Source: Anaerolineales bacterium (GTDB lineage Bacteria; Chloroflexota; Anaerolineae; Anaerolineales; UBA6663). Taken from it: 64,000 bases of DNA. Below the pieces are notes generated by a model. It ran no database searches. It saw nothing but the letters and a program-made list of their open reading frames with translations, and was not told the origin of the DNA. Location: the NCBI GenBank assembly GCA_020850595.1, contig JADZEK010000013.1, forward strand, positions 38,647-102,646, written 5' to 3'. The position numbers and the translations under genes are program-made. Below are positions 1-64,000 of this stretch, in pieces (positions within the stretch are counted from its first letter, which is position 1; every line of letters begins with the position of its first letter).

Positions 1-3000
1 AGCTTCACGGCCAGCAGATAGCTGCGCCGCAGCGCCCCCGGATCGTTGGCGGCCTGGCGCGATAACACCGGGAACAACGCGAATGTGAACAAAGACGGAA
101 TAGTGTTGAAAGCGTCAATGTACTTGTAGCCGGTGCTGTACCAGCCCACCTCCGTTGGCCCGCGCACCGGCTCCAGCAGGGTCACATCCACCTTAAAAAA
201 CAAGGTCGCCAGCAGGTTGTTGAGCATCAGCGGGAAGCTCTCGCGCAGGGCGTGGCGTTGAAAACCCGCGTCGAGCTGCGCCGGGCGGCGCGCCTCCGCG
301 AGCAGCCGCCACGCCAGCGTGCCCAGGATGCTCAGCGTCAGCACGTTCACCGCCACGCTCACGCCCGCCAGCCCCACAAAGCCCAGGCCTGCCACCAGCG
401 CCACCGTGCCCAGGCTCACGCGCGCCAGCGTCGCCACCGTCGCCACGGCCGCCGGGTACTCGGCCCGCTCGAAGGCGCGGAACAGCCCGGCCAGCCCGGT
501 GGCGAGCGTCGCCGGGGCTTGCGCCAGCACCAGCAGCGCAATGGCCCACAGCGTGTCGTTCGTCAGCCGGTCGGGGTGAAGCGCGCCCAGGCCGAACGGC
601 AGCGCGAACGAAGGCAGCCTTTGCCGCGCCAGCAGGAACAGCCCCAGCGCCGGGATCGCCGCCAGCCCCAGCAGCAAGCGCAGCACTGTCGTGTTGAGCA
701 AATACCGACTGGCGTGAGCGCGGTCGCGGGCCACGTCGCGCATCAGCAGCGTGTCGAGGCCGTAGTTGGTCACAATCTCGAACCAGCCGAACACGACGAC
801 CGCGAAGTAATACTTGCCCGCGTCCTCCGGTTCGAGCACACGCAGCATGAACGCGGCGAACACCAGGTCAATCAGCCGGTTGCCCAGGTTGAGCGCGATC
901 GGCGCGAGCGAGTTCTTCGCCACGCGCCGCGCCGTCGAGTCCACCGCCGCCTCGCGGTAGAAATAGCGCCAGGTAAACACCCCTAGCATGAAGACCAGCG
1001 TGACCAAGGCGATGAACGACGTCACCCCGCCCAATTTCACCGAGTCCGGGCTGTATTTGAAGCGCACCGTCCAGTCGCCGGGCGGCAGTTGCACTCCGCG
1101 GAAGTTGCCGTTGACCAGCGTAATGCTTAGCGGGCGCTCGGCTTCCTCGCCCGCGCCGGTCGGGCGGACATACGCCTTCCAGCCGGGAAAGTACGAATCA
1201 GCCAGCACCAGCCATGCCGCCTCGTCCACCGCCGCCGTGACGAGTACCTCGTTGGGCGCGTAGACGATATCCTCCACCGGCGCGGGCCACGCCGGGGCGG
1301 GGGGCACGGGGCCAGCCTCGGCCCCCGGCTGCTCCAGGATGACGTAAGCGCGTGGGTCAATGCCCTGCATGGCCGCGCCGAAGTCGGGCACGGTTAGCGT
1401 CTGCGCCGCGGGCAGCGTGTAGGCCCGCGCCAGCGCGTGCTCATTGCGGTAAATGCGCACCTCGCCGTCGTACACCAGCGTGTACTGCGGGTCGTCAATC
1501 ACGTCCTGCGTCAAGACATACCGCACGTTCAGCATATCGAGCAGCGGCGAGTGCAGCGCTCCCGGCTCGCTCAGCGGCGCGATGCGGTTAAAATCCAGCT
1601 CATACTGGTTCTGGATCAGCTGCATGTAGCGCTTATATTGCTGCGTGAAAATCGAGTCGTAGCCGCGCACGTCGTACAGGTCGAAATACCACCCGGCGTT
1701 GGCGTTAAACGGCTTGGGCTGCGTCTCCCCCGCCGGCGCGGGCGGGTCATACGTGGTGTAGCGCCACAGGCCCGGGTCGGCCTCCCTAAGGAAGCTGACC
1801 GACGGCGGTGTGTAGGTCAGGATGTCCGGGTTAGCGGCCGGGTTGAAACCCCACCCGGCGGCGGCCAGGTCCACCACCAGCAGCGCCACGGCCGCGTAGG
1901 CCCACACTGGCTGCCCGCGCCACTTCCGCGCCCACCGGCTCAGGCGTACCACCAGCCCCGTGCCCATCGCCAGTCCGGCGAACTGCGCCAGCCAGCGCGC
2001 CTCGTAGGAGAAGAACATGCGGCCGTCCGCGAAGGCTCGGCTTGCCAGGGCCAGGTCCTGCACCAGCCGCTTGGTCAGCGCGTCCAATCCCAGCGCGTCG
2101 TAGCCCAGCCGCGCCACGGCCAGCGCCGCCAGCGTGGCCGCGCCGCCCCACACCAGCAGGCCCGCCAGTCCCATTGCCGGCGTCGGATCGGCCCACAGCC
2201 ACAGGGGCCGCAGCCAGGCCGGCCCGCGCCCCGGCGAGCGTCGCTCGGCCTCGACCCACAGCCTTTCTAGTCCAAACGCCGTCAGCACCGCCACGCACAG
2301 TGATAGCGGCCACACCCACCGGAATGGCGAGTGCAGTTGGTTGATCCCCGGCAGCCAAAAGATCAGCGCGTACAGCCGCGTCGGGAAGATAAAGCCCAGC
2401 GCCAGCAGCGCCAGCAGCGTGAAGAACGCCACCGTGCCCAGCCCCGTGCTGCTCCCCTCCCCAGCGCCAGACTCTCCCGGCCTCCGAGTCCCCGGAGCCA
2501 CGCGCCTCCCCCTCCAACTGCCCACGACCTCCTTCAGCCCGCCCCACACCGCCACCGCGCTCAGCACCAGCGGCAGCAGCCCTACGTACGCCCCGCCCTC
2601 CACGAAGTTCTTGATACCCCAATCAATCGTGTCGGTGCGCTGGCCCAGCGCGTTCTGGGTCACGGCCACCCATCCGCCGCTGAATAGGTCGAAATAGCCG
2701 TGGTGCGCCGGGTTGCCGAAGAAGTTGGGCACCAGGAAGTGAACCACCCGCCGCCAGGGGAACGACCAGCCGACGATCTGATCGAACGTCGCCGAGCCGC
2801 TGCGGAAGTTGTGCTGCACCAGTTCGATCAACGGGATGAACTGGATAGCGCCCAACGCCAGGCCCACGCCCACCATCGCCAGCAGCGCCGCCCCCCGTGT
2901 CATCAGCCGCTGCGCGCCTGCGCCGCGCTCCCCCTCCCGCCCGCGCAGCAGCGGCAGCGTCAGCCCGCCCAGCCGCCACCCTGCGTACAGCCCCGCGATC

Positions 3001-3713
3001 AGCAGCGTGTAGTAAAGAATCTCGACATGCCCGGCCAGCACCTGCATGCCCAGCGCCCCCGCGCCGAGCGCCAGCCACGGCACGGTGGCCGGCCGCCCGC
3101 CCAGCGCCCGCTGCTGGCGCACAATCAGGTCTACTGCCAGCAGCACCAGCGGCAGCCAGGCCGCCGCCGCCGTGATCATCGGGAAGACGACGCTGACCAC
3201 CATGAACAGGCTCAACTCATACACGATCGCGCCCACCAGCGCAGCCCAGCGCCGCCGCCCCAGCGCCCGGATAAAAAGGTAGGCGAATAGCCCAGCCAGG
3301 AAGAACTGCGACACCGTGAACACGCCGTAGGCGCGCGGCAGCGGGATGAGGTAATAAATGACCGAGAACGGGTATAGCGCCGAGTGCTGGCCGCCGGCCA
3401 GGAACGGCAGCCCGGCGAACTGGTAGGGGTTCCACAGCGGCAGTTCGCCGGCCTGGAGCGACTCGAGGATGAATTTCTTCCAGGGGTAGTTTTCGAGCAC
3501 CAGGTCGTCCAGCAGCTTGTTGTGCGGGACGATGGGCGCGGCCGCGCCGAACTCGGCGGCGGCGCTGCGCCACGGCTCGATCGCCAGCAGGTTGTCGGCC
3601 GGGAGCAGGGTGCGCCCGCCCAGCGTGACCGGCGCGAACAACGTCAGCGGCAACAGCAGCAGCCCTAGCGCCACGAGCAAGTCGGGCGCCAGGCGGCGGA
3701 CCAGCGGGCGCAT
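1..3713 (-). CDS. YfhO-type GT-C membrane protein fused to Wzx/PST-type flippase (partial)
   Basis: The frame opens at an ATG (3713) and stays open past the left edge, so at least 1,237 residues are seen and the C-terminus is missing. Residues 1 to about 920 look like the YfhO family: an N-terminal membrane segment, a loop with NLLAIEPWR and LPLWNPYQFAGLPF, many membrane segments, and a final segment around residues 900-920 preceded by the family-like ending YSPDSVKLGG. Without a stop the frame continues into KNSLAPIALNLGNRLIDL and GLDTLLMRDVARDR, the typical N-terminus of a polysaccharide (PST/Wzx) flippase, and later GWYSTGYKYIDAFNTIP and FALFPVLSRQA. I followed the codons through the junction (about 880-1080) by hand and found no stop or frameshift. 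It begins 5 bases after a GT2 gene. The likely role, inferred, is to flip a polyprenyl-linked sugar and transfer it to an external acceptor. The alternative is two proteins joined by a lost stop. Confidence 0.8.
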   Translation of the reverse strand, partial: MRPLVRRLAPDLLVALGLLLLPLTLFAPVTLGGRTLLPADNLLAIEPWRSAAAEFGAAAPIVPHNKLLDDLVLENYPWKKFILESLQAGELPLWNPYQFAGLPFLAGGQHSALYPFSVIYYLIPLPRAYGVFTVSQFFLAGLFAYLFIRALGRRRWAALVGAIVYELSLFMVVSVVFPMITAAAAWLPLVLLAVDLIVRQQRALGGRPATVPWLALGAGALGMQVLAGHVEILYYTLLIAGLYAGWRLGGLTLPLLRGREGERGAGAQRLMTRGAALLAMVGVGLALGAIQFIPLIELVQHNFRSGSATFDQIVGWSFPWRRVVHFLVPNFFGNPAHHGYFDLFSGGWVAVTQNALGQRTDTIDWGIKNFVEGGAYVGLLPLVLSAVAVWGGLKEVVGSWRGRRVAPGTRRPGESGAGEGSSTGLGTVAFFTLLALLALGFIFPTRLYALIFWLPGINQLHSPFRWVWPLSLCVAVLTAFGLERLWVEAERRSPGRGPAWLRPLWLWADPTPAMGLAGLLVWGGAATLAALAVARLGYDALGLDALTKRLVQDLALASRAFADGRMFFSYEARWLAQFAGLAMGTGLVVRLSRWARKWRGQPVWAYAAVALLVVDLAAAGWGFNPAANPDILTYTPPSVSFLREADPGLWRYTTYDPPAPAGETQPKPFNANAGWYFDLYDVRGYDSIFTQQYKRYMQLIQNQYELDFNRIAPLSEPGALHSPLLDMLNVRYVLTQDVIDDPQYTLVYDGEVRIYRNEHALARAYTLPAAQTLTVPDFGAAMQGIDPRAYVILEQPGAEAGPVPPAPAWPAPVEDIVYAPNEVLVTAAVDEAAWLVLADSYFPGWKAYVRPTGAGEEAERPLSITLVNGNFRGVQLPPGDWTVRFKYSPDSVKLGGVTSFIALVTLVFMLGVFTWRYFYREAAVDSTARRVAKNSLAPIALNLGNRLIDLVFAAFMLRVLEPEDAGKYYFAVVVFGWFEIVTNYGLDTLLMRDVARDRAHASRYLLNTTVLRLLLGLAAIPALGLFLLARQRLPSFALPFGLGALHPDRLTNDTLWAIALLVLAQAPATLATGLAGLFRAFERAEYPAAVATVATLARVSLGTVALVAGLGFVGLAGVSVAVNVLTLSILGTLAWRLLAEARRPAQLDAGFQRHALRESFPLMLNNLLATLFFKVDVTLLEPVRGPTEVGWYSTGYKYIDAFNTIPSLFTFALFPVLSRQAANDPGALRRSYLLAVK

Positions 3714-3718
3714 GGCGC

Positions 3719-4474
3719 TCAGGCCGTCACCGGCTGCGCGGCGCGGCGCTGCGCGGGCGTCAGCCGGCCGTGGCGCACGGCCACCTCCCACACCCGCCAG
3801 GCCGCCTCCAGCTTCACCGGAATGGTCATCTTCGACCGCCCGATGCGCCGGTCTTCAAAGTAAATCGGCTGCTCCAACACGCGGTATCCCAGGCGCTGGG
3901 CCACATAGGCCATCTCCACCTGGAAGACGTAGCCGTTGGAGTGGATGCGGTCCAGGCCGATGCCCTCCAGCGTGGCCCGCCGCCAGACCTTAAAGCCCGC
4001 TGTAGCGTCTTCGGCGCGGATGCCGAGGATGGCGCGCGCATAGCGGTTCGCCCACAGCGAGAGCGCCACGCGGCCCTTCTCCCAGCGCTCGTCCAACTTG
4101 CCGTCGGCCACGTAGCGCGACCCGACGACCACATCGTACTCCGCCAGCTTTTCGATGAAAGGCGGCAGGTAGCTGGGCGAGTGCGAGAAATCACAGTCCA
4201 TTTGCACGACCACGTCGGCGCCCTCGGCCAGCGCCCGCCGAAACCCGGCCACGTAAGCCGTGCCTAGCCCGCCCTTGCCCGTGCGGTGAATCACGCCTAA
4301 CCGGTCGGGGTAAGCGCCGGCCAGCCGGTCGGCCACAGCCCCCGTTCCGTCGGGCGAGGCATCATCCACCACCAATACGCGCAGGCCCGGCAGCGGCAAG
4401 GCCCACAGCGCCTCAGCCATGTCCGCCAGGTTGTCGGCTTCGTTAAACGTGGGTAAGACGACGATGATTTCCAC
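3719..4474 (-). CDS. GT2 dolichol-phosphate-mannose-synthase-like glycosyltransferase
   Basis: This 251-residue cytosolic or membrane-edge enzyme of the DPM1/GT2 family should transfer a sugar from a nucleotide donor to polyprenyl phosphate. Diagnostic parts are the N-terminal PTFNEADNL, the [10 protein letters not shown] motif, [10 protein letters not shown] (the DXD-type metal site) and the C-terminal GRSKM segment common in this family. There is no membrane anchor domain, as in the short DPM1 class. The GTG at 4474 is chosen because it lies a few residues before the first beta strand; a TTG at 4495 would add seven residues. It lies immediately upstream of the YfhO/flippase fusion with a 5-base gap, so the two are almost certainly co-transcribed and probably work on the same lipid-linked sugar. 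The sugar identity cannot be read from sequence. Confidence 0.88.
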
Positions 4475-4571
4475 CAGGCTCGCTGTCAGCAGCAAAAAAC
4501 GCGGGGGAGGAGGCCCCCCGGCCCGGCGGTCAGGCGCTGCCCCGCGCCGCGCTGGGGGTGTCGGCGGGCGC

Positions 4572-5204
4572 CTAGGCGACCGGCTGCTTTTGTACGATCA
4601 GCACGCAGGCCTCGTCTCCGCAGCCCACGCACTTAGACTCTTGTACGCGAAATTCGTGCCCGCCCGACAGCCAGCGCAGGCCCTCGGCCAGCAGCCCCGC
4701 CCCGGCATGGCACATGGGCTTGTCGCTCTTGCGGCCCCAGCACACCGGGCAGGGCTTCATGGTGTAGTAGAACTCGGTCGGCGTCTCGCTTACCGTGCTC
4801 TTCTGGTCGCTCACCTGGCTGAAGATCTTCGCCATGGCCGGAATGCCGATTTTCAGCTTCGTGCCCAGCGGCAGCACCTTGAAGGCCAAGTCGCCCGCGC
4901 CCGCCAGCGCCCCAAAGTGGCGCAGGCCCTGCGCGAACGAAGCCCGGCCCGCCCGCAGCGCCAGGCCGCGCCCGCCGCGCGCCCCGTACATCTCCTCCAG
5001 TGCGCCGTTTAGGGCCGAGTAATCTGCGAAGTCAAACTCGCGATTCAGGTTGTTCGGGGGGTAGTTGTCCAGCAGGTGCGGCAGCCCCGCCAGGTTCAGA
5101 ATGGCGTTCAGGCCGTTCTTGCCCATCACCTCTTCCATGGCCTGCAAGTAGATGCGGGCGATGTTATTCGGGTAGAACAGGCCGCTCTTCGCGATGGGCT
5201 CCAC
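4572..5204 (-). CDS. V4R (4-vinyl reductase-like) domain protein
   Basis: This 210-residue soluble protein ends in a V4R domain, the small-molecule/hydrocarbon binding fold related to the TRAPP subunit Bet3 and the bacterial regulator XylR. The cysteine pattern is clear: CPVCWGR around residue 152, then [13 protein letters not shown] and [14 protein letters not shown] at the end, which could bind a metal. The N-terminal half ([20 protein letters not shown]) is the usual helical lead of such proteins. Translation should start at a GTG with AGGAG about six bases upstream. It follows the roadblock/LC7 gene by 23 bases on the same strand, so the pair is probably one transcript. Function is unknown; the pairing suggests regulation of a small GTPase or sensing of a hydrophobic ligand. 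Confidence 0.75.
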
Positions 5205-5227
5205 GTTCGCTCCTGCGCCCCAGCGCC

Positions 5228-5599
5228 CTAAACCAGTTTCGCCAGGTCGTCTACAGCGCGGCGCATGTCCAGCAGCACCAGGCCCATCTTGGCGCCCTCG
5301 CGGGCCAGCACCGTCAGCACCGCCTCGCTGCCCAGGCTTTGCAGAATCACAAAGCCCTTTTCCCCTTTGATCTGCACCTCGCTCAAGCCGCCGCGCCCCA
5401 GTTCCGAAGCGATGCGCTCGCCTAGCGACAGCATGGCCGCCGACATGGCCGAAACGCGGTCCTCCTCCACCTCGCGCGGCAGGGCCGTGGCGATGGGCAG
5501 CCCGTCCACGCTGACGATGGCCGACGCTTCGATATCCGGGCTGCTCACCTGCATGTCGCGCAGGCGGTCCACCATGAGTTCGGTGCGAGTTTTGGCCAA
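5228..5599 (-). CDS. Roadblock/LC7 domain protein (MglB-like)
   Basis: The 123-residue protein is essentially one roadblock/LC7 domain: an N-terminal helix, then SAIVSVDGLPIATALP, the central helix with ISAMSAAML-type packing, GFVILQSLG and ending VLLDMRRAVDDLAKLV. Members dimerise and often regulate Ras-like GTPases, as MglB does for MglA; no GTPase gene is visible here. The start is a TTG with GGGAGAG just upstream; an in-frame ATG eight codons later is the alternative. The gene has a good sigma-70-type promoter (TTGACA, 17-base spacer, TAAATT) and leads a two-gene unit with the V4R gene. Confidence 0.85.
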   Translation of the reverse strand: MAKTRTELMVDRLRDMQVSSPDIEASAIVSVDGLPIATALPREVEEDRVSAMSAAMLSLGERIASELGRGGLSEVQIKGEKGFVILQSLGSEAVLTVLAREGAKMGLVLLDMRRAVDDLAKLV

Positions 5600-5656
5600 G
5601 GTAGCTCTCCCTGTGCGCCGGGCGCGGTACTGCTCATTTGGGGGCGGAACGCGGCC

Positions 5657-5685
5657 AATTTAGCACAGGCATATGGGGCTGTCAA
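5657..5685 (-). promoter_or_regulatory. Promoter of the roadblock-V4R operon
   Basis: On the minus strand TTGACA (5685-5680) and TAAATT (5662-5657) are 17 bases apart, with a TG-like extension just before the -10. The predicted transcript begins near 5650, about 50 bases before the TTG start of the roadblock gene. Confidence 0.65.
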
Positions 5686-5803
5686 GCACAGCCCATCCGG
5701 CCCAGCCGCCCAGGTTTGACTCTAACGAACCCCAAACTATCCTCGCGTAGCCTGTCGGCTGGCTGACATCTCCTCGCTCCGGTGCGCTCTCCCGCCCCAG
5801 GGC

Positions 5804-5812
5804 TGGTATAAT
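5804..5812 (+). promoter_or_regulatory. Extended -10 promoter of the DedA gene
   Basis: TGG followed directly by TATAAT gives an extended -10, then CGCG; no good -35 is seen. Transcription should start near 5819, leaving a 25-base leader with AGAGGT before the ATG at 5844. The same GGTATAATCGC context recurs at other genes in the window. Confidence 0.6.
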
Positions 5813-5843
5813 CGCGCCACGCTACGCCCTGAGAGGTATTCTG

Positions 5844-6488
5844 ATGGAGTTTTTGGACCCCCGGCACCTGATCGAGACCTTTGGCTACATCGGCCTGTTT
5901 GTGATTGTCTTCGCCGAGTCGGGCCTATTCTTCGGCTTCTTCCTGCCCGGCGACAGCCTGCTGCTCACAGCCGGGCTGTTCGCCTCCAACGGCGTGCTCG
6001 ATGAGCGTCTCTTGCTGCCCATTGTCTTCGTCGCCGCCGTGCTGGGCGACAACGTGGGCTATTGGTTCGGCCGCAAGACCGGGCCGCCGCTCTTCAAACG
6101 TGAGAAGTCGCTGCTCTTTCGCCCCAAAAACCTGGAGGCCGCCCGCAACTTCTACGAGAAGCACGGCGGCAAGACCATCATCCTGGCCCGCTTCATGCCC
6201 TTCATTCGCACCTTCGCCCCCATCGTGGCGGGTGCGGTAGACATGAACTACCGCAGTTTCATGCTCTACAACCTCGCTGGCGCGTTCCTGTGGGGCATCG
6301 GCGTCACCATGGCCGGCTTTCTGCTGGGCCGCATGTTCGCCCCCGAAGTCCTCGACCGCTACTTCCTGATCATCGTCGTGGTGGTGGTGCTCCTCTCCGT
6401 GCTGCCCACGGCCCTGCACCTCTGGAAGGAAAACGGCCCCAGCCTCCTGGCCCGCCTGCGCGGCCGGCCCGCCCCCGCCGACGACTAA
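5844..6488 (+). CDS. DedA family (VTT/SNARE-associated) membrane protein
   Basis: A 214-residue integral membrane protein of the DedA family, relatives of which move phospholipids such as undecaprenyl phosphate across the membrane. Diagnostic segments are YIGLFVIVFAESGLFFGFF followed by LPGDSLLL, GDNVGYWFG with the conserved Asp and Gly, the linker FYEKHGGKTIILARF, then MPFIRTFAPIVAGA with the conserved FxPxxRxxxxxxAG pattern. A C-terminal membrane span precedes a short charged tail. Length and order are normal for the family. It is transcribed alone from its own promoter, with a GC-rich hairpin after the stop codon. The cargo is not determined by sequence. Confidence 0.9.
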   Translation: MEFLDPRHLIETFGYIGLFVIVFAESGLFFGFFLPGDSLLLTAGLFASNGVLDERLLLPIVFVAAVLGDNVGYWFGRKTGPPLFKREKSLLFRPKNLEAARNFYEKHGGKTIILARFMPFIRTFAPIVAGAVDMNYRSFMLYNLAGAFLWGIGVTMAGFLLGRMFAPEVLDRYFLIIVVVVVLLSVLPTALHLWKENGPSLLARLRGRPAPADD

Positions 6489-6515
6489 GCCTCCCCCTCC
6501 GTCGCTCTATTAACA

Positions 6516-6544
6516 GCCGGGCTGGCAGATCGCCGGCCCGGTTT
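6516..6544. terminator. GC-rich hairpin between convergent genes
   Basis: CCGGGC (6517-6522) can pair with GCCCGG (6536-6541), followed by TTT on the plus strand. It lies between the DedA gene and the convergent cyclophilin gene and could serve as a weak terminator; there is no long T run. Confidence 0.35.
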
Positions 6545-6570
6545 GCCCCAACGCGCAGTCTGCTCGTCGG

Positions 6571-7215
6571 CTATTGTTCGTCAATCACCACGCTGTTAAT
6601 CACATCCCCCTTTTCCAGCGGGTTGGCGTTGGGGTCGCGCAGCGTCAGCTTCTCCACCACTTCCATGCCCGCTACCACTTGCCCAAAGATCGTGTAGCCG
6701 CCGTCCAGCCCCGGCTGCGGCCCGTAGGAGATGAAGAACTGGCTGCCGTTCCGGTCCGCGCCGCTGTTCGCCATGGCGACCACGCCCGCCTTGTCGAACT
6801 TCAGCCCGGCGCTGGTCTCGTTCGGGATGAAGTAGCCCGGCCCGCCGCCGCCCGTGCCGGTCGGGTCGCCTGCCTGGGCCACAAACCCCGACAACACTCG
6901 GTGAAAGGTGACGCCATCGTAATAACCCTGGCGGGCCAGGAAGACGAAATTGTTGACCGTGATCGGCGCGGCCTGCGCCAGCAACTGCATGACGATGTCG
7001 CCCTTGTCGAGCTTGAGCGTGGCAACATACTGCCTGCTGGTGTCAATCAGCATGACCGGCGGCTCGTCCCATTGCAGCGCGCCCGGCGCCTTGGCCTTCG
7101 GCATGAAGATGTTGATCAGCAGCAGCAGGGCGGCGATGACCAGCGCGCCGCCGATGACGTAAACGACCAGGTTCTGAGTGCCGCGCGCGGCGCGGGCTGC
7201 CCTTCGTTTGCTCAT
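6571..7215 (-). CDS. Membrane-anchored cyclophilin-type peptidyl-prolyl isomerase
   Basis: A 214-residue protein with a basic N-terminus and a single membrane span at about residues 17-38, then a cyclophilin domain from about residue 65. Typical cyclophilin segments are present: TVNNFVFLARQGYYDG, VTFHRVLSGFVAQ with the catalytic-type F-H-R, GDPTGTGGGGPGY and SQFFISYG. The domain should lie outside the cytoplasmic membrane and speed proline isomerisation during folding of exported proteins. Its ATG overlaps the stop codon of the upstream DsbA-cyclophilin fusion (ATGA), a sign of translational coupling. The two cyclophilin domains are close relatives, so the pair probably arose by duplication. 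Confidence 0.92.
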   Translation of the reverse strand: MSKRRAARAARGTQNLVVYVIGGALVIAALLLLINIFMPKAKAPGALQWDEPPVMLIDTSRQYVATLKLDKGDIVMQLLAQAAPITVNNFVFLARQGYYDGVTFHRVLSGFVAQAGDPTGTGGGGPGYFIPNETSAGLKFDKAGVVAMANSGADRNGSQFFISYGPQPGLDGGYTIFGQVVAGMEVVEKLTLRDPNANPLEKGDVINSVVIDEQ

Positions 7216-8498
7216 TGTTCCTCGATGGTGACGCGGGTAATGACATCGCCGGGGGGCGCGTCGGCCTCGGCGTTGGGGTCGCGCGGCGTCAGCGCCTCCA
7301 CCACCTCCAGCCCTGCGATGACCTTGCCAAACAACGGATAGCGCCCATTGTATTCGGGCAGCGCCGTCAGACTAATGAAGAACTGGCTGCCGTTGGTGTC
7401 CGGCCCGGTGTTGCTCATGCCCACCCAGCCGGCCGCGTCGTAGCGCAGTTCCGGTACGAACTCATCGGGGATCACATAGCCGGGGCCGCCGTAGCCCGTG
7501 CCGCTCGGGTCGCCGGTTTGCGCCGCGAAGCCCGTAATCACACGGTGAAACGTCACGCCGTCGTACCAGCCCGCCCGCGCCAGGAAGACGAAGTTGTTGA
7601 CCGTCAGCGGCGTCTGCTCCGCGAATAGCTGGATGACGATCTCGCCCTTGGCCGTGTGCAGCGTCGCGGTGTAGGTCTTAAACGGGTCAATCACGTCCGG
7701 CGGCGGGGCCGTGTATTGCCGCGCCTTAAGCCTCTCCAGCCGGATGAGCGTGGACAGGCCGAAGTGGCTCGTCAGCCCTTCATCGGGGAACAGCCCGCCG
7801 TTCCACAATAGAAAGGGCGCGCCTGGCAGCGGGATGTCGCGGGCCGTCTCATACGCGGCCTGCACCCGGGCAGCGGTGGCCGGGTCGTCCAGGTCGGCCT
7901 CGAATTGCCCCGCGTCCAACTCCAACTCGGCGGCGTAGCTCACCAGCGCCGCCCGAAAGCCTTCCACCGTCAGCGTGCTCCACTCGGTCTGGCGTTCAAA
8001 CAACTGGTCGTGCATCTCCCAAAATGCGCCCTGTGCGCCCGCGGCCTCGGCCGCGGCGGCGGCCAGCCGGGCCTTGGGGTGCTGCGGCAGCGGGTAGTGC
8101 CGGAACACCAACCGCAGGTCGGCCGGGAACTCCGCCCGCAGTTGGCGCAGCAGCCCTGCCACGGCCGCGCAATACTCACACTCGAAATCGCTGTACTCGA
8201 TGACCGTCACCGCCGCGTCAGCCGGGCCGACCTGCCAGTCGGCGTCCGACACCGGCGCGAACAGCGATGGTTGCGCCGTGCCCTCCGGCGTGGCGAACAG
8301 GCGGTCCAGCGTTGGGGTGACGGGCGGCTTGGTCGGGTAAGCGGTCGGAATGGGGTTGGAGAGCGTGGGCGGGGCCGCGGTGGGCGGAGTCACGGGCGGC
8401 AGCGTGGCGGTGGGCGTGGCGGCCGGGCCGCAGGCTGCCAGCGCCGCGCACACCCACACCCACACCGCGAATCCCTGCCGCCACAGCGCCCGTCGCAT
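7212..8498 (-). CDS. Lipoprotein: DsbA-like thioredoxin domain fused to cyclophilin PPIase
   Basis: About 428 residues. The N-terminus is a lipoprotein signal with the lipobox LAAC at about residues 20-23, followed by a Pro/Thr-rich spacer of some 50 residues. A DsbA/thioredoxin-like domain follows (about 90-260) with the redox motif CEYC in SDFECEYC and a cis-Pro-type PGAPFLLWNG segment. The C-terminal third is a cyclophilin (TVNNFVFLARAGWYDG, VTFHRVITGF, NGSQFFIS). The protein thus joins disulfide chemistry and proline isomerisation in one extracytoplasmic folding factor, a reading supported by domain content only. I chose the ATG at 8498 because a TGGTAGAAT extended -10 ends only eight bases upstream, placing the transcript start at 8499; an ATG at 8507 would lie inside the promoter. 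Confidence 0.9.
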   Translation of the reverse strand: MRRALWRQGFAVWVWVCAALAACGPAATPTATLPPVTPPTAAPPTLSNPIPTAYPTKPPVTPTLDRLFATPEGTAQPSLFAPVSDADWQVGPADAAVTVIEYSDFECEYCAAVAGLLRQLRAEFPADLRLVFRHYPLPQHPKARLAAAAAEAAGAQGAFWEMHDQLFERQTEWSTLTVEGFRAALVSYAAELELDAGQFEADLDDPATAARVQAAYETARDIPLPGAPFLLWNGGLFPDEGLTSHFGLSTLIRLERLKARQYTAPPPDVIDPFKTYTATLHTAKGEIVIQLFAEQTPLTVNNFVFLARAGWYDGVTFHRVITGFAAQTGDPSGTGYGGPGYVIPDEFVPELRYDAAGWVGMSNTGPDTNGSQFFISLTALPEYNGRYPLFGKVIAGLEVVEALTPRDPNAEADAPPGDVITRVTIEEQ

Positions 8499-8505
8499 GG
8501 GCGGC

Positions 8506-8514
8506 ATTCTACCA
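8506..8514 (-). promoter_or_regulatory. Extended -10 giving a nearly leaderless transcript
   Basis: On the minus strand TGG plus TAGAAT (TAGAAT spans 8511-8506). The predicted start, about 8499, is one base before the ATG at 8498 of the DsbA-cyclophilin gene. Confidence 0.5.
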
Positions 8515-8549
8515 TGCTGGTCCGGCGTGTTTGCCCAGCGCGGCCCCCG

Positions 8550-8945
8550 TTAGCCGCCGGTCTGCGCCAGGAACGCCGTCACCCGCGCCAGCACCGCCTC
8601 GATGCCCAGTGGGTCGGTGTCCACGTACAAATCGGCGTGCGCCCGTGCGTGGGCCAGACGGCGGTGCTGCTCTTCCAGGTCGGCCGGCTGCCAGTTCATC
8701 CAGCGCCGTTGCAGCGCCACCGCGTGCGACACATCCAGGTAAACCAACACATCGGCGTGGCCGATCTGCTGCCACATGCGCGGGGCGAAGGAATGTTCTT
8801 GAGCAATCGGCCGAGCGTTGAAACCCTGCGCCTGCAGCCGGCGCGCCAGCGTCGTCTTACCCGCGCAGCACGGCCCCACGATGCCAATCGTGGGGCCGGC
8901 CGGCGGGCGCGCGTCGGGAACTGGGCTGTCAGGCTCAGGCGGCAT
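8550..8945 (-). CDS. Small P-loop nucleotide kinase-like protein
   Basis: A 131-residue protein with a Walker A motif near the N-terminus (GIVGPCCAGKTTLA), a middle segment with DVLVYLDVSHAVALQRR, and a basic segment that may act as a lid. Size and layout match small adenylate-kinase-like or shikimate-kinase-like enzymes, but the substrate is not recognisable. The ATG at 8945 follows the stop of the RCK channel gene by 13 bases, so it is the last gene of the phosphatase/channel cluster. The proline-rich stretch before the P-loop is probably disordered. It could equally be an orphan AAA-like kinase; confidence is for the P-loop kinase fold only. Confidence 0.65.
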   Translation of the reverse strand: MPPEPDSPVPDARPPAGPTIGIVGPCCAGKTTLARRLQAQGFNARPIAQEHSFAPRMWQQIGHADVLVYLDVSHAVALQRRWMNWQPADLEEQHRRLAHARAHADLYVDTDPLGIEAVLARVTAFLAQTGG

Positions 8946-8958
8946 CGGCGTGGTCACC

Positions 8959-10041
8959 TCAGCGGTTGACGCGGTTGACCTTGTGCAGCGTCCCGGCGTC
9001 GGCGAAGACCGTGATCTCGTCGCCGGTCTGCAATTCGATCCCATCCGCCGGGTGCAGCTCCACCTTGTGCCCCCGGCGCAGCAGCACAATGCTCAGATCG
9101 TACACCTGTTCAATATCGCCCACCGCGCGCCCGGCCAGCAGCGAGGTAGCGTTGACCGTAAAGTGGCTCATGCTCAGCACCCGCCCATGCACCTGCACCG
9201 GCGCGCCCACGTCCAGGTCGGCGGCGGCCGCGGCGAACGCCGGGGCCGCCAGGGCCGAGGCGCTGTAGGCCGCGGTGATCCCGAACGCCTGGCGCACCTC
9301 GCGCGCGAAGTCGTCGTCGAACAGCCGCACAATGGTGCGGATGTCGGGGTTCACCGCCCGCGCATGGATGGCAATTTGCAGATTGAGCGTGTCGTCGCTC
9401 GTCACGATCACCACCGTGTGCGCCCGGTCCACGCCCGCCTGCCGCAGCACCTCGTACTTGTTCGCGTCGCCGCGGATCACTGGCACGTCCCAGCCTTGCA
9501 CCTGCGTCAGCAGGCTGGCCTCCGGGTCTAGCTCAATGGTCACAAACTCCTCGCCCAGTTCGTGTAGCGCCCGCGCCGTGCGAAAGCCCAGGTGGCCCAG
9601 CCCCACAATGACGATGTGATTGTGATAAGTCTGCGCCAGCGCCACTTGCCATGCCTCCCCGCGCGCCCGCCGGTTGAACAGCAGCACGCCAAAGTCCGCG
9701 ATGCCCTGGCTCAAAATCGCCAGCCCGAGCAGCGGCATGAAAAAGTAGAACGCCGTCAGGTACCACGCGCCCGGCAGGTTCTCGCCCGCCTGGAGGAACA
9801 TCATCAGCAGGACGTGATACCAACCCTCCACCAGGGTGGCCGGGTGCTCGGCCTGCGCCACGCCGCCGAGCAGATAGTACAGCGCGCCGCCCCCCAGCAC
9901 GGCCGCGCCAAACGCCACCAGCGACGGGCCGAACTGTCGCAGCAGCACGCGGGTGTCCCGCAGCCACAAGCGCACGGCTCGCAGCCAGGCCGGGCGCGGC
10001 AGTCGCAGCTCGGAGCCACGGCGGCGGCGCAGCACCTTCAC
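8959..10041 (-). CDS. Ion channel-like protein with cytosolic RCK (TrkA-N/TrkA-C) module
   Basis: 360 residues. Two membrane spans (about 38-60 and 93-118) flank a re-entrant-like loop, then a complete RCK module: HIVIVGLGHLGFRTARAL (Rossmann dinucleotide site), VIRGDANKYEVLRQAGVDRA, VIVTSDDTLNLQIAI and a TrkA-C domain to the end. This is the architecture of ligand-gated K+ channels, but the filter TVGYG is absent; the loop instead reads FLQAGENLPG. Ion selectivity is therefore uncertain, and a Ca2+/non-selective channel of the CASTOR kind is possible. The GTG start overlaps the stop codon of the phosphatase gene upstream (GTGA), and a P-loop kinase gene follows. Confidence 0.78.
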   Translation of the reverse strand: MKVLRRRRGSELRLPRPAWLRAVRLWLRDTRVLLRQFGPSLVAFGAAVLGGGALYYLLGGVAQAEHPATLVEGWYHVLLMMFLQAGENLPGAWYLTAFYFFMPLLGLAILSQGIADFGVLLFNRRARGEAWQVALAQTYHNHIVIVGLGHLGFRTARALHELGEEFVTIELDPEASLLTQVQGWDVPVIRGDANKYEVLRQAGVDRAHTVVIVTSDDTLNLQIAIHARAVNPDIRTIVRLFDDDFAREVRQAFGITAAYSASALAAPAFAAAAADLDVGAPVQVHGRVLSMSHFTVNATSLLAGRAVGDIEQVYDLSIVLLRRGHKVELHPADGIELQTGDEITVFADAGTLHKVNRVNR

Positions 10042-10745
10042 AGCGGCATCCTCAACACCAACCGTCGCGCCGGGTACACCGCCGCCGGCGCCGGCCGCAC
10101 CGCCACCACCAAGATGCTAATGTCGTCGGCCGGGCGCTGCTCGTCGGCCGCCATGGCCTGCGCCAGCAGTTCATCGGCCCAGCTCTGCGCGCTCTCCAGC
10201 CCGCGCGCCGCCAGCTTCTCGATCTCCGCCCGCGCGTCCAGCGGCGCGCCGCGCCGAGCGCCCGCCGTGGGCAGCCCGTCAGTGAACACCACCAACGCCA
10301 TGTTGGGCATCAGCGGCAGTTCCTCGATCAGCGGCTTCGTGTGGCGATAGATCCCGATCGGGCGGCTGGCGCCCTCCCCGGCCGTCACCGCGTCCGGTGT
10401 TACCAGATACGTCGGATTGGGGTTGTTGCGCGAGAGCACCACCGTTTTTGACACCATGTCGAACGAGACGATGTTGAGCGTCGCCTGCACCTTGCCGCCG
10501 TGCAGCGCGAACAGGTGGTCATGCGCCGCGCGGGCCGTGGCCCCATCGCGCACGCCCTCCGCTAACAGGCCGATGGCCTTGCGCGCCACCAGGTTCGACA
10601 CGGCCTTGGCGCCCTTGCCCGAGTGCTGGCCGTCCACCAGCACCAGCGACAGCCCCCCGGTGGGCCGCTCGATCATTTCCAATGTGTCGCCCGACTCGCG
10701 GCTGGCCCACTTCACCACTTTGGAGACAGCGATTTGCAGTTCCAT
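10038..10745 (-). CDS. SpoIIE/PP2C-like serine phosphatase
   Basis: A 235-residue single-domain phosphatase of the PPM/SpoIIE class. Metal-site motifs are in place: VLVDGQHSGKGAKA (the DGxGxG-like element, here with H-S), VVFTDGLPTAGARRG and the C-terminal ADDISILVVAV. No sensor domain is attached, so it probably acts on an anti-sigma-antagonist-type or kinase substrate supplied in trans. The ATG at 10745 lies five bases after the end of the methyltransferase gene and its stop overlaps the channel gene, so the phosphatase and channel are translationally linked. The substrate is unknown; the linkage suggests it may modulate the channel. Confidence 0.82.
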   Translation of the reverse strand: MELQIAVSKVVKWASRESGDTLEMIERPTGGLSLVLVDGQHSGKGAKAVSNLVARKAIGLLAEGVRDGATARAAHDHLFALHGGKVQATLNIVSFDMVSKTVVLSRNNPNPTYLVTPDAVTAGEGASRPIGIYRHTKPLIEELPLMPNMALVVFTDGLPTAGARRGAPLDARAEIEKLAARGLESAQSWADELLAQAMAADEQRPADDISILVVAVRPAPAAVYPARRLVLRMPL

Positions 10746-10749
10746 GCGA

Positions 10750-11424
10750 TCACGCGCCCAGTCCGGCGTTTTGCCCGGCCGCGGCCTTTTCAGCGATGAT
10801 GACGGTGACGATGCTGCGCGCCTGCCGCACCGCCTCGGCCCGCGCGCGAAAGCCGGCCGCCGCATACCGGCCCACCAGCGGCGTACACCAATCGCTCGCG
10901 CTCTGGCCCGTCACCCTGAACAGCCACGCCGCCCACCGGTCGCCCCACGTTCCGCCCGTAATCTGCGCGGCCGGCACACACACCAACGCGCCGCCCGGCG
11001 TCAGTACTCGGTAAAACTCCGCGATGGCGGCCGGGTCGGCCACGTACTCCGTCGGGAAGGTCGCGGCCAGCGCCTGAAAGCTGCCCGCCGCGAAAGGCAG
11101 CGCTTCCACCTGCGCCCTCAGCAGCGGCACGCGCAGACCCGGCCCGCCCAGCGCGCGGCGCAGCTTGCCGCCCGCGATGCGGCTCATGGCCGGCGAGGCG
11201 TCCAGGCCTACCGGGCTGAAACCCAGGCCCACCAGGTCCAGCAGCAGGTCGCCCGTGCCGTGGGCCACTTCCAGCACCCGCCGCCCGCGCAAGTAGGGCA
11301 GGGCGGCGCGCTGCCAGCTTCGCCACTGGCCCATCGAGACGATCCAACTGACCCAATCATACGTCCAGGCGAACTGATGATACAGCCGGTTCAGCGCCCA
11401 CCGCACAAAGCGTCGCCAGACCAC
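10750..11424 (-). CDS. Class I SAM-dependent methyltransferase
   Basis: 224 residues. The SAM-binding motif I is clear (VLEVAHGTGDLLLDL), followed by the acidic loop GLDASPAMSRIA, the post-motif EALPFAAGSFQALAATFP and the LTPGGALVCV strand. It resembles UbiE/type 11 methyltransferases with a short N-terminal helix (FAWTYDWVSW). No substrate can be assigned. The GTG at 11424 lies 11 bases beyond the stop of the EF-hand gene and fits the usual N-terminal helix; longer in-frame starts would read into that gene. It belongs to the EF-hand, methyltransferase, phosphatase, channel, kinase series. Confidence 0.82.
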   Translation of the reverse strand: MVWRRFVRWALNRLYHQFAWTYDWVSWIVSMGQWRSWQRAALPYLRGRRVLEVAHGTGDLLLDLVGLGFSPVGLDASPAMSRIAGGKLRRALGGPGLRVPLLRAQVEALPFAAGSFQALAATFPTEYVADPAAIAEFYRVLTPGGALVCVPAAQITGGTWGDRWAAWLFRVTGQSASDWCTPLVGRYAAAGFRARAEAVRQARSIVTVIIAEKAAAGQNAGLGA

Positions 11425-11435
11425 GCCCTGGCCGG

Positions 11436-11927
11436 TCAGCGCGCGAGCGCCCAAATTGCCGGCAGCGCCAGGCCGCGCGCCGGCACGGCCGGCCCGCCAA
11501 TGGCGATCAGCGCCAGCCGCAGGCGGTTGTCGTCGCCCTCCGGGCTGACCTCGTTTGGGACCGCCGCATACGGAGCCATGGCCGCGGTAGGCGTGAAAGC
11601 CGGCTCGTGCCTCACCACGCTGGGGCTTGCCGGTGGTCCGGCCTCCGCCACGTCGGGCACGCCGCTGTGGTCTGTGTCGAGCCGGTCCCACAGTTGCTCC
11701 AGCTTGGCGCGCATCTCCGGCGGCAGTTCGCCCGAACCAGGCACAACCTGCCCGTTCACCATCCCGACCGAACTGCTCGTCCCCTGCGGCGCCTCGCCCG
11801 TAGACCTGACCATCCCTTCGAACATATCCGGCCTGCCGTCCCTATTCTGGTCGCCCAGCATGCCCATCACCTGTTCGCAGGCGCCGCGCGCGTCTGGCGG
11901 CAAATCGTCTGCGCGGTTGTAGCTCAC
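11436..11927 (-). CDS. Small protein with two EF-hand loops
   Basis: 163 residues, no recognised family. Two canonical calcium-binding EF loops are visible: DQNRDGRPDMFE (about residues 26-37) and DTDHSGVPDVAE (about 85-96), with acidic residues at positions 1, 3, 5, 9 and 12 (Ser at 5 in the second). Between them is a Gly/Ser-rich linker; the C-terminus contains a moderately hydrophobic stretch. No clear signal peptide is present. A GTG start follows a TATAAT promoter. The gene heads a run that ends in a channel, phosphatase and kinase, so a calcium-sensing role is a reasonable but untested inference. Confidence 0.6.
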   Translation of the reverse strand: MSYNRADDLPPDARGACEQVMGMLGDQNRDGRPDMFEGMVRSTGEAPQGTSSSVGMVNGQVVPGSGELPPEMRAKLEQLWDRLDTDHSGVPDVAEAGPPASPSVVRHEPAFTPTAAMAPYAAVPNEVSPEGDDNRLRLALIAIGGPAVPARGLALPAIWALAR

Positions 11928-11973
11928 CCCGTTGAGATTAACCCCCAGCGCTCCTTGGCCCCCTCCCGCCGCG

Positions 11974-11979
11974 ATTATA
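11974..11979 (-). promoter_or_regulatory. -10 element for the EF-hand/phosphatase/channel operon
   Basis: TATAAT on the minus strand in the context GGTATAATCGCGG, matching the DedA promoter context. Transcription would start near 11967, about 40 bases before the GTG at 11927. No clear -35. Confidence 0.5.
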
Positions 11980-12018
11980 CCGCCGCCCGCCTACCCCCCC
12001 CCGCCGCACCGCCTCCGC

Positions 12019-13401
12019 CTACAGCAGCGAGCCGCGCAGGACCACCGACGCCACCGAAAAATAGATGATCAGGCCTGTCACATCCACCAGCGTCGCCACG
12101 AACGGCGCCGAAGACGTGGCCGGGTCCAGCCCCACCCGGCGCAGCAAGATCGGCAGCATCGAGCCGGTCAGCGTCCCCCACAACACAATGCCCACCAGCG
12201 ACAGCGCTACAGTCGCGGCAATGAAAGGCCAGTACGGCCCGTATGTGCCGAAGGCAGATTGCCACAGTGCAATGCGCGCGAAACCAATGCTGCCCAGAAT
12301 GGCGCCCAGCGTCAGCCCCGACAGCACCTCGCGCCGCATCACGCGCCACCAATCGCGCAGCCGCACCTCCCCCAACGCCATGGCGCGGATGACCAGCGTG
12401 GCGGCTTGCGAGCCGCTGTTGCCGCCGCTGGAAATAATCAGCGGCACGAACAGCGCCAGCACGACGGCCCGCTTTATCTCCTGCTCAAAAAAGCCCATGG
12501 CCGTGGCCGTCAGCATCTCGCTCAGAAACAGCACCACCAGCCAGCCGGCGCGCTTATGCACCATGCGCCAAAACGAGATCAGCATATACGGCTCGTCCAG
12601 CGCCTCCGAACCGCCGATCTTCTGCAGGTCTTCGGTCGCTTCCTCCGAGATTACATCCACGATGTTGTCGTAGTTGATCACGCCCGCCAGCCGTCCGGCG
12701 CCGTCCACCACCGGCAGTGCCAGCAAGTCATAGCGCGCCATCACGCGCGCCACTTCCTCCTGGTCGGTCCCCACTGGCAAGCTGATCACCTCCCGATTCA
12801 TGATGCTCTCGATCAAGGCCTCCGGCCGCGAAGTGATGATGTCGCGCAGGCCCACGATGCCGATCAGCACGCCCTGGCGGTCAACCACGTACAGGTAATA
12901 CGGCGTGGCCGTGTCACGGTTGAGTCCGCGCAGGAAGTCAATGGCGCTCTGCGTCGTCATATGTGGCCGCAGCGCGAAGAACTCCGACGTCATCAGGCCG
13001 CCGGCCGTGTCGTCGGGGTGGCCCAGCAGCGGGATCACCTCATCGCGCTCTTCCATCTGCGCCAGAGCGTCGGCCGCCTGCGCGGGCGGCAGGTCGCCCA
13101 GCAGGTCGGCGGCCTCATCCGGCTCCATCTCGTCCAGCACGTCGGCCAGTTGGGCTGTCGGCAGTTGCGCTGCGGCATCGGCCGCCTCCTCGTCCTCCAG
13201 TTCGGTCAGGAGGCCGGCGGCCGTTTCGCTGTCCAGTTGTGGGAGTAGCTCGACTTGATCGTCGGCCGGTAGATCGGCGAAGGCTTCGGCCTGGTCAGCG
13301 GGGTGTAGCGTGGTCAGGGCGGCGATGGCGTTGGAGACGTTGCCGGTTTCCAGGGCGGTGCGCACCCGCTCCAGCACGCCGTCAATTTCTTTCTGTTCCA
13401 T
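12019..13401 (-). CDS. mgtE: MgtE magnesium channel/transporter
   Basis: 460 residues with the full MgtE order: an N-terminal superhelical domain (HPADQAEAFADLP, ELEDEEAADAAAQLP, MEPDEAADLLGDLP), a pair of CBS domains (about 130-260), the connecting helix and five membrane spans including the signature PLIISSGGNSGSQAATL. It admits Mg2+ across the cytoplasmic membrane and closes when cytosolic Mg2+ binds the N and CBS domains. The start is the ATG at 13401, four bases after GGAGGT; a GTG four codons upstream lacks this support. A dedicated promoter, a short leader ORF and a hairpin precede it. The gene is separated from the kimA-trkA-trkA operon, which ends just upstream on the same strand. 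Confidence 0.95.
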   Translation of the reverse strand: MEQKEIDGVLERVRTALETGNVSNAIAALTTLHPADQAEAFADLPADDQVELLPQLDSETAAGLLTELEDEEAADAAAQLPTAQLADVLDEMEPDEAADLLGDLPPAQAADALAQMEERDEVIPLLGHPDDTAGGLMTSEFFALRPHMTTQSAIDFLRGLNRDTATPYYLYVVDRQGVLIGIVGLRDIITSRPEALIESIMNREVISLPVGTDQEEVARVMARYDLLALPVVDGAGRLAGVINYDNIVDVISEEATEDLQKIGGSEALDEPYMLISFWRMVHKRAGWLVVLFLSEMLTATAMGFFEQEIKRAVVLALFVPLIISSGGNSGSQAATLVIRAMALGEVRLRDWWRVMRREVLSGLTLGAILGSIGFARIALWQSAFGTYGPYWPFIAATVALSLVGIVLWGTLTGSMLPILLRRVGLDPATSSAPFVATLVDVTGLIIYFSVASVVLRGSLL

Positions 13402-13405
13402 CGGC

Positions 13406-13465
13406 ACCTCCACAAACAGAACGCGCCCCGCCGCCGGAAAGGCGAGCAGGGCGCGTCAGGAGGTA
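13406..13465 (-). promoter_or_regulatory. mgtE leader hairpin with possible RBS sequestration
   Basis: On the minus strand TACCTCC (13465-13459) can pair with the mgtE Shine-Dalgarno region GGAGGTG, enclosing a stable stem ACGCGCCC / GGGCGCGT with an inner CGCC / GGCG. If formed, this would mask GGAGGT. There is no strong T run, so attenuation of transcription is less likely than control of translation. Confidence 0.55.
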
Positions 13466-13480
13466 CACGCTTGGCGCGGC

Positions 13481-13555
13481 TCAGTCTCTCGGCGGGCGGA
13501 GCAGGCGTTTAGAGTCAGGGTCTAGGTCGGCGTTCACAGTGCTTTCGTTAGGCAT
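13481..13555 (-). CDS. Leader peptide ORF upstream of mgtE (24 codons)
   Basis: The ORF begins ATG CCT AAC GAA and encodes a 24-residue peptide: it starts MPNEST, has an acidic D-x-D-P-D stretch and ends RPPRD before TGA. The promoter at 13565-13594 predicts transcription from about 13558, so this is the first ORF on the mgtE transcript and nearly leaderless. Acidic and proline-rich leader peptides can arrest or destabilise ribosomes when Mg2+ is low, as in MgtL of enterobacteria. The resemblance is compositional only; homology is not claimed. No protein family is recognised. Confidence 0.5.
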   Translation of the reverse strand: MPNESTVNADLDPDSKRLLRPPRD

Positions 13556-13564
13556 AGTGGGGAC

Positions 13565-13594
13565 ATTCTACGCCCGTGCCGGGCGGCGTGTCAA
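13565..13594 (-). promoter_or_regulatory. mgtE promoter
   Basis: TTGACA (13594-13589) and TAGAAT (13570-13565) are 18 bases apart on the minus strand, a near-consensus sigma-70 promoter. The predicted start is about three bases before the leader ORF. Confidence 0.7.
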
Positions 13595-13651
13595 TCACTT
13601 TCTTCCGTCGGGCGCGCCTCGGCCCAGCGGCACTCTTAAGTTCCTCAACTC

Positions 13652-13674
13652 CTGAGCCGGGGCCTCCGGCTCAG
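13652..13674 (-). terminator. Hairpin at the end of the kimA-trkA-trkA operon
   Basis: CTGAGCCGG (13652-13660) pairs perfectly with CCGGCTCAG (13666-13674) across a five-base loop, overlapping the stop codon of the last TrkA gene. No T run follows, so it may be a processing or Rho-related end rather than a classical terminator. Confidence 0.45.
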
Positions 13675-14357
13675 GGTATCGGCGGCCGTCCGTCCGGGCG
13701 GCCCAGCAGTTCAGCCAGCCGGTCGCGGCCCGGATCATCCACCAGCGCCAGAATCTCGTCGCCCGCTTCCAGCACCGTAGCCCCGCGCGGCAGCAGCACC
13801 TCGCCATGCCGCAGAATGCCCGACAGCACCGTGTGTTCCGTCAGCGGCAGGTCTTTGATCTGCATGCCCACCGCCTTGGCCTCCGGGTGAATCTTCTCCT
13901 CCACCAGCGAGTAGCTGCCTCGGCGCAGCTTCAGCAGCGTCATCATGTCGCCCAGCGACATCTCCTCTTCGATCAGCTTGGCCATCACGTCGGCTTGGTT
14001 CAGCGCCACATCCACCCCGAAGTCCGGCGTGAACAACCAGGCGTTGCGCGGGTTGTTCACCCGTCCAATGATGCGCCGCACTGCATAATGAAAGCGCCCC
14101 AGCGAGGCGATGACCAGGTTGTCCTCATCGTTGGCCGTCACAGCGGCCAGCACATTCGCCCGTTCGATACCGGCTTCGGCCAGTGTCTGCGGGTCGGTCG
14201 GGTCGCCCTCAAACACCGCTTCGGTCGGCAGTTCGCGGTGCAAAATAGACAGCGTCGTTGCGCGGTTCTCAATCAGCCGCACCTCATGGCCCTGGCCGAG
14301 CAGCAGGCTCGCCAGGTGCGAGCCTGTCCGGCCGCCGCCCGCGATAATCACAAACAT
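13671..14357 (-). CDS. TrkA-type RCK subunit (second of pair)
   Basis: A 228-residue cytosolic protein with a TrkA-N Rossmann domain (VIIAGGGRTGSHLASLLL; acidic residue at the end of strand two in RLIEN) and a TrkA-C domain from about residue 140. It binds nucleotide and gates a K+ transporter in known systems. Its start ATG is 6 bases after the stop of the neighbouring TrkA gene, and both follow kimA. The two are paralogues; the second has an expanded C-terminal region. Mycobacterial ceoB/ceoC, next to an APC-type permease gene, are a known parallel. Confidence 0.85.
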   Translation of the reverse strand: MFVIIAGGGRTGSHLASLLLGQGHEVRLIENRATTLSILHRELPTEAVFEGDPTDPQTLAEAGIERANVLAAVTANDEDNLVIASLGRFHYAVRRIIGRVNNPRNAWLFTPDFGVDVALNQADVMAKLIEEEMSLGDMMTLLKLRRGSYSLVEEKIHPEAKAVGMQIKDLPLTEHTVLSGILRHGEVLLPRGATVLEAGDEILALVDDPGRDRLAELLGRPDGRPPIP

Positions 14358-14363
14358 GGCTGG

Positions 14364-15044
14364 TTAGTCCTTTCCGGGGAGGCGCAGAAGTTGGCGCAGG
14401 CTGGCAGCCCCGGCGGCCGTGGCGCTCACATACAAGTAGTCTCGGGTTTGCAGGGCGGTCTCCAGCGCCGGCAGCAGGGCGCGCCCGCCGCGAGCCAGCG
14501 CCACCGGCAGCGCCTCGCCCGTGGGCAGCACGTCGCCCAGGCGGCGGCCGTCCCACGGGGCCGGCACGGCGATCTCATACACCTGCACCTCGCCGTTGCC
14601 GGCCGCCACCACGCTTTGCAGGCCGGGGTGCAGCAGCAGTTGCTCGATGCGGCGCGCGCCCCACGACGACGAGGCGATGGTTTGCAGCCCCAGCCGCTCG
14701 TAGATCGGGCCGCGCATCGGGTCATAGATGCGCGCCACCACGTGCGCCACCTTGTAGATATCGCGCGCGATGCGGGCCGTGATGATGTTGGCGCTGTCCG
14801 ACGATGTGACCGCCGCCAACCCGTGCGCGTTTTCGATGCCGGCCCGCTTCAGGGCCTCCTGGTCCAGCGCGTCGCCCTGCACCATGCGCCCGCGAAAGCT
14901 CGACCCCAGCCGGTCGAAGGCCTTGGGGTTCGAGTCCATCACGGCCACCGGGTAGCTCTGCGCGGCCACCGACTGCGCCAGTTCCATGCCGACGCGCCCG
15001 CAGCCGACGATGATGATCGGATTCTTGCGTGTTTGTGTGCCCAT
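14364..15044 (-). CDS. TrkA-type RCK subunit (first of pair)
   Basis: 226 residues: Rossmann TrkA-N domain with PIIIVGCGRVGMELAQSV, the acidic strand-two residue in AVMDSNPKAF, MVQGDALDQEALKRAGI, then TrkA-C after about residue 140. Two ATGs compete: 15050 lies directly against AAGGA, while 15044 is seven bases from it and is preferred. It follows the stop of the kimA-like gene by 20 bases. Expected to bind adenine nucleotides and, with its partner, regulate the K+ importer encoded upstream. Confidence 0.85.
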   Translation of the reverse strand: MGTQTRKNPIIIVGCGRVGMELAQSVAAQSYPVAVMDSNPKAFDRLGSSFRGRMVQGDALDQEALKRAGIENAHGLAAVTSSDSANIITARIARDIYKVAHVVARIYDPMRGPIYERLGLQTIASSSWGARRIEQLLLHPGLQSVVAAGNGEVQVYEIAVPAPWDGRRLGDVLPTGEALPVALARGGRALLPALETALQTRDYLYVSATAAGAASLRQLLRLPGKD

Positions 15045-15064
15045 GCCCATGTCCTTGAAGTGGC

Positions 15065-16891
15065 TCAATCTTTCAGCCGGTACGGCACGTCGGTGACGAC
15101 AAAGCCGCGCCGGAACACCAGCGCCAGTCGCACCAACAACGCCGTTTGGTTGTGCAATATCTGATGCCACCAGCGCGACGCCAAAAACTGCGGCATCACC
15201 ACCGTGATGATGTCGTTGCGCTGGCAGGCCTCAATCCGGTCCAGGTAGGCGATTAGCGGCTCCGAAACCGAGCGATACTCCGATTTCAGCACCTCCAGCC
15301 GCATCCCATCACCCCAGCGCTCCCACTTGGCCCGGATGCGCTCCGTCTCGGCGGGGTCCGTCTCCACGTACACCGCCGTCACATCGTCCGAAAGCGTGCG
15401 GGCGTAGTTGAGCGCGTGCAGCACGCCGCGATGGACGCCCGCGATCGGCACAATCACCCGGTGATGGTGGATGCGCGGCGGCGCGCCGTAATCCTCCAGC
15501 GAGAGTTGCGCGGCCGTGCGCACGTAGTGGCGGTGGATCTGGTAGAACATGCCTACGATCAAGGGGATGAGCACCACCACGATCCAGCCGCCGTGCGTGA
15601 AGCGCGTCAGCACGATCACGCCCAGCACCACCAGTGTCACCACCGCCCCCAGCCCGTTGATGAACGCCAACACATGCCAGTGCGGCCCGCGCAGCCGGAA
15701 CCAGCGCACCACCATGCCCGCCTGCGACAGCGTGAAGCACAAAAATACGCCGATGGCATACAGCGGCAGCAGCGCGTGCGTGTCGCCCCGGAAAGCCACC
15801 AGCAGCAGCGCCGCCAGCCCGCCCAGCAGCATAATCCCGTTCGAGAACACCAGCCGGTCGCCCAGGTTGCCCAGCGGCCGCGGCAGGTAGCCGTCGCGGG
15901 CGATAAACGAACTCAGTCGCGGGAAGTCCGCGAAGGCGGTGTTAGCCGCCAACAGCAAAATAAACGCCGTGGCGACCTGCACCACCACATACGGCAGCCC
16001 GCGCCCGAAGATCCCCGCCGCCATTTGCGACAGCACCGTCTCGCCCTCGCGCGGCACAATCTGCAAATGGCTGGCCAGCACCGAGATCCCGATGAACATG
16101 GTCCCCAGGATCAAGATCATAGCGATCAGCGTCCGCCCGGCGTTGACCGATTCCGGCTTGCGAAAGGCCGGCACCCCGTCAGCGATGGCCTCGATGCCCG
16201 TCAGCGCCGTGCAGCCCGCCGAGAACGCCCGCAAAACAAAAAACAGCGTAATGGCCTGATCGGCCCGCAGCGCTTCCTCCGGCAGAGGCAGCGGGTGCAG
16301 GGTGCCGGTCACGTAGCGCAACAGCCCAAATGCTAGCATGCTGAAGATGCTGATCACGAAGATATACGTCGGCACCGCAAACACGCTGGCCGACTCGCGC
16401 ACGCCGCGCAGGTTGATGATGGTGATGATCGCCACGGCCGCCACCGCCAGGGGCACCCGGTAAGGCAGCAGGAACGGCAGCCACGAAAACAACGCCGCCA
16501 CGCCCGCCGCGATGCTCACCGCCACCGTCAACAAGTAGTCTATCAGCAGCGCCGCTCCGGCCACCAGCGAAGGCAGCGTGCCCAGGTTGTCTTTCGAGAC
16601 GATGTAAGTGCCCCCGCCGTGCGGGTAGCTGCGGATGATCTGGTAGTACGAAGCCCCCACGATGACCAGCAGCGCGGCGATTGCCACTGCCACTTCCACC
16701 GAGATTTCCAGCGCGCCGGCCCCCGCCAGCACCAGCACGAGCAGAATTTCCTCGGTCGCGTAGGCGTTCGACGAGAGCGCATCCGAAGCAAACACCGCCA
16801 GCGCCTTAACTTTCGTCAGACGCTGGTGGTGGGCTTCCGATGTGGCCAGCGGGTTGCCAATGAGGAGACGTCGTAAGTTGAGCGCGGCCAT
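15065..16891 (-). CDS. kimA: KimA-type potassium importer (APC superfamily)
   Basis: 608 residues, matching the length of Bacillus KimA (about 607). The N-terminus RRLLIGNPLATSEAHHQRLT is followed by KALAVFASDALSSNAYATEE, then YPHGGGTYIVSKDNLG, GVRESASVFAVPTYIF, FSAGCTALTGIEAI and AANTAFADFPRL, all close to KimA segments I know. Twelve membrane spans end at about residue 450; the rest is a cytosolic domain with IVPIAGVHRGVLHALNYA and the terminal PYRLKD. KimA couples K+ to protons and is inhibited by cyclic-di-AMP in Firmicutes. The ATG at 16891 with AGGA upstream fits the family start; a TTG at 16936 is the alternative. Two TrkA subunits follow in the operon. Confidence 0.88.
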   Translation of the reverse strand: MAALNLRRLLIGNPLATSEAHHQRLTKVKALAVFASDALSSNAYATEEILLVLVLAGAGALEISVEVAVAIAALLVIVGASYYQIIRSYPHGGGTYIVSKDNLGTLPSLVAGAALLIDYLLTVAVSIAAGVAALFSWLPFLLPYRVPLAVAAVAIITIINLRGVRESASVFAVPTYIFVISIFSMLAFGLLRYVTGTLHPLPLPEEALRADQAITLFFVLRAFSAGCTALTGIEAIADGVPAFRKPESVNAGRTLIAMILILGTMFIGISVLASHLQIVPREGETVLSQMAAGIFGRGLPYVVVQVATAFILLLAANTAFADFPRLSSFIARDGYLPRPLGNLGDRLVFSNGIMLLGGLAALLLVAFRGDTHALLPLYAIGVFLCFTLSQAGMVVRWFRLRGPHWHVLAFINGLGAVVTLVVLGVIVLTRFTHGGWIVVVLIPLIVGMFYQIHRHYVRTAAQLSLEDYGAPPRIHHHRVIVPIAGVHRGVLHALNYARTLSDDVTAVYVETDPAETERIRAKWERWGDGMRLEVLKSEYRSVSEPLIAYLDRIEACQRNDIITVVMPQFLASRWWHQILHNQTALLVRLALVFRRGFVVTDVPYRLKD

Positions 16892-16942
16892 GCCGTCCTG
16901 ATTTCTAATGATGCGAGCGCGGATGCCGACCTGCAAGGGGTG

Positions 16943-16970
16943 ATTGTAGCGTACTCAAACCACTCGTCAA
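16943..16970 (-). promoter_or_regulatory. kimA operon promoter
   Basis: TTGACG (16970-16965), a 16-base spacer and TACAAT (16948-16943) on the minus strand. The start is predicted near 16936, giving a 45-base leader, too short for a ydaO-type c-di-AMP riboswitch. Confidence 0.65.
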
Positions 16971-17032
16971 GACTCCCCGGCGACATTTTCCTGACAACTG
17001 CGCGCGGCGCCGCGCGCTGCGCTTGGCCCGCA

Positions 17033-17041
17033 TGGTACAAT
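17033..17041 (+). promoter_or_regulatory. Extended -10 promoter of lspA
   Basis: TGG plus TACAAT on the plus strand, facing away from the kimA promoter. No convincing -35. It predicts a leader of about 48 bases before the GTG at 17096. Confidence 0.4.
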
Positions 17042-17095
17042 GCCCTCGCAACCCTGCCGCCGCCTGTTCCAGCGGCCCTGGCCTGGAGAGTACCG

Positions 17096-17632
17096 GTGAA
17101 AAAGACGCTTAATCAAACGTTGGTTTACCTGCTGGCCGGCCTGTTAGTGTTGGCCGACCAGTACACCAAGCATGTCGTCCGCACCCACATCCCCCTGAAC
17201 CAAAGCTGGAACCCCTGGCCCGCGCTCGCGCCCTATGTCCGTATCCTGCACATCCAGAACACCGGCGCGGCGTTTGGCATGTTCAAGGACGGCAACCTGC
17301 TCTTCACCGTCATCGCCATCATCGTCTCACTCGTCATCATCGTCTACACCCAGCGCCTGGCGCCCGGCCAGTGGCTCATGCGTCTGGCGCTCGGCCTGCA
17401 GCTGGGCGGCGCCCTGGGCAACTTGGTAGATCGGCTCACCTTTGGCACCGTCACCGACTTCATCAGCGTCGGCAACTTCGCTATCTTCAACGTCGCCGAT
17501 GCCAGCATCAGCACCGGCGTAGCCTTCCTGGCCCTGCTCATGATCTTTGAGGCGCGCCAAGACCGCGGTGCGGCCGGCAGTGGCAGCACGCTCCCCGGCG
17601 TGGACGCGCCCGAAGTGCCCTCCGGTGGCTGA
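17096..17632 (+). CDS. lspA: Lipoprotein signal peptidase (signal peptidase II)
   Basis: 178 residues with four membrane spans. The family boxes are visible: LADQYTKHVV, NTGAAFGMF, GGALGNLVDRL, then FGTVTDFI and FNVADASIS carrying the two catalytic aspartates (about residues 121 and 135). It cleaves diacylated prolipoproteins before the lipobox cysteine. The GTG start has GGAGAG six bases upstream and fits the family N-terminus. The reading frame overlaps the start of the rluD gene by eight bases, so the two are translated together. The C-terminal tail of about 25 polar residues after the last span is longer than usual but harmless in this family. Confidence 0.95.
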   Translation: MKKTLNQTLVYLLAGLLVLADQYTKHVVRTHIPLNQSWNPWPALAPYVRILHIQNTGAAFGMFKDGNLLFTVIAIIVSLVIIVYTQRLAPGQWLMRLALGLQLGGALGNLVDRLTFGTVTDFISVGNFAIFNVADASISTGVAFLALLMIFEARQDRGAAGSGSTLPGVDAPEVPSGG

Positions 17633-18551
17633 GCGGCTTGTCACCATTGGCTTGGCCGAAGCCACCCGGCCCCAGCGCCTGGACCGCCTGATCGCCGCCG
17701 AGCTGCCCGAACTTTCGCGCACCCACGTCCAGCGGCTGATCGCGGATGGCTTCGTCCAGGTAAACCTGGCCGTCATCACCAAGCCCGCCCTGCGCCTCGC
17801 CGGCCCGGCCCAGGTGCACGTGCGCATCCCGCCCGCCGCGCCCAGCCGCTATCAGCCCGAACACATCCCGCTCACTATCGTCTACGAGAACGCCGACCTG
17901 TTGGTGATTGACAAGCCCGCCGGCATGGTCGTGCACCCCGCGGCCGGCCACACCGCCGGCACGCTCGTCAACGCCGTGCTCGCCCACGACCCCGGCCTGG
18001 AAGGCGTCGGCGACGAGCAGCGCCCCGGCATTGTCCACCGGCTTGATAAAGACACTTCCGGCCTCATCATCGTCGCCAAGACCGACGCCGCCCATCGTGA
18101 GCTTCAGCGCCAGTTCAAGGAGCGCTTAGTAGTCAAGACCTATGTGGCCTTGCTCGACGGCCACCCGCCGACCGACACCGGCCGGATCGAGGCCCCCATC
18201 GGCCGCGACCCGCGCAACCGCAAGCTGATGGCGATTGTGCCGGCCCAGCACGGGCGCGCCGCCGTCACCGAGTACCGCGTCACCGAACTCTATCACCATC
18301 ACACGCTGGTAGACGCCCACCCGCTCACCGGCCGCACCCATCAGTTACGTCTGCACTTTGCCTACCTCCAGTGCCCCATCGCGGGCGATACCGTCTATGG
18401 CCGGCGCGCGTCCACCCTGCCGCTCAGCCGCCACTTCTTGCACGCCGCCCGGCTCAGCTTCACACTGCCCGGCAGCGGCGAGCGCCTGAACCTCGAGGCC
18501 CCGCTGCCGCCCGACCTGCGCCGCGCGCTGCAATCGCTGGCCGAGCGCTAA
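17625..18551 (+). CDS. rluD: RluD-type ribosomal RNA pseudouridine synthase
   Basis: 308 residues: an N-terminal S4 RNA-binding domain (PQRLDRLIAAELPELSRTHV) and a catalytic domain with the pseudouridine synthase core HRLDKDTSGLIIVAKT, in which the Asp is the catalytic residue. Further conserved parts are VIDKPAGMVVHPAAGH and HPLTGRTHQLRLHF. It probably modifies 23S rRNA, though the exact site cannot be read from sequence. The GTG at 17625 is within the last codons of lspA; lspA-rluD neighbourhoods are common in bacteria. Confidence 0.93.
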   Translation: MAERLVTIGLAEATRPQRLDRLIAAELPELSRTHVQRLIADGFVQVNLAVITKPALRLAGPAQVHVRIPPAAPSRYQPEHIPLTIVYENADLLVIDKPAGMVVHPAAGHTAGTLVNAVLAHDPGLEGVGDEQRPGIVHRLDKDTSGLIIVAKTDAAHRELQRQFKERLVVKTYVALLDGHPPTDTGRIEAPIGRDPRNRKLMAIVPAQHGRAAVTEYRVTELYHHHTLVDAHPLTGRTHQLRLHFAYLQCPIAGDTVYGRRASTLPLSRHFLHAARLSFTLPGSGERLNLEAPLPPDLRRALQSLAER

Positions 18552-18593
18552 CGGCCGGTCTGGGTGCATAATGCAGACGCGAGCGCGCCGCCC

Positions 18594-18953
18594 ATGCCCC
18601 TGACCCCGCCGCCCAGTGCCCCGTCCGCCGCTCCGGCCAGTGGCCGCGCCCGAGCCTGGGCCGCGTCGGCGCTGTGGGCCGGGCTGGCCTGGCTGCTGCT
18701 CGCGGCGCTGCCGGTGCCGGGGACGAGCTTGCTGGGCGTGCCGGTGTCGCTCTATGCGCTGATCGCGGGCTGGGTCAGCGCGCGCGAGGGGCGCGCCGCG
18801 GGCGACCTGGTGGCCGTGCGCCGGGCGCGCTGGGGCATGGCGCTGGGCTGCGCGGGCTACGTGTGGCTCGGCGCGTTCTTCACGCTTGCCGGCGCGGCCG
18901 TCGTCGCCGGGCTGCTGGCGGCCATGCAGGCCGCGGGGAACAAGGGACCATGA
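18594..18953 (+). CDS. Small membrane protein, DUF4190-like
   Basis: 119 residues: a Pro/Ala-rich N-terminus followed by three hydrophobic stretches (about residues 22-38, 45-60 and 82-110), the last ending FFTLAGAAVVAGLL. The pattern of membrane spans with a short Arg-rich link resembles DUF4190-type proteins, but no signature is strong. A GTG at 18564 would add ten residues, but a TGCATAAT -10-like element at about 18565-18572 makes that start unlikely. Its stop overlaps the start of the threonine aldolase gene (ATGA), so the two are coupled. No function known. Confidence 0.55.
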   Translation: MPLTPPPSAPSAAPASGRARAWAASALWAGLAWLLLAALPVPGTSLLGVPVSLYALIAGWVSAREGRAAGDLVAVRRARWGMALGCAGYVWLGAFFTLAGAAVVAGLLAAMQAAGNKGP

Positions 18954-20005
18954 GCTTCGAGAACGGATTGATTGATCTGCGCAGTGATACGGTCACCCAC
19001 CCGACCCCGGCCATGCGCCAGGCCATGGCGACGGCCGACGTCGGTGACGATGTGTTCAATGATGACCCGACCGTCCACCAGTTGGAGGCGCTCGCCGCGG
19101 CCCTTACCGGCCACACCGCGGCTATGTTCGTCGCCTCCGGCACCATGGGCAACCTGATCGCGCTGCTCACCCACGGCGCCCGCGGCCAGGAAGTCATCGT
19201 CGGCAGCCAGTCGCACATTTACCTCAACGAAGGTGGCGGGATGGCGGCGCTGGCAGGCTTGCAGGCTTATCCCCTGCCTAATCAGCCCGATGGCACGCTG
19301 CGGCTCGAAGACATCGAGGCCGCCATTCGCACCGAAGACGTCCACCACCCCCGCACCCGCCTGGTGTGCCTGGAGAACACGCAAAACATCTGCGGCGGCG
19401 TGCCGCTCAGCGTCACCTACACCCGCCGCGTGGCCGATCTGGCGCACAGCCGCGGCCTCCAGGTGCACCTGGACGGCGCGCGGCTGTTCAACGCGGCCGT
19501 GGCCCAGGGCGTAAGCGCCGCCGATCTGGCCGAGCCGGCCGACACCGTCATGTTCTGCCTCTCCAAGGGCCTCAGCGCCCCGGTCGGCTCGCTGCTGTGC
19601 GGCTCCAAAGACTTCATCGCCGAGGCGCGCCGCAACCGTAAGCTGGTCGGCGGCGGCCTGCGTCAGGCCGGCGTGCTCGCCGCCGCGGGCCTCATCGCCC
19701 TCGACAGCATGATCGAGCGCCTGGAAGACGACCACGCCAACGCGCGCGCGTTGGCGGCCGGACTGCGGAGCGTGCCTGGCCTCGCCCTGCGGACGCCCAA
19801 CCCAGCCACCAACATGGTCTACTTCGACCTGACCCCCCCCGCCCGCTTGCAGTCCGACCAACTGGTGGACCACCTGCGTCGCCGCGGCATCGTGCTCGAT
19901 GGCGACGGCGGCTCGCATTTCCGGCTTGTGACGCACTATTGGGTCAGCGCCGCCGACATTGAGAAGACGGTCGCTGCCTTCCGCGACGTGCTCGGCCCGG
20001 CCTAG
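18950..20005 (+). CDS. ltaE: Low-specificity L-threonine aldolase
   Basis: 351 residues, PLP-dependent fold type I. Typical motifs are IDLRSDTVTHPTPAMRQAM at the N-terminus, GDDVFNDDPTVHQLE, HLDGARLFNAAVA with the Asp that contacts the PLP ring, and CLSKGLSAPVGS with the Schiff-base lysine. The enzyme splits L-threonine or allo-threonine into glycine and acetaldehyde. Length is normal. The ATG at 18950 overlaps the preceding small membrane protein gene and is supported by the conserved N-terminus; the longer open frame upstream reads through that gene. Confidence 0.93.
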   Translation: MSFENGLIDLRSDTVTHPTPAMRQAMATADVGDDVFNDDPTVHQLEALAAALTGHTAAMFVASGTMGNLIALLTHGARGQEVIVGSQSHIYLNEGGGMAALAGLQAYPLPNQPDGTLRLEDIEAAIRTEDVHHPRTRLVCLENTQNICGGVPLSVTYTRRVADLAHSRGLQVHLDGARLFNAAVAQGVSAADLAEPADTVMFCLSKGLSAPVGSLLCGSKDFIAEARRNRKLVGGGLRQAGVLAAAGLIALDSMIERLEDDHANARALAAGLRSVPGLALRTPNPATNMVYFDLTPPARLQSDQLVDHLRRRGIVLDGDGGSHFRLVTHYWVSAADIEKTVAAFRDVLGPA

Positions 20006-20143
20006 CCGGAGGCCATCTCTGCCTCCTTGGCCGCGTCGTCCCGGTCGTGGCGGCCTGGCGCCTGGGCCGGTCGCAACAACGGCGCGCCATCGCGCGCGCG
20101 GCCTCCGTTCAACGCTGCGTCTGTGATAAATTGCGCATGGCTA

Positions 20144-20172
20144 TTGACGCGGCCCAGGCCCTATGGTATAGT
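20144..20172 (+). promoter_or_regulatory. Promoter of tRNA-Asp
   Basis: TTGACG (20144-20149), a 17-base spacer and TATAGT (20167-20172) with TGG directly before it. Predicted start is about six bases before the mature tRNA. Confidence 0.75.
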
Positions 20173-20184
20173 CTCGCCGCGTCT

Positions 20185-20258
20185 GGACCCGTGGTGTAGC
20201 GGCCGAACATGCGGCCCTGTCAAGGCCGAGATCGCGGGTTCGAATCCCGTCGGGTCCG
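20185..20258 (+). tRNA. tRNA-Asp (anticodon GTC)
   Basis: Seventy-four bases fold into a cloverleaf: acceptor GGACCCG with CGGGTCC, anticodon stem CGGCC with GGCCG around the loop CTGTCAA, and the T arm GCGGG TTCGAAT CCCGT. Anticodon GTC, discriminator G. CCA is not encoded. Confidence 0.95.
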
Positions 20259-20316
20259 CTCTGCAAGCTGCACAACGCAATGGTGAGCGCCCCGCGCGCG
20301 ACTGCCGGAGCGACAG

Positions 20317-20355
20317 ACACCTCCTCCGCCATCAGCGGATGGGGTGTTTTTGTTT
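20317..20355 (+). terminator. Intrinsic terminator after tRNA-Asp
   Basis: ACACC (20317) pairs with GGTGT (20343), with an inner TCCGC / GCGGA stem, followed by TTTTTGTTTG. A good rho-independent terminator. Confidence 0.8.
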
Positions 20356-20451
20356 GTGTGTCCGCCCTGGTCATCGCCCCTCATCCCTGCTAGACTCCCT
20401 CCTGCCGGCGGCCCACGCCGTGCCCTGCCGCCGTGCTTTCAGGGGAGCCTG

Positions 20452-22161
20452 ATGCCGACCACCGCCAGCCCATGCCCGCTACCCACCCGCCGCCTGTCCG
20501 GCCTGGCCCTGGCCGCTGCCCTCGGCGCTGCCCTCGGCGCTGCCCTCACCCTCGGCCTATTCGCGGGCTTGCCTGCTGCCTACGCCCGGCCGCTGGCCGA
20601 CCCCGCGCCCGTCACCAGCACCGCCGACAGCGGCCCCGGCTCACTGCGCGAGGCCCTCACGCTCGCCGTGGACGGCGACACCATTTCCTTCAGCCTCCCG
20701 CCCGACAGCACCATCGTCGTCTCCAGCGACCTGACCGTCAGCGTGGCCCTTACCATTGACGGCTCCACCGCGGCCAACCTCACCCTCAGCGGCGGCGGCG
20801 CTACCCGCGTCTTCAGCGCCACCGCGCCCCTCCACCTCATCGGCCTCAACGTCACCGCCGGCGTGGCTGCCGACATGGGCGGGGGGCTATACTCCACCTG
20901 CGCCGTCTCTCTCACCAGCGTCACCTTCTATTCCAACACCGCCGGCGGGCGCGGCGGCGGCCTGTACACCGCCGGCGTCCTCAGCGCCACCGCCTCCAAC
21001 TTCCTCACCAACACGGCTATCGGCGGGCGCGGCGGCGGCGTCTATGCCGAAGCCGGCCTCAGCTTCCTCGGCGGCCTCGTTCAGAACAACCTAAGCAGCG
21101 GCGTGTATAGCGCCGGCGGTCTTGGAACCGACGGCATGGCCGTCCTCACCGGCGCCCACGTCATCAGCAACACCGCCGGCGATGCGGGCGGCGGCCTGCG
21201 GGCCGGTGCCGGCGCTCAGCTCACCAACGTAGTCTTCCGTGACAACTCGGCCGGCGCGCTGGGTGGCGGTGCGTTTGTCAACGGGGCCGCCACGCTCTCC
21301 GGCGTCACGCTTGAGCGCAACCAGGCCGGAACCGATGGCGGTGGCTTCTATGCGCTGGGCAGCGCGGCCGCGGTGTTCGGCGGCGAGGTCATCCGCAACA
21401 CGGCCGGCGGCTTCGGGGGCGGCTTGTTCGCTGGCACTGGGCTGACCTTGTCCGGCACACACTTCCTCACCAACAGCGCCGGGGCCGACGGCGGCGGCGC
21501 GTTCGTCGTCGGCGGCGGCCTGTTTGCCGAAAGCGGCCTGTTCCGCGGCAACCAGGCCGCTAACGGCGGCGGCCTGGCGGTCCTCACCGGCGCCTACCTC
21601 ACCGCCACCCAGTTCTTCAGCAACAGCGCCCTCGGCGATGGCGGCGCCCTGCAACTCGCCGGCGGCGATGGCCTGCTCGTTAACCTCCTCCTCGCCCGCA
21701 ACACAGCTGGCGGCCTGGGGGCGGGCCTCAACCTGGCCGGCGGCGGCGATGTCATCGTCCTGCACGTCACTCTCGCCGACAGCGCCAACCCCGGCGCGGC
21801 TATCGTCGTGCAGGCCGGCTCCGTCTCCCTCACCAACACGCTTCTCGCAGGCCATGCCACCGGCCTGAACCTGCTTGGCGGCGCGGCAGCCGAAGACTAC
21901 ACGCTCTTCTACAGCACCACCGTCACCGCCACCGCCGGCGTCGCCTCCGGCGTCCACAGCCTCGTCGGCGATCCCCGCTTCATCAACGCCGCCGCCGATG
22001 ATTATCGCCTGGGGCTCGCCAGCGCGGGCGTCAATGCCGGCCTTGACATCGGCGTGCTGCTAGATTTTGAAGGCCAGCCGCGCCCCTTCGGCCCCGCCCC
22101 CGACATCGGCGCGGACGAGGCGCAGGTCTCCCGGCGCTTCCTGCCGCTACTGGTGCGCTAG
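20452..22161 (+). CDS. Secreted right-handed beta-helix (polymorphic repeat) protein
   Basis: 569 residues. A signal peptide (about residues 1-44, ending AYARP) is followed by TSTADSGPGSLREAL and GDTISFSLP, the usual opening of parallel beta-helix adhesion-type proteins. The body is made of short Gly/Ala/Asn repeats such as GGRGGGLYTAGVLS and GGGFYALGSAAAVFGG, each a rung of the helix. The C-terminus VNAGLDIGVL ... PDIGADEAQ is a choice-of-anchor-Q-type module. The last residues FLPLLVR resemble a short hydrophobic C-terminal tag that I associate with exported Chloroflexota proteins (from memory). The ATG at 20452 has GGGGAG upstream. Probably a cell-surface or extracellular structural protein; ligand unknown. 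Confidence 0.85.
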   Translation: MPTTASPCPLPTRRLSGLALAAALGAALGAALTLGLFAGLPAAYARPLADPAPVTSTADSGPGSLREALTLAVDGDTISFSLPPDSTIVVSSDLTVSVALTIDGSTAANLTLSGGGATRVFSATAPLHLIGLNVTAGVAADMGGGLYSTCAVSLTSVTFYSNTAGGRGGGLYTAGVLSATASNFLTNTAIGGRGGGVYAEAGLSFLGGLVQNNLSSGVYSAGGLGTDGMAVLTGAHVISNTAGDAGGGLRAGAGAQLTNVVFRDNSAGALGGGAFVNGAATLSGVTLERNQAGTDGGGFYALGSAAAVFGGEVIRNTAGGFGGGLFAGTGLTLSGTHFLTNSAGADGGGAFVVGGGLFAESGLFRGNQAANGGGLAVLTGAYLTATQFFSNSALGDGGALQLAGGDGLLVNLLLARNTAGGLGAGLNLAGGGDVIVLHVTLADSANPGAAIVVQAGSVSLTNTLLAGHATGLNLLGGAAAEDYTLFYSTTVTATAGVASGVHSLVGDPRFINAAADDYRLGLASAGVNAGLDIGVLLDFEGQPRPFGPAPDIGADEAQVSRRFLPLLVR

Positions 22162-22180
22162 GCGGCTCGGCCGCCTCGGT

Positions 22181-22186
22181 TACAAT
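22181..22186 (+). promoter_or_regulatory. -10 element of the methyltransferase-dnaE2 unit
   Basis: TACAAT in the context GGTTACAATCGCC, matching the -10 pattern elsewhere in the window. Transcription would start near 22193, 30 bases before the ATG at 22223. Confidence 0.4.
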
Positions 22187-22222
22187 CGCCTCCGCGCTGA
22201 CGCGCCCACCTCAGGACCAGGC

Positions 22223-23032
22223 ATGCCCACCGACCTACGCTCGGCGTTCTACCGCAGCCCGCTGTATCCCCCTTACTTCCGCGCCGTGCGCGCCCTGCAG
22301 CGCGGCCGCCAGTGGCTCATCGAGCGCGCCAGCGGCCGCCCGCCGCTGCCCGCGCCGCGCCTCATGTCCTTCGTCACCGGCACCACCGACTTCAACTGGT
22401 TCCTGCTTTCCGGGCGTCAGGGCGCCCTGAGCATCGAAGCCATCCTCCAGAAGAATAAGCTGGCCCTCCCGCGCTTCAGCGCCGTGCTCGACTTCGGCTG
22501 CGGCATCGGCCGCGTCATCCGCCACTTCAACCGCCTGCGCGGCCCGCGCCTCTTCGGCTGCGACTACAACCCCGAGTTGATCGAGTGGTGCCGGCGCAAC
22601 CTCCGGTTCGCCCAATTCGACCTCAACCCGCTCGACGGCCCCCTCGCTTACGCCGACGGTCAGTTCGACTTCATTTACGCCCTGTCCGTGTTCACACACC
22701 TCACCGGGCCGCAGCAAGATGCCTGGCTGCGTGAGCTGGCTCGCGTGCTGCGCCCCGGCGGCTGCCTGCTCTTCTCCGTCCATGGCGCCTATTACCTGCG
22801 CGACTTGAACCAGGCCCAGCAGGCCGCTTTTCAGGCCGGCGAGCGCCTCGTCTTCGGCGGCGACCAGGCCGGCACCAACGTCTGCACCACCTACCACTCG
22901 CCCGCGGCCGTGCGCCGCCACCTCGCCCCCGGCTGGGACGTGCTAGACTTCGTGCCCGAGGGCGCCCTGGGCAACCCCCGGCAAGACTACTGGCTCTTCC
23001 GCAAGCGCGGCCTGTCCGCCCCGCCTGCGTGA
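22223..23032 (+). CDS. Class I SAM-dependent methyltransferase
   Basis: 269 residues. Motif I is VLDFGCGIGRVIRHF, followed by GCDYNPELIEWCRRN, the acidic loop, and a strand with LRPGGCLLFSVHG. The N-terminal 75 residues contain a segment rich in aromatic and Arg residues that precedes the fold. The family resembles type 11/25 methyltransferases; no substrate motif is visible. The ATG at 22223 lies 36 bases downstream of a TACAAT -10. Its stop overlaps the GTG start of the dnaE2 gene. Confidence 0.85.
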   Translation: MPTDLRSAFYRSPLYPPYFRAVRALQRGRQWLIERASGRPPLPAPRLMSFVTGTTDFNWFLLSGRQGALSIEAILQKNKLALPRFSAVLDFGCGIGRVIRHFNRLRGPRLFGCDYNPELIEWCRRNLRFAQFDLNPLDGPLAYADGQFDFIYALSVFTHLTGPQQDAWLRELARVLRPGGCLLFSVHGAYYLRDLNQAQQAAFQAGERLVFGGDQAGTNVCTTYHSPAAVRRHLAPGWDVLDFVPEGALGNPRQDYWLFRKRGLSAPPA

Positions 23033-26000
23033 AGTCCGCGCCCCGCCTGTCCTGCCGCGTGCCCCTCGCCTTCACGCACCTCCACACCCACTCCTACTTC
23101 TCCCTACTCGAGGCCGTCCCCTCGCCCGCCGAGTTGGCCGCCGCCGCCGCCCGTGCCGACCAGTCGGCCGTTGCCCTCACCGACACCCACGGCCTCACCG
23201 GCGCCATCGAGTTCTACGACGCTTGCGTCGCCCAGGGCGTGCGCCCGCTCCTCGGCGTGGAACTGGCCGTTTGCCCGCCGCCTGGCGCCTTCGACCCGCG
23301 CCCCGGCCGGCTAGTACTGCTGGCCCGCGACCTGGCGGGCTGGGCCGGCCTATGCCGCCTGAGCAGCCTCGCGCAGACCACCCCCCACCGCGACCCTGCC
23401 CAGGGCGTGTCGTTTGCGGCCCTTGCCCGCGAAGCCCCGAGCCTGATCTGCCTCACCGGCGGCCACGCCGGGCGCGCGCACCAGTTCGTCGCCGCCGGCG
23501 ATGCCCCCGCTGCCCGCCGCTGGCTTGGCCTGCTGCGCGAGCTATTCGGCGATGCCATCTACGCCGAGATTGCGCCCGCCTGGCCGGCCTCCGTCCAATC
23601 TGCCGCCGGCCTCGACGAGGCGCTCTCAGTTGCTGCCCGCGCCGCCCGTGTGCCCGTCGTCGCCACCGCCAACGTCCACATACTCACGCCCGACCAGGCG
23701 CCCCTCCAGCGCACTCTCACCGCCATGCGCGTGCTCACCCCGCTCGACCGGCTTCCGCGCGAGGCCGCTGCGCCGCCCGGCGCGCACTTCGCCTCCGCTC
23801 GCGAGATGCTCCTGCGTCACGCCGCCCATCCACAAGCCGTGGGCCGCTCCGCCGAAGTAGCCGACCGCTGCCGCCTCACGCTGCCCCTCGGCGTGCCCCA
23901 CTATCCTGAGATCCCGCTGCCGCCCGGCCAGACCGCGCTGGGCGAGCTGCGCCGCCAGGCCCAGGCTGGGGCCATGCGCCACTATGGCGCGCTGACGCCT
24001 GAGATCACGGCCCGCCTCGACCACGAGCTTACCGTCATCGGCGATCGGGGCTACGCGCCGCTCTTCCTCATCATGGCCGAAATCCTGGCCCATGCGCGTC
24101 AGACTGGTGTGCCCACCTCCTCGCGTGGCTCAGCCGCCTCGTCGCTGGTCGCCCACTGCCTCGACATCACCTCCCCCGACCCGCTGCGCCTCAACCTCTA
24201 CTTCGAGCGCTTCCTCAACCCGGCCCGCGCCACGCCCCCCGACGTGGACACCGACCTGTGCTCCGTCCGCCGTGACGGCGTCATCCAGCATGTCTTCGAC
24301 CACTACGGTACAGAGCGCGTCGCCATGGTCGCCACCATCCAGCGCTTCCGCGAACGCTCGGCCTTGCGCGAGGTCGCCAAGGCTCACGCCTTCCCCCCGG
24401 AAGAGATCAAGTCCCTGGCCGATGCTCTGCCGCAGCGCTGGTGGGCGCCGGCTCCGCCAGAGTCGCCCGCGCCCGCCCCCGGCGACGACCCGCTGTTGAC
24501 CGGCCCCTTTGGCGCGCTGGCCCGCGGCCATCCCGACAACCGCCACCGCGCCGTTTTTCAGCAGGCCGCTGCCGTGCTCGGCCTGCCGCGCCACCTCAGC
24601 GTCCACCCCGGCGGCGTCGTCATCAGCCCCGGCCCGCTCACCGACCTGGTGCCGCGCCACCTCGCCGGCAAGGGCGTCGAGATCACCCAATTCGACCTCG
24701 CCTCGGTCGCCCGCCTGGGCCTCGTCAAGATAGACCTGCTCGGCATCCGCGGCCTCACCGTCCTCGGCGATGTGGCCCCGCTCGTGCTTGCCGCCGGACA
24801 ACTCGTCCCGCCCGGCTCCCTGCCCCTCGCCGCCCTGGAAGCCATCCCCGGCGATGACCCCGCCACCCGCGAGACCGTGCGCCTCGGCCGCACCATCGGC
24901 TGCTTCCAGATCGAAAGCCCGGGTATGCGCGCCACGCTCAAGGAGGTCGGCGCGCAAAGCGTGGATGACCTGATGGTGGCGCTGGCCCTCTATCGCCCCG
25001 GCCCGCTCACCGGCGGCCTCAAAGATGCCTTCGTGCGCCGCCACCTCGGCCAGGAGCCGACCACCCATCTGCACCCGGCCCTTCAGCCGCTGCTCGACGA
25101 CACGCACGGCGTCATCCTCTACCAGGAACAAGTCCTCCGCATTGCCCACGACCTGGCCGGCATGTCCCTCGCCGAAGCCGACTTGCTGCGCCGCGCCATG
25201 AGCCACTTCGACCCCGGCAAGCAGATGCAGACGCTCAAGGAGCGCTTCATCGCCGGCGCGGCCGAGCGCAGCCGTGTGCCCGCCGACGTGGCCGAGCGCG
25301 TCTGGGAGCTGATGGCGGCCTTCGCCGGTTATGGCTTCCCCAAGGCCCACGCCGCCAGCTATGCCCAGGTGGCCTGGCGCGCCGCCTGGTGCAAAGCCCA
25401 CTTCCCCGCGCCGTTCATGGCCGCTGTGCTGGCTAACTGGGGCGGCTACTATGCCCAGCGCGTCTACCTCAACGAGGCCCGCCGCCTCGGGTTGGCCGTC
25501 TACCCGCCGCACGTCAACTCCGCCCAGCCCGAGTTCAGCGTTGTCCCCGCCACCGACGGCCCACGTCTCTACATGGGCCTCAACCAGGTGCGCGACCTCA
25601 CCCAGCGCACCACCGCCCGCCTCCTGGCCGAACGCCCCTTCCACTCGCTGGCCGACTTCCTCGCCCGCGCCGATCCGCGCCCGCAGGAGGCCGAGAACCT
25701 CGTACGGGTGGGGGCGCTGCGCGGCTTCGGGACGATCCCCGCCCTCCTGCGTGACCTGCGCTCCGGCGTGGCTAAGCCCGGCCAGCTCGCCCTCTTTGGC
25801 CTCGCCCCAGCCGTCCAGGAACCCGAATGGTCGCTGGCTGAGCGGGTTGCCGCCCAGGAAGACCTGCTCGGCGCCGCCGTAGACGCGAACCCGCTGGAGC
25901 TTTACGCCGACCGCATCGCCAAATCTGGCGCGCTGACCACTGTGGCCGCCGCCGCCCAACTGGGCCGCCGCGTGCGCGTAGCCGGTCTGCGCCAGACCTG

Positions 26001-26226
26001 GCATCGGACCCCCACCGCCCGCGGCGACTCCATCTACTTCATGACGCTCGAAGACCTGGAAGGCATGTTGGATGTCGTAATCTTCGGCGACGTGTTCCGT
26101 AAATATCGCCGGGCCTTCGACCTCGGCAGCCCCTTCGTCCTCGAAGGCACCCTCGAGCTAGACCCCGGTCGTGGCGAGCCGGCCATCCGCGCCGAACGCG
26201 TCTGGTCGCTCCTGCCAGCCGCCTGA
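23029..26226 (+). CDS. dnaE2: Error-prone DNA polymerase III alpha subunit (DnaE2/ImuC type)
   Basis: 1,065 residues. Order: PHP domain (FTHLHTHSYFSLLEA, ALTDTHGLTG), polymerase palm and fingers (TSSRGSAASSLVAHCL, PDVDTDLCSVRRDGVI with two of the catalytic acids, KIDLLGIRGL with another), a helix-hairpin-helix region, and an OB fold at the end (YFMTLEDLEGMLDVVIFG). This is the length and order of DnaE2/ImuC, which carries out translesion synthesis; the replicative beta-tau tail is absent. No imuA or imuB genes are nearby, and no LexA box was recognised. It starts with GTG overlapping the methyltransferase stop, so the two share a transcript. The role of that pairing is unclear. Confidence 0.9.
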   Translation: MKSAPRLSCRVPLAFTHLHTHSYFSLLEAVPSPAELAAAAARADQSAVALTDTHGLTGAIEFYDACVAQGVRPLLGVELAVCPPPGAFDPRPGRLVLLARDLAGWAGLCRLSSLAQTTPHRDPAQGVSFAALAREAPSLICLTGGHAGRAHQFVAAGDAPAARRWLGLLRELFGDAIYAEIAPAWPASVQSAAGLDEALSVAARAARVPVVATANVHILTPDQAPLQRTLTAMRVLTPLDRLPREAAAPPGAHFASAREMLLRHAAHPQAVGRSAEVADRCRLTLPLGVPHYPEIPLPPGQTALGELRRQAQAGAMRHYGALTPEITARLDHELTVIGDRGYAPLFLIMAEILAHARQTGVPTSSRGSAASSLVAHCLDITSPDPLRLNLYFERFLNPARATPPDVDTDLCSVRRDGVIQHVFDHYGTERVAMVATIQRFRERSALREVAKAHAFPPEEIKSLADALPQRWWAPAPPESPAPAPGDDPLLTGPFGALARGHPDNRHRAVFQQAAAVLGLPRHLSVHPGGVVISPGPLTDLVPRHLAGKGVEITQFDLASVARLGLVKIDLLGIRGLTVLGDVAPLVLAAGQLVPPGSLPLAALEAIPGDDPATRETVRLGRTIGCFQIESPGMRATLKEVGAQSVDDLMVALALYRPGPLTGGLKDAFVRRHLGQEPTTHLHPALQPLLDDTHGVILYQEQVLRIAHDLAGMSLAEADLLRRAMSHFDPGKQMQTLKERFIAGAAERSRVPADVAERVWELMAAFAGYGFPKAHAASYAQVAWRAAWCKAHFPAPFMAAVLANWGGYYAQRVYLNEARRLGLAVYPPHVNSAQPEFSVVPATDGPRLYMGLNQVRDLTQRTTARLLAERPFHSLADFLARADPRPQEAENLVRVGALRGFGTIPALLRDLRSGVAKPGQLALFGLAPAVQEPEWSLAERVAAQEDLLGAAVDANPLELYADRIAKSGALTTVAAAAQLGRRVRVAGLRQTWHRTPTARGDSIYFMTLEDLEGMLDVVIFGDVFRKYRRAFDLGSPFVLEGTLELDPGRGEPAIRAERVWSLLPAA

Positions 26227-26747
26227 GTCCGCCATATTGAACGTTACCTCGGCCGTCGAGTATTAACGGCAGCGGGCCGACTACTTTGGTCACGCCTGCC
26301 CTGGGATGATTGTCCGAATGCGCCGCGCTGCGCCTGAGCCGCCCTCCTCATATTCGCTGTCATTTCGAAGGGCGCATGGCGCGGTGCGCCAGCTCGCCAG
26401 CCCCCCAGTGACGAAACACTCGGCGGACCATGTCATTCCGAAGCCCCCTTCCGGTTGCCGGCCATCCTTCGGCATTGTGGGGGGGTGAGGAATCTCAACC
26501 CAGGATCAGGCTGACCCCTTTATCGTACCGGGTTTAGTTTCTGAGCAACCGGCCTCAGGCCCGTAGTCCCAACGCGGCCCTTGGGCCGGTGAGAAATCTC
26601 GCTCTGAGACGAGTGGGCCGGTAGGCCCGAATATCGCCCTTGCGCACCCGCCCAATGCCCGCTATCGTTACCCTGCCGAGCCCGTCGCCTAGCCGCCTGG
26701 CCGGTTCCGCCCAACCTCAGCGGCCCCGGCGCCGCCCCAATCTGACC
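26227..26747. other. Non-coding interval carrying a dispersed repeat
   Basis: No credible gene in this 521-base gap between dnaE2 and the aminotransferase. About 26358-26550 is a copy of a repeat also found at the right edge of the window. The remainder is GC-rich, with weak inverted repeats around GGCCGG and no clear promoter. Confidence 0.7.
26358..26550 (+). repeat. Dispersed repeat, copy A
   Basis: About 193 bases, near-identical to the sequence at 63816-64000. Shared blocks include TGTCATTCCGAAG, CCGGTTGCCGGCCATCC, GAGGAATCTCAACCC and the end TTCTGAGCAACC. CCGAAG and CTTCGG form an inner inverted repeat. No transposase or target duplication is seen. Confidence 0.85.
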
Positions 26748-27866
26748 ATGCCCACCCTTCCCAACTTCAAGCTCGAACGCTACTTCGCCCAATACGAATT
26801 CAAAGTCCGCTACCTCCTTAGCGCCTCCGACTGCGAGGCCGTCAGCGTCGCCGACCTCCTTGCCCTCGCCGACGCCGACAGCCGCGCCCGCTGGCAGCGC
26901 CTCAGCCTCGGCTACACCGAGAGCCAGGGCGACCCCGCCCTGCGCGCCGCCATCGCCGCCACCTACACCGCCGTCCAACCCGCTGACGTCGTCGTGCTCG
27001 TGCCCGAAGAAGGCATCTACCTCGCCATGCGCACCTTGCTAGAGCCGGGCCAACACGTTATCGCCATCGCCCCCGCCTACCAATCCCTCTCCGAAATCGC
27101 CTCTGCCATCGGTTGCGCCGTCTCGCCCTGGCCCGTCACCCTCACCCCGTCCGGCTGGGCGCTCGACCTCGACCAGCTTGAAGCCCTCGTCCGGCCCGAG
27201 ACGCGCGTCCTCGTTATCAACTTCCCGCACAACCCCACCGGCCTGCTGCCCAGCCGCGCCTTCCTCGACGCCCTGCTCGCCTTCGCCCGCCGCCACGACC
27301 TCATCGTCTTCTCCGATGAGATGTACCGCGGCCTGGAGCTTGACCCCGCCGCGCGCCTGCCCGCCATGGCAGACCTCTACGACCGCGCCGTGTCCCTCTC
27401 TGGCCTCTCCAAGAGCTACGCCGCGCCCGGTCTGCGCCTCGGCTGGCTCGCCACGCGCCTGCCCGGCCTCGTGGACCGCCTCGTCGCCTACAAGGACTAC
27501 ACCACCATCTGCCACAGCGCCCCCAGTGAAGTCCTCGGCCTCATCGCCCTGCGCGCGGGCCAACACCTGCTCGACCGCAACCTGGCCCTCATTCGCGCCA
27601 ACGCCGCCCTCGCCGCCGCGTTCTTCGCCCAGCACCCCGCGCTCTTCCGCTGGCTGCCCCCACAGGCCGGCTCCATTGCCTTCCCCCAATACCTCGGCCC
27701 CGAGCCTGTGGACGCCTTCTGCCAGTCCGTCCTGGACGCCGAAGGCCTCCTGATCGTCCCCGGCCGCCTGTTCAACACCGCCGGCCCGCACTTCCGCGTC
27801 GGCCTCGGCCGCGCCAACTTCCCCCAGGCGCTCGAGCATCTCGACGCCTACCTCGCCCGACGCTAG
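26748..27866 (+). CDS. PLP-dependent aminotransferase (fold type I)
   Basis: 372 residues. PLP-binding elements: NFPHNPTGLLP, FSDEMYRGLELD with the Asp-x-x-Tyr pair and SLSGLSKSYAAPGLRLGWL with the Schiff-base Lys, as in aspartate/kynurenine-type aminotransferases (AAT-I). The substrate is not clear; the N-terminal LPNFKLERYFAQYEF is typical of the small class of such enzymes without a long arm. The ATG at 26748 is preferred because the conserved arm begins there; upstream residues are Pro/Arg-rich and intergenic in character. A Nudix gene follows two bases after the stop. Confidence 0.9.
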   Translation: MPTLPNFKLERYFAQYEFKVRYLLSASDCEAVSVADLLALADADSRARWQRLSLGYTESQGDPALRAAIAATYTAVQPADVVVLVPEEGIYLAMRTLLEPGQHVIAIAPAYQSLSEIASAIGCAVSPWPVTLTPSGWALDLDQLEALVRPETRVLVINFPHNPTGLLPSRAFLDALLAFARRHDLIVFSDEMYRGLELDPAARLPAMADLYDRAVSLSGLSKSYAAPGLRLGWLATRLPGLVDRLVAYKDYTTICHSAPSEVLGLIALRAGQHLLDRNLALIRANAALAAAFFAQHPALFRWLPPQAGSIAFPQYLGPEPVDAFCQSVLDAEGLLIVPGRLFNTAGPHFRVGLGRANFPQALEHLDAYLARR

Positions 27867-27867
27867 C

Positions 27868-28368
27868 GTGCCCATCCTCCCTCCGCTCACCTACACCCTG
27901 TGCTTTCTCACGCGCGCCGACGACGTGCTGTTATTACACCGCCGCCACCCGCCGAACCGCGGCCTCTGGAACGGCGTCGGTGGCCGGCTGGAGCCGGGCG
28001 AAGCGCCGCTGGCCGGCGTCCTGCGTGAAGTGCGCGAGGAAACCGGCTACGTCCTCCCTTTCGCCCGCTTTCGCGGCGTCCTCACCTGGGAAGGCTACGA
28101 AGTCCCACCCGGCGGCCTATACCTCTTCACCGCCGAAGCCCCCGCCTCCCCTGGCGACCCGCGCCCCTGCGACGAAGGCGACCTCGCCTGGCATCCGCGC
28201 GCCTGGGTTCTCACCGCCCCCGAGGTCGTCAGCAACCTCCACCGCTTCGGCGCCGCCGTCCTTGGAACTGAAAAACCGGCCTGGCACCATTGTCGGTATC
28301 AGGCCGGTCAACTCACTACCCACGAGCAGCGCCCGCTGCCCAGTGACTTGCTCGCGCGACTTGGCTAG
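27868..28368 (+). CDS. Nudix hydrolase (MutT-like)
   Basis: 166 residues with a complete Nudix box: GGRLEPGEAPLAGV followed by LREVREETGY, which supplies the metal-binding acids. It probably hydrolyses a nucleoside diphosphate derivative such as an oxidised nucleotide; the exact substrate cannot be inferred. The GTG start lies one base after the aminotransferase stop codon, so the two are co-transcribed. The C-terminus after residue 130 is variable. Confidence 0.9.
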   Translation: MPILPPLTYTLCFLTRADDVLLLHRRHPPNRGLWNGVGGRLEPGEAPLAGVLREVREETGYVLPFARFRGVLTWEGYEVPPGGLYLFTAEAPASPGDPRPCDEGDLAWHPRAWVLTAPEVVSNLHRFGAAVLGTEKPAWHHCRYQAGQLTTHEQRPLPSDLLARLG

Positions 28369-28422
28369 TCGCCCAATTCACACCACAACACATTTCACCG
28401 ACCTGGCCTCATCTCAAAGGCA

Positions 28423-28445
28423 CCCCTTCCCTTTCCGAGAAGGGG
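28423..28445. terminator. Hairpin between convergent genes
   Basis: CCCCTTC (28423-28429) pairs with GAAGGGG (28439-28445) across a nine-base loop, between the Nudix gene and the zinc-ribbon gene. There is no T run, so terminator function is tentative. Confidence 0.35.
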
Positions 28446-28469
28446 CCGGGGGTCAGGTCTCACCTCTCC

Positions 28470-28982
28470 CTAGTTCGCGCTCGGTCCTGGCCCCACTGCC
28501 GGCAGCTCCGGCCGCGCTTCGGGTCGCACCTCTGGCGCCCGCATCCCCTCCACCGGCGTCGCGCAGTACGGGCACAGATTCCACGGCAGGTCCATCAGCT
28601 TACCGCAGCGCGCGCAGTTCTTCTTAAGCCGCGTGTAGCAGTTAGGGCAGACAATCCAATCTTCCTGCGCGTGCCGCCCACAGCCGGGGCACACCCGCTT
28701 GTCCTCGATCTCCTGCAGCAGCGCCTCTTCCTCCAAGCTCTGCTCATACGTCTCCGCCAGCGTCTTCGGCGGCCGCAAGATCAGGTAGATCACCAACCCG
28801 GGCAGCGTCAAAATACCCACCACCAGCGCCGCCAGAATATGCGCGAAAATATCGCGGCTGCGCGAGCGCATATCGCGGAATGTCCAGATCACCAGGCTCA
28901 GCCACAGCGCGCTTAGAAACGCGCCGAAAAAGGCGGCCAGGATCAAGATAAAATCCGTCAGCGATTCCAGGTTGACCGTCAT
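28470..28982 (-). CDS. Membrane protein with double zinc ribbon
   Basis: 170 residues. Two membrane spans (about 10-32 and 48-70) are followed by a coiled helix (LAETYEQSLEEEALLQEI) and four paired cysteine motifs: CPGCG, CPNC, CARCG and CPYC, two zinc ribbons. The C-terminus is a Pro/Glu-rich tail. Such ribbons usually bind nucleic acid or protein. The start at 28982 is preferred because a TTTATAAT element ends just 9 bases before the ATG, predicting a transcript with a leader of about three bases. It diverges from radC. Function unknown. Confidence 0.8.
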   Translation of the reverse strand: MTVNLESLTDFILILAAFFGAFLSALWLSLVIWTFRDMRSRSRDIFAHILAALVVGILTLPGLVIYLILRPPKTLAETYEQSLEEEALLQEIEDKRVCPGCGRHAQEDWIVCPNCYTRLKKNCARCGKLMDLPWNLCPYCATPVEGMRAPEVRPEARPELPAVGPGPSAN

Positions 28983-28991
28983 GGTGGGCGG

Positions 28992-28997
28992 ATTATA
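28992..28997 (-). promoter_or_regulatory. -10 element giving a short-leader transcript for the zinc-ribbon gene
   Basis: TATAAT (minus strand) preceded by GGTT. The predicted start near 28985 leaves about three bases before the ATG at 28982. No -35 stands out. Confidence 0.5.
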
Positions 28998-29070
28998 AAC
29001 CACAAACCCCGCCCCAGCCGCGCCCCCCCCCATTGCCTCTTGCCTATGTCACCCCCCGCCTACTGGCACC

Positions 29071-29108
29071 ATTCGTGCACATTCGTCACCAATTCGTGCT
29101 CTTTCGTG
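29071..29108 (+). repeat. Four helically phased ATTCGTG repeats
   Basis: ATTCGTG at 29071 and 29092, ATTCGTC at 29081 and TTTCGTG at 29102 are spaced 10, 11 and 10 bases apart, one helical turn. They lie in the interval shared by the zinc-ribbon and radC promoters and may be a regulator site, or a remnant of a dispersed repeat. Confidence 0.5.
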
Positions 29109-29138
29109 GCAAAAGTCCTCTTTTGCAATCCTCGCCCC

Positions 29139-29147
29139 TGGTATACA
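29139..29147 (+). promoter_or_regulatory. Extended -10 of radC
   Basis: TGG followed by TATACA. Transcription would start near 29154, leaving about four bases before the ATG at 29158. Confidence 0.5.
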
Positions 29148-29157
29148 CTCGCCCCCC

Positions 29158-29886
29158 ATGGATGACCCCGAGCCTGAAACCAGCCTCGCCCCGCGCATCA
29201 CCGACCTGCCGGCCGTTGACCGCCCGCGCGAGCGCCTCGCCCGCGAAGGCGCCACCGCCCTCAGCAGCGCCGAACTCCTGGCCATCCTCCTTCGCGTCGG
29301 CATCGCAGGCGAGAACGCCGTGCGCCTGGCCGACCGGCTGCTCGCCCAACTCGGCGGCCTGCCCGGCCTGCACCGCACCTCCTACACCGACCTGTGCCGC
29401 GTCAAGGGTATCGGCCCGGCCAAGGCCGCCCAACTCATGGCCGGCATTGAGCTTGGCCGCCGCATCATCAGCAGCACGGCCGTGGAGCGCGTCACCATCA
29501 GCTCACCCGCCGACGCCGCCAACCTGCTCATGTACCAGTTAGCCGCGCTCGATCAGGAGTACCTCTACGTCATCTTGCTCGACACCCGCAACCGTGTGCT
29601 CGGCCTCCCGCTGGAGGTCTACCACGGCTCGCTCAACACCTCGCTCATTCGCATCGGCGAGGTCTTTCGCGAGGCCGTGCGTGTCAACGCCGCCGCCGTC
29701 ATCGTCGCCCATAACCACCCCAGCGGTGACCCCTCGCCCAGCCCGGAAGACATCGCCGTCACCCGCGCCATCGTCGAGGCCGGCAAGCTGCTCGACATTG
29801 AAGTCCTCGACCACCTCGTCATCGGCCGTTACCGCTTCGTCTCGCTCAAGGAGCGCGGCCTGGGCTTCAGCGGGAGCAAAACATGA
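29158..29886 (+). CDS. radC: RadC family (MPN/JAB-domain) protein
   Basis: 242 residues: a helix-hairpin-helix-like N-terminal half ([20 protein letters not shown]) and an MPN/JAB domain with [18 protein letters not shown], the zinc-binding H-x-H and downstream Asp expected of RadC. Despite the name, a repair role is not established for the family. It has a near-leaderless promoter, four phased repeats upstream and diverges from the zinc-ribbon gene. Its stop overlaps the start of the following glycosidase-like gene (ATGA), and a third gene follows without a gap, so the three form one operon. Confidence 0.92.
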
Positions 29887-31115
29887 GCCTCGGCGGCCCG
29901 CCCGAACAACAGTTGATCCTGCTCCCCGCCGCCAACGCCGCCGAAGCCTCGGCCTGGGGCGCGGCCGTCATGGAGTACGCTGCCGCCTTCCCGGTCGTGC
30001 AGTTCGCCCGCGACCCGGCCACCGTAGATTGGCTCAGCTACCAGCACGTCACCCTCGTGCGCCCCGCCTCCTGGCCCGAAGACTTGGCGCTCACCATTCG
30101 CCAGGCCAACCCCGCAATCGCCATTGACCGCATCCCGGTGGACACCCCCGAGGCCTTGCAGATCATCCTCAATGTGCGCGTCTACTACGGCTGGCGCTAC
30201 GGCCCCCAGACCGAGTTTGATTGGGCCAGGCTCTGGCCGCACGGTCAAGCCCTCATCGGCCTGCACGGTCGCAGCAACGGCGAGTTACAGGCCGCCGACT
30301 ACGGCATCGTCCGCACGGCCCGCGTCGAAGCCGTCAAACTTACCTCGCACGCCACCCCCGCCACCGTCAAAGCCCTGCGCGCCGTCAACCCCAACCTCTT
30401 CATCCTGGTCCGGCCGCTCGTAGCCTTCAACACCGACGGCGTGCCGCGCCGGGTCAGCCCGCAAGAGTTCTTCGACTGGACCATCCTCGACCTCGACCGG
30501 CTGCTGGCCTACGACCCTAGCATTCGCTACATCGAAATCCACAACGAACCGAACCTCACGCTGGAGGGCCTCAGCGCCAGTTGGAACAGCGGCTACGAGT
30601 TCGGCGTCTGGTTCCTGGACGTGCTCGGCCGCTACCGCCGCCGCTACCCCGGCCTCCAGTTCGGCTTCCCCGGCCTCTCGCCCGGGCCGACCAGCCCCGG
30701 CCAGGGGCGCGTCGCCGCCAAAACCTTTCTGGCCGAGTCCGCCTTCGCCGCCCAGCAAGCCGATTGGGTCGGCCTGCACGCCTATTGGGTCAACGAGAAA
30801 GAGCTTTCCGACGGCTCCGTCGGCCTGAGCTTCACCGAGTACCGCCGCCTGTTCCCGGAGAAGCTGCTCTTCATCACCGAGTTCGGCAATCCCAACCAGG
30901 CCAAGGCCGTCGTCGCCGACCAATATGCGCGGTACTACGGCCTGCTGCGCCGTGTGCCGGGGCTGGGCGCTGCCTTCGCTTATGTCGTCTCCACCTCCGA
31001 CCCGGTCGAGTCGCCGCGCTGGGCCTGGCGCGACGAAGCCGGGCGCGATGTCGGCATCGCCGCCGAAATCGGCCGTCGCCGCTACATCTTTGACGACGCG
31101 CCCAACAGCCCCTGA
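29883..31115 (+). CDS. Glycosidase-like TIM-barrel protein without signal peptide (paralogue 1)
   Basis: 410 residues. Residues 1-115 form an N-terminal domain shared with the next gene. From about 123 a clan-A-like barrel begins at [11 protein letters not shown]; the candidate acid/base is Glu222 in EIHNEPN and the candidate nucleophile Glu333 in ITEFG. No signal peptide or membrane segment is seen, which is unusual for a wall- or glycan-degrading enzyme. Its start overlaps radC, and it ends one base before the M23 fusion gene. The barrel is clearly paralogous to that of its neighbour ([22 protein letters not shown] equivalents). Substrate is unknown. Confidence 0.7.
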
Positions 31116-31116
31116 C

Positions 31117-32790
31117 ATGCCCGACTACCAGATCATGCTCATCCCCAGCGCCGACCGCTGGGCCTGGGTCGAAGCCGCCAAGCCCTACATCGGGCGCTTC
31201 CATGTGCACCTCACCAGCGACCCCGACGAAGCGGCGCGCTACATGACGCCGCTGCAAACCATCACCCTCGCCGCCGGTCCCGCCGGCTACCCGGCGCATG
31301 GCGACATTCAGACCTGGTTCCGCGCCAACTACCCGCGTCTTCGGCTGGATGTCATCCCCGCCGCCACGCCCGCCGACCTGGGCGCGGCCCTGCAAGCCCG
31401 CCTCACCGCCAACGCCCGTTATCTGGGGCAGGTCGGCGGCTTTCGCCTGCGCTGGCCGACGGATTTCGCCCGCATCAACCAGGGCTTTGGCGAGAACCCA
31501 GAGTTGTATCGGCGTTGGGGCTTGCCCGGCCACGAGGGCCTCGATATCTTCGCCCCGCGTGACTCCCCTGTCTACGCCTGCGCCGATGGCGCCGTGTCGC
31601 GTGTAGACGCCTATAACGGCGACCCGAGCGCCATGCCCTATGGCAATAGCGTCCGGATCAAGCATGCCGGCGGCTACGAGACGGTCTACGCCCATTTGCG
31701 CGTCACCCTGGTCCGTGTCGGCCAGGTCGTCACCGGCGGGGCCGTTATTGGCCAGGCCGACTCCACCGGCAACTCCTCCGGCGACCACTTACACCTCACC
31801 CTCAAACAAGCTGGCGCCACCGCCGCTGGGCTGACCGCCTATCCCCGCGACATACTTGACCCGACCCCCTATCTCGATTGGCCTGGCGCCGGCGGCGAGG
31901 CGCCTTCCGCCCGGAGCTACCCGTGGCCCCCGGCCATGTGCCTGGTCGGATTGCACGGTCGGGCCGATGGCCCGCTGCAAGACCCTGACTACGCCGCTAT
32001 CAACGCCGCCCGCATCGAAGCCGTCAAGCTGCTCACCACGGCCCAGCCCGCCAACGTGGATCGGCTGCGCGCCGACAATCCGCGCGTCTTTATTCTCATG
32101 CGCTTGTTTGCCTCTTTCGATGGGCGCGTCGTCCGGTCAGATGAGTTTGCCAATTGGATGCAGAGCGAGATGGCCCCATTCTATGACCGGGGCCTGCGCT
32201 ACTTCGAAATCCACAACGAGCCCAACCTGCGTCCTGAGGGTTGGACCCAGAGCTGGGCCGATGGTGCCGCGTTCGGCGCCTGGTTCCTCGATGTGCGCCA
32301 CCGCCTCAAGCAGGTCTACCCCGAGGCGCTGTTCGGCTATCCCGGCCTGTCGCCCGGCGACGCCATCCCCGGCCTGCGCGCCAACGCCCTCGACTTCCTG
32401 GCCGCCTCCGATGCCGCCGCGCGCGCCGCCGATTGGGTCGGGTTGCACTGCTACTGGGTTTCGGAGCAAGAGTTGAACTCGGCCTCCGGCGGCCTGGGTT
32501 ATGTGGAGTATCGTCGGCGCTTCCCCGACAAGCTGATCTTCATCACCGAGTTTAGCAACGCGACCCAGCACACCGACAAGGACACCAAGGCCAAGCAGTA
32601 CACGCGCTACTACCAGCATCTGCGCTCCATCCCTGGCCTCGGCGCCGCCTTCGCCTTCGTGGTGTCCTCCTCCTCCGGCTTCGACTCGGAGACCTGGCGG
32701 CTGGAGAACGGTCAGCCGACGGCCATCCCCGGCCTGGTTGCCGCCCGGCAAGACGTGGTCAGCCCGCCGCCGCCCCCGCCGCCCGGTTAA
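31117..32790 (+). CDS. M23 peptidase fused to glycosidase-like barrel (paralogue 2)
   Basis: 557 residues. N-domain at 1-100 as in the preceding gene; then a complete M23/LytM endopeptidase at about 115-255 (GHEGLDIFAP with the H-x3-D pair, YAHLRV, and the H-x-H GDHLHL); then the barrel from about 275, with Glu368 in EIHNEPN and Glu478 in ITEF. M23 enzymes cut peptidoglycan cross-bridges, and a barrel with this signature could cut glycan, so one protein may carry both activities. No signal peptide is visible. The protein ends with a run of eight prolines before a final Gly. A strong symmetrical hairpin follows. The ATG lies one base after the stop of paralogue 1. Confidence 0.8.
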   Translation: MPDYQIMLIPSADRWAWVEAAKPYIGRFHVHLTSDPDEAARYMTPLQTITLAAGPAGYPAHGDIQTWFRANYPRLRLDVIPAATPADLGAALQARLTANARYLGQVGGFRLRWPTDFARINQGFGENPELYRRWGLPGHEGLDIFAPRDSPVYACADGAVSRVDAYNGDPSAMPYGNSVRIKHAGGYETVYAHLRVTLVRVGQVVTGGAVIGQADSTGNSSGDHLHLTLKQAGATAAGLTAYPRDILDPTPYLDWPGAGGEAPSARSYPWPPAMCLVGLHGRADGPLQDPDYAAINAARIEAVKLLTTAQPANVDRLRADNPRVFILMRLFASFDGRVVRSDEFANWMQSEMAPFYDRGLRYFEIHNEPNLRPEGWTQSWADGAAFGAWFLDVRHRLKQVYPEALFGYPGLSPGDAIPGLRANALDFLAASDAAARAADWVGLHCYWVSEQELNSASGGLGYVEYRRRFPDKLIFITEFSNATQHTDKDTKAKQYTRYYQHLRSIPGLGAAFAFVVSSSSGFDSETWRLENGQPTAIPGLVAARQDVVSPPPPPPPG

Positions 32791-32794
32791 AGCC

Positions 32795-32828
32795 GCAGCG
32801 GGCCGCGCCTGTGCGCGCGACCCGCTGC
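32795..32828. terminator. Bidirectional hairpin between convergent genes
   Basis: GCAGCGGG (32795-32802) pairs with CCCGCTGC (32821-32828), with an inner CGCGC / GCGCG stem. It lies between the M23-glycosidase gene and the FecR gene. Very stable, but with no T run. Confidence 0.5.
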
Positions 32829-32854
32829 TCTCTGCTCCGGCTTGAGCCGCCTGG

Positions 32855-34111
32855 CTACTCGTTTGCCAGCAGTTGCACGTCGGCGGCCATGCTCGTGAAC
32901 GTATGCCCCTCCGCGTAAATGGTGATGGATTGGATCTGCGCCGCGGGCGTCCCTTGCGCCGCGAAGATGTCGAGCAGGTTCTCGGACGAAAACGGCTGCC
33001 ACTGGGCTTGCGGCCATTGCTCGTGCGGAAACCGCGGCGAGCACGGCACGCAATACGGATAGCCGAAGTTGGGGTCATACAGGTAGTAGAACCCCTTTAG
33101 CCACTCGCGCTGCCCGCCCCCCACATCCACGTAGTTGATCTTGACCATCAGCGGGCACTCGGTGCCCTGCGCCCCGCATGTCTTCACATCCTGCGTCACC
33201 AGGATGATATCCAGGTTCAGGCGCAGCGAGGTGTAGCCCTGCACGTCGCGATTGAGTTCCTGCGTCACGCTCACCCGGCCCCAGTCGTTGCCGGTCCGCG
33301 CCAGCCGCACCACGCGCCGCCCGCCGATCAGCGGGAAGTCAACCTGGCCGGGCTGCTCGCTGGCGACGGCCGGCGCCGCCAGCAGCACCTGCCAGGTCCC
33401 GTCGTCCGGCAGCACGAAGTCGCCGTTGCGCACGAGGTTTTGCTCGGCGGCCAGCGGCCCATTCGGCGCCGCGCCCGGGGCTACTTCGGCGCGCTGATCC
33501 TTGCCCAGTGCCACCGTCTGGCCCTCGGCCGTGACCAGCGCTACGCCCTCCCGCACGGTGATCATCGATTCGGTGAAGGTCGCCTCGACAGTGGCATTGC
33601 TGCCCGGCTGATCCAGCACCGTCACCGCGCCCGGGTCGGAGATGATCTCGACCCGCACCGGCCGATCAACATCCACGCCCACGGTGGCGCGCACCCGGCC
33701 GCTGGCGACATGGATCACGATCGTGTGCGGATGGACGCCGGTCGCAAAGCGCGGGCTGCTGGCTTCGGTGATCTCAACGCTGGTGTTGCCGAAGATGCGC
33801 AGCGTGGCTAGCACGTTCTGCCCATCGGGCGCGGTGAAGGTGACACTCGCCTGGGCGTTTGCCACCGTGGAGACGGACGAGCCGACCGGGAAGCTGGTGA
33901 GGTTGACTTCCGGCGCGTCGCGATTGGGCCGGCGGACCAGCACGGTGCCCGTCGAGATGATGCCCAACATCTGCGGCTGATCCGCGTTGCGCAGCCACCA
34001 GCGGCCGCCAAAGATGATGCCGCCCGCGCTGAGCATGAAGACCGTGAACGCACTCAGCAGCACAGTCCAGGCTGTGCGTTCCGGGTTGTTGAACTGCGTT
34101 GAGCTTACCAC
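32855..34111 (-). CDS. FecR-domain membrane protein with C-terminal carbohydrate-binding-like domain
   Basis: 418 residues. One membrane span near residues 14-36 anchors it, with a FecR-like domain (about 60-215) outside: repeated strands such as SVTFTAPDGQNVLATLRIFG and ATVGVDVDRPVRVEI. After NLVRNGDFVLPDDGTW a jelly-roll/carbohydrate-binding-like domain follows to the end. FecR domains usually sense or relay signals to a sigma factor; no sigma factor gene is nearby. It starts with GTG, overlapping the acylphosphatase gene by seven bases. The cysteine pairs near residues 345 and 365 suggest disulfides. Confidence 0.7.
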   Translation of the reverse strand: MVSSTQFNNPERTAWTVLLSAFTVFMLSAGGIIFGGRWWLRNADQPQMLGIISTGTVLVRRPNRDAPEVNLTSFPVGSSVSTVANAQASVTFTAPDGQNVLATLRIFGNTSVEITEASSPRFATGVHPHTIVIHVASGRVRATVGVDVDRPVRVEIISDPGAVTVLDQPGSNATVEATFTESMITVREGVALVTAEGQTVALGKDQRAEVAPGAAPNGPLAAEQNLVRNGDFVLPDDGTWQVLLAAPAVASEQPGQVDFPLIGGRRVVRLARTGNDWGRVSVTQELNRDVQGYTSLRLNLDIILVTQDVKTCGAQGTECPLMVKINYVDVGGGQREWLKGFYYLYDPNFGYPYCVPCSPRFPHEQWPQAQWQPFSSENLLDIFAAQGTPAAQIQSITIYAEGHTFTSMAADVQLLANE

Positions 34112-34389
34112 CGCACCTCAAAGGCGGTCAGCGCGCCGGTGGCGGGCTGCCAGTCCAGCGCCACCTCGCGCACGGCCGCAGCCGGCGGCCCCATGTGCAG
34201 AAAAGCCGCCAGCTCATCGAGCGCGGGCCGCGCCCCCTCCGCCACGACCTCCACACTGCCGTCGGGCCGATTGCAGACCCAGCCCGTGAGATGCAGCCGC
34301 GCCGCTGCCCGCTGCGTCGCGCTGCGAAAGTTGACGCCCTGTACCCGCCCCCGTATGCTGGCGTGTAGCTGTTGACGGTCGCTAACCAT
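34105..34389 (-). CDS. Acylphosphatase
   Basis: 94 residues, normal for the family. The key residues are present: the catalytic Arg in RGRVQGVNFR and the Asn in GWVCNRPDGSVEV. Acylphosphatases hydrolyse carboxyl-phosphate bonds of small acyl phosphates. The ATG at 34389 lies 35 bases beyond a predicted TATAAT start. Its stop overlaps the FecR start codon, so the two are translationally linked. Confidence 0.95.
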   Translation of the reverse strand: MVSDRQQLHASIRGRVQGVNFRSATQRAAARLHLTGWVCNRPDGSVEVVAEGARPALDELAAFLHMGPPAAAVREVALDWQPATGALTAFEVRW

Positions 34390-34430
34390 GCTGTGGCGCG
34401 CCGCGTCGGCGCTGTTGCGGCGCTGGCGCG

Positions 34431-34436
34431 ATTATA
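34431..34436 (-). promoter_or_regulatory. -10 element of the acylphosphatase-FecR unit
   Basis: TATAAT on the minus strand, in the context GATATAATCGCGCC, very close to the DedA promoter context. Start is predicted near 34424, 35 bases before the ATG. Confidence 0.5.
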
Positions 34437-35678
34437 TCACGTGGGTTTCGCGCGCTGCCGGCCTGCCATTAGCGCCCATAGCGCGCCAAATGGTGACAGC
34501 ACCACCAGGGCCGACAGCACCAGCCACGGCCCCAGGCTCGCCCGGCCAGGCGCCTCGGTCGCGGCGTAGATGGCGTCGCGCAGCCAGGCGGCCTCGAGTT
34601 CGTCCAAATGCAGGCCCAGCCCGGTGTTGAGACCAGTATCGCATGCCGCGCCGCGGGCATAGGCCTGCAGCAGCGCGTAGATGCCCTCCGAGCCGAAGCG
34701 GGCGCGCAAGTAGCGCACCACCGACTCGCTCTGGGCATAAGCCAAGGCCGCCGCGTCGCTCTCCGTGGGGAAGATCCCGCACAGGCTTGCCAGCGGCAGG
34801 AAGGCGTGGGCGTCGCGGGCAGCGGCCAGCCGCGCGGCATAGGCGCTATCGCGTTCACCCTGGTTCATCACCGCCAGCCCTTCGTTTAGCCAGACAGGCA
34901 CCTCGCCGAAATGATCGCCGGTCGCTTTGTACACCAGCACGTGGGTCATCTCATGCGGGATCTCGCGCTCGAGGGTAACCGCCGAGCGCAGGTCATCGGC
35001 GGCCACCACCAGAATAATGCCCAGCGCTGGGTCAGCGTGGCCATTGGCCCATGGCTGGCCCACGCGCTGCAGCGACGCCTTGATGTCGGCGGCGGACGCG
35101 TAGATATAGATGTCCTGGTGCTCAGGCAGCGGCGCGCGAAGATCTTGGTTGATGCGGGCCAGGGAACCGGCGGCGACCTCCAGCGCCGCCTGGCCAAACT
35201 CGGCCGAGCCGCTGTACCAGTGAACTTTCAGGTTGCCGCTGCCGGCGCTCCGCCACCCGAAACGGTTGTCATTGTAGTCGAACGTGCCGGCCGGCGAGAT
35301 GGCCTCCGGTTTGCCCTCGCTGACTGCCACCCACCAAAAAGTCTGTGTGGAGAAGGGCGCGAGTGACTGTTGGCCGAGGTCTAGCGTCAGGCGGGCGGTC
35401 GTCGGCTCGCCCGGCTCGAAGGGCACGTCCATCCATACCTGCTGGGCGCCATCCGGCGCGGCCAGGTGCAAATCTACCTGCCTGATGGGCGTCGCGCCCT
35501 CAATCTCGACGGTGAAGGTGATGGCCTGCCCGAATTCATATTCGGGCGCCGGCGTGAACACGAACGTCGGGCCGTCTTGGGCGGCCGCCGGCGCAGCGCG
35601 CCAGACGGCCCAACTCGCCGCCAGCGCCACACCAGCGATGCCAAGCAACCGGCGAAGAGCGCGCGTCGCGAGCGGCAT
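34437..35678 (-). CDS. Secreted peptidase MA-like metalloprotease
   Basis: 413 residues. A signal peptide (residues 1-33, AAPAAAQ) and a C-terminal membrane span (about 385-405) bracket a beta-rich domain and a zinc metalloprotease domain with HEMTH (242-246) and the downstream Glu in WLNEGLAV. This fits the peptidase MA family, with His/His/Glu as zinc ligands. It should face the outside of the membrane. It begins just after the AEC transporter stop, within the rseP cluster. Substrate unknown. Confidence 0.85.
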   Translation of the reverse strand: MPLATRALRRLLGIAGVALAASWAVWRAAPAAAQDGPTFVFTPAPEYEFGQAITFTVEIEGATPIRQVDLHLAAPDGAQQVWMDVPFEPGEPTTARLTLDLGQQSLAPFSTQTFWWVAVSEGKPEAISPAGTFDYNDNRFGWRSAGSGNLKVHWYSGSAEFGQAALEVAAGSLARINQDLRAPLPEHQDIYIYASAADIKASLQRVGQPWANGHADPALGIILVVAADDLRSAVTLEREIPHEMTHVLVYKATGDHFGEVPVWLNEGLAVMNQGERDSAYAARLAAARDAHAFLPLASLCGIFPTESDAAALAYAQSESVVRYLRARFGSEGIYALLQAYARGAACDTGLNTGLGLHLDELEAAWLRDAIYAATEAPGRASLGPWLVLSALVVLSPFGALWALMAGRQRAKPT

Positions 35679-35680
35679 GG

Positions 35681-36610
35681 TCAGCGTTGCAGATACGCGA
35701 TGAGCGGCGTCAACGTGAGCGGGCTAAGCAGAGTAGTCACCAAGACCGCCGCGCCGGCCAACGCCGGGTCAAGGTCGTACTCAGTGGAGAGGATGGTAAC
35801 GATCACGGCGGTGGGCATAGCCGACTCCAGGATCACCGCCTGCCGCGTGGGGCCGGCCAGGCCGAGTGCGCCGGCCAGCAGCGTGGCCACCAGCGGGGAG
35901 AACAGCAGTTGCAGGAGCGCGGCCACCCCCACCAGCGCTAACCGCGATCGGGGCCACGACTTGACTTGGGCGATCTGCATGCCCAGCAGACTGAGCATGA
36001 CGGGGATGGCGCCCTGGCTCAGCAGGGTGGTCGCCCGCGTAACCGGCTCAGGGATGGGCCAGCGCGTAATCTCAAAGATGATGGCGACGACCAGGGCGTA
36101 GGTCGTGGGGAGAGTCAGGCCGTGGCGCAATACGTCGCGCCAGGGGCGTCGGCCTGCCGAGGCGACAGCGACGCCGACGGTATAAACCGCGACGCTGCTA
36201 AATGCAAAGAAGACGGCCGCCGGCGCCAGCACCACTTCGCCGAACGCAAACCGCGTGACGGCCAATCCGAAATTACCGGCGTTGCCAAAGGCCGATACCG
36301 TCGCCAGGGCCGCGATTGTCGGGGCGGCCAGCTGGGCAGCCCGGCCGATGGCAAAAGCGGTCAGGATCACGGTAACAATGGTGCCCCAGGCTACCAGGGC
36401 AACCTGGGCCAACTCTGGGCCGGCCAGGTTCGACTGGCTGAGGGAGATGAAGACCAGGCAGGGGCTGAAGAGGTAGAACGTCAGTCGGGAGATGCTGCGC
36501 ACATCCGGCTGCAGCCGCCGGCCAAGCACATACCCCGCGCCGGCGGCCAGCAGCGTCGGCACGAGGTTGCTGTAGAAGATGCCCCAATACAGAGCAAGGG
36601 TCGCGGCCAC
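35681..36610 (-). CDS. AEC (auxin efflux carrier) family transporter
   Basis: 309 residues, ten predicted membrane spans in two repeats, with LFSPCLVFISLSQSN early and SAFGNAGNFGLAVTRFAFG and ESAMPTAVIVTILSTEYD in the conserved central and C-terminal positions. These export or import small carboxylates or amino acids in bacteria. It starts with GTG, 12 bases after the end of the HEAT gene, and is followed three bases later by the peptidase MA gene. Substrate is not predictable. Confidence 0.85.
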   Translation of the reverse strand: MAATLALYWGIFYSNLVPTLLAAGAGYVLGRRLQPDVRSISRLTFYLFSPCLVFISLSQSNLAGPELAQVALVAWGTIVTVILTAFAIGRAAQLAAPTIAALATVSAFGNAGNFGLAVTRFAFGEVVLAPAAVFFAFSSVAVYTVGVAVASAGRRPWRDVLRHGLTLPTTYALVVAIIFEITRWPIPEPVTRATTLLSQGAIPVMLSLLGMQIAQVKSWPRSRLALVGVAALLQLLFSPLVATLLAGALGLAGPTRQAVILESAMPTAVIVTILSTEYDLDPALAGAAVLVTTLLSPLTLTPLIAYLQR

Positions 36611-36622
36611 CGGCGCGGGCGC

Positions 36623-37720
36623 CTATGCTTCGGCGTCCTCGTCGTCGTCCAGTCCGTCGTCGAAGTCAAGGTCATCCAGGTCAAGGTCATCCAGGTCGTC
36701 GGCCTCATCGTCTTCGTCGTCTTCGTCGTCATCGAAGCGCATCAGCCCGGACAGAAAGGCCTCATCGTCGGCCGCGGCGACCTCACCCTCCGCGGCCGCC
36801 AATGCCCGCACTTCATCACTGAAGGCCAGGTTATCAATGGCCTCATCAATAAAATCTCGCTCGTCTTCGTCGGTGACGCGGCGGCGCAACTGCTTGAGCG
36901 TCTTGCGGGCCAGTTCGCCGCCGATCTGGCCGAGGCTCCAAATAGCGGCTTCGCGCACCTGCGTGTCCGGGTCGCTGACCAGCCGCGCTAGGTTGGGGCC
37001 GGCGTCGCGCAGTTCCAATTCGCCGGCGGCCCGCACCGCTTCGTAGCGCATCTCGGGTTCAGGGCTATTCAGCTCAGCCAGGACGCGCGGGCCCCACTTC
37101 GCCTCGGCGGTGCGGCCCATGGCAAAGACGGCGCTGACACGCAGGCGGGGTTCGCTCGAGGCGTAGGCCGCCTCGATCAGCGGCGCAACCTCCGGCCGCG
37201 AGGCATAGGCGACGGCCTCTAGCGCGCGGCGGCGAACTTCGAGCGCGTCGGCGCCGCCGACGACGTTTAGCAGCGCCTCCTCCACGCGACGCGCCTGAGC
37301 GGTGGGCAACTCTTCCACCTCGCCCAGATAGACAAAACGGCCGAGGCCGCTCCCGGCGGCGGCGCGCACCTGCACATCGGGGTCATGGGCCAGGAACTGC
37401 AACAGCGGCGCGATGAGAGTCGCGTCCTCGGTCTCCCACAGCGCGCGGATGGCGGTCGCTCGCACCTCGGCGTCCTCATCTTCCAACGCTAGGCGAAAGA
37501 TGGATTCGAACGTGACCTCAAAATTGGCTTCGCCGATTTCGTTCAGGTCAGCCAGGATGTTCCGGCGGCGCTCCACCGGCAGTTCCGCCCAGGCGCCTTC
37601 CAGCGCTTCCAGGTCCGCACCGGCTAGGTCGGAGAGCTGATACAGGCTGCTCATCGAAACCGGGTGCTCGGCATCGCGCAGCCGTGCGAGCACCCGGCTG
37701 AACTCAGGGGTGGCGGGCAT
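36623..37720 (-). CDS. HEAT-repeat protein with acidic tail
   Basis: 365 residues of alpha-helical HEAT/PBS-lyase-type repeats (AEVRATAIRALWE, VQVRAAAGSGLG, EMRYEAVRAAGE), each about 35 residues, from about 75 to 300. The last 45 residues are almost entirely Asp/Glu. Such proteins act as scaffolds. It starts with ATG directly after AGGAGG at the end of rseP, so it is translated from the same message. No partner is identified. Confidence 0.85.
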   Translation of the reverse strand: MPATPEFSRVLARLRDAEHPVSMSSLYQLSDLAGADLEALEGAWAELPVERRRNILADLNEIGEANFEVTFESIFRLALEDEDAEVRATAIRALWETEDATLIAPLLQFLAHDPDVQVRAAAGSGLGRFVYLGEVEELPTAQARRVEEALLNVVGGADALEVRRRALEAVAYASRPEVAPLIEAAYASSEPRLRVSAVFAMGRTAEAKWGPRVLAELNSPEPEMRYEAVRAAGELELRDAGPNLARLVSDPDTQVREAAIWSLGQIGGELARKTLKQLRRRVTDEDERDFIDEAIDNLAFSDEVRALAAAEGEVAAADDEAFLSGLMRFDDDEDDEDDEADDLDDLDLDDLDFDDGLDDDEDAEA

Positions 37721-37729
37721 AGCGGCCTC

Positions 37730-38854
37730 CTAGCGCGGAATGATGGGGTTGAAGATGTCTTGATAGGTGATGAAGACCATCAGGACCAGCAGCATGACCA
37801 TGCCGACCAGATGCACCATGCCTTCGCGGGCGGGGTCGAGCCGCCGCCCGCGGATGGCCTCAATGAGCACGAAGACGATCCGGCCGCCATCCAGGGCGGG
37901 CAGCGGCAGCAGGTTGGTCGTCGCCAGCGCGACGCTCACCAGGCCGATGAGTTGCAGGATGGGAAACCATTGGTTGATCTCCGCCGCGGTGACGACCGCC
38001 TCGCGCGTCAGGTCGTTCAGCCCGACAACGCCGATGGGCCGCACGACCTCCAGCGGCACCTCCTGGCGCAGCACGCGGCCGGGCAGCTCGATGAGCACCT
38101 GGAACTGATAGATGATTTCTTGACCAGCGCGGACGAAAGACTGCGGCCAGGTATAGTTCGTGACAAGGTCGGGGCGCATTTCAATGCCCATGGGGCCTTC
38201 GCCTTCCGGCCAGGTTTGGCGCGGGGTCACGGTTAGCGTCTGGGCCAGGTCGCCACGCTGAATCTCGATGCTGACCGGCTGGCCCAAGTGACGGTAGGTG
38301 ATGTCGCTCAGCTGGCTGGTGTAGTGAATGTCTACCCCGTCGGCCTGGAGGATGATGTCTTCAGCCTGGAGACCGGCCAGGTCGGAAGGGGTTCCCGGGA
38401 CGACCGAGTTGATCACCACGCGATCGGGCCATCCCACGCGGAAACCGATGACGAAAATGATGAAAGCGAAAATCAGGTTAAAGGTTGAGCCGGCCGCCAG
38501 CACAGCGATGCGCACGCGCTTGGGGGCTGACGCCAGCCCGCCCGATACGCCGGGATCGTCTTCGCCGGCCGGGCGCACGAAGCCGCCGATGGGAATGGCG
38601 TTGAGCGAATAGATGGTGCGCGGGCCGCCCAGTTCGGCGCGTGACGGCGCTTTGGTTCCGAAGACCCAGCGCCACTTGCCGTTTGCGCCGCGCACCAGGC
38701 CGATCAGCCGTGGCGGAAAGCCAAAGCCGAACTCCTCGACGTGGATGCCCAGGCGCTTGGCCACCAGGAAGTGGCCGAGCTCGTGGACGAAGACCAGGCC
38801 GCTGAGCAAGAGGACGAAGACCACCACACTACCGATGCCGGATAAAGCCGCCAT
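37730..38854 (-). CDS. rseP: Site-2 protease RseP family
   Basis: 374 residues. HELGH at 24-28 in the first span and LPALDGGRI in the last give the zinc site of an intramembrane metalloprotease, with a PDZ domain between (LQAEDIILQADGVDI). RseP-type enzymes cut transmembrane anchors such as anti-sigma factors. One PDZ domain is visible where Escherichia coli has two. Its promoter is a TATAAT at 38892-38897, and it leads a cluster with HEAT, AEC and peptidase MA genes. No anti-sigma factor gene is visible. Confidence 0.93.
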   Translation of the reverse strand: MAALSGIGSVVVFVLLLSGLVFVHELGHFLVAKRLGIHVEEFGFGFPPRLIGLVRGANGKWRWVFGTKAPSRAELGGPRTIYSLNAIPIGGFVRPAGEDDPGVSGGLASAPKRVRIAVLAAGSTFNLIFAFIIFVIGFRVGWPDRVVINSVVPGTPSDLAGLQAEDIILQADGVDIHYTSQLSDITYRHLGQPVSIEIQRGDLAQTLTVTPRQTWPEGEGPMGIEMRPDLVTNYTWPQSFVRAGQEIIYQFQVLIELPGRVLRQEVPLEVVRPIGVVGLNDLTREAVVTAAEINQWFPILQLIGLVSVALATTNLLPLPALDGGRIVFVLIEAIRGRRLDPAREGMVHLVGMVMLLVLMVFITYQDIFNPIIPR

Positions 38855-38891
38855 GCGCGCCTCACAATCGCCCCAAGCCTAACCCACCGAA

Positions 38892-38897
38892 ATTATA
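38892..38897 (-). promoter_or_regulatory. -10 element of the rseP cluster
   Basis: TATAAT in the context TTGTATAATTTC on the minus strand; predicted start near 38885, with a 31-base leader before rseP. Confidence 0.5.
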
Positions 38898-38957
38898 CAA
38901 TCTGGCCGGGGGCCGAACAAGTAAGAATCCGCTAAATAACAGGCCAAACCACGCCGC

Positions 38958-39941
38958 CTAGCCGAGCAGGCGGGCTGGGCCACCGGGGCGCGCCACCAGA
39001 AGCCGGTTGGCATCCAAGTTTTCGCGCAGCCGGCGCTCAACCTCGGCCGCATGTTCGCCTGGGCACAGGCAGTGGACGTTAGGCCCGGCATCTATGCTGT
39101 AGCAGACCGGCAGGCCTTCAGCGCGCCACCGCCGCACCGCCTTGATGATGGCCAGGGTGATCGGCTCCCAGTAGAACAGCGGCGGCGCGGAGGTCATCAT
39201 CACTGCGTGCATGATGTTCGAGTCTGCCTCTACCACTTCAGCGAAGTGGTCGAAGTCGCGGGCCAGCAGCGCGGCGCGGCAGCGCTCCAGCCGGTCGGGC
39301 ACACTGCCCACGCGGGCGGCTTGGAGCGGACTGGTGCCCGCCAGCGCGTGGCCGCCGGTGCTGCCCACGATCTTGTGCTTCTGACTGATGACGGCAATCA
39401 CGTCTACGAGGTCCCAATAGCCGGGTGGCGCGATGGAGACGCCAAATGAGCTATCTGGCTGGCCCGGCTGTCCCGGCCCCCATTCCACAAAGCCGCCCGG
39501 CACGCTGCGCGCGGCCGAACCGGAGCCGCGCCGCGCCAGGGCCGATAACTCCGCCTCGGTTAGCTTCAGCCCGGCCGCGGCGGCCCCGGCAACAGACAGC
39601 GCCGCGAAGGCCGATGCAGAGGAGGCAATACCGGCCCCGGCCGGAAAGTTGTTTTTGGACTCAACGCGCGCAAAGGCCCTCAGGCCCGCGCGCTCGCGGA
39701 TGAGGTCGAGGTTGCCCACCACACGGTCGTAGGGCGTGCCGGACTGCGCCGCGCCGCCGATGAACACCTCGTCCGCCGCGAGGTTGTCCACAAACGTGAC
39801 GGTCGTTTCCGTCTCCACACCCGCCAGGTTCATGGAGAGCGAGGCGTTGGCGGGCAGGCGCAACGCCTCGTCGGTGTTGCCCCAGTACTTAATGAAGGCG
39901 ATGTTGGCGCAGCTGACAGCCGTGGCGGCGTGAGCGGGCAT
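38958..39941 (-). CDS. mvaD: Diphosphomevalonate (or phosphomevalonate) decarboxylase
   Basis: 327 residues of the GHMP fold. ANIAFIKYWGN, the ATP loop FPAGAGIASSASAFAAL and GSGSAARSVPGGFVEW match the family. The start is the ATG at 39941, at the conserved N-terminus; upstream sequence is not coding. In Roseiflexus, also a chloroflexote, a homologue is a phosphomevalonate decarboxylase acting with isopentenyl phosphate kinase, so the phosphate state of the substrate is open here. It makes isopentenyl (di)phosphate for isoprenoids. No other mevalonate gene is nearby. Confidence 0.88.
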   Translation of the reverse strand: MPAHAATAVSCANIAFIKYWGNTDEALRLPANASLSMNLAGVETETTVTFVDNLAADEVFIGGAAQSGTPYDRVVGNLDLIRERAGLRAFARVESKNNFPAGAGIASSASAFAALSVAGAAAAGLKLTEAELSALARRGSGSAARSVPGGFVEWGPGQPGQPDSSFGVSIAPPGYWDLVDVIAVISQKHKIVGSTGGHALAGTSPLQAARVGSVPDRLERCRAALLARDFDHFAEVVEADSNIMHAVMMTSAPPLFYWEPITLAIIKAVRRWRAEGLPVCYSIDAGPNVHCLCPGEHAAEVERRLRENLDANRLLVARPGGPARLLG

Positions 39942-40527
39942 GCGGCGGTGACCAATCCTTAGCAGACGCGAATACTCACCATAGTCTACCACGGCGGTCG
40001 CCCGGCCTACGGGGCGTATCAGAGTTCCCGGTCCCGCGGCACATCCCTCGGTCCGGTGGGCCGTCGCCGACAGCATAGGCCGAGTGCCCTACAACCTACC
40101 AGGGGCGTAGCGCAAGCCGCGCGCGCTTTGCTCGGCCGACGCCCCGGGCCGGCTGTCAACTGAGTTTAGCTTCTGAGCAACCCGGCCTCCGCTCGGTCAT
40201 CCTGGCGTAGCCTCGTGGCCGGTGACGCGCAGCGTCCCGGGTAATGCTAGCTGGCGGCCAAGTTCTAAGCCACTTTCGGCACCCTCTCAGTGAACGGAAT
40301 TAAGATGCAAGTGCCCCGACCCCACAACGCGAGCCACGCTCTGGAGCGTGCCCTTGCCGGGAGCAAACCTCGGGCGCAGGTGCGGCCGGGCAGGTGGCGT
40401 CACCTCCAGCCCGACCCAGCGCCGAGCATAACGCCGGCGGTGCGGGCGTCAGCAACTGCCGTCACATGCCAGTGACGAATGGCCGGCGGTGGGCAAGCCC
40501 AGGGTCGTGCGCAGCGGAGGACGAAAG
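39942..40527. other. Non-coding interval between mvaD and the ROK kinase gene
   Basis: 586 bases with no credible gene. A short match to the end of the dispersed repeat (GTTTAG-TTCTGAGCAACC) lies near 40158-40180. A GC-rich inverted repeat around CACGCTC / GAGCGTG (about 40337) may be a weak terminator for the mannoside operon. Nothing else was recognised. Confidence 0.6.
40155..40185 (+). repeat. Partial repeat copy C
   Basis: A short remnant matching the end of copies A and B: G-GTTTAG-TTCTGAGCAACC, followed by GGCCTC as after copy A. The rest of the element is missing. Confidence 0.5.
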
Positions 40528-41481
40528 TCAGGCAGGGGGTTCGTCGGCAATGGCGACAGCGCCCCAGAGAGGCGCGTAGTCGCCGAGGCCCGCCGGCACT
40601 ACCTCGTAGCTGACTTCGGGCATTGCCGCGGCGCGGGCCGTGGCCCGCAAAAGGTCCCAATAACGTTCGCCGGATTTGGTGACGCCACCGCCCAGGACGA
40701 AACGCTCTGGGTTGATGAGATTGGCGACGGAACCGATGGCCTGACCGAGCGCGCGGGCGCTGACGGCCAGGGACTCCCAGGCCAGCTCGTCGCCTTGCGC
40801 GGCGGCCTCCGCCACCACTTTGCCGTCCACGGCGTTCAGGTCGTCGTCCACCAACCGCCGTAAAATCGCGCCGCGTTCGGGCTGAACGGCCAGCCATTCG
40901 CGAGCGCGCCGCCCGATGTATGGGCCCGACGCCAACCGCTCGACGCAGCCGTGACTGCCGCACACGCACAGCGGGCCGAGCGGGTCTACCATGATGTGGC
41001 CGAACTCGCCGGCCATGCTGTCGCGGCCGCGCCACGAGCGGTTGTTGAGGATCCAGCCGCCGCCGACCCCGGTGCTGACGGTGATGTACAGCAGGCTGGC
41101 GCAGCCGCGGCCTGCGCCGAAGCGGTGCTCGCCGACGGCGGCGACGTTGGCGTCGTTATCCACGTTCGTCGGCGCGCCGAACTCGGCCGTGATGATCTGG
41201 CGCAGCGGACGGTTCTCCCAACCCGGGATGTGATGAGAGAGCTTAACGGTGCCGGTGTCGTAGTCCACGGGGCCGCCGAAGCTCACGCCCACCGCCGCGG
41301 GCTGCGCGCCGCCCAGCAGTTCGTGGCCCAAGCCCAGCATGGTGCGGAGGTCATAGTCGCCGTCGGCGTTGGCCGGCGAAATCACCTGGCGGCGAGCGCG
41401 GAACTCAGTCTCGCCCCGGCCGATCAGCCCCGCCGTGTGCTTGGTGCCGCCGAAGTCAAGGGCCAGGATCAGCTCCGTCAT
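40528..41481 (-). CDS. ROK family sugar kinase
   Basis: 317 residues. ATP site LALDFGGTKH, catalytic loop in NVDNDANVAAVGEH, and the zinc motif region EFGHIMVDPLG followed by CVCGSHGCVE. These are glucokinase-like or mannokinase-like features; the sugar is not decided by sequence. It is the last gene of the mannoside operon; its start overlaps the stop of GH38 copy 2 (ATGA). Given its neighbours, phosphorylation of mannose is likely (inference). Confidence 0.9.
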   Translation of the reverse strand: MTELILALDFGGTKHTAGLIGRGETEFRARRQVISPANADGDYDLRTMLGLGHELLGGAQPAAVGVSFGGPVDYDTGTVKLSHHIPGWENRPLRQIITAEFGAPTNVDNDANVAAVGEHRFGAGRGCASLLYITVSTGVGGGWILNNRSWRGRDSMAGEFGHIMVDPLGPLCVCGSHGCVERLASGPYIGRRAREWLAVQPERGAILRRLVDDDLNAVDGKVVAEAAAQGDELAWESLAVSARALGQAIGSVANLINPERFVLGGGVTKSGERYWDLLRATARAAAMPEVSYEVVPAGLGDYAPLWGAVAIADEPPA

Positions 41482-44400
41482 GGCGTCTCAAACCACACTT
41501 TGAATGTCTTGATCTCAAAGGGGCGGATGGGGAAAGTCAGGGCCGAACCGGAGAAGCTGACCGGGCGCTCGTCTTCCTCGACCAGGTTGCATTCCACCGC
41601 GTTGCGAATGGTGCGCGCAAATTTCAGGCGCGCGCCCGTGCGGCGCATTTGGTGGCACTCATAGACCCGGAAGACCAGCGCCTGGCCCGCCTCGGCTTCT
41701 TTGACCGTCTCGATGATGACGTGGTCGGCGTCGGTGGCCGCCAGGCTGAACGTGGACGGCAGCGCGCCCTGCGGTTGGGGGGCCAGCGCGACGGCCGAAA
41801 GCGGTACATTGAGGGCATACGCCTCTCGCACGACGCCGCCCACTCGCCAGTCGCCGGCGTGCGGCAGCAGGCTGTAGGTGAAGCTGTGGCGGCCCTCGTC
41901 GGCCAGCGGGTCGGGGTCTATGGCCGAACGCAGAAGCGTCAGGCGCAGAACGTTGTCCTTAATGTCGTGGCCGTACTTGCAGTCGTTGAGCAGGGCCACG
42001 CCGTAATTGCCCTCCGAGAGGTCCACCCACTTATGGCCGATAGTCTCGAAGCGCGCCCAATCCCAACTGGTGTTCCAGTGCGTGGGGCGTTCCACCGAGC
42101 CGAACTGGATGTCGTAGGTGGCCCGGGTGGCGCGGATGTTGACCGGAAAGGCGACTTTGAGCAGCGTTTGCCGGGCGTGCCAATCCACCTCGGTGCGGAA
42201 GTCAATGCGCGGCGTGTGGGCGTAGAGGCTGAGCCGTTGGGTGATGGTGGAGGTGTGAAAGCGCCAGACGAGCCGCAGCGTGCCGCGCACCGGGCCGGTC
42301 TCCTCGACCACCACCTCCACCAGGTCGGTCACCTCGCGGCACTTCTCCTGATAGTACAGGTCAATATCCCACGCATCGAACTGCATGGGCTTGTCCTCGA
42401 AAGTCTGCAGAACGTTAGCGCGCGCGCCGAGGGCCAGCACCTCGCGGTCGGCGCGCTTGTCAAAGAGCGACGTGATCTGACCCTGCGCGTTGACGCTCAC
42501 CGTGTAGTAGTCGTTTTCGAGGCGCTCAGCCGTCACGCTCAGCGAGTTAGTGGTCGCCCCGCCGTCTTGCAGCGGCGCGACCTTGTAGCCCAGGGCGGGC
42601 ACGTCAGTCACCTCGGCCAGCGCCTCGGCCGAGCCATCGGCCGCCGTGATCGCTTGCACCGCGCCGCCCAGCGATTTTCCAGCGAGCGCCTCGGCCGGCA
42701 GACTGATCACGCCGCCGCGCGCCCAGCCGAGCGGGTTGAAGACGGCCACGCTGAAGACAGGCGCGGCCAACTGAGCCGTGAGTGCGGCGCGGGCCGCCTC
42801 CACCACACCGGCGCCCACGCGGGCAATCTCGGCATAGTCGGCGCGGCTGTCCACGTAGACCGGCGGGATAGATGAGCCGGGCAGGATGTCGTGAAATTGG
42901 TTGAAGAGCAGCTTTTCCCATCCGGCGCGCAAGCCGGCGTGCGGGTAGGGCGCGCCGGTGGTCAGCGCGGCCAGAGCCGCCAGCCACTCAGCCGTGTGAT
43001 ACAAGATCTCCGCCTGGCGGTTGGCCCGCTTATTGAAGGCCTGCGAGGTATAAGTGCCGCGGTGGAACTCCAGATACAGTTCACCGTCCCAGGTCGGCAG
43101 CTGCGCGCCGGCCACACGTTCGGCCAGGCGGGCGAAGTAGCCCTCCGACGGGCCTTGCGCGACGGCCGGCATCCCGGGCAGGTTCGCTAGGGCGCGGGCG
43201 GTCTCGAGCATCTCCATGGTCGGCCCGCCGCCGCCGTCGCCCCAGCCGAACAGGTGCAGCAACTCGTCGTTGACGTCCTTCTGGCGATAACTGTCCCACA
43301 GCCCGGCGACGTCATACGGCTGCATATGGCCGTTGTAGGTGTAAAAGCGTTCGTGGCTGTCGGGGGTCGTGACGAAATGCGTGAGGACTTCGGTGCCGTC
43401 GAGTCCCCGCCAGTTGAAAGTATCGTGCGGGAAGCGGTTAATCTGGCTCCAACTGATCTTGGTCGTCAGAAAATACTGCACGCCGCTGCCCTTGATGATC
43501 TGCGGCAGCGCCGCGCTGTAGCCGAACACATCCGGCAGCCACAGAATCGTGGTCTCGCGGCCGAACTCCTCGCGGATGAAGCGCTTACCAAACAGGAACT
43601 GGCGCACCAGCGATTCGCCGTTGGGCACGTTGGTGTCGCTCTCGACCCACATGCCGCCGGTGATCTCCCAATCGCCCGCGGCGATGCGTTCCCGAATGCG
43701 GGCATACAGCTCCGGCGCGTCCTCGCGCACCGCCTGGTACAGGTGCGGCGAGGAGTGCATGAAGCGGTATTCGGGATACTGGCGCATGAGGTGCAAGACG
43801 GTGGCAAAGGTGCGCTGGGCTTTGTCGCGCGTGCTGGTCCAGCGCCACAGCCAGGCCAGGTCAATGTGGGCATGGCCAATGGCCGTGACACGCGGCTTGA
43901 TCTCACTCTGCGCCTGCCAGGCCTGCACACAGGCGGCCAGGTAGGCGTGGGCCTCGGAGACCGAGGCATAAAAGGCCGCCGAACGGCGCTCGGTGAAATC
44001 CAGCTTGAGGAAGGCGGCCTGCAGGGCATTCAGGAGCAGTTCGCGGCGCAGATCGTTGGGGCTGAGGACGCCCAGCGTCTGGTGGAGGGTGTTGGCCAGG
44101 TGGTAGAAGGCTTCCGTGGCCTCGTCCACCAGCTCCAGTTGGGCCACCTGGAAAGTGCGGCGAGCGGGCGGGTGCCACGAGCCGCTCCAGGCGCGCACGG
44201 CCAACGACAGGGTCGGGCGCTCCTTTAACTCGGGCGGCAGCCAGACCGTTTCGTGCCAGACATCCAGACCCTGCAGGGGAGCGCCGTCCACATACAACAT
44301 AGCTTCGGCCGTCGATTCGCCGCCGTCAGCGGGGCCGGGCACGAAGCGGAGTTGCACTTTCCCGCCGCGCCAGGCTTCCGGCACGCTGACCGAGGTGCGG

Positions 44401-44603
44401 AACCAGGCAATCTGGTCTTGGCCGCCCCACTGGCCGCCGAGCGGAAACTCCTGCCAACCCGAGTCATCCAAGGCGGGCGCAGCGCCGTCCGGCGCCTCTC
44501 CGGCATGGTATTTGAGCGGCCGGAGCGGCTGCACGGCACGGATGCCGGCCGCCTTCAGCTCCGGCAATTGTCTGGCAATCTTTTCAACCGTGTAGAACTT
44601 CAT
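41478..44603 (-). CDS. GH38 alpha-mannosidase, long form
   Basis: 1,041 residues. A lead domain (about 1-225) with beta-sandwich character precedes the GH38 core: GHAHIDLAWLWRW (zinc ligands His246 and Asp248) and WLPDVFGYSAALPQII (nucleophile Asp358). A helical middle and beta-rich C-terminal domains follow, ending in KTFKVWFETP. It should remove alpha-mannose residues inside the cell, since no signal peptide is present. The ATG at 44603 overlaps the SIS stop (ATGA). Confidence 0.93.
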   Translation of the reverse strand: MKFYTVEKIARQLPELKAAGIRAVQPLRPLKYHAGEAPDGAAPALDDSGWQEFPLGGQWGGQDQIAWFRTSVSVPEAWRGGKVQLRFVPGPADGGESTAEAMLYVDGAPLQGLDVWHETVWLPPELKERPTLSLAVRAWSGSWHPPARRTFQVAQLELVDEATEAFYHLANTLHQTLGVLSPNDLRRELLLNALQAAFLKLDFTERRSAAFYASVSEAHAYLAACVQAWQAQSEIKPRVTAIGHAHIDLAWLWRWTSTRDKAQRTFATVLHLMRQYPEYRFMHSSPHLYQAVREDAPELYARIRERIAAGDWEITGGMWVESDTNVPNGESLVRQFLFGKRFIREEFGRETTILWLPDVFGYSAALPQIIKGSGVQYFLTTKISWSQINRFPHDTFNWRGLDGTEVLTHFVTTPDSHERFYTYNGHMQPYDVAGLWDSYRQKDVNDELLHLFGWGDGGGGPTMEMLETARALANLPGMPAVAQGPSEGYFARLAERVAGAQLPTWDGELYLEFHRGTYTSQAFNKRANRQAEILYHTAEWLAALAALTTGAPYPHAGLRAGWEKLLFNQFHDILPGSSIPPVYVDSRADYAEIARVGAGVVEAARAALTAQLAAPVFSVAVFNPLGWARGGVISLPAEALAGKSLGGAVQAITAADGSAEALAEVTDVPALGYKVAPLQDGGATTNSLSVTAERLENDYYTVSVNAQGQITSLFDKRADREVLALGARANVLQTFEDKPMQFDAWDIDLYYQEKCREVTDLVEVVVEETGPVRGTLRLVWRFHTSTITQRLSLYAHTPRIDFRTEVDWHARQTLLKVAFPVNIRATRATYDIQFGSVERPTHWNTSWDWARFETIGHKWVDLSEGNYGVALLNDCKYGHDIKDNVLRLTLLRSAIDPDPLADEGRHSFTYSLLPHAGDWRVGGVVREAYALNVPLSAVALAPQPQGALPSTFSLAATDADHVIIETVKEAEAGQALVFRVYECHQMRRTGARLKFARTIRNAVECNLVEEDERPVSFSGSALTFPIRPFEIKTFKVWFETP

Positions 44604-45235
44604 GGGGGAAATAGGGCCTCTTCCAGCATGGCGCATAGCGCGTGGTAAATTGCCAGGTGGCGCTCTTGAATATCAGCGGTGCGGTCGGCGGGCACGCACA
44701 GGGGCAGTTCAACCAGCGGGGCCAGTTGGCCGCCCGCGCGCCCCGTGAAGCCGATCGTGCGCAGGCCGCGCACCCGGGCCACGCGCACGGCCTGCAGCAC
44801 ATCGGCGGCGTTGCCAGACGTGCTGATGGCCAGCAGTACGTCGCCGGGCCGGCCATAGCCATAGACCTGCTGCGCGAAGATCATGTCGCCCGCGATGTCG
44901 TTGACGATGGCCGTCAGCAGCCCCGTGTGGCTGACCAGCGAGATGGCGGGCAGGCCGCCCTGCAAGTGGTCGGCCAGATATGCCCCGGTGTCGCCGTAGG
45001 CCTCGGTCAGGCTGTGGCGGAGATCGGCGGCGATAGGGCGGCCTGACAGGTAGCCCTTCATTAGCTCGCCGACCACGTGCTCGGCGTCGGCGGCGCTCCC
45101 GCCGTTGCCGCAGATCAGCACCTGGCCGCCGGCCTGATAACAGGCGACGAGTGTGGCGTGGGCGCGCTCCAGGTTGGGCGCCAGCGCATCCAGGGCGGGA
45201 AACTTGACTAAGAGCGCGGCGAGGCTGGGGTGCAT
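44600..45235 (-). CDS. SIS-domain sugar isomerase, GmhA-like
   Basis: 211 residues, one SIS domain. CGNGGSAADAEHVVGELMKGY and ISTSGNAADVL are the phosphosugar-binding parts found in GmhA (sedoheptulose-7-phosphate isomerase). In this operon, between two GH38 mannosidases and a ROK kinase, it may isomerise mannose-6-phosphate or a related phosphosugar; this is an inference. The ATG at 45235 is preferred to a start within the GH38 gene. Its neighbours overlap by a few bases, giving tight coupling. Confidence 0.88.
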   Translation of the reverse strand: MHPSLAALLVKFPALDALAPNLERAHATLVACYQAGGQVLICGNGGSAADAEHVVGELMKGYLSGRPIAADLRHSLTEAYGDTGAYLADHLQGGLPAISLVSHTGLLTAIVNDIAGDMIFAQQVYGYGRPGDVLLAISTSGNAADVLQAVRVARVRGLRTIGFTGRAGGQLAPLVELPLCVPADRTADIQERHLAIYHALCAMLEEALFPP

Positions 45236-45251
45236 GGCTGCTCGGGCGCGG

Positions 45252-47690
45252 CTAGGCGCCAAACTCAATCAGGTTGTTCTCGACGGCGGGGTGGGCTAGG
45301 CTGGCGGGGACCCGGAAGGTCTTGATCTCGGCCGGCCCGAACTCGCTGCGGATGGCGCGCCGCCACGCGTTGAGGTGCAGCGCGGCCTCCACTGGCTCGC
45401 CTGCCAGGTTGACGGCCCGGACGATCAGGTCGCCCGTGCTGTCTTCGGCCGGCTTGAGGGCCGTGAGCGTGACGCCTTCGCCCTCGGCCTCCACCTCCAC
45501 AAACGAAGCGCGCAGTGGCAGCGGGCCTGCGTGGAACGTGGCGGGCACGACCAGCGGCGGTGCGTTCAGCTCGGCCGCGGTCGCCACGGTGCCCGCCGTC
45601 CGCCAACCGGCTGTGTGCGGCAGCAGGCTATAGCGAAACGACTGCCGGCCCTGGTCCATGAAATGCTGATCCGGGTCCGTCTCCGGCGGCAGGGGCGTGA
45701 GGTTGGCGAAGACCGGGCTGCGCAGGACGGTCAGGCCAAGCTCGGCGCCCTGGGCGGAATAAGCGTACTTGGCGTCGTTTGCCAGGCTGAGGCCCCACTC
45801 CGCGGCGCCGGCCGGCCCGCTGACGTCCACCCAGGTTTGGCCGGGCGCTTCCTGGCCGGTGGCGGGGCGCGTCACGGTGCCGTAGGGCGCCTCGGACGTG
45901 ACGGCCGGGTCGTCCACGTTGACGGGAAAGCGCAGCTTGAGCGCTGCAAACTGCTCATGCCAGTCCACGGTGACGGCGACCTCCACGCGCGCGAGCTCGC
46001 GGTAGAGCGTGAACGTCTGCGTCAGCCGCGAACGGCCGTAGGTGGTTTCGACGCGCACTGCGGCGCGCACCGGGCCGTTCTCGACCAGCCGGTAGCTGGG
46101 GGCGGCAAACACCCCGGCCGTTTGATCCAAATGCAACTCCGCCAGGCCCCAAGTGCTGGTGCGATCAGTGACCACCTCGGCGCGGGCCGCCGGGCCGCTG
46201 AAGGCATCCCGCGACCGGCGCTGGTCGTAGAGCCGGGCGATAGCGCCGGTGGCAGGTTCGAACTCCAGCCGCAGACTGTCGTTGGCCAGCACGGTGGCGC
46301 TTGCGGCCAACGGCGGCCGGGCAGTTGGCACGGGCTGTCCGGCCGGGCGCGGCGCGAGGCGATAAACCGCATAGCCTAGTGGCGGTAGGTCGGCCAGGAA
46401 GACGACGCGCCAGCGCAGCGCGGAAGCCGACTCGGCGGCGATAAGCTGGTGCGGCGCTACCACGCCCTCCGCATCCAAGATCACCTGATCGCCCACCGGC
46501 ACATCAAACTCCACCTCGACCGGTGCGCGGCTGGCCCAGGCCTGGTGGTTGAAAACCACGAACGGGCGTGTGGCTTCATCCGCCTCGAGATGCAGACTCC
46601 AGGACAGCGCCTCTGTCGCCTCGGCCAGTGCGCGCCCGGCGATGGCGAGCGCCTCGCCATAGGTGTCGCGGGCGTCCGCGTAGGCCGAGGAGATACTGGT
46701 GCCGGCCAGGATGTCATGAAACTGATTGAACAGCACCAACTGCCAGGCGCGAGCCAGCTCGGCCGCCGGATATGGGCGGTCGAGTACGCGGGCGGCGATG
46801 GTTGCCCACTTTTCGGCCGTCAACAGGCGCTGCTCGGCCTGCCGGTTCCACTGCTTGACGCCGGAATGCGCGGAATAGCAGCCGCCATAAGTGCGCTGTA
46901 TTTCGGCGGCGTGAGTGGGCAGCGGCATGTTGAGCGCGCGCATGGCGTCGAAGTACCGGTCGGGCGTGCTGAAGATCAACTCCGGCAGCGCGGGGTCGGC
47001 TTGCAGACGCTCCATCGTCTCGATATTGGCGCGGGTCGGGCCGCCGCCATGATTGCCGACGCCGAAGAAACACATCAGCGCCGCGACGGGCGGCCTCAGG
47101 TCGGCGGCCGAGCGCTGCACATGCGCTTCCAAGTTGCGCGAGGCGTTATACCCGTAGATCAGCCGCTGAGCGAGCACGCGTGAGCCGTCCGCGGCCTGCC
47201 ACCAGAACAGCCGCCCAGGCAGGTCGAGGTCGGTGAGCGCCGGCCGGGCGAAGACGTAGTTCTCCAGGCCGCTCTTGGCAAGCAGTTGCGGCAGCACGGC
47301 GTTGTGGCCGAAGGCGTCCACGCTGTAACCGGTGCGGGCCGTGACGCCGAACTTATCCAGAAAGTAGCGCTGGGCGTATAGCGCCTGGCGGACGAACGCT
47401 TCGCCCCCGGGCAGGTTGCAGTCCGGCTGGATCCACCAGCCGCCGACAATCTCCCAGCGGCCCTCACTGACACGCTGCTTGATCTCGGCGAACATGGCGG
47501 GGTCACTGCGCTCAACCCACTGGTAAAACTGGGCTGAACTGGAGACGAACACAAAATCCGGATATTCGTTCAGCCGATCCAGCGCGGAGCGAAACGTGGC
47601 GTGGACTTCGTGGTGGCCCTCCGGCCAGCGCCAAAGCCACACCGGGTCAATGTGGGCGTTGCCAATCAGGTAGAGCTGGGTGGTTTTCAC
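45252..47690 (-). CDS. GH38 alpha-mannosidase, short form
   Basis: 812 residues. YLIGNAHIDPVWLWRWPEGH opens the catalytic domain (His13, Asp15); GYSVDAFGHNAVLPQLL gives the nucleophile Asp125. Unlike copy 2 it has no lead domain. Three further domains end in IKTFRVP. A TTG at 47705 would add five residues; the GTG at 47690 is preferred by codon but no Shine-Dalgarno decides. Located after the ROK repressor gene and before the SIS gene. Cytosolic, no signal peptide. Confidence 0.92.
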   Translation of the reverse strand: MKTTQLYLIGNAHIDPVWLWRWPEGHHEVHATFRSALDRLNEYPDFVFVSSSAQFYQWVERSDPAMFAEIKQRVSEGRWEIVGGWWIQPDCNLPGGEAFVRQALYAQRYFLDKFGVTARTGYSVDAFGHNAVLPQLLAKSGLENYVFARPALTDLDLPGRLFWWQAADGSRVLAQRLIYGYNASRNLEAHVQRSAADLRPPVAALMCFFGVGNHGGGPTRANIETMERLQADPALPELIFSTPDRYFDAMRALNMPLPTHAAEIQRTYGGCYSAHSGVKQWNRQAEQRLLTAEKWATIAARVLDRPYPAAELARAWQLVLFNQFHDILAGTSISSAYADARDTYGEALAIAGRALAEATEALSWSLHLEADEATRPFVVFNHQAWASRAPVEVEFDVPVGDQVILDAEGVVAPHQLIAAESASALRWRVVFLADLPPLGYAVYRLAPRPAGQPVPTARPPLAASATVLANDSLRLEFEPATGAIARLYDQRRSRDAFSGPAARAEVVTDRTSTWGLAELHLDQTAGVFAAPSYRLVENGPVRAAVRVETTYGRSRLTQTFTLYRELARVEVAVTVDWHEQFAALKLRFPVNVDDPAVTSEAPYGTVTRPATGQEAPGQTWVDVSGPAGAAEWGLSLANDAKYAYSAQGAELGLTVLRSPVFANLTPLPPETDPDQHFMDQGRQSFRYSLLPHTAGWRTAGTVATAAELNAPPLVVPATFHAGPLPLRASFVEVEAEGEGVTLTALKPAEDSTGDLIVRAVNLAGEPVEAALHLNAWRRAIRSEFGPAEIKTFRVPASLAHPAVENNLIEFGA

Positions 47691-47713
47691 AGTGATGGTG
47701 GACAAGCCATGAG

Positions 47714-47742
47714 GCCGAGTGCGGGCCGAACCCCTACTCGGC
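47714..47742 (-). promoter_or_regulatory. Inverted repeat between repressor and GH38 gene
   Basis: GCCGAGT (47714-47720) and ACTCGGC (47736-47742) are perfect inverted repeats across 15 bases. It may be a weak hairpin or a regulator site; no evidence decides. Confidence 0.35.
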
Positions 47743-47778
47743 TCATTCTACTGCGGCTGAGGGCAAACGAAAAACGAC

Positions 47779-49050
47779 TTATACGGTAACCGCGGCCGGT
47801 GTCTGGGCTTCGCCGCCGCGCTGGCCCTGCGCGTAGTAGGGCAGTGGTTCTGTTAGCACGCGGTAATAGACGGTGGCGATGCCGCCCATGACACAGGCGT
47901 CGGTGCCGTGCGCGGCCACGACGATCTCAGCCGCCTCGGCCGCCCAGCGCATGGCGCGCCGGCGCACCTCCTCGCGCAGGGTCGGCAGCACAAACTCGTG
48001 CGCCAGGCTCAGCCCTCCGCCAAACACCACCCGCTCGGGGTTCAGCGCATTAATCAGCCCGGCCAGGCCGATGCCCAGGTAGACGCCGGTTTCGGCCAGG
48101 GCCGCGCGAGCCACGCCGTCACCGCGGCGGGCGGCATCCACGATCATCGGTATGGTGAGTTGCTGTAGGTCGTGGCCGGTGGCGGCCAGCAGGCGTGTGG
48201 GGCGGCCGCTGAGGATGGCCTCCTCGACGCGGCGCAGCAGCGCCCATTTGCTGACATAGGTTTCCCAGCAGCCTCGGCTGCCGCAGTTGCAGGGCGGGCC
48301 GTCGGGGTCAATCGTCATGTGCCCGACCTCACCGGCCAGCCCGCCCGTGCCGGAGAAGATGCGCCGATTGATGACCAGCCCGGCCCCGACGCCCACGTTG
48401 CAACTTAGGTGCAGCACCAGGTCGCTGCCGCGCGCTGCGCCGAAGTAGCTCTCGCCGAGCGCCGCCATGTTGGCTTCGTTGTCAATGTAGATGGGAAATG
48501 CGAACTGAGCTTGCAGCCAATCGCGCAGCGGCACATCGGTCCAGCCCAGGTTGGGGCTGAACAGCAGCGTGCCGTTGTCCACGTTCACCAGACCCGGCAG
48601 GCCCAGCCCCAGGCCCAAGATGGTCTGGTGGCGGGCGCGCGTTTCCGCCCAGGCCTGGTTGACGGCGGCGACCAGGCGGTGGAGCACTGCCGTCTGTGCG
48701 CGCGTAGTGAGCGCCTCGTCGCGGCGCCAGATGACCTGGGCGGCAAAGTTCGTCAGGATGACCGAGATGAAGTCAACGCCGATCTCTGCGCCGATCAGGT
48801 AGCCGACGTTGGGATTCAGTTCCAGCGGCACGGAAGGCCGCCCTTTATTGCCCAGGTCCGGCCCCAGTTCGCGTACATAGCGCGCCTCAATCAACTCCCG
48901 CACCAGGCTTGAGACGGCGGCTTTTGTCAGCCCGGTCATGAGGGCCAGGTCGGCGCGCGACAACGGCGCTTCCCGGCGCAGGCATTCGAGCAGCAGCGCC
49001 AGGTTCATTTCGCGCATGAGGGTGTGGTCAGCGCTGCGTATTCTGTGCAT
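47779..49050 (-). CDS. ROK family transcriptional repressor (NagC/XylR type)
   Basis: 423 residues: a winged helix-turn-helix at the N-terminus (LSRADLALMTGLTKAAVSSL) joined to a ROK sugar-binding domain with CNCGSRGCWETY. It should bind operator DNA and release it on binding a sugar. The start ATG follows GGGGGA. A 21-base palindrome, TTAGTT ... AACTAA, 29 bases upstream is the XylR-type operator pattern, so the gene is probably self-regulated and controls the GH38-SIS-GH38-kinase genes downstream. The inducer is probably a mannose derivative (inference). Confidence 0.92.
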   Translation of the reverse strand: MHRIRSADHTLMREMNLALLLECLRREAPLSRADLALMTGLTKAAVSSLVRELIEARYVRELGPDLGNKGRPSVPLELNPNVGYLIGAEIGVDFISVILTNFAAQVIWRRDEALTTRAQTAVLHRLVAAVNQAWAETRARHQTILGLGLGLPGLVNVDNGTLLFSPNLGWTDVPLRDWLQAQFAFPIYIDNEANMAALGESYFGAARGSDLVLHLSCNVGVGAGLVINRRIFSGTGGLAGEVGHMTIDPDGPPCNCGSRGCWETYVSKWALLRRVEEAILSGRPTRLLAATGHDLQQLTIPMIVDAARRGDGVARAALAETGVYLGIGLAGLINALNPERVVFGGGLSLAHEFVLPTLREEVRRRAMRWAAEAAEIVVAAHGTDACVMGGIATVYYRVLTEPLPYYAQGQRGGEAQTPAAVTV

Positions 49051-49078
49051 CGGTCCCCCGCTGATGAACGCGGCCGCC

Positions 49079-49099
49079 TTAGTTGATTTACTTAACTAA
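49079..49099. promoter_or_regulatory. Palindromic operator of the mannoside operon
   Basis: TTAGTT (49079-49084) and AACTAA (49094-49099) are a perfect inverted repeat with a nine-base centre, AT-rich in a GC-rich setting. The arms match those of the B. subtilis XylR operator. It lies 29 bases before the repressor ATG, probably overlapping its promoter. Confidence 0.75.
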
Positions 49100-49226
49100 T
49101 TTAGTGGCCGCATCGTAGCATGGCCGCCGCTGCGAGTCAACGCACCCGCTCACCCGGCGGCAGCCCATGCCCCGTGGCAACACCGGTCTTACTCAATGTG
49201 GAATGCAGCCCACTTTTGGGCTAGTG

Positions 49227-49232
49227 TATAAT
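49227..49232 (+). promoter_or_regulatory. -10 element of the lipoprotein hydrolase gene
   Basis: TATAAT preceded by TG; predicted start near 49239, 44 bases before the ATG at 49283, which has AAGGAGG upstream. No clear -35. Confidence 0.5.
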
Positions 49233-49282
49233 TCCTCCACCATCCGTTCTCGCCTGCCACCAACCTTAGCAAGGAGGCCTCC

Positions 49283-50239
49283 ATGCAATTGCGCCGCCTA
49301 CTAACCCTGGCACTGTTCTTTGCCCTGGGCCTGAGCGCTTGCGACGCGCCGACCGATGCCCCGCCGCCGGCAACCGCTGTGCCCACCCGTGCCTCGTCCG
49401 CGGCGACCGCCACCACCTCCGCTCCAACTCGCACGACGGCCGCCTCCGCCACCCCGCCGCCTACCGCCACCACCCTCCCCACCGACACGCCCGAACCAAC
49501 CGCCGCCCCCTCAGCCACGCCTGATGTGCTGCCCCGCGATGCCGTCCGGATCGAGTTTGAGGCCGCCGATGGCACAACGCTTGTGGGCTATTACTTCCCC
49601 GCCGCCCTTGCCAACGCGCCCCTCGTGGTGTTGATGGAAATGGTTGGAGATGATCAGCAGCGCTGGGTAACGGTTGGGCTTGTGTCGTGGCTGCAAAACC
49701 GGGGTCTGCCGGGAACCGCGCAGGAATTCGTGGGGCTGTTTCCCGCCATGCCGGAAGGCCGCTCTTACGCCGTATTTACCTTCGACTTTCGGCAACACGG
49801 TGAGAGCGCCAACGGGCCAGTACCCGACTTCGGCGTGTTTCTCGATGACGCCCGTGCCGCCATCGAGGTCGCGCGCAGCCAGCCTGACGTGGACCCTGAC
49901 CGCGTGGGCCTGGTCGGTTCCAGCATTGGCGGTGACGCAGCGGTGGACACCTGCGCCGATGGCTGCGTGGCGGCCCTGTCATTGTCGCCCGGCAGCTATT
50001 TGAACATGGTCTATAGCACCACCGTCGAGGCGCTCGACCAGGCCGGCATTCCGGCCTGGTGCCTGGCCGCCACTGGCGATCGCGAGGCCGACCCAACCTG
50101 CGCCTCAGCCTCCGGCGACCACTACCGCCACGTGCCCTTCGAGGGCAACGACCACGGCACAGACCTGATCCGCATCGGCCAAACGCCCGATATTGGCCCG
50201 ATCTTCCTCGAATGGCTGGACACTTGGAGCGCTCCGTAA
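49283..50239 (+). CDS. Alpha/beta hydrolase lipoprotein
   Basis: 318 residues. A lipobox LSAC at residues 17-20 is followed by a long Thr/Pro/Ala-rich linker (to about 85) and an alpha/beta hydrolase domain: FTFDFRQHGES, GLVGSSIGGDAAV (nucleophile Ser in G-S-S-I-G) and a terminal His in GNDHGTD. It resembles dienelactone-hydrolase or esterase types; the substrate is unknown. AAGGAGG lies just before the ATG. The linker is typical of lipoproteins that project from the membrane. Confidence 0.85.
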   Translation: MQLRRLLTLALFFALGLSACDAPTDAPPPATAVPTRASSAATATTSAPTRTTAASATPPPTATTLPTDTPEPTAAPSATPDVLPRDAVRIEFEAADGTTLVGYYFPAALANAPLVVLMEMVGDDQQRWVTVGLVSWLQNRGLPGTAQEFVGLFPAMPEGRSYAVFTFDFRQHGESANGPVPDFGVFLDDARAAIEVARSQPDVDPDRVGLVGSSIGGDAAVDTCADGCVAALSLSPGSYLNMVYSTTVEALDQAGIPAWCLAATGDREADPTCASASGDHYRHVPFEGNDHGTDLIRIGQTPDIGPIFLEWLDTWSAP

Positions 50240-50423
50240 CCGGCTAACATTCGCCGCCAGGAACCAGCGTCTGCCCCTCTGCCTGATGCGTTCTGGCCTC
50301 CGGAGGTACGCCTCTCCGCAGGCCGTGTGCCCGTTGGCCTCAACGCGCAAGTGAAGTAGACTACGCGCCTTGGCGTCAGCGAGCGCGCCGGCCGGGTTCG
50401 GCCGGCCTCAGGAGGATGGCAGC

Positions 50424-51659
50424 ATGGAGCGTGTGGTGATCACCGGCATGGGCGTCGCCAGCCCCTTGGGGTGCACGGTGCAGACTTTTTGGGAGGGGCT
50501 GCTCGCCGGAAGGTCGGGCGTCGTGCCCGTGACCGAAGCCGAGTTTGGCGCGCTGCGCACCCGCATTGGCGCTCGTCTGGCGGGCTACGACGAGCGCCAA
50601 TACTTCGATGCCAAGGAAGCGCGCCGCATGAGCCGATCGAGCCAAATGGCCGTGGCGGCGACCACCCAGGCCGTGGCGCAGGCCGGCCTGACGCCGCAGC
50701 AGATTGACTACCAGGAAGTGGGCGTGATCATCGCCAGCTCTATCGGCGGCTTCGCGGCTAGCGATGGGTTCTTCAAGGCCTTCTATGTCAAAGGCACAAG
50801 CAACCCGTTGATCATTCCGATCTCGATGAACTCCGCGCCGTCGTCCAACGTGTCCATCCGGTTCGGCTTTCAGGGGCCGATGCTGACGGTAGACGCGGCG
50901 TGCGCCTCCTCCGCCCATGCCATTGGCTACTGCTACAACCTCATCCGCGCCGGCCAACTCGACATGGCGGTCACGGGCGGATCGGATTGCCCGTTCGCGC
51001 CGGGCGTCGTGGCCGCCTGGTGCGCGCTGCGGGCCTTGTCGGAACGTAATGACGAGCCGGAAACCGCCTGCCGCCCGTTCAGCGCCGACCGCGACGGCCT
51101 GGTGCTGGGCGAAGGCGCGGCGATCTTCGTCATGGAGTCCGAAACTTCCGCCCAGCGGCGCGGTCAGCCCATCCTGGCCGAAGTCCTTGGCTATGCCGCG
51201 GCCAGCGACAGCTATCACCTGACGCAGCCGGTGCCCGACGGCCCAGCCCGCGCCATGCGCCGGGCGTTGACGAACGCCGGCGTAACGCCCGAACAGATTG
51301 ACTGGATCAACGCGCACGGCACAGCGACCATCTGGAACGACAAGACCGAAACCGCGGCGATCAAAATGGTGGCGGGCGACCACGCCTACCAAGTGCCGGT
51401 GGTGAGCCTCAAGGCCGGCCTGGGCCATGCTATCGCGGCCAGCGCCGCCCTGCAAACGGCCGCGGCCATCCTCTCGATCCGTGACCAGACCGTGCCGCCG
51501 ACCAGCAACTACCGGGTGCGCGACCCCGAGTGCGACCTGGACTACGTGACCGAAGGCCCGCGGCGCCAGGCCATTTCGCGCGTGCTGGGCAACTCGTTTG
51601 CCTTTGGCGGCAGCAATGCCGCGCTGGTCATCGCGCGCTACGAACCCCGTGAGGGCTAG
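50424..51659 (+). CDS. Beta-ketoacyl-ACP synthase, KAS II (FabF)-like
   Basis: 411 residues. VVITGMGVASPLG opens the thiolase fold; the active-site Cys is in DAACASSAHAIG, one His in NAHGTATIWND and the Lys/His pair in LKAGLGHAIAA. It condenses malonyl-ACP with acyl-ACP. The His motif reads HGTATIWND rather than the common HGTSTPLND. It may be ordinary fatty-acid synthesis or supply the nearby megasynthase, which runs in the opposite direction. ATG at 50424 follows AGGAGG eight bases upstream. Confidence 0.88.
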   Translation: MERVVITGMGVASPLGCTVQTFWEGLLAGRSGVVPVTEAEFGALRTRIGARLAGYDERQYFDAKEARRMSRSSQMAVAATTQAVAQAGLTPQQIDYQEVGVIIASSIGGFAASDGFFKAFYVKGTSNPLIIPISMNSAPSSNVSIRFGFQGPMLTVDAACASSAHAIGYCYNLIRAGQLDMAVTGGSDCPFAPGVVAAWCALRALSERNDEPETACRPFSADRDGLVLGEGAAIFVMESETSAQRRGQPILAEVLGYAAASDSYHLTQPVPDGPARAMRRALTNAGVTPEQIDWINAHGTATIWNDKTETAAIKMVAGDHAYQVPVVSLKAGLGHAIAASAALQTAAAILSIRDQTVPPTSNYRVRDPECDLDYVTEGPRRQAISRVLGNSFAFGGSNAALVIARYEPREG

Positions 51660-53304
51660 GCGCAGCCTGCCGGCCGGCCCCACCTGGCAGGGCGCTCTGG
51701 CGGCGGGCCTGCTAGCGCTGGCCTTCTACGCCTACACGCTCCAGCCGTCACTGGCCTGGGGCGACGGCACGCGCCTCCAGCGCGAGGCCGTCACCGGCCA
51801 GTCGTTCATCCTGGCCGAGATGGTGCCGCTCGCCATCGCCCCCGACCCTCTGCCGTTCAACCGATTGGGCGTAGCCGCCTGGGACCATCCGTTGTACGTG
51901 ATGGTCACCCACACGCTCGTGCGCTTGCTGCCGGCCCTGGACCGGCTGTGGCTGGTCAACTTCTTCTCGGCGCTGTGTGGGGCCGGGGCGGTGGGGCTGG
52001 TGTACGCCCTGGTCGCCGAGGAGACCGGCCGCCCGGCCGCGGCAGCCATCGCCGCGGCGAGCCTGGCGGTGGCGCACACCTTTTGGTTTCACGCCGTGAC
52101 ACCCGAGGTGTACACGTTATGGGCGCTGCTGCTGCTGCTGGCGCTGGCGGCCTGGCAGCGTTTTGAGGCCACCGGCCGCGCGGGTTGGCTGGTGGCGGCC
52201 GGGCTGGCCTGGGGGCTAGGCGCGGCCAATCACTTGTTGGCCTTGCTGGCCGTATCGGCGTTGGGGCTGTATGCGGCCCTCACTTACCTGGCGCCGCCCG
52301 CGCCACGCGCTCAGCCGGATGGGCGGGCGCTGGCCCGTCAGTTGGGCTTCGTCAGCGTGGGATTTGGCCTCGGCTTCCTGCCCTACGTGATTCAATTCGT
52401 GCGGCTGCTGCGGCTGCTGCCGCTGAGTCAGGTATTGGGGCCGGTGGTGGGCACGACGTTCCTGGCGAATTTGTTGGCCCTGACGCCGGCCAAATTCGTC
52501 GCCAGCCTGGCAGTCGGGGCAGTGCTGCACCTGGCGCAGTTTGGTCCGCTGGGGCTGGCCCTGGGCTGGCTGGGCTTGGGGCTGCGCCGACGCCTGGCCC
52601 GCAAAGCGCTGGCCGGGTACTCCGTGTACGGCCTATTTGCCTTGCTCTATCACGTCTCAGACCAATTTGCGTTCTACCTGACGGCCTACGTGTTCCTGGC
52701 GCTGGCGTTGGGGCTAATGACGGATGCATGCCTGGCGCGGCTGACAGCCAGCGGGCGCGCCGCGGCGCTGGCGGTGTTGGCGGCCGGCATCGTGGCCCTG
52801 CCGTGGCTGTACGCGGCGGCTCCCAGTTGGGCGCGGGCGGCGGGCTATGGTGATGAGTTGTTGGCCATTCCGCAGATCGGCACGGGCGTCCGCGACGGGC
52901 TGACCTACTACGTGAACCCGAATAAACGCGGCGACTACGGTGCGTGGGCGTTCGGGCAGGCCACGCTGGCGGCGCTGCCGCCCAACGCCCTGGTGCTGGC
53001 CGAGTGGTACACCGATACGGATGAGTATTTCGTGCTGCGCTATTTCACCGCCGTGGAGGCCCTCCGGCCCGATCTGACGCTGGAGGGCTGGCCGACCGAA
53101 GACCCGTTCTTGTTCGATAACGCGCTAGCCGTGGCGCGCGTTCGGGCTGCGACGGCCGCGCGCCCCGTGTACTTGGCCTCCCTCGCTGAGCGGTACTATG
53201 GCGTGGCGGCCCTGCAAGCCGACTATTGCTTGACGCCTGAGCACAGCCTATATCGGGTCTATCCACGCGGCCTGGAGCCGGCTGGCGCTAGGTGTCTCCC
53301 CTGA
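51649..53304 (+). CDS. DUF2723-like multi-spanning membrane protein
   Basis: 551 residues, about ten or more membrane spans, with the soluble N-terminal and C-terminal ends. YTLQPSLAWGDGTRLQ at the start and the loop FNRLGVAAWDHPLYVM have the Asp-rich feel of GT-C enzymes and DUF2723 proteins. The C-terminal part (VLAEWYTDTDEYFVLRYF) is soluble. Probably transfers a lipid-linked sugar; this is an inference. The GTG at 51649 overlaps the KAS stop. Its end overlaps that of the convergent phosphopantetheinyl transferase gene by 17 bases. Confidence 0.72.
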   Translation: MRARRSLPAGPTWQGALAAGLLALAFYAYTLQPSLAWGDGTRLQREAVTGQSFILAEMVPLAIAPDPLPFNRLGVAAWDHPLYVMVTHTLVRLLPALDRLWLVNFFSALCGAGAVGLVYALVAEETGRPAAAAIAAASLAVAHTFWFHAVTPEVYTLWALLLLLALAAWQRFEATGRAGWLVAAGLAWGLGAANHLLALLAVSALGLYAALTYLAPPAPRAQPDGRALARQLGFVSVGFGLGFLPYVIQFVRLLRLLPLSQVLGPVVGTTFLANLLALTPAKFVASLAVGAVLHLAQFGPLGLALGWLGLGLRRRLARKALAGYSVYGLFALLYHVSDQFAFYLTAYVFLALALGLMTDACLARLTASGRAAALAVLAAGIVALPWLYAAAPSWARAAGYGDELLAIPQIGTGVRDGLTYYVNPNKRGDYGAWAFGQATLAALPPNALVLAEWYTDTDEYFVLRYFTAVEALRPDLTLEGWPTEDPFLFDNALAVARVRAATAARPVYLASLAERYYGVAALQADYCLTPEHSLYRVYPRGLEPAGARCLP

Positions 53305-54019
53305 TAGGCCACTCCCCACAATCAACTAGCGCGGCTTCGCGGCCGCGAACGGCTATGGCCGCGGCGTAGCCCGGAGGCATGGCGGGCTCGAGCAACTGCC
53401 AGGCCGCGGCCTCGGCCGGATCGTCCTGCACCCACAGCAGGCGCGGCTGGCCCGTCTCCAGCGTGACCTCGAACGCGTCGAGCGGCAAGGATAGTCCCAG
53501 GCCGCGTGCCTTGAGATAGGCTTCCTTGCGCGTCCAACACCGAAAGAAGGCGGCCGCCTGTTCTCCGGCGGGCAGGGCGGACAGCCGCTGCGCCTCGCCA
53601 GGGGCAAAGAAGCGCTCGGCGATGGCCGCGCGATCGGTGATTGGGCGGCAGGCCTCGACATCCACGCCGACGGGTACGGCGGCGGTGAGGGCGACCAGCG
53701 CCCATGCGCCCGAGTGCGCCAGGTTGAACTGCAGTACATCTGCCGGCGCGGCCAGGCCGGGCTTGCCAAAGTCGTTGGCCGCGAAGACCAACTCCGCCGG
53801 ACGTCGCCCGACGTAGGCGCTGATGAGTTGTCGCAGTTGTCCGTGCGCGGCGACAAAGCGCCGGGCGTCGGCGGCAAAGTAGAAGTGGGCGGCGCGCTCG
53901 CGCTCGTCGGGCGCCAGGGCGGTCTCAGTTGCGGATTGCGCTCTGGCCGGCAGGTCGAGCCGCAGCCGCCACAGGTGCAGCTCGGTGGCGGCCAGTGGGC
54001 GGAGTGTGGCGGTGCTCAC
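53288..54019 (-). CDS. Sfp-type 4'-phosphopantetheinyl transferase
   Basis: 243 residues. GVDVEACRPI and FFRCWTRKEAYLKARG are the two signature motifs. It activates carrier proteins by adding the phosphopantetheine arm from CoA. The GTG start lies three bases after the megasynthase stop, so it surely serves that enzyme's three carrier domains. Length and motifs are normal for Sfp types with broad specificity. Confidence 0.93.
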   Translation of the reverse strand: MSTATLRPLAATELHLWRLRLDLPARAQSATETALAPDERERAAHFYFAADARRFVAAHGQLRQLISAYVGRRPAELVFAANDFGKPGLAAPADVLQFNLAHSGAWALVALTAAVPVGVDVEACRPITDRAAIAERFFAPGEAQRLSALPAGEQAAAFFRCWTRKEAYLKARGLGLSLPLDAFEVTLETGQPRLLWVQDDPAEAAAWQLLEPAMPPGYAAAIAVRGREAALVDCGEWPIRGDT

Positions 54020-54022
54020 CGG

Positions 54023-57000
54023 CTATGCGGCGCGCACATCGGCCGGCAGCCCGGCGGCCCCTGGGCGGGGCAGGAAGCCCGTCTTGGTCAGGTGGTCGAG
54101 GTACATATCGAGCAGGGCCGGCTCCAGGGGAGGGCAGGCCACCCCAGACCCGGCCAGGCCCGCCAGCGTATTGGCGCAGTCGAAGCGCGGCATGAAAACC
54201 TGTTCCTGGGTCACATCCTCGATCAGGGGTAGGAACGGGCTGCCGATGTTGGCCGGGAACTGTGCGGCGAGCCGCAGCAGTTCGGCCTGCCAGGCGTCGA
54301 AGGCCACCACGCGCAGCGGATAGCCGCGGCCGCGCGCCCACTCGACGATCCGGGCAAAGGGGAGCGGGGCCGGATTGGACAGGTGAAAGATGCGGCCGAG
54401 GGAGGCGGGCTGCTGTGAGAGCGCGACAATCGCGCTACTCACGTAATCCACAGGCACCACATCGGCGCCCAGGTCAAGGTCGGGCACGCTGTTCAGCATG
54501 AGGCACAGGCGCAGCAGGCTGCCGATGAAATCTTCCGTGTTCCACGCTCCGGTGCGGCTGCTGCCCGAAATGGAGCCGGGTCTGTAGATGGCGATCGGCA
54601 AGCCGCGCTCGCCGGCGGCGCGCACCAGCGCCTCGCTGACCCACTTGCTCTGGGCATAGCCGCCATACGGCGCCCCAATGGCTTCCAGGTTGTCGGATTC
54701 GAGCAGGCGGCGCTGGCCGGGGTGCGTGGCGGTGTGGAAGACGGAGAGCGTCGAGACAAAGTGGACGGGCTTAGCGTGCCGGCGGAAGGCCAGCCGGAGC
54801 ACCGTCTCGGTGCCGCCCACATTGGCGGGCTTGTGCGCCGCGTAGCCGTGGACGAAGTTGACCATCGCGCCGTTGTGATAGATCACCTCGATCTGCTCGG
54901 CCAGGTCGGCCCAGGCGTCGTCAGGTTGGCCCAGTTGCGGCTGTGACAGGTCGCCCAGCACCGGCACGATCCGGGTCGCCAGCGTCTCGTCCCACAGGTG
55001 ATAGTTGCTGAGGTTCTTGCGCAGGCGTTCGCGCCCGGCCTCGCGGGAGGGCGCCCGCACAAGACAGTAAACCTGCGCGGCGGGCCAGGCCTGTAGCAGT
55101 TCGTGGAGTAGGAACGCCCCTACGAACCCGGTGGCGCCGGTGAGCAGGAGCTGAGTCGGTGCAGCCGCGTGCGCCGCCTCGCGCTGCGCCACCGTGAGGC
55201 TCGGATCGAGCACGGCCTCCGCTTTGAGGTCGGCGACGGTCAGCGCGCCGAACAAGCGGCTGCCGTGTCCGTTGTGACCGTTGCCCGCTGCCGCCGCGGA
55301 GCGGGCTTGCTCCACGGCCTGCGCCAGCCCGGCAACGGTAGGTGTCTCGAACACCGCGCGCAGCGGCAGGCGCACCGCCAGCACTTCGCGCACGCGCAGG
55401 ATTAGGCGCGTGGCGAGCAGCGAGTGGCCGCCCAGGTCGAAAAAACTGTCGTGGATGCCGATGCGGGCGCGGGCGGCCTCCGGCGCGAGGCCCAGCACCT
55501 CGCCCCACAGCCTCACCAGGTCGGTTTCGAGCGCTGTGCGCGGCGCAACGTAGTCCTCGCTGCGGGCCGCCTCGCCGGTGGGCGCGGGCAGAGCCTTGCG
55601 GTCGAGCTTGCCGTTGGGCGTCAGTGGTAGGGCGTCGAGCCTGAGATATTCGGCCGGGAGCATGTAGTCGGGCAGGCGCTGGCGCAGAAAATCACGCAGG
55701 TCGGCGGCGGCCGGCAGCGTTTGGCCGGGCTGGATGACGATATAGCCGACCAGCCGCCGGGCCTCGGGCGTGGCGCCGACTGCCGCGACGGCCGCCTGAG
55801 CGATCGCCGGGTGATGGCCGAGGGCGGTTTCAATCTCACCCAACTCGATGCGGAAGCCGCGCAGTTTGACCTGCTGATCGCCGCGGCCCAAAAACTCCAG
55901 GTTGCCATCCGGCAGGAAGCGCGCCAGGTCGCCGGTGGCATACAAGCGGGCAGCCGGGTCGGCCTGGAACGGGTCGGCCACAAAGCGCTCGGCGGTAAGC
56001 TCAGGCCGCCCGAGGTAGCCCAGCGCGACGCCATGGCCGCCCAGATAAAGCTCGCCAACGACACCGGGGGGAACCGGTTGCCGGCGCTCATCCAGCACAT
56101 AGGCTTGCGTATTCCAGATCGGGCGGCCGACCGGCACCGTGCCAGTCGGCGGATGCGCCCCGGCGCTGACGTGGTAGGCCGTGGACCAAATCGTCGTCTC
56201 GGTTGGCCCGTAGAGGTTCCACAACTCGCTCACGCGCGGCAGCAGCGCCTCGGCCAGCCCGCGCGGCATGGCCTCCCCGCCGCACAGCGCCTTGAGGGGC
56301 AGCGGCGCCTGCCAGCCCGCGGCCAGCATGAGCCGCCAGGTGGCGGGCGTGGCCTGCATGTGCGTGATCCCCTGGGTGCCCACCACGTCGAGCAAGCGCT
56401 CACCGTCGGAGGCCAACTCGCGTTCGGCGATGACAACTTGCGCCCCCACACTGAGCGGCAGGTACAACTCCAGCCCGGCGATATCGAACGAGAGCGTCGT
56501 AACTGCCAGCAGGCGGTCGCCCGCGGCCAGCCCTGGCGCCTCTTGCATGGATAAAAGGAAGTTGACGAGCGCGCGCTGCGGAATCTGCACACCCTTCGGA
56601 CGGCCGGTCGAGCCGCTGGTGTAGATCACGTAGGCGCGCTCTTCCCCGCCCGGCGCCGTGGGCAAGTTGCCGCTGGGCAGCGTCGCGATCGCGGGCCACT
56701 CGGCGTCGAGGACGACGACGCGCCCAGCGAACTCAGGCAGGCCGCCCACCAGAGCGCCCTCGGTGATCAGTACCGGCGCGCCGGAGTCGCCGAGCATAAA
56801 GGCTACGCGCTCGGCAGGATACGTCGGATCTAGCGGCACATAGGCCGCCCCGGCCTTCTGCACGCCGAGCAGCGCCACGAGCATGTTGGGCGAGCGCTCC
56901 AGGCAAACACCCACCAGCGCGCCAGGGCCGACACCCTGCGCTTGCAGGTGGCGGGCCAACTGGTTGGCCCGCATGTTGAGGTCGGCGTATGTCATAGCGC

Positions 57001-60000
57001 CGACCGACGAGCCGGCCGCGCTGACCGCCGGCGAAGTGGGCCTGCGGGCCGCCTGCGCTTCAAACAGGCGCGGCAAGCTGATGAAGTCCGGCAGCGGGCG
57101 CGCCGTGTCGTTCCAGGCGCGGGTCACCAACTCAGCCTCGGCGGCGGTGAGCAGCGGCAGGGCGGCGATGGGCCGCGTCGGGTCGGCCGCAAGTCCGGCG
57201 AGCAGCGCGCCCAGATGAGCGAGCAGCCGGTCGGCCGTCGCGGCCTCGAAGAGGTCCGTGTTGTAGTTGAGTGAAGCGGCTAGCCCGCCGTCCACCTCGG
57301 CCATCATCAGCGTCAGGTCGAACTGCGCCGGCTGCTGCCGGAGGGCCAGCGACTCGAGCGTCAGGTCGCCCAGCGGCAACTGCGTCCCGGGCAGCCCCAG
57401 TGCCAGCGCGCCCAGGCCCTCCACCTCTGCGCTCTGTGGGCGCTGCAGGATGAACATGGTCTGGAAGATGGGTGGGCGGCTGGCGTCGCGCAGCAGGTGC
57501 AGCTTATCGGCCAGCCAGGCGGGCGGGTAATCGGCGTGCTCAAACGCGCCCAGCACGGTCTGGCGTACCTGCGCGAGCAGATCGCGGAAGGACTGTTGTC
57601 CGTCTACCTCGGCGCGGATTGCTACCGGGTTGATGAAGTAGCCGGCCAGCCCGGCCAGTTCGGGGCGGGCGCGCCCGGTGGTGACCGAGCCAACAACGAG
57701 GTCACTCTGTCCGGTGTAGCGGAAGAGCAGCGCCTCAAAGGCGGCCAGCAATGTCATGTACAGCGTGGCGCCGTTGGCCCTCGCGACGGCGCGCAGTTGC
57801 TCGGCGAGCGCCGGGCTGAAGCGCACGGTGCGGGTGTCGCCCCGGTAGCTGGGCGACGCGGGGCGCGGGCGGTCCGTGGGCAGGTCCAGCACCGGCAGTT
57901 CGCCCTGCAGTTGCCGTTGCCAGTAAGCCCAGAGCTTGTCGCCTTCGGGTCCGGCCAGGCGGCTATTCTGCCAGCGCACGAAGTCGGCATATTGGACGGG
58001 GAGCGGCGGCAAGCTGGCCGGCCGCCCGGCGTGTGCGGCCTGGTAAAGGTGCATCAACTCCGTCGCCAAGACCGTCATGGACCAGAAGTCGGTGATGAGA
58101 TGATCAAGCGCCAGCAGGAGGACGTGCTCGTCCGCGGCGCGTTGATAGAGTTGGGCGCGAAACAATGGGCCGCGTTCGATCTCAAAGGGCGCGTGCGCGG
58201 CAGCGGTCAACCGCTCCTCGACCGCCGACTGCGGCCAACCCTGCGCGTCAATGATCTCTAGCGGCGCGGCCGGCCTCGCGGCCACCCGCTGCACCGGCGT
58301 CCCGTCACTCAGGTGGAAGGTGGTGCGCAGGGCGGCGTGGCGCGCCGCCAACTGGTCCAGGGCAGTGGCCAGGGCGGCCACGTCAAGCGGGCCGGTCAGG
58401 CGGGCCGCTCCGGCCACGTTGAATGCAACGCCCGGCGGCACGACCTGGTGCAGGAACCACATAGCCTGCTGATTGCTCGTCAGCGGCTGGTCGCCGCGCA
58501 GGTCGGCCAGCGCCTCGATGCGCACCGCCTGGGCGTCGCTGGCGGCCGCGCGCGCTTCGAGCGCACTGGTCAGCCCGGCGAGTGTTGGGCCTTGCAGCAA
58601 CTCCACCAACGGAACTTCCAGGCCGAGCGTTTGCTCGATGCGGTTCTTCAGCTCTACGGCCATGAGCGAATCAAGGCCGCATTGGTTCAGGGGTTGGTGC
58701 CGGTCCAGTTGGGCCTCGCCCAGGCCCAGCACGCGGCTGACCTGCCGCGCCAGGAAGGTTGGGATGGCCACCGGAGCGGCGGCGGGCGGCAGGGCCGGCG
58801 CCGGTGCGCTCAACTCTAACTTGGCCCCGAGCGCCGCCAACTGCTCCGGCGCGGCCTGGGCGAGAACGGCAAGGGCCGCTCGCAGCGTGTCCTCAGCGGG
58901 CTGTGAGTCACTACCCGCCATGTCCCACGCCGGCGCGTGGCTATCGGCAGATGGGGCGGGCAGCCAATGGCGCTGGCGTTCGAAGGGATAGGTGGGTAGG
59001 GCCACCTTGTGGCGCGCGTAGCCCCGGTCATAGGCCGTCCAATCCAGCGGGCCGCCTAGCGCATACAGCTGCGCCACGGCGCTGTTGAGCACGACCCAAT
59101 CGGGCTGTCCTGAACGGAGCGAGGGCAGCCAGGCTTGCCCGGCTTCCGGCAGTCCGCGCCGGGCCATACCCAGCAGCACCGGGTGCGGGCCGATCTCAAC
59201 CAGGGTGTTGATGCCTAGCTCCTCCAGGCGCCCGAGGCCCGCGGCAAAGCGCACGGGCGCGCTGACATGCGCGCGCCAATAGGCGGCGTCGGGGGCCGCC
59301 GTTTGCTGTGCGCCCGTGACGTTGGAGATGAGCACAGGGCCGGTCGGCGCTTGCATGTGCGTCTCAGCGGCCAGCCGTTCAAACTCGGCCAGCATGGGGG
59401 CCATCAGCGGTGAGTGGAAAGCGTGCGATACCGCCAGGGCCTGGCACTTGATCCCTTGCGCTGTGAGCTGCGCCGTAATCGCCGCCACTGCCTCGCCCGC
59501 GCCCGAGATGACCGTGTTGTCAGGTCCGTTGAGGGCCGCGAGGCTTACCCGTTCGGCGTAGGGCGCAATGGCCGCCGCGACAACGGCCTCGCCCGCGAAC
59601 ACGGCCGCCATCGCTCCGCCGGCCGGCAGCGCCTGCATGAGCCGGCCGCGCGCGGCAATGAGGGCCAGGCCCGTTTCGACCTCGAATACGCCCGCCGCAC
59701 AGGCCGCCGCGTATTCGCCGACGCTGTGACCGAGCACGGCCGCCGGCTCCACGCCCCAGCTCCGCCAGAGCGCGCCCAGGCCATACTCCAGCGCAAAGAG
59801 CGCCGGTTGAGTGAAAGCAGTCTGGTCCAGCCCCGGCGCATCGCCCCACATCACCGCCAGCAGCGGGCGCGGCAGGCCGCCGTTGACATCGAGCCAGGCG
59901 GCGCAGCGGTCGAGCGCGGCGCGATAGACCGGCTGAGTGTCGTACAGCGCCCGGCCCATGCCGGCGTACTGCGCGCCCTGACCGGTGAACAGGAAGGCAA

Positions 60001-63000
60001 TGCGCGGCTTCGGGTGGCCGGCGGCCTGCCCGAACACCACCCCGGCCGGCTCCTGGCCCTGGGCGGCGGCCGCCAACTGGGCCTGGGCCTCGGCCGCGCC
60101 GCTTGCCCTCAGCGCCAGCCGGTAGGCGTGCTGGCTGCGGCCGGCGTTGGCCGTGTGCGCCACGTCAGCCAGCCGGAGCGCCGGGTGTGCCGCCAGGTGG
60201 GCGGCATAGCGGCCCGCCAGGGTGCGCAGGGCGGCTGGGCTGCGCGCCGACAGCGCCAGCACGTGCAGTGGACGCTCGCGCTCGCCCGTTATTACGCGTG
60301 CCGCCGGCGCCTCCGCCAGCACCACATGCGCGTTGGTGCCGCCGAAGCCAAACGAACTCACACCCGCCAGCCGTGGGGTCCCGCGGGCCGGCCAGGGGCG
60401 CGCCGCGGTGAGGATCTGGATCGGCGTGCCGGCCAGCGGCAGCACCGGGTTCACCGCTTCCAGGTGCAGATGGCGGGGCAGCCACTCGTGCTGAAGCGCG
60501 AGCACGACCTTAATGACCCCCGCGATGCCGGCCGCCGACTCGAGGTGGCCGATGTTGGTCTTCACCGAAGCCAGCCCCACCACATGTTCCGGTGATCGCG
60601 GCGCGCCCAGCACCGCGCCCAAGGCCTGCACCTCAATGGGGTCGCCCAGCGGCGTGCCCGTGCCATGCGCCTCTACATAGTCCAGGTCGCCGGCCGGCAC
60701 TCCGGCCCGTTCCAAGGCCGCGCGGATGACGGCTTGCTGGGCGAGGCCGTTGGGCGCGGTCAGGCCGTTGCTCCGGCCATCTTGGTTGACGGCCGAGCCG
60801 CGCACGACCGCCAGAATTGGGTCGCCGTCGGCCTGGGCCTGTGCCAGGCGCTTGAGCACGACCACGCCGCAGCCCTCGCCGCGCACATAGCCGTCGGCCT
60901 TGGCGTCAAAGGTCTTGCAGCGCCCGTCAGCGGCCATCATGCGCGCCTGCGAAAACGTAATGGTCAATTCAGGAGCGAGGATGAGGTTCACGCCGCCCGC
61001 CAGCGCCACCTCGCTTTCGCCGCGCCGCAGACTCTCGCAGGCCAGATGCAGCGCCACGAGCGAGGAGGAGCAGGCCGTGTCAATGGCCAGGCTCGGCCCG
61101 CGCAGGTCGAGCGTGTAAGACAGGCGGTTGGCGGCGATGCTGTGCGCGTTGCCCGTGCCGGTGTAGGCGTCTATGCGGCCCGGATCACCGAACAGCAGGC
61201 GCGAATAGTCGTAGCTGCTGATGCCCATGAACACGCCCGTGTTGGTGCCTGCCAACTGGTCGGGCGGCAGGCCGGCGTTCTCCAGCGCCTCCCAGGCCAC
61301 CTCCAGCAGCAAGCGCTGCTGCGGGTCCATGCGCGCGGCCTCGCGCGGAGAGATGCCAAAGAAGTGCGGGTCGAAATGCCCCACGTCGTCCAGGAAGCCG
61401 CCCCAGCGCGTGCTCATTTTGCCGCGTGTGCCGGGTTCCGGCGCGTATAACTCATCCACCGGCCAACGGTCCGTCGGCACGACAGAGATCGCGTCCACGC
61501 CATCGCGCAGCAGTTGCCAGAAAGCTTCGGCGTCGGGCGCGCCGGGGAAACGGCAGCCCAGGCCGATGATGGCAATTGGTTCGTCTGGGGTGGCCCGGCT
61601 GCTTTCAGAGGCGGCCGGCCCTTCCGGTTCGGGTTCGATGCCGGCCAGGTGCAGGGCCAGTAGCCGGATGGTCGGGTAGTCCCAGGCCAGCGTTGGGGGC
61701 ACCGGTCGCTTGAGCCACACGGCCAATTCTCCGGCGACGCCGACGGCCTGAGCCGAGTCCAGCCCGTACTCCACAAACGGCCGCTCAACGGCAATCACGC
61801 CGGGGCGCATCTTCAGGCGCTTGGCAATGTGGTCAACCAGCCAGCTTTCAATGCCTGCGGCCTGGGCCAGGGCCTCGGGTGGGGCGCTGGGTGCAGTGGT
61901 TGCGAGCCTGCCGGCCGCCGCCGCGGCGGGCGCTGGCACGGCGCTAGCCACATCCTGATCGGCGCGCCATTCGGAAATGACCTCCAGGGTGCCGGCTAGG
62001 TACTGCTGCCTGCTGGCGTGCCGCTGGATTTTGCCGCTGGAGGTCTTGGCGATGCTGAGCGTCTTGATCAGCACCAGGGCGTGTAATTGCAGCTCATGAT
62101 GCAGCGCCAGCGCGCGCCGGACGGCGGCGACAACTTCGCCAAGCACCGGGCGCTGATAGTGACGATCCACCTCGGCCACTATCACCAGGCGCTCTTCTCC
62201 CTCCGCCTCGACCGAAAAAGCCGCCAGGCTGTCGGCGCGGATCGCGGCGTGGCAGCGCTCGACGGTGTGCTCGATATCTTGCGGGTAATGGTTGCGCCCC
62301 CGAATGATGATCAGGTCTTTGGAGCGCCCCGTGACGTAAAGTTGCCCATCATGTACGAAGCCCAGGTCGCCCGTGCGCAAGAACGGCCCGTCGCCATTGG
62401 CCAACCGCGCGCCGAAAGACTCCGCCGTTTCGGCCGGGCGGCGCCAATAGCCGGCGGTGATGTTGCCGCCCGCCAGCCAAATCTCGCCCACTTCATCCTC
62501 GGGGCAGGCGCACTTGGCCTCGGCGTTGACGATCAGCAGGCGTTCATCGAGGATGGCCCGGCCACAACTGACCAACACTTGCTGGTCGGCTGTCCCGGAG
62601 GCCAGGTCCACCGGGCTGACGACGACCTGATTGTGTTCCAGCGGCTTGCGCGCCAGGGTCAGGGTCGTAATGCGGCCCGCGCCGTGCCCGCCCGCGGCCA
62701 GCAAAGTCGCCTCGGCCAGCCCGTAGCACGGGTAGAACGCTTCCGCTTTGAAGCCGCTGGGCGCAAAAGCCGCCGCGAACCGGTCCAGAGCCTCCGGCCG
62801 AATAGGCTCAGCCCCGCAGAAAGCCACCCGCCATTGGCTCAGGTCGAGCCGGGCGCGTTCCTCTGGCGTCACCTTGTCCACGCACAGCGCGTAGGCGAAG
62901 TTGGGCGCTCCGCTGATCGTGCCATGCCGGCTGCCATAATCCGTAATGGCCTGGAGCCAGCGGCCCGGCTGCTGCAAGAACGATGCGGGCGACATGAGCG

Positions 63001-63715
63001 TGGAGGGGCCGCCCAGGTACAGCGGCTCCAGGATGCCCCCGATGAGGCCCATGTCGTGATAACTCGGCAGCCAGAACACCCCGCACTGGCCCGCGTTCAT
63101 CTGGAAGCCGGTGTGAATCATGGTCAAGTTGGCCATCAAGTTGCCGTGCGAGACCATGACGCCCTTGGGGGTCGAGGTGGAGCCGGAGGTGTACTGTAGG
63201 AAGGCGAGCGTCTCAGGCGTGATCGCCGGCGGGCGCCAGGCCGCCTCGCTGCCTGCCGTCAGGCGGGCCGTGTCGAGCCAGCGCAGGACGGCCAGGTCGG
63301 GCAGATGTGAGAAGCGGCGCTCGAGGCTGCTGAGAATACTGGTGGTGCTGAGCGCCACGGTAGCCTGGGCGTCGGCCACGATGCCCTGTAGGCGCGGCAT
63401 CGGCCGGTTGAGGCGCGGCGGATAGGCGGGCACCGCCACTACGCCCGCATACAGGCAGCCAAAATAAGCGGCGATATACTCCAGGCCGGGCGGATAAAGT
63501 AGCAGCGCCCGCGCGCCGATGGGCGCCTGGGCTTGCAGCCAGGCCGCAATGGCGCGGGCGCGCCGGTCGAGTTCGCCATACGTCAATGAGTCCGCCGCGG
63601 CGCTTGGGTCATCCGCCAGAAAGCGGTAGGCCGTCCGGTCAGGTTGTTCTCCGGCGCGTAAGCGGAGCAAATCCACCAGGGTAGGGGGCGGAAACGGCGC
63701 GAACTCACCAGGCAT
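54023..63715 (-). CDS. Hybrid FAAL-PKS-NRPS megasynthase with terminal reductase
   Basis: 3,230 residues from the ATG at 63715 (a TTG at 63730 is possible). Domains by motif: fatty acyl-AMP ligase (1-580, [17 protein letters not shown]); carrier 1 (620-695, Ser654 in YGLDSAQ); ketosynthase (711-1135, Cys882 in DTACSSS, His1017, His1057); acyltransferase (1237-1545, Ser1331 in GHSVGE; HAFH, as in malonyl-specific enzymes); carrier 2 (Ser1683); condensation (1745-2190, DHLITD); adenylation (2215-2710); carrier 3 (Ser2765 in GGHSLL); thioester reductase (2850-3230, [16 protein letters not shown]). No ketoreductase is present. The adenylation pocket, read by hand, is D-I-L-Q-L-G-L-I-W-K, which I recall as a glycine code. 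The predicted chain is fatty acyl, malonate (beta-keto), glycine, then aldehyde release. Confidence 0.9.
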
Positions 63716-64000
63716 GCAGGACACTCCCAACTACCAGCCACGGGGCGGCCCCTGCGGCGCGGCGCAGGGCCATTGCATCTAAACTGCGCTTGGGACCGAT
63801 TAGCCCCATTTTGCCTGTCATTCCGAAGAGCGCATGGCGGCAGGCCGCCAGCCCCCCAGTGGCGAAACACTCAGCGGACCATGTCATTCCGAAGCCCCCC
63901 TCCGGTTGCCGGCCATCCTTCGGCATTGTGGGGGGTGAGGAATCTCAACCCAGGATCAGGCTGACCCTTTGATCGTACCAGGTTTAGTTTCTGAGCAACC
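63716..64000. other. Upstream of the megasynthase gene, with repeat copy B
   Basis: No gene seen. CCCTGCG and CGCAGGG form a hairpin at about 63755-63775. The right-hand 185 bases are repeat copy B. No clear promoter could be chosen. Confidence 0.55.
63816..64000 (+). repeat. Dispersed repeat, copy B (reaches window edge)
   Basis: Closely similar to 26358-26550 in the same orientation. Differences are scattered substitutions and short indels. It sits just upstream of the megasynthase gene and may extend past the window. Confidence 0.85.

Follow-up and report, generated by a model that had tools for sequence, protein, structure and literature searches.

A nine-domain FAAL-polyketide-peptide megasynthase of Anaerolineales with a predicted reductive release of a beta-ketoacyl-glycyl lipid

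The Anaerolineales are abundant and mostly uncultured bacteria, and the genome of one of them encodes, in the 64,000-nucleotide stretch of DNA analysed here (the window), a single megasynthase with the domain order FAAL-ACP-KS-AT-ACP-C-A-PCP-R. This architecture is confirmed as real, intact and far beyond chance, in the form in which it was first described from the letters of the DNA. The protein can be predicted with high confidence to assemble a beta-ketoacyl-glycyl backbone and to release it by reduction, and a plausible though far from assured end product is the alcohol, N-(3-oxoacyl)-2-aminoethanol. The parts are each of a known kind; their fixed combination, the lineage in which it is found and the set of genes around it look new, and it is likely that the megasynthase family makes an undescribed family of exported lipids. 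The genes and domains are collected in Table 1.

Table 1. Genes and domains of the locus, with positions counted in the window and motif positions counted in amino acids (aa) of the megasynthase
Feature	Position	Strand	Remarks
FabF-like ketoacyl-ACP synthase	50370..51659	+	recurrent in relatives
TMEM260/PMT_2-like membrane glycosyltransferase	51598..53304	+	convergent; recurrent in relatives
Sfp-type 4'-phosphopantetheinyl transferase (PPTase)	53288..54019	-	243 aa; GVDVE, WTRKEAYLK
FAAL-ACP-KS-AT-ACP-C-A-PCP-R megasynthase	54023..63715	-	3230 aa from ATG; ORF opens at TTG 63730
Thioester reductase (R; TIGR01746)	54041..55183	-	TGATGFVG (TGATGF at aa 2864), STLS, YAQSK (aa 3025); best solved match MxaA 4u7w
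PCP	55286..55558	-	GGHS (aa 2767)
Adenylation domain (A)	55571..57103	-	pocket code DILQLGLIWK, glycine type
Condensation domain (C)	57101..58513	-	DHLITDF (aa 1876) where HHxxxDG is usual
ACP2	58511..58813	-	GLDS
Acyltransferase (AT)	59021..60043	-	GHSVG (aa 1334) and HAFH (aa 1436)
Ketosynthase (KS)	60281..61603	-	DTACSS (aa 884), HGTGT (aa 1022), NIGH (aa 1059)
ACP1	61616..61873	-	phosphopantetheine serine in GLDS
FAAL domain	61931..63715	-	structure matches

The open reading frame list gives the megasynthase as a minus-strand frame of 3235 aa (54023-63730) when opened at the TTG, and the start at the ATG at 63715 gives a protein of the same length as the database copy P0123. Pfam finds on it AMP-binding twice, PP-binding three times, and KS, AT, Condensation and NAD_binding_4, and these matches together with the motif positions bear out the domain order of the sequence-only reading, as well as its missing ketoreductase, for neither KR nor DH is present among the Pfam matches. 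The N-terminus, with a FAAL followed by an ACP, is that of a FAAL-initiated hybrid PKS-NRPS; the FAAL matches the solved fatty-acid--AMP ligases FadD32, FadD23 and FadD28, and its top structure match is 7r7f (603 bits), a record titled only 'Polyketide synthase'. A KS-AT-ACP extension module follows that has its catalytic motifs in place, and the HAFH that had been reported for its acyltransferase is indeed there, a motif of the malonyl type. The ten-residue pocket of the adenylation domain, read by alignment with its positions placed by GrsA numbering and not from a structure, gives a glycine-type code, in keeping with the earlier suggestion of a glycine-like pocket, and indicates no other amino acid. 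In the literature, DILQLGMIWK appears among Gly-activating domains (PMC12283262) and the pocket DILQLGVI of nocamycin NcmB is predicted to be glycine-activating, in agreement with the structure (PMC5466765). Finally, the C-terminal reductase has the TGxxGxxG Rossmann motif and the complete Ser/Thr-Tyr-Lys set of the reductive-release NRPSs, and the loss of catalytic residues that would have spoken against the sequence-only reading is not seen. A caveat is that the genome bin is listed with a contamination of 9.58%; a genome of the same family (G004), however, carries an orthologue of the protein.

How might such a protein operate? On the established chemistry of FAAL, KS, AT, C, A and R domains we infer the substrates and their order, two hydride transfers, roles for the neighbouring genes and a place for the product at the cell surface. 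The FAAL would make a fatty acyl-AMP and pass the acyl group to ACP1, after which the ketosynthase would condense it with malonyl on ACP2, the beta-ketone being retained as there would be no ketoreduction. The condensation domain would then couple the beta-ketoacyl chain to glycyl-PCP, and the reductase would free the beta-ketoacyl-glycyl chain by NADPH-dependent reduction, with a second hydride transfer plausibly giving N-(3-oxoacyl)-2-aminoethanol. Addition of a sugar and export to the cell surface may follow.

The protein is one of a family. Homologues were sought with the reductase region, for which 7977 candidates were scored and the best 120 taken; the ACP2-C region used as a query was swamped by large NRPSs and was left out of the homologue set. 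By domain BLAST the same nine-domain order is present in 104 of these best 120, the window's own protein included, so that the search for the same architecture proposed in the sequence-only reading yields 103 further homologues; the remaining 16 are partial or variant. All 104 same-order proteins carry the adenylation code DILQ[LI]G[LMV][IV]WK and the ketosynthase motifs DTACSS and HGTGT, exact HAFH is found in 97 of them, and the reductase motifs STL and Y..[ST]K are again in all 104, although the homologues were picked via the reductase, such that its conservation is partly selected for and more weight attaches to the conservation seen in the other domains. Most of the named source organisms of the homologues listed belong to Anaerolineales, Anaerolineae or Chloroflexi, but not all do, P0221 (Candidatus Sulfomarinibacteraceae) being at least one that does not. 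A scan of named genomes with C-domain alignment gave a second set of 73 loci, 19 of which have the full order in one ORF, every one titled Anaerolineales, Anaerolineae or Chloroflexi; FAAL-ACP-C proteins in the same set come from cyanobacteria, Acidobacteria and others. When 400 genomes were sampled from the order and 400 from the phylum, both samples containing the window's genome, the reductase had a match in 30 of the former (E up to 1e-95; in 18 of these in a frame of at least 3,200 aa) and in 11 of the latter (E up to 1e-80; 5 of the 11 in frames of at least 3,200 aa).

A few relatives depart from this pattern. Six proteins of about 3,000 aa (P0169, P0178, P0184, P0208, P0225 and P0227), one named Desulfobacteraceae and one Proteobacteria, are without a Pfam acyltransferase, have by domain BLAST an additional reductase-like domain after the ketosynthase and a weak or missing C domain, and look like a different FAAL-KS-R-A-PCP-R machine. 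In L038 and L081 the megasynthase is split across several ORFs, through sequencing errors or decay, and the Anaerolineae MAG UWPOB_ANAER1 has two separate megasynthase copies (L034, L037).

In the condensation domain a customary residue is replaced. At the first position of HHxxxDG the 104 same-order proteins have D in 83, N in 11, S in 8, T in 1 and H in 1, while all 104 (from the best 120 of 7977) retain the second His as well as the Asp. In the 73-locus set, the KS-AT-ACP-C proteins are non-His at this position in 27 of 27 readable sequences (28 in all), as against a His, within HHxxxD[FL], in 25 of 25 readable FAAL-ACP-C proteins (29 in all). HH is nevertheless present in L081, the split member, which was counted as 'other', and in the partial homologues P0144 and P0218. 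An unrooted C-domain tree was built of 83 rows. From the 104 it took every non-D member and one in four of those with D, and to these were added the window, six more homologues, the 29 FAAL-ACP-C loci and five member loci. On it the C domains predicted to accept a beta-ketoacyl donor form one side of a single branch with a support of 100, and the motif undergoes five changes, with four HH rows (P0191, P0144, P0218 and L081) on the beta-ketoacyl side. With a single supported clade that itself contains four HH rows, the correlation is not a replicated one, and a statistical link of the motif to the beta-ketoacyl donor was rejected, the tree offering only one independent pair. The motif would instead mark one event, in either direction, with later changes. 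P0236, with a KR before ACP2 and the motif HHIVIDF, was considered as independent support and was likewise rejected, its C domain falling outside the beta-ketoacyl clade.

The nearest known counterparts of this part of the protein are the FAAL-ACP-C-A lipoinitiation modules of lipopeptide synthetases from cyanobacteria, Acidobacteria and others. Identity to the window's protein is 50-55% for the FAAL (23 of 29 loci) and, across the fully supported branch, 44-51% for the C domain (24 of 29). These modules have no KS-AT-ACP insert and many continue with more C-A-PCP modules, and the C domain of the window differs from theirs in its DHLITDF motif, in having as donor ACP2 behind KS-AT, and in its separate clade. 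The simplest reading of these comparisons is that the megasynthase module may have arisen when a KS-AT-ACP unit entered an ancestral lipoinitiation module. The altered motif offers a hypothesis on beta-ketoacyl donors that is open to test.

What, then, leaves the reductase: an alcohol, or an aldehyde that goes on to something else? Among solved structures the domain matches MxaA 4u7w best (330 bits), followed by 8v1x, 'Type I polyketide synthase' (265), and far more weakly by NRP 4dqv (111), carboxylic acid reductase (107), PsoA (83) and AusA (72). TIGR01746 in NCBIfam scores 350 bits against a cut-off of 213, and of the product-specific models MxcG scores 279 as against 244 for the aldehyde-forming Lys2-type model, scores that are not strictly comparable between models. 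The best-scoring terminal reductase modules are thus those of MxaA (myxalamid) and MxcG (myxochelin), although these belong to multi-protein lines whose products are unrelated and in which the reductase does not share a protein with a FAAL-KS-AT start. We know of no sequence rule that distinguishes two- from four-electron reductases. In one account (PMC2835699) the myxalamid and myxochelin reductases are termed four-electron enzymes that reduce to the alcohol, two-electron release within the superfamily is described for nostocyclopeptide, Lys2 and saframycin, and the basis of aldehyde release is called unexplored. The alcohols of MxaA and MxcG, together with the hydroxyl-tailoring neighbours of some relatives, make the 2-aminoethanol amide at least as likely as a ring. 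These hydroxyl-acting enzymes are a GT28 protein, an FkbM methyltransferase and, in one genome (G014), a sulfotransferase with a methyltransferase; for the methyl or glycosyl transfers, an enol or a hydroxypyrrole could be the alternative acceptor.

The ring in question is that proposed in the sequence-only reading. Reduction would go no further than the aldehyde, and the beta-ketoacyl-glycinal would undergo an intramolecular Knoevenagel closure, giving a 3-acyl-3-pyrrolin-2-one or, in its other tautomeric form, a 3-acyl-2-hydroxypyrrole. Fungal PKS-NRPSs of the cytochalasan/fusarin type, and PsoA, have likewise one polyketide part fused to one C-A-PCP-R module and take an aldehyde route to pyrrolinones. 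Their polyketide part is, however, of the highly reducing kind with KR and DH, carrying reducing and methylating domains and no FAAL, in contrast to the window's protein, where Pfam finds no KR or DH, and the PsoA reductase is distant from the window's at 83 bits. All the groups that the closure needs are predicted to be present, namely an active methylene (no KR having been found), a glycine aldehyde and an intact reductase, and the glycine code and reductase residues kept throughout the 104 same-order proteins are what one fixed ring would lead one to expect. Moreover, the beta-ketone and the glycine are not obviously needed for an aminoethanol amide but would be for the ring, and one bacterial case of reductive cyclisation, to a butenolide, is reported (PMC12304814). 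Against this, the nearest reductases of known product, MxaA and MxcG, yield alcohols and no cyclase is recognised among the neighbours scanned. An alpha/beta-hydrolase does adjoin the megasynthase in 20 of 26 relatives, but the member of its cluster that was scanned is a protein of the Thioesterase family; next to the window's gene there is no such hydrolase, and the best matches to it in the genome lie on other contigs. On balance we lean towards the alcohol, and the pyrrolinone seems a doubtful but serious candidate.

A product that stays as the free aldehyde, its hydrate or a hemiaminal, acting for instance as a covalent protease inhibitor, is improbable: two-electron release is described in this superfamily (PMC2835699), but one would expect an aldehyde of this beta-ketoamide type to be reduced or to close to a ring, a single glycine gives little room for protease recognition, and no feature of the neighbourhood speaks for it. 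Most improbable of all is that the terminal domain serves as a redox-inactive cyclase and releases a tetramic acid by a Dieckmann-type reaction. A beta-ketoacyl-glycyl thioester is a classical precursor of tetramates, and nocamycin NcmB/NcmC has the same type of glycine code behind a polyketide chain (PMC5466765). For nocamycin, however, a Dieckmann cyclase is the proposed releasing enzyme where the window's protein has a reductase, the TGATGFVG-type, Ser/Thr, Tyr and Lys motifs that a redox-dead R* would lack are kept here and in the 103 same-order homologues, and no separate cyclase is recognised among the neighbours scanned.

The setting of the gene is in keeping with an exported product. 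For the neighbourhood comparison, 29 of the 73 loci were chosen as members by architecture (fragments such as L047, L079 and L102 were left out), the neighbours were clustered by BLAST with single linkage, with one to a few members of each cluster named by Pfam/NCBIfam, and counts were restricted to loci with enough flanking contig. A divergent FHA-ABC exporter cluster is found in 18 of the 21 member loci with at least 1 kb upstream. Downstream, a type II thioesterase (20 of 26) and a PPTase (18 of 26) recur in member loci with at least 1.5 kb of contig, and a TMEM260-like protein (12 of 22), FabF (11 of 22) and a GT28 cluster (5 of 22, one cluster member domain-scanned) in those with at least 4.5 kb; an FkbM methyltransferase cluster, again with one member domain-scanned, occurs in 5 of 26 loci with 1.5 kb downstream. 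The idea that the gene right after the megasynthase in the relatives is the PPTase was rejected, since in L033 Pfam identifies it as a type II thioesterase, with the PPTase next. At the window's own locus no thioesterase is found beside the megasynthase, the genome's best matches being on contigs C180 and C138, and no GT28, sulfotransferase or FkbM protein is seen, only the TMEM260-like protein. Downstream of the gene in G014 (L026:17295-19861), a methyltransferase, a 215-aa protein without any Pfam match and a sulfotransferase take the place of the usual genes, and G039 (L074) has ORFs of sizes similar to these. In six genomes of the taxonomic family, the megasynthase reductase, the TMEM260-like protein and FHA-ABC are found in the same two; a close FabF (70%) is present only in the other carrier, the remaining FabF hits being at most 44%. 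The absences in the family are weak evidence because two of the four non-carriers are just 63-69% complete.

Contig C13, and the window with it, stops 285 nt upstream of the megasynthase gene. The final 126 bases of C13 are identical to the first 126 of contig C71 (L110:1-126), which looks like an assembly-graph overlap, and on C71 an FHA-ABC protein starts at base 392 on the plus strand that is 76% identical to the one beside the G004 orthologue. On account of this overlap and this identity it is very probable that the locus has the divergent FHA-ABC exporter known from the relatives, on C71, at a distance of about 550 bases from the megasynthase if the two contigs join at the overlap. The sequence TGTCATTCCGAAG occurs twice just upstream of the megasynthase (window 63732-64000). 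Further along C71 are two genes with Ser/Thr kinase domains, and the same genome has two more FHA-ABC proteins, on C82 and C138. The Rv1747-type FHA-ABC transporters likewise have FHA domains fused to an ABC-2 exporter, with two FHA domains reported in Rv1747, compared to three FHA stretches in the C71 protein.

On the other side of the megasynthase the PPTase ORF begins 3 bases after the megasynthase ORF. PF01648 has two matches in the whole genome. The second lies in a frame of just 132 aa, the size of an AcpS, which leaves this protein as the only Sfp-sized PPTase found in the genome. The earlier description of the megasynthase as having its own PPTase holds as far as adjacency is concerned, though not as to exclusivity: there are further C domains on contigs C180 and C141 and an R domain, within a 1578-aa frame, on C138, and the PPTase may as a result serve other assembly lines.

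Taken together, these features allow a broader reading, which is possible but which we advance only tentatively, that Anaerolineales make a novel surface lipid, either a glycosylated 3-oxoacyl-aminoethanol or a 3-acylpyrrolinone. One protein would build the lipid from a fatty acid, malonate and glycine, a phosphorylation-gated FHA-ABC exporter would carry it out of the cell, and its C domain would derive from a lipopeptide-starting one that lost its first active-site histidine upon insertion of the polyketide module. No characterised member of the cluster was recognised in the literature, most subscription papers being beyond reach. The search gave nothing on the pocket code DILQLGLIWK or on a thioreductase with amino alcohols, and of the papers on Anaerolineae/Chloroflexota NRPS/PKS, on reductive-Knoevenagel-pyrrolinone and on FAAL-reductase-glycine none was recognised as describing this cluster; two Chloroflexota papers, in their accessible parts, count PKS/NRPS clusters and name no products (PMC11748557, PMC10608941). 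With a single protein, one architecture and one predicted set of substrates, the system is a tractable target, and the product could be had from one laboratory host given the gene and a PPTase. That product would reveal something of the chemistry of the lineage, and whether bacteria make lipid amides or pyrrolinones reductively with one protein. Elsewhere in the window, at 40528-49050, is a sugar block of two GH38 alpha-mannosidases, a SIS domain protein and two ROK proteins, one of which has a helix-turn-helix.
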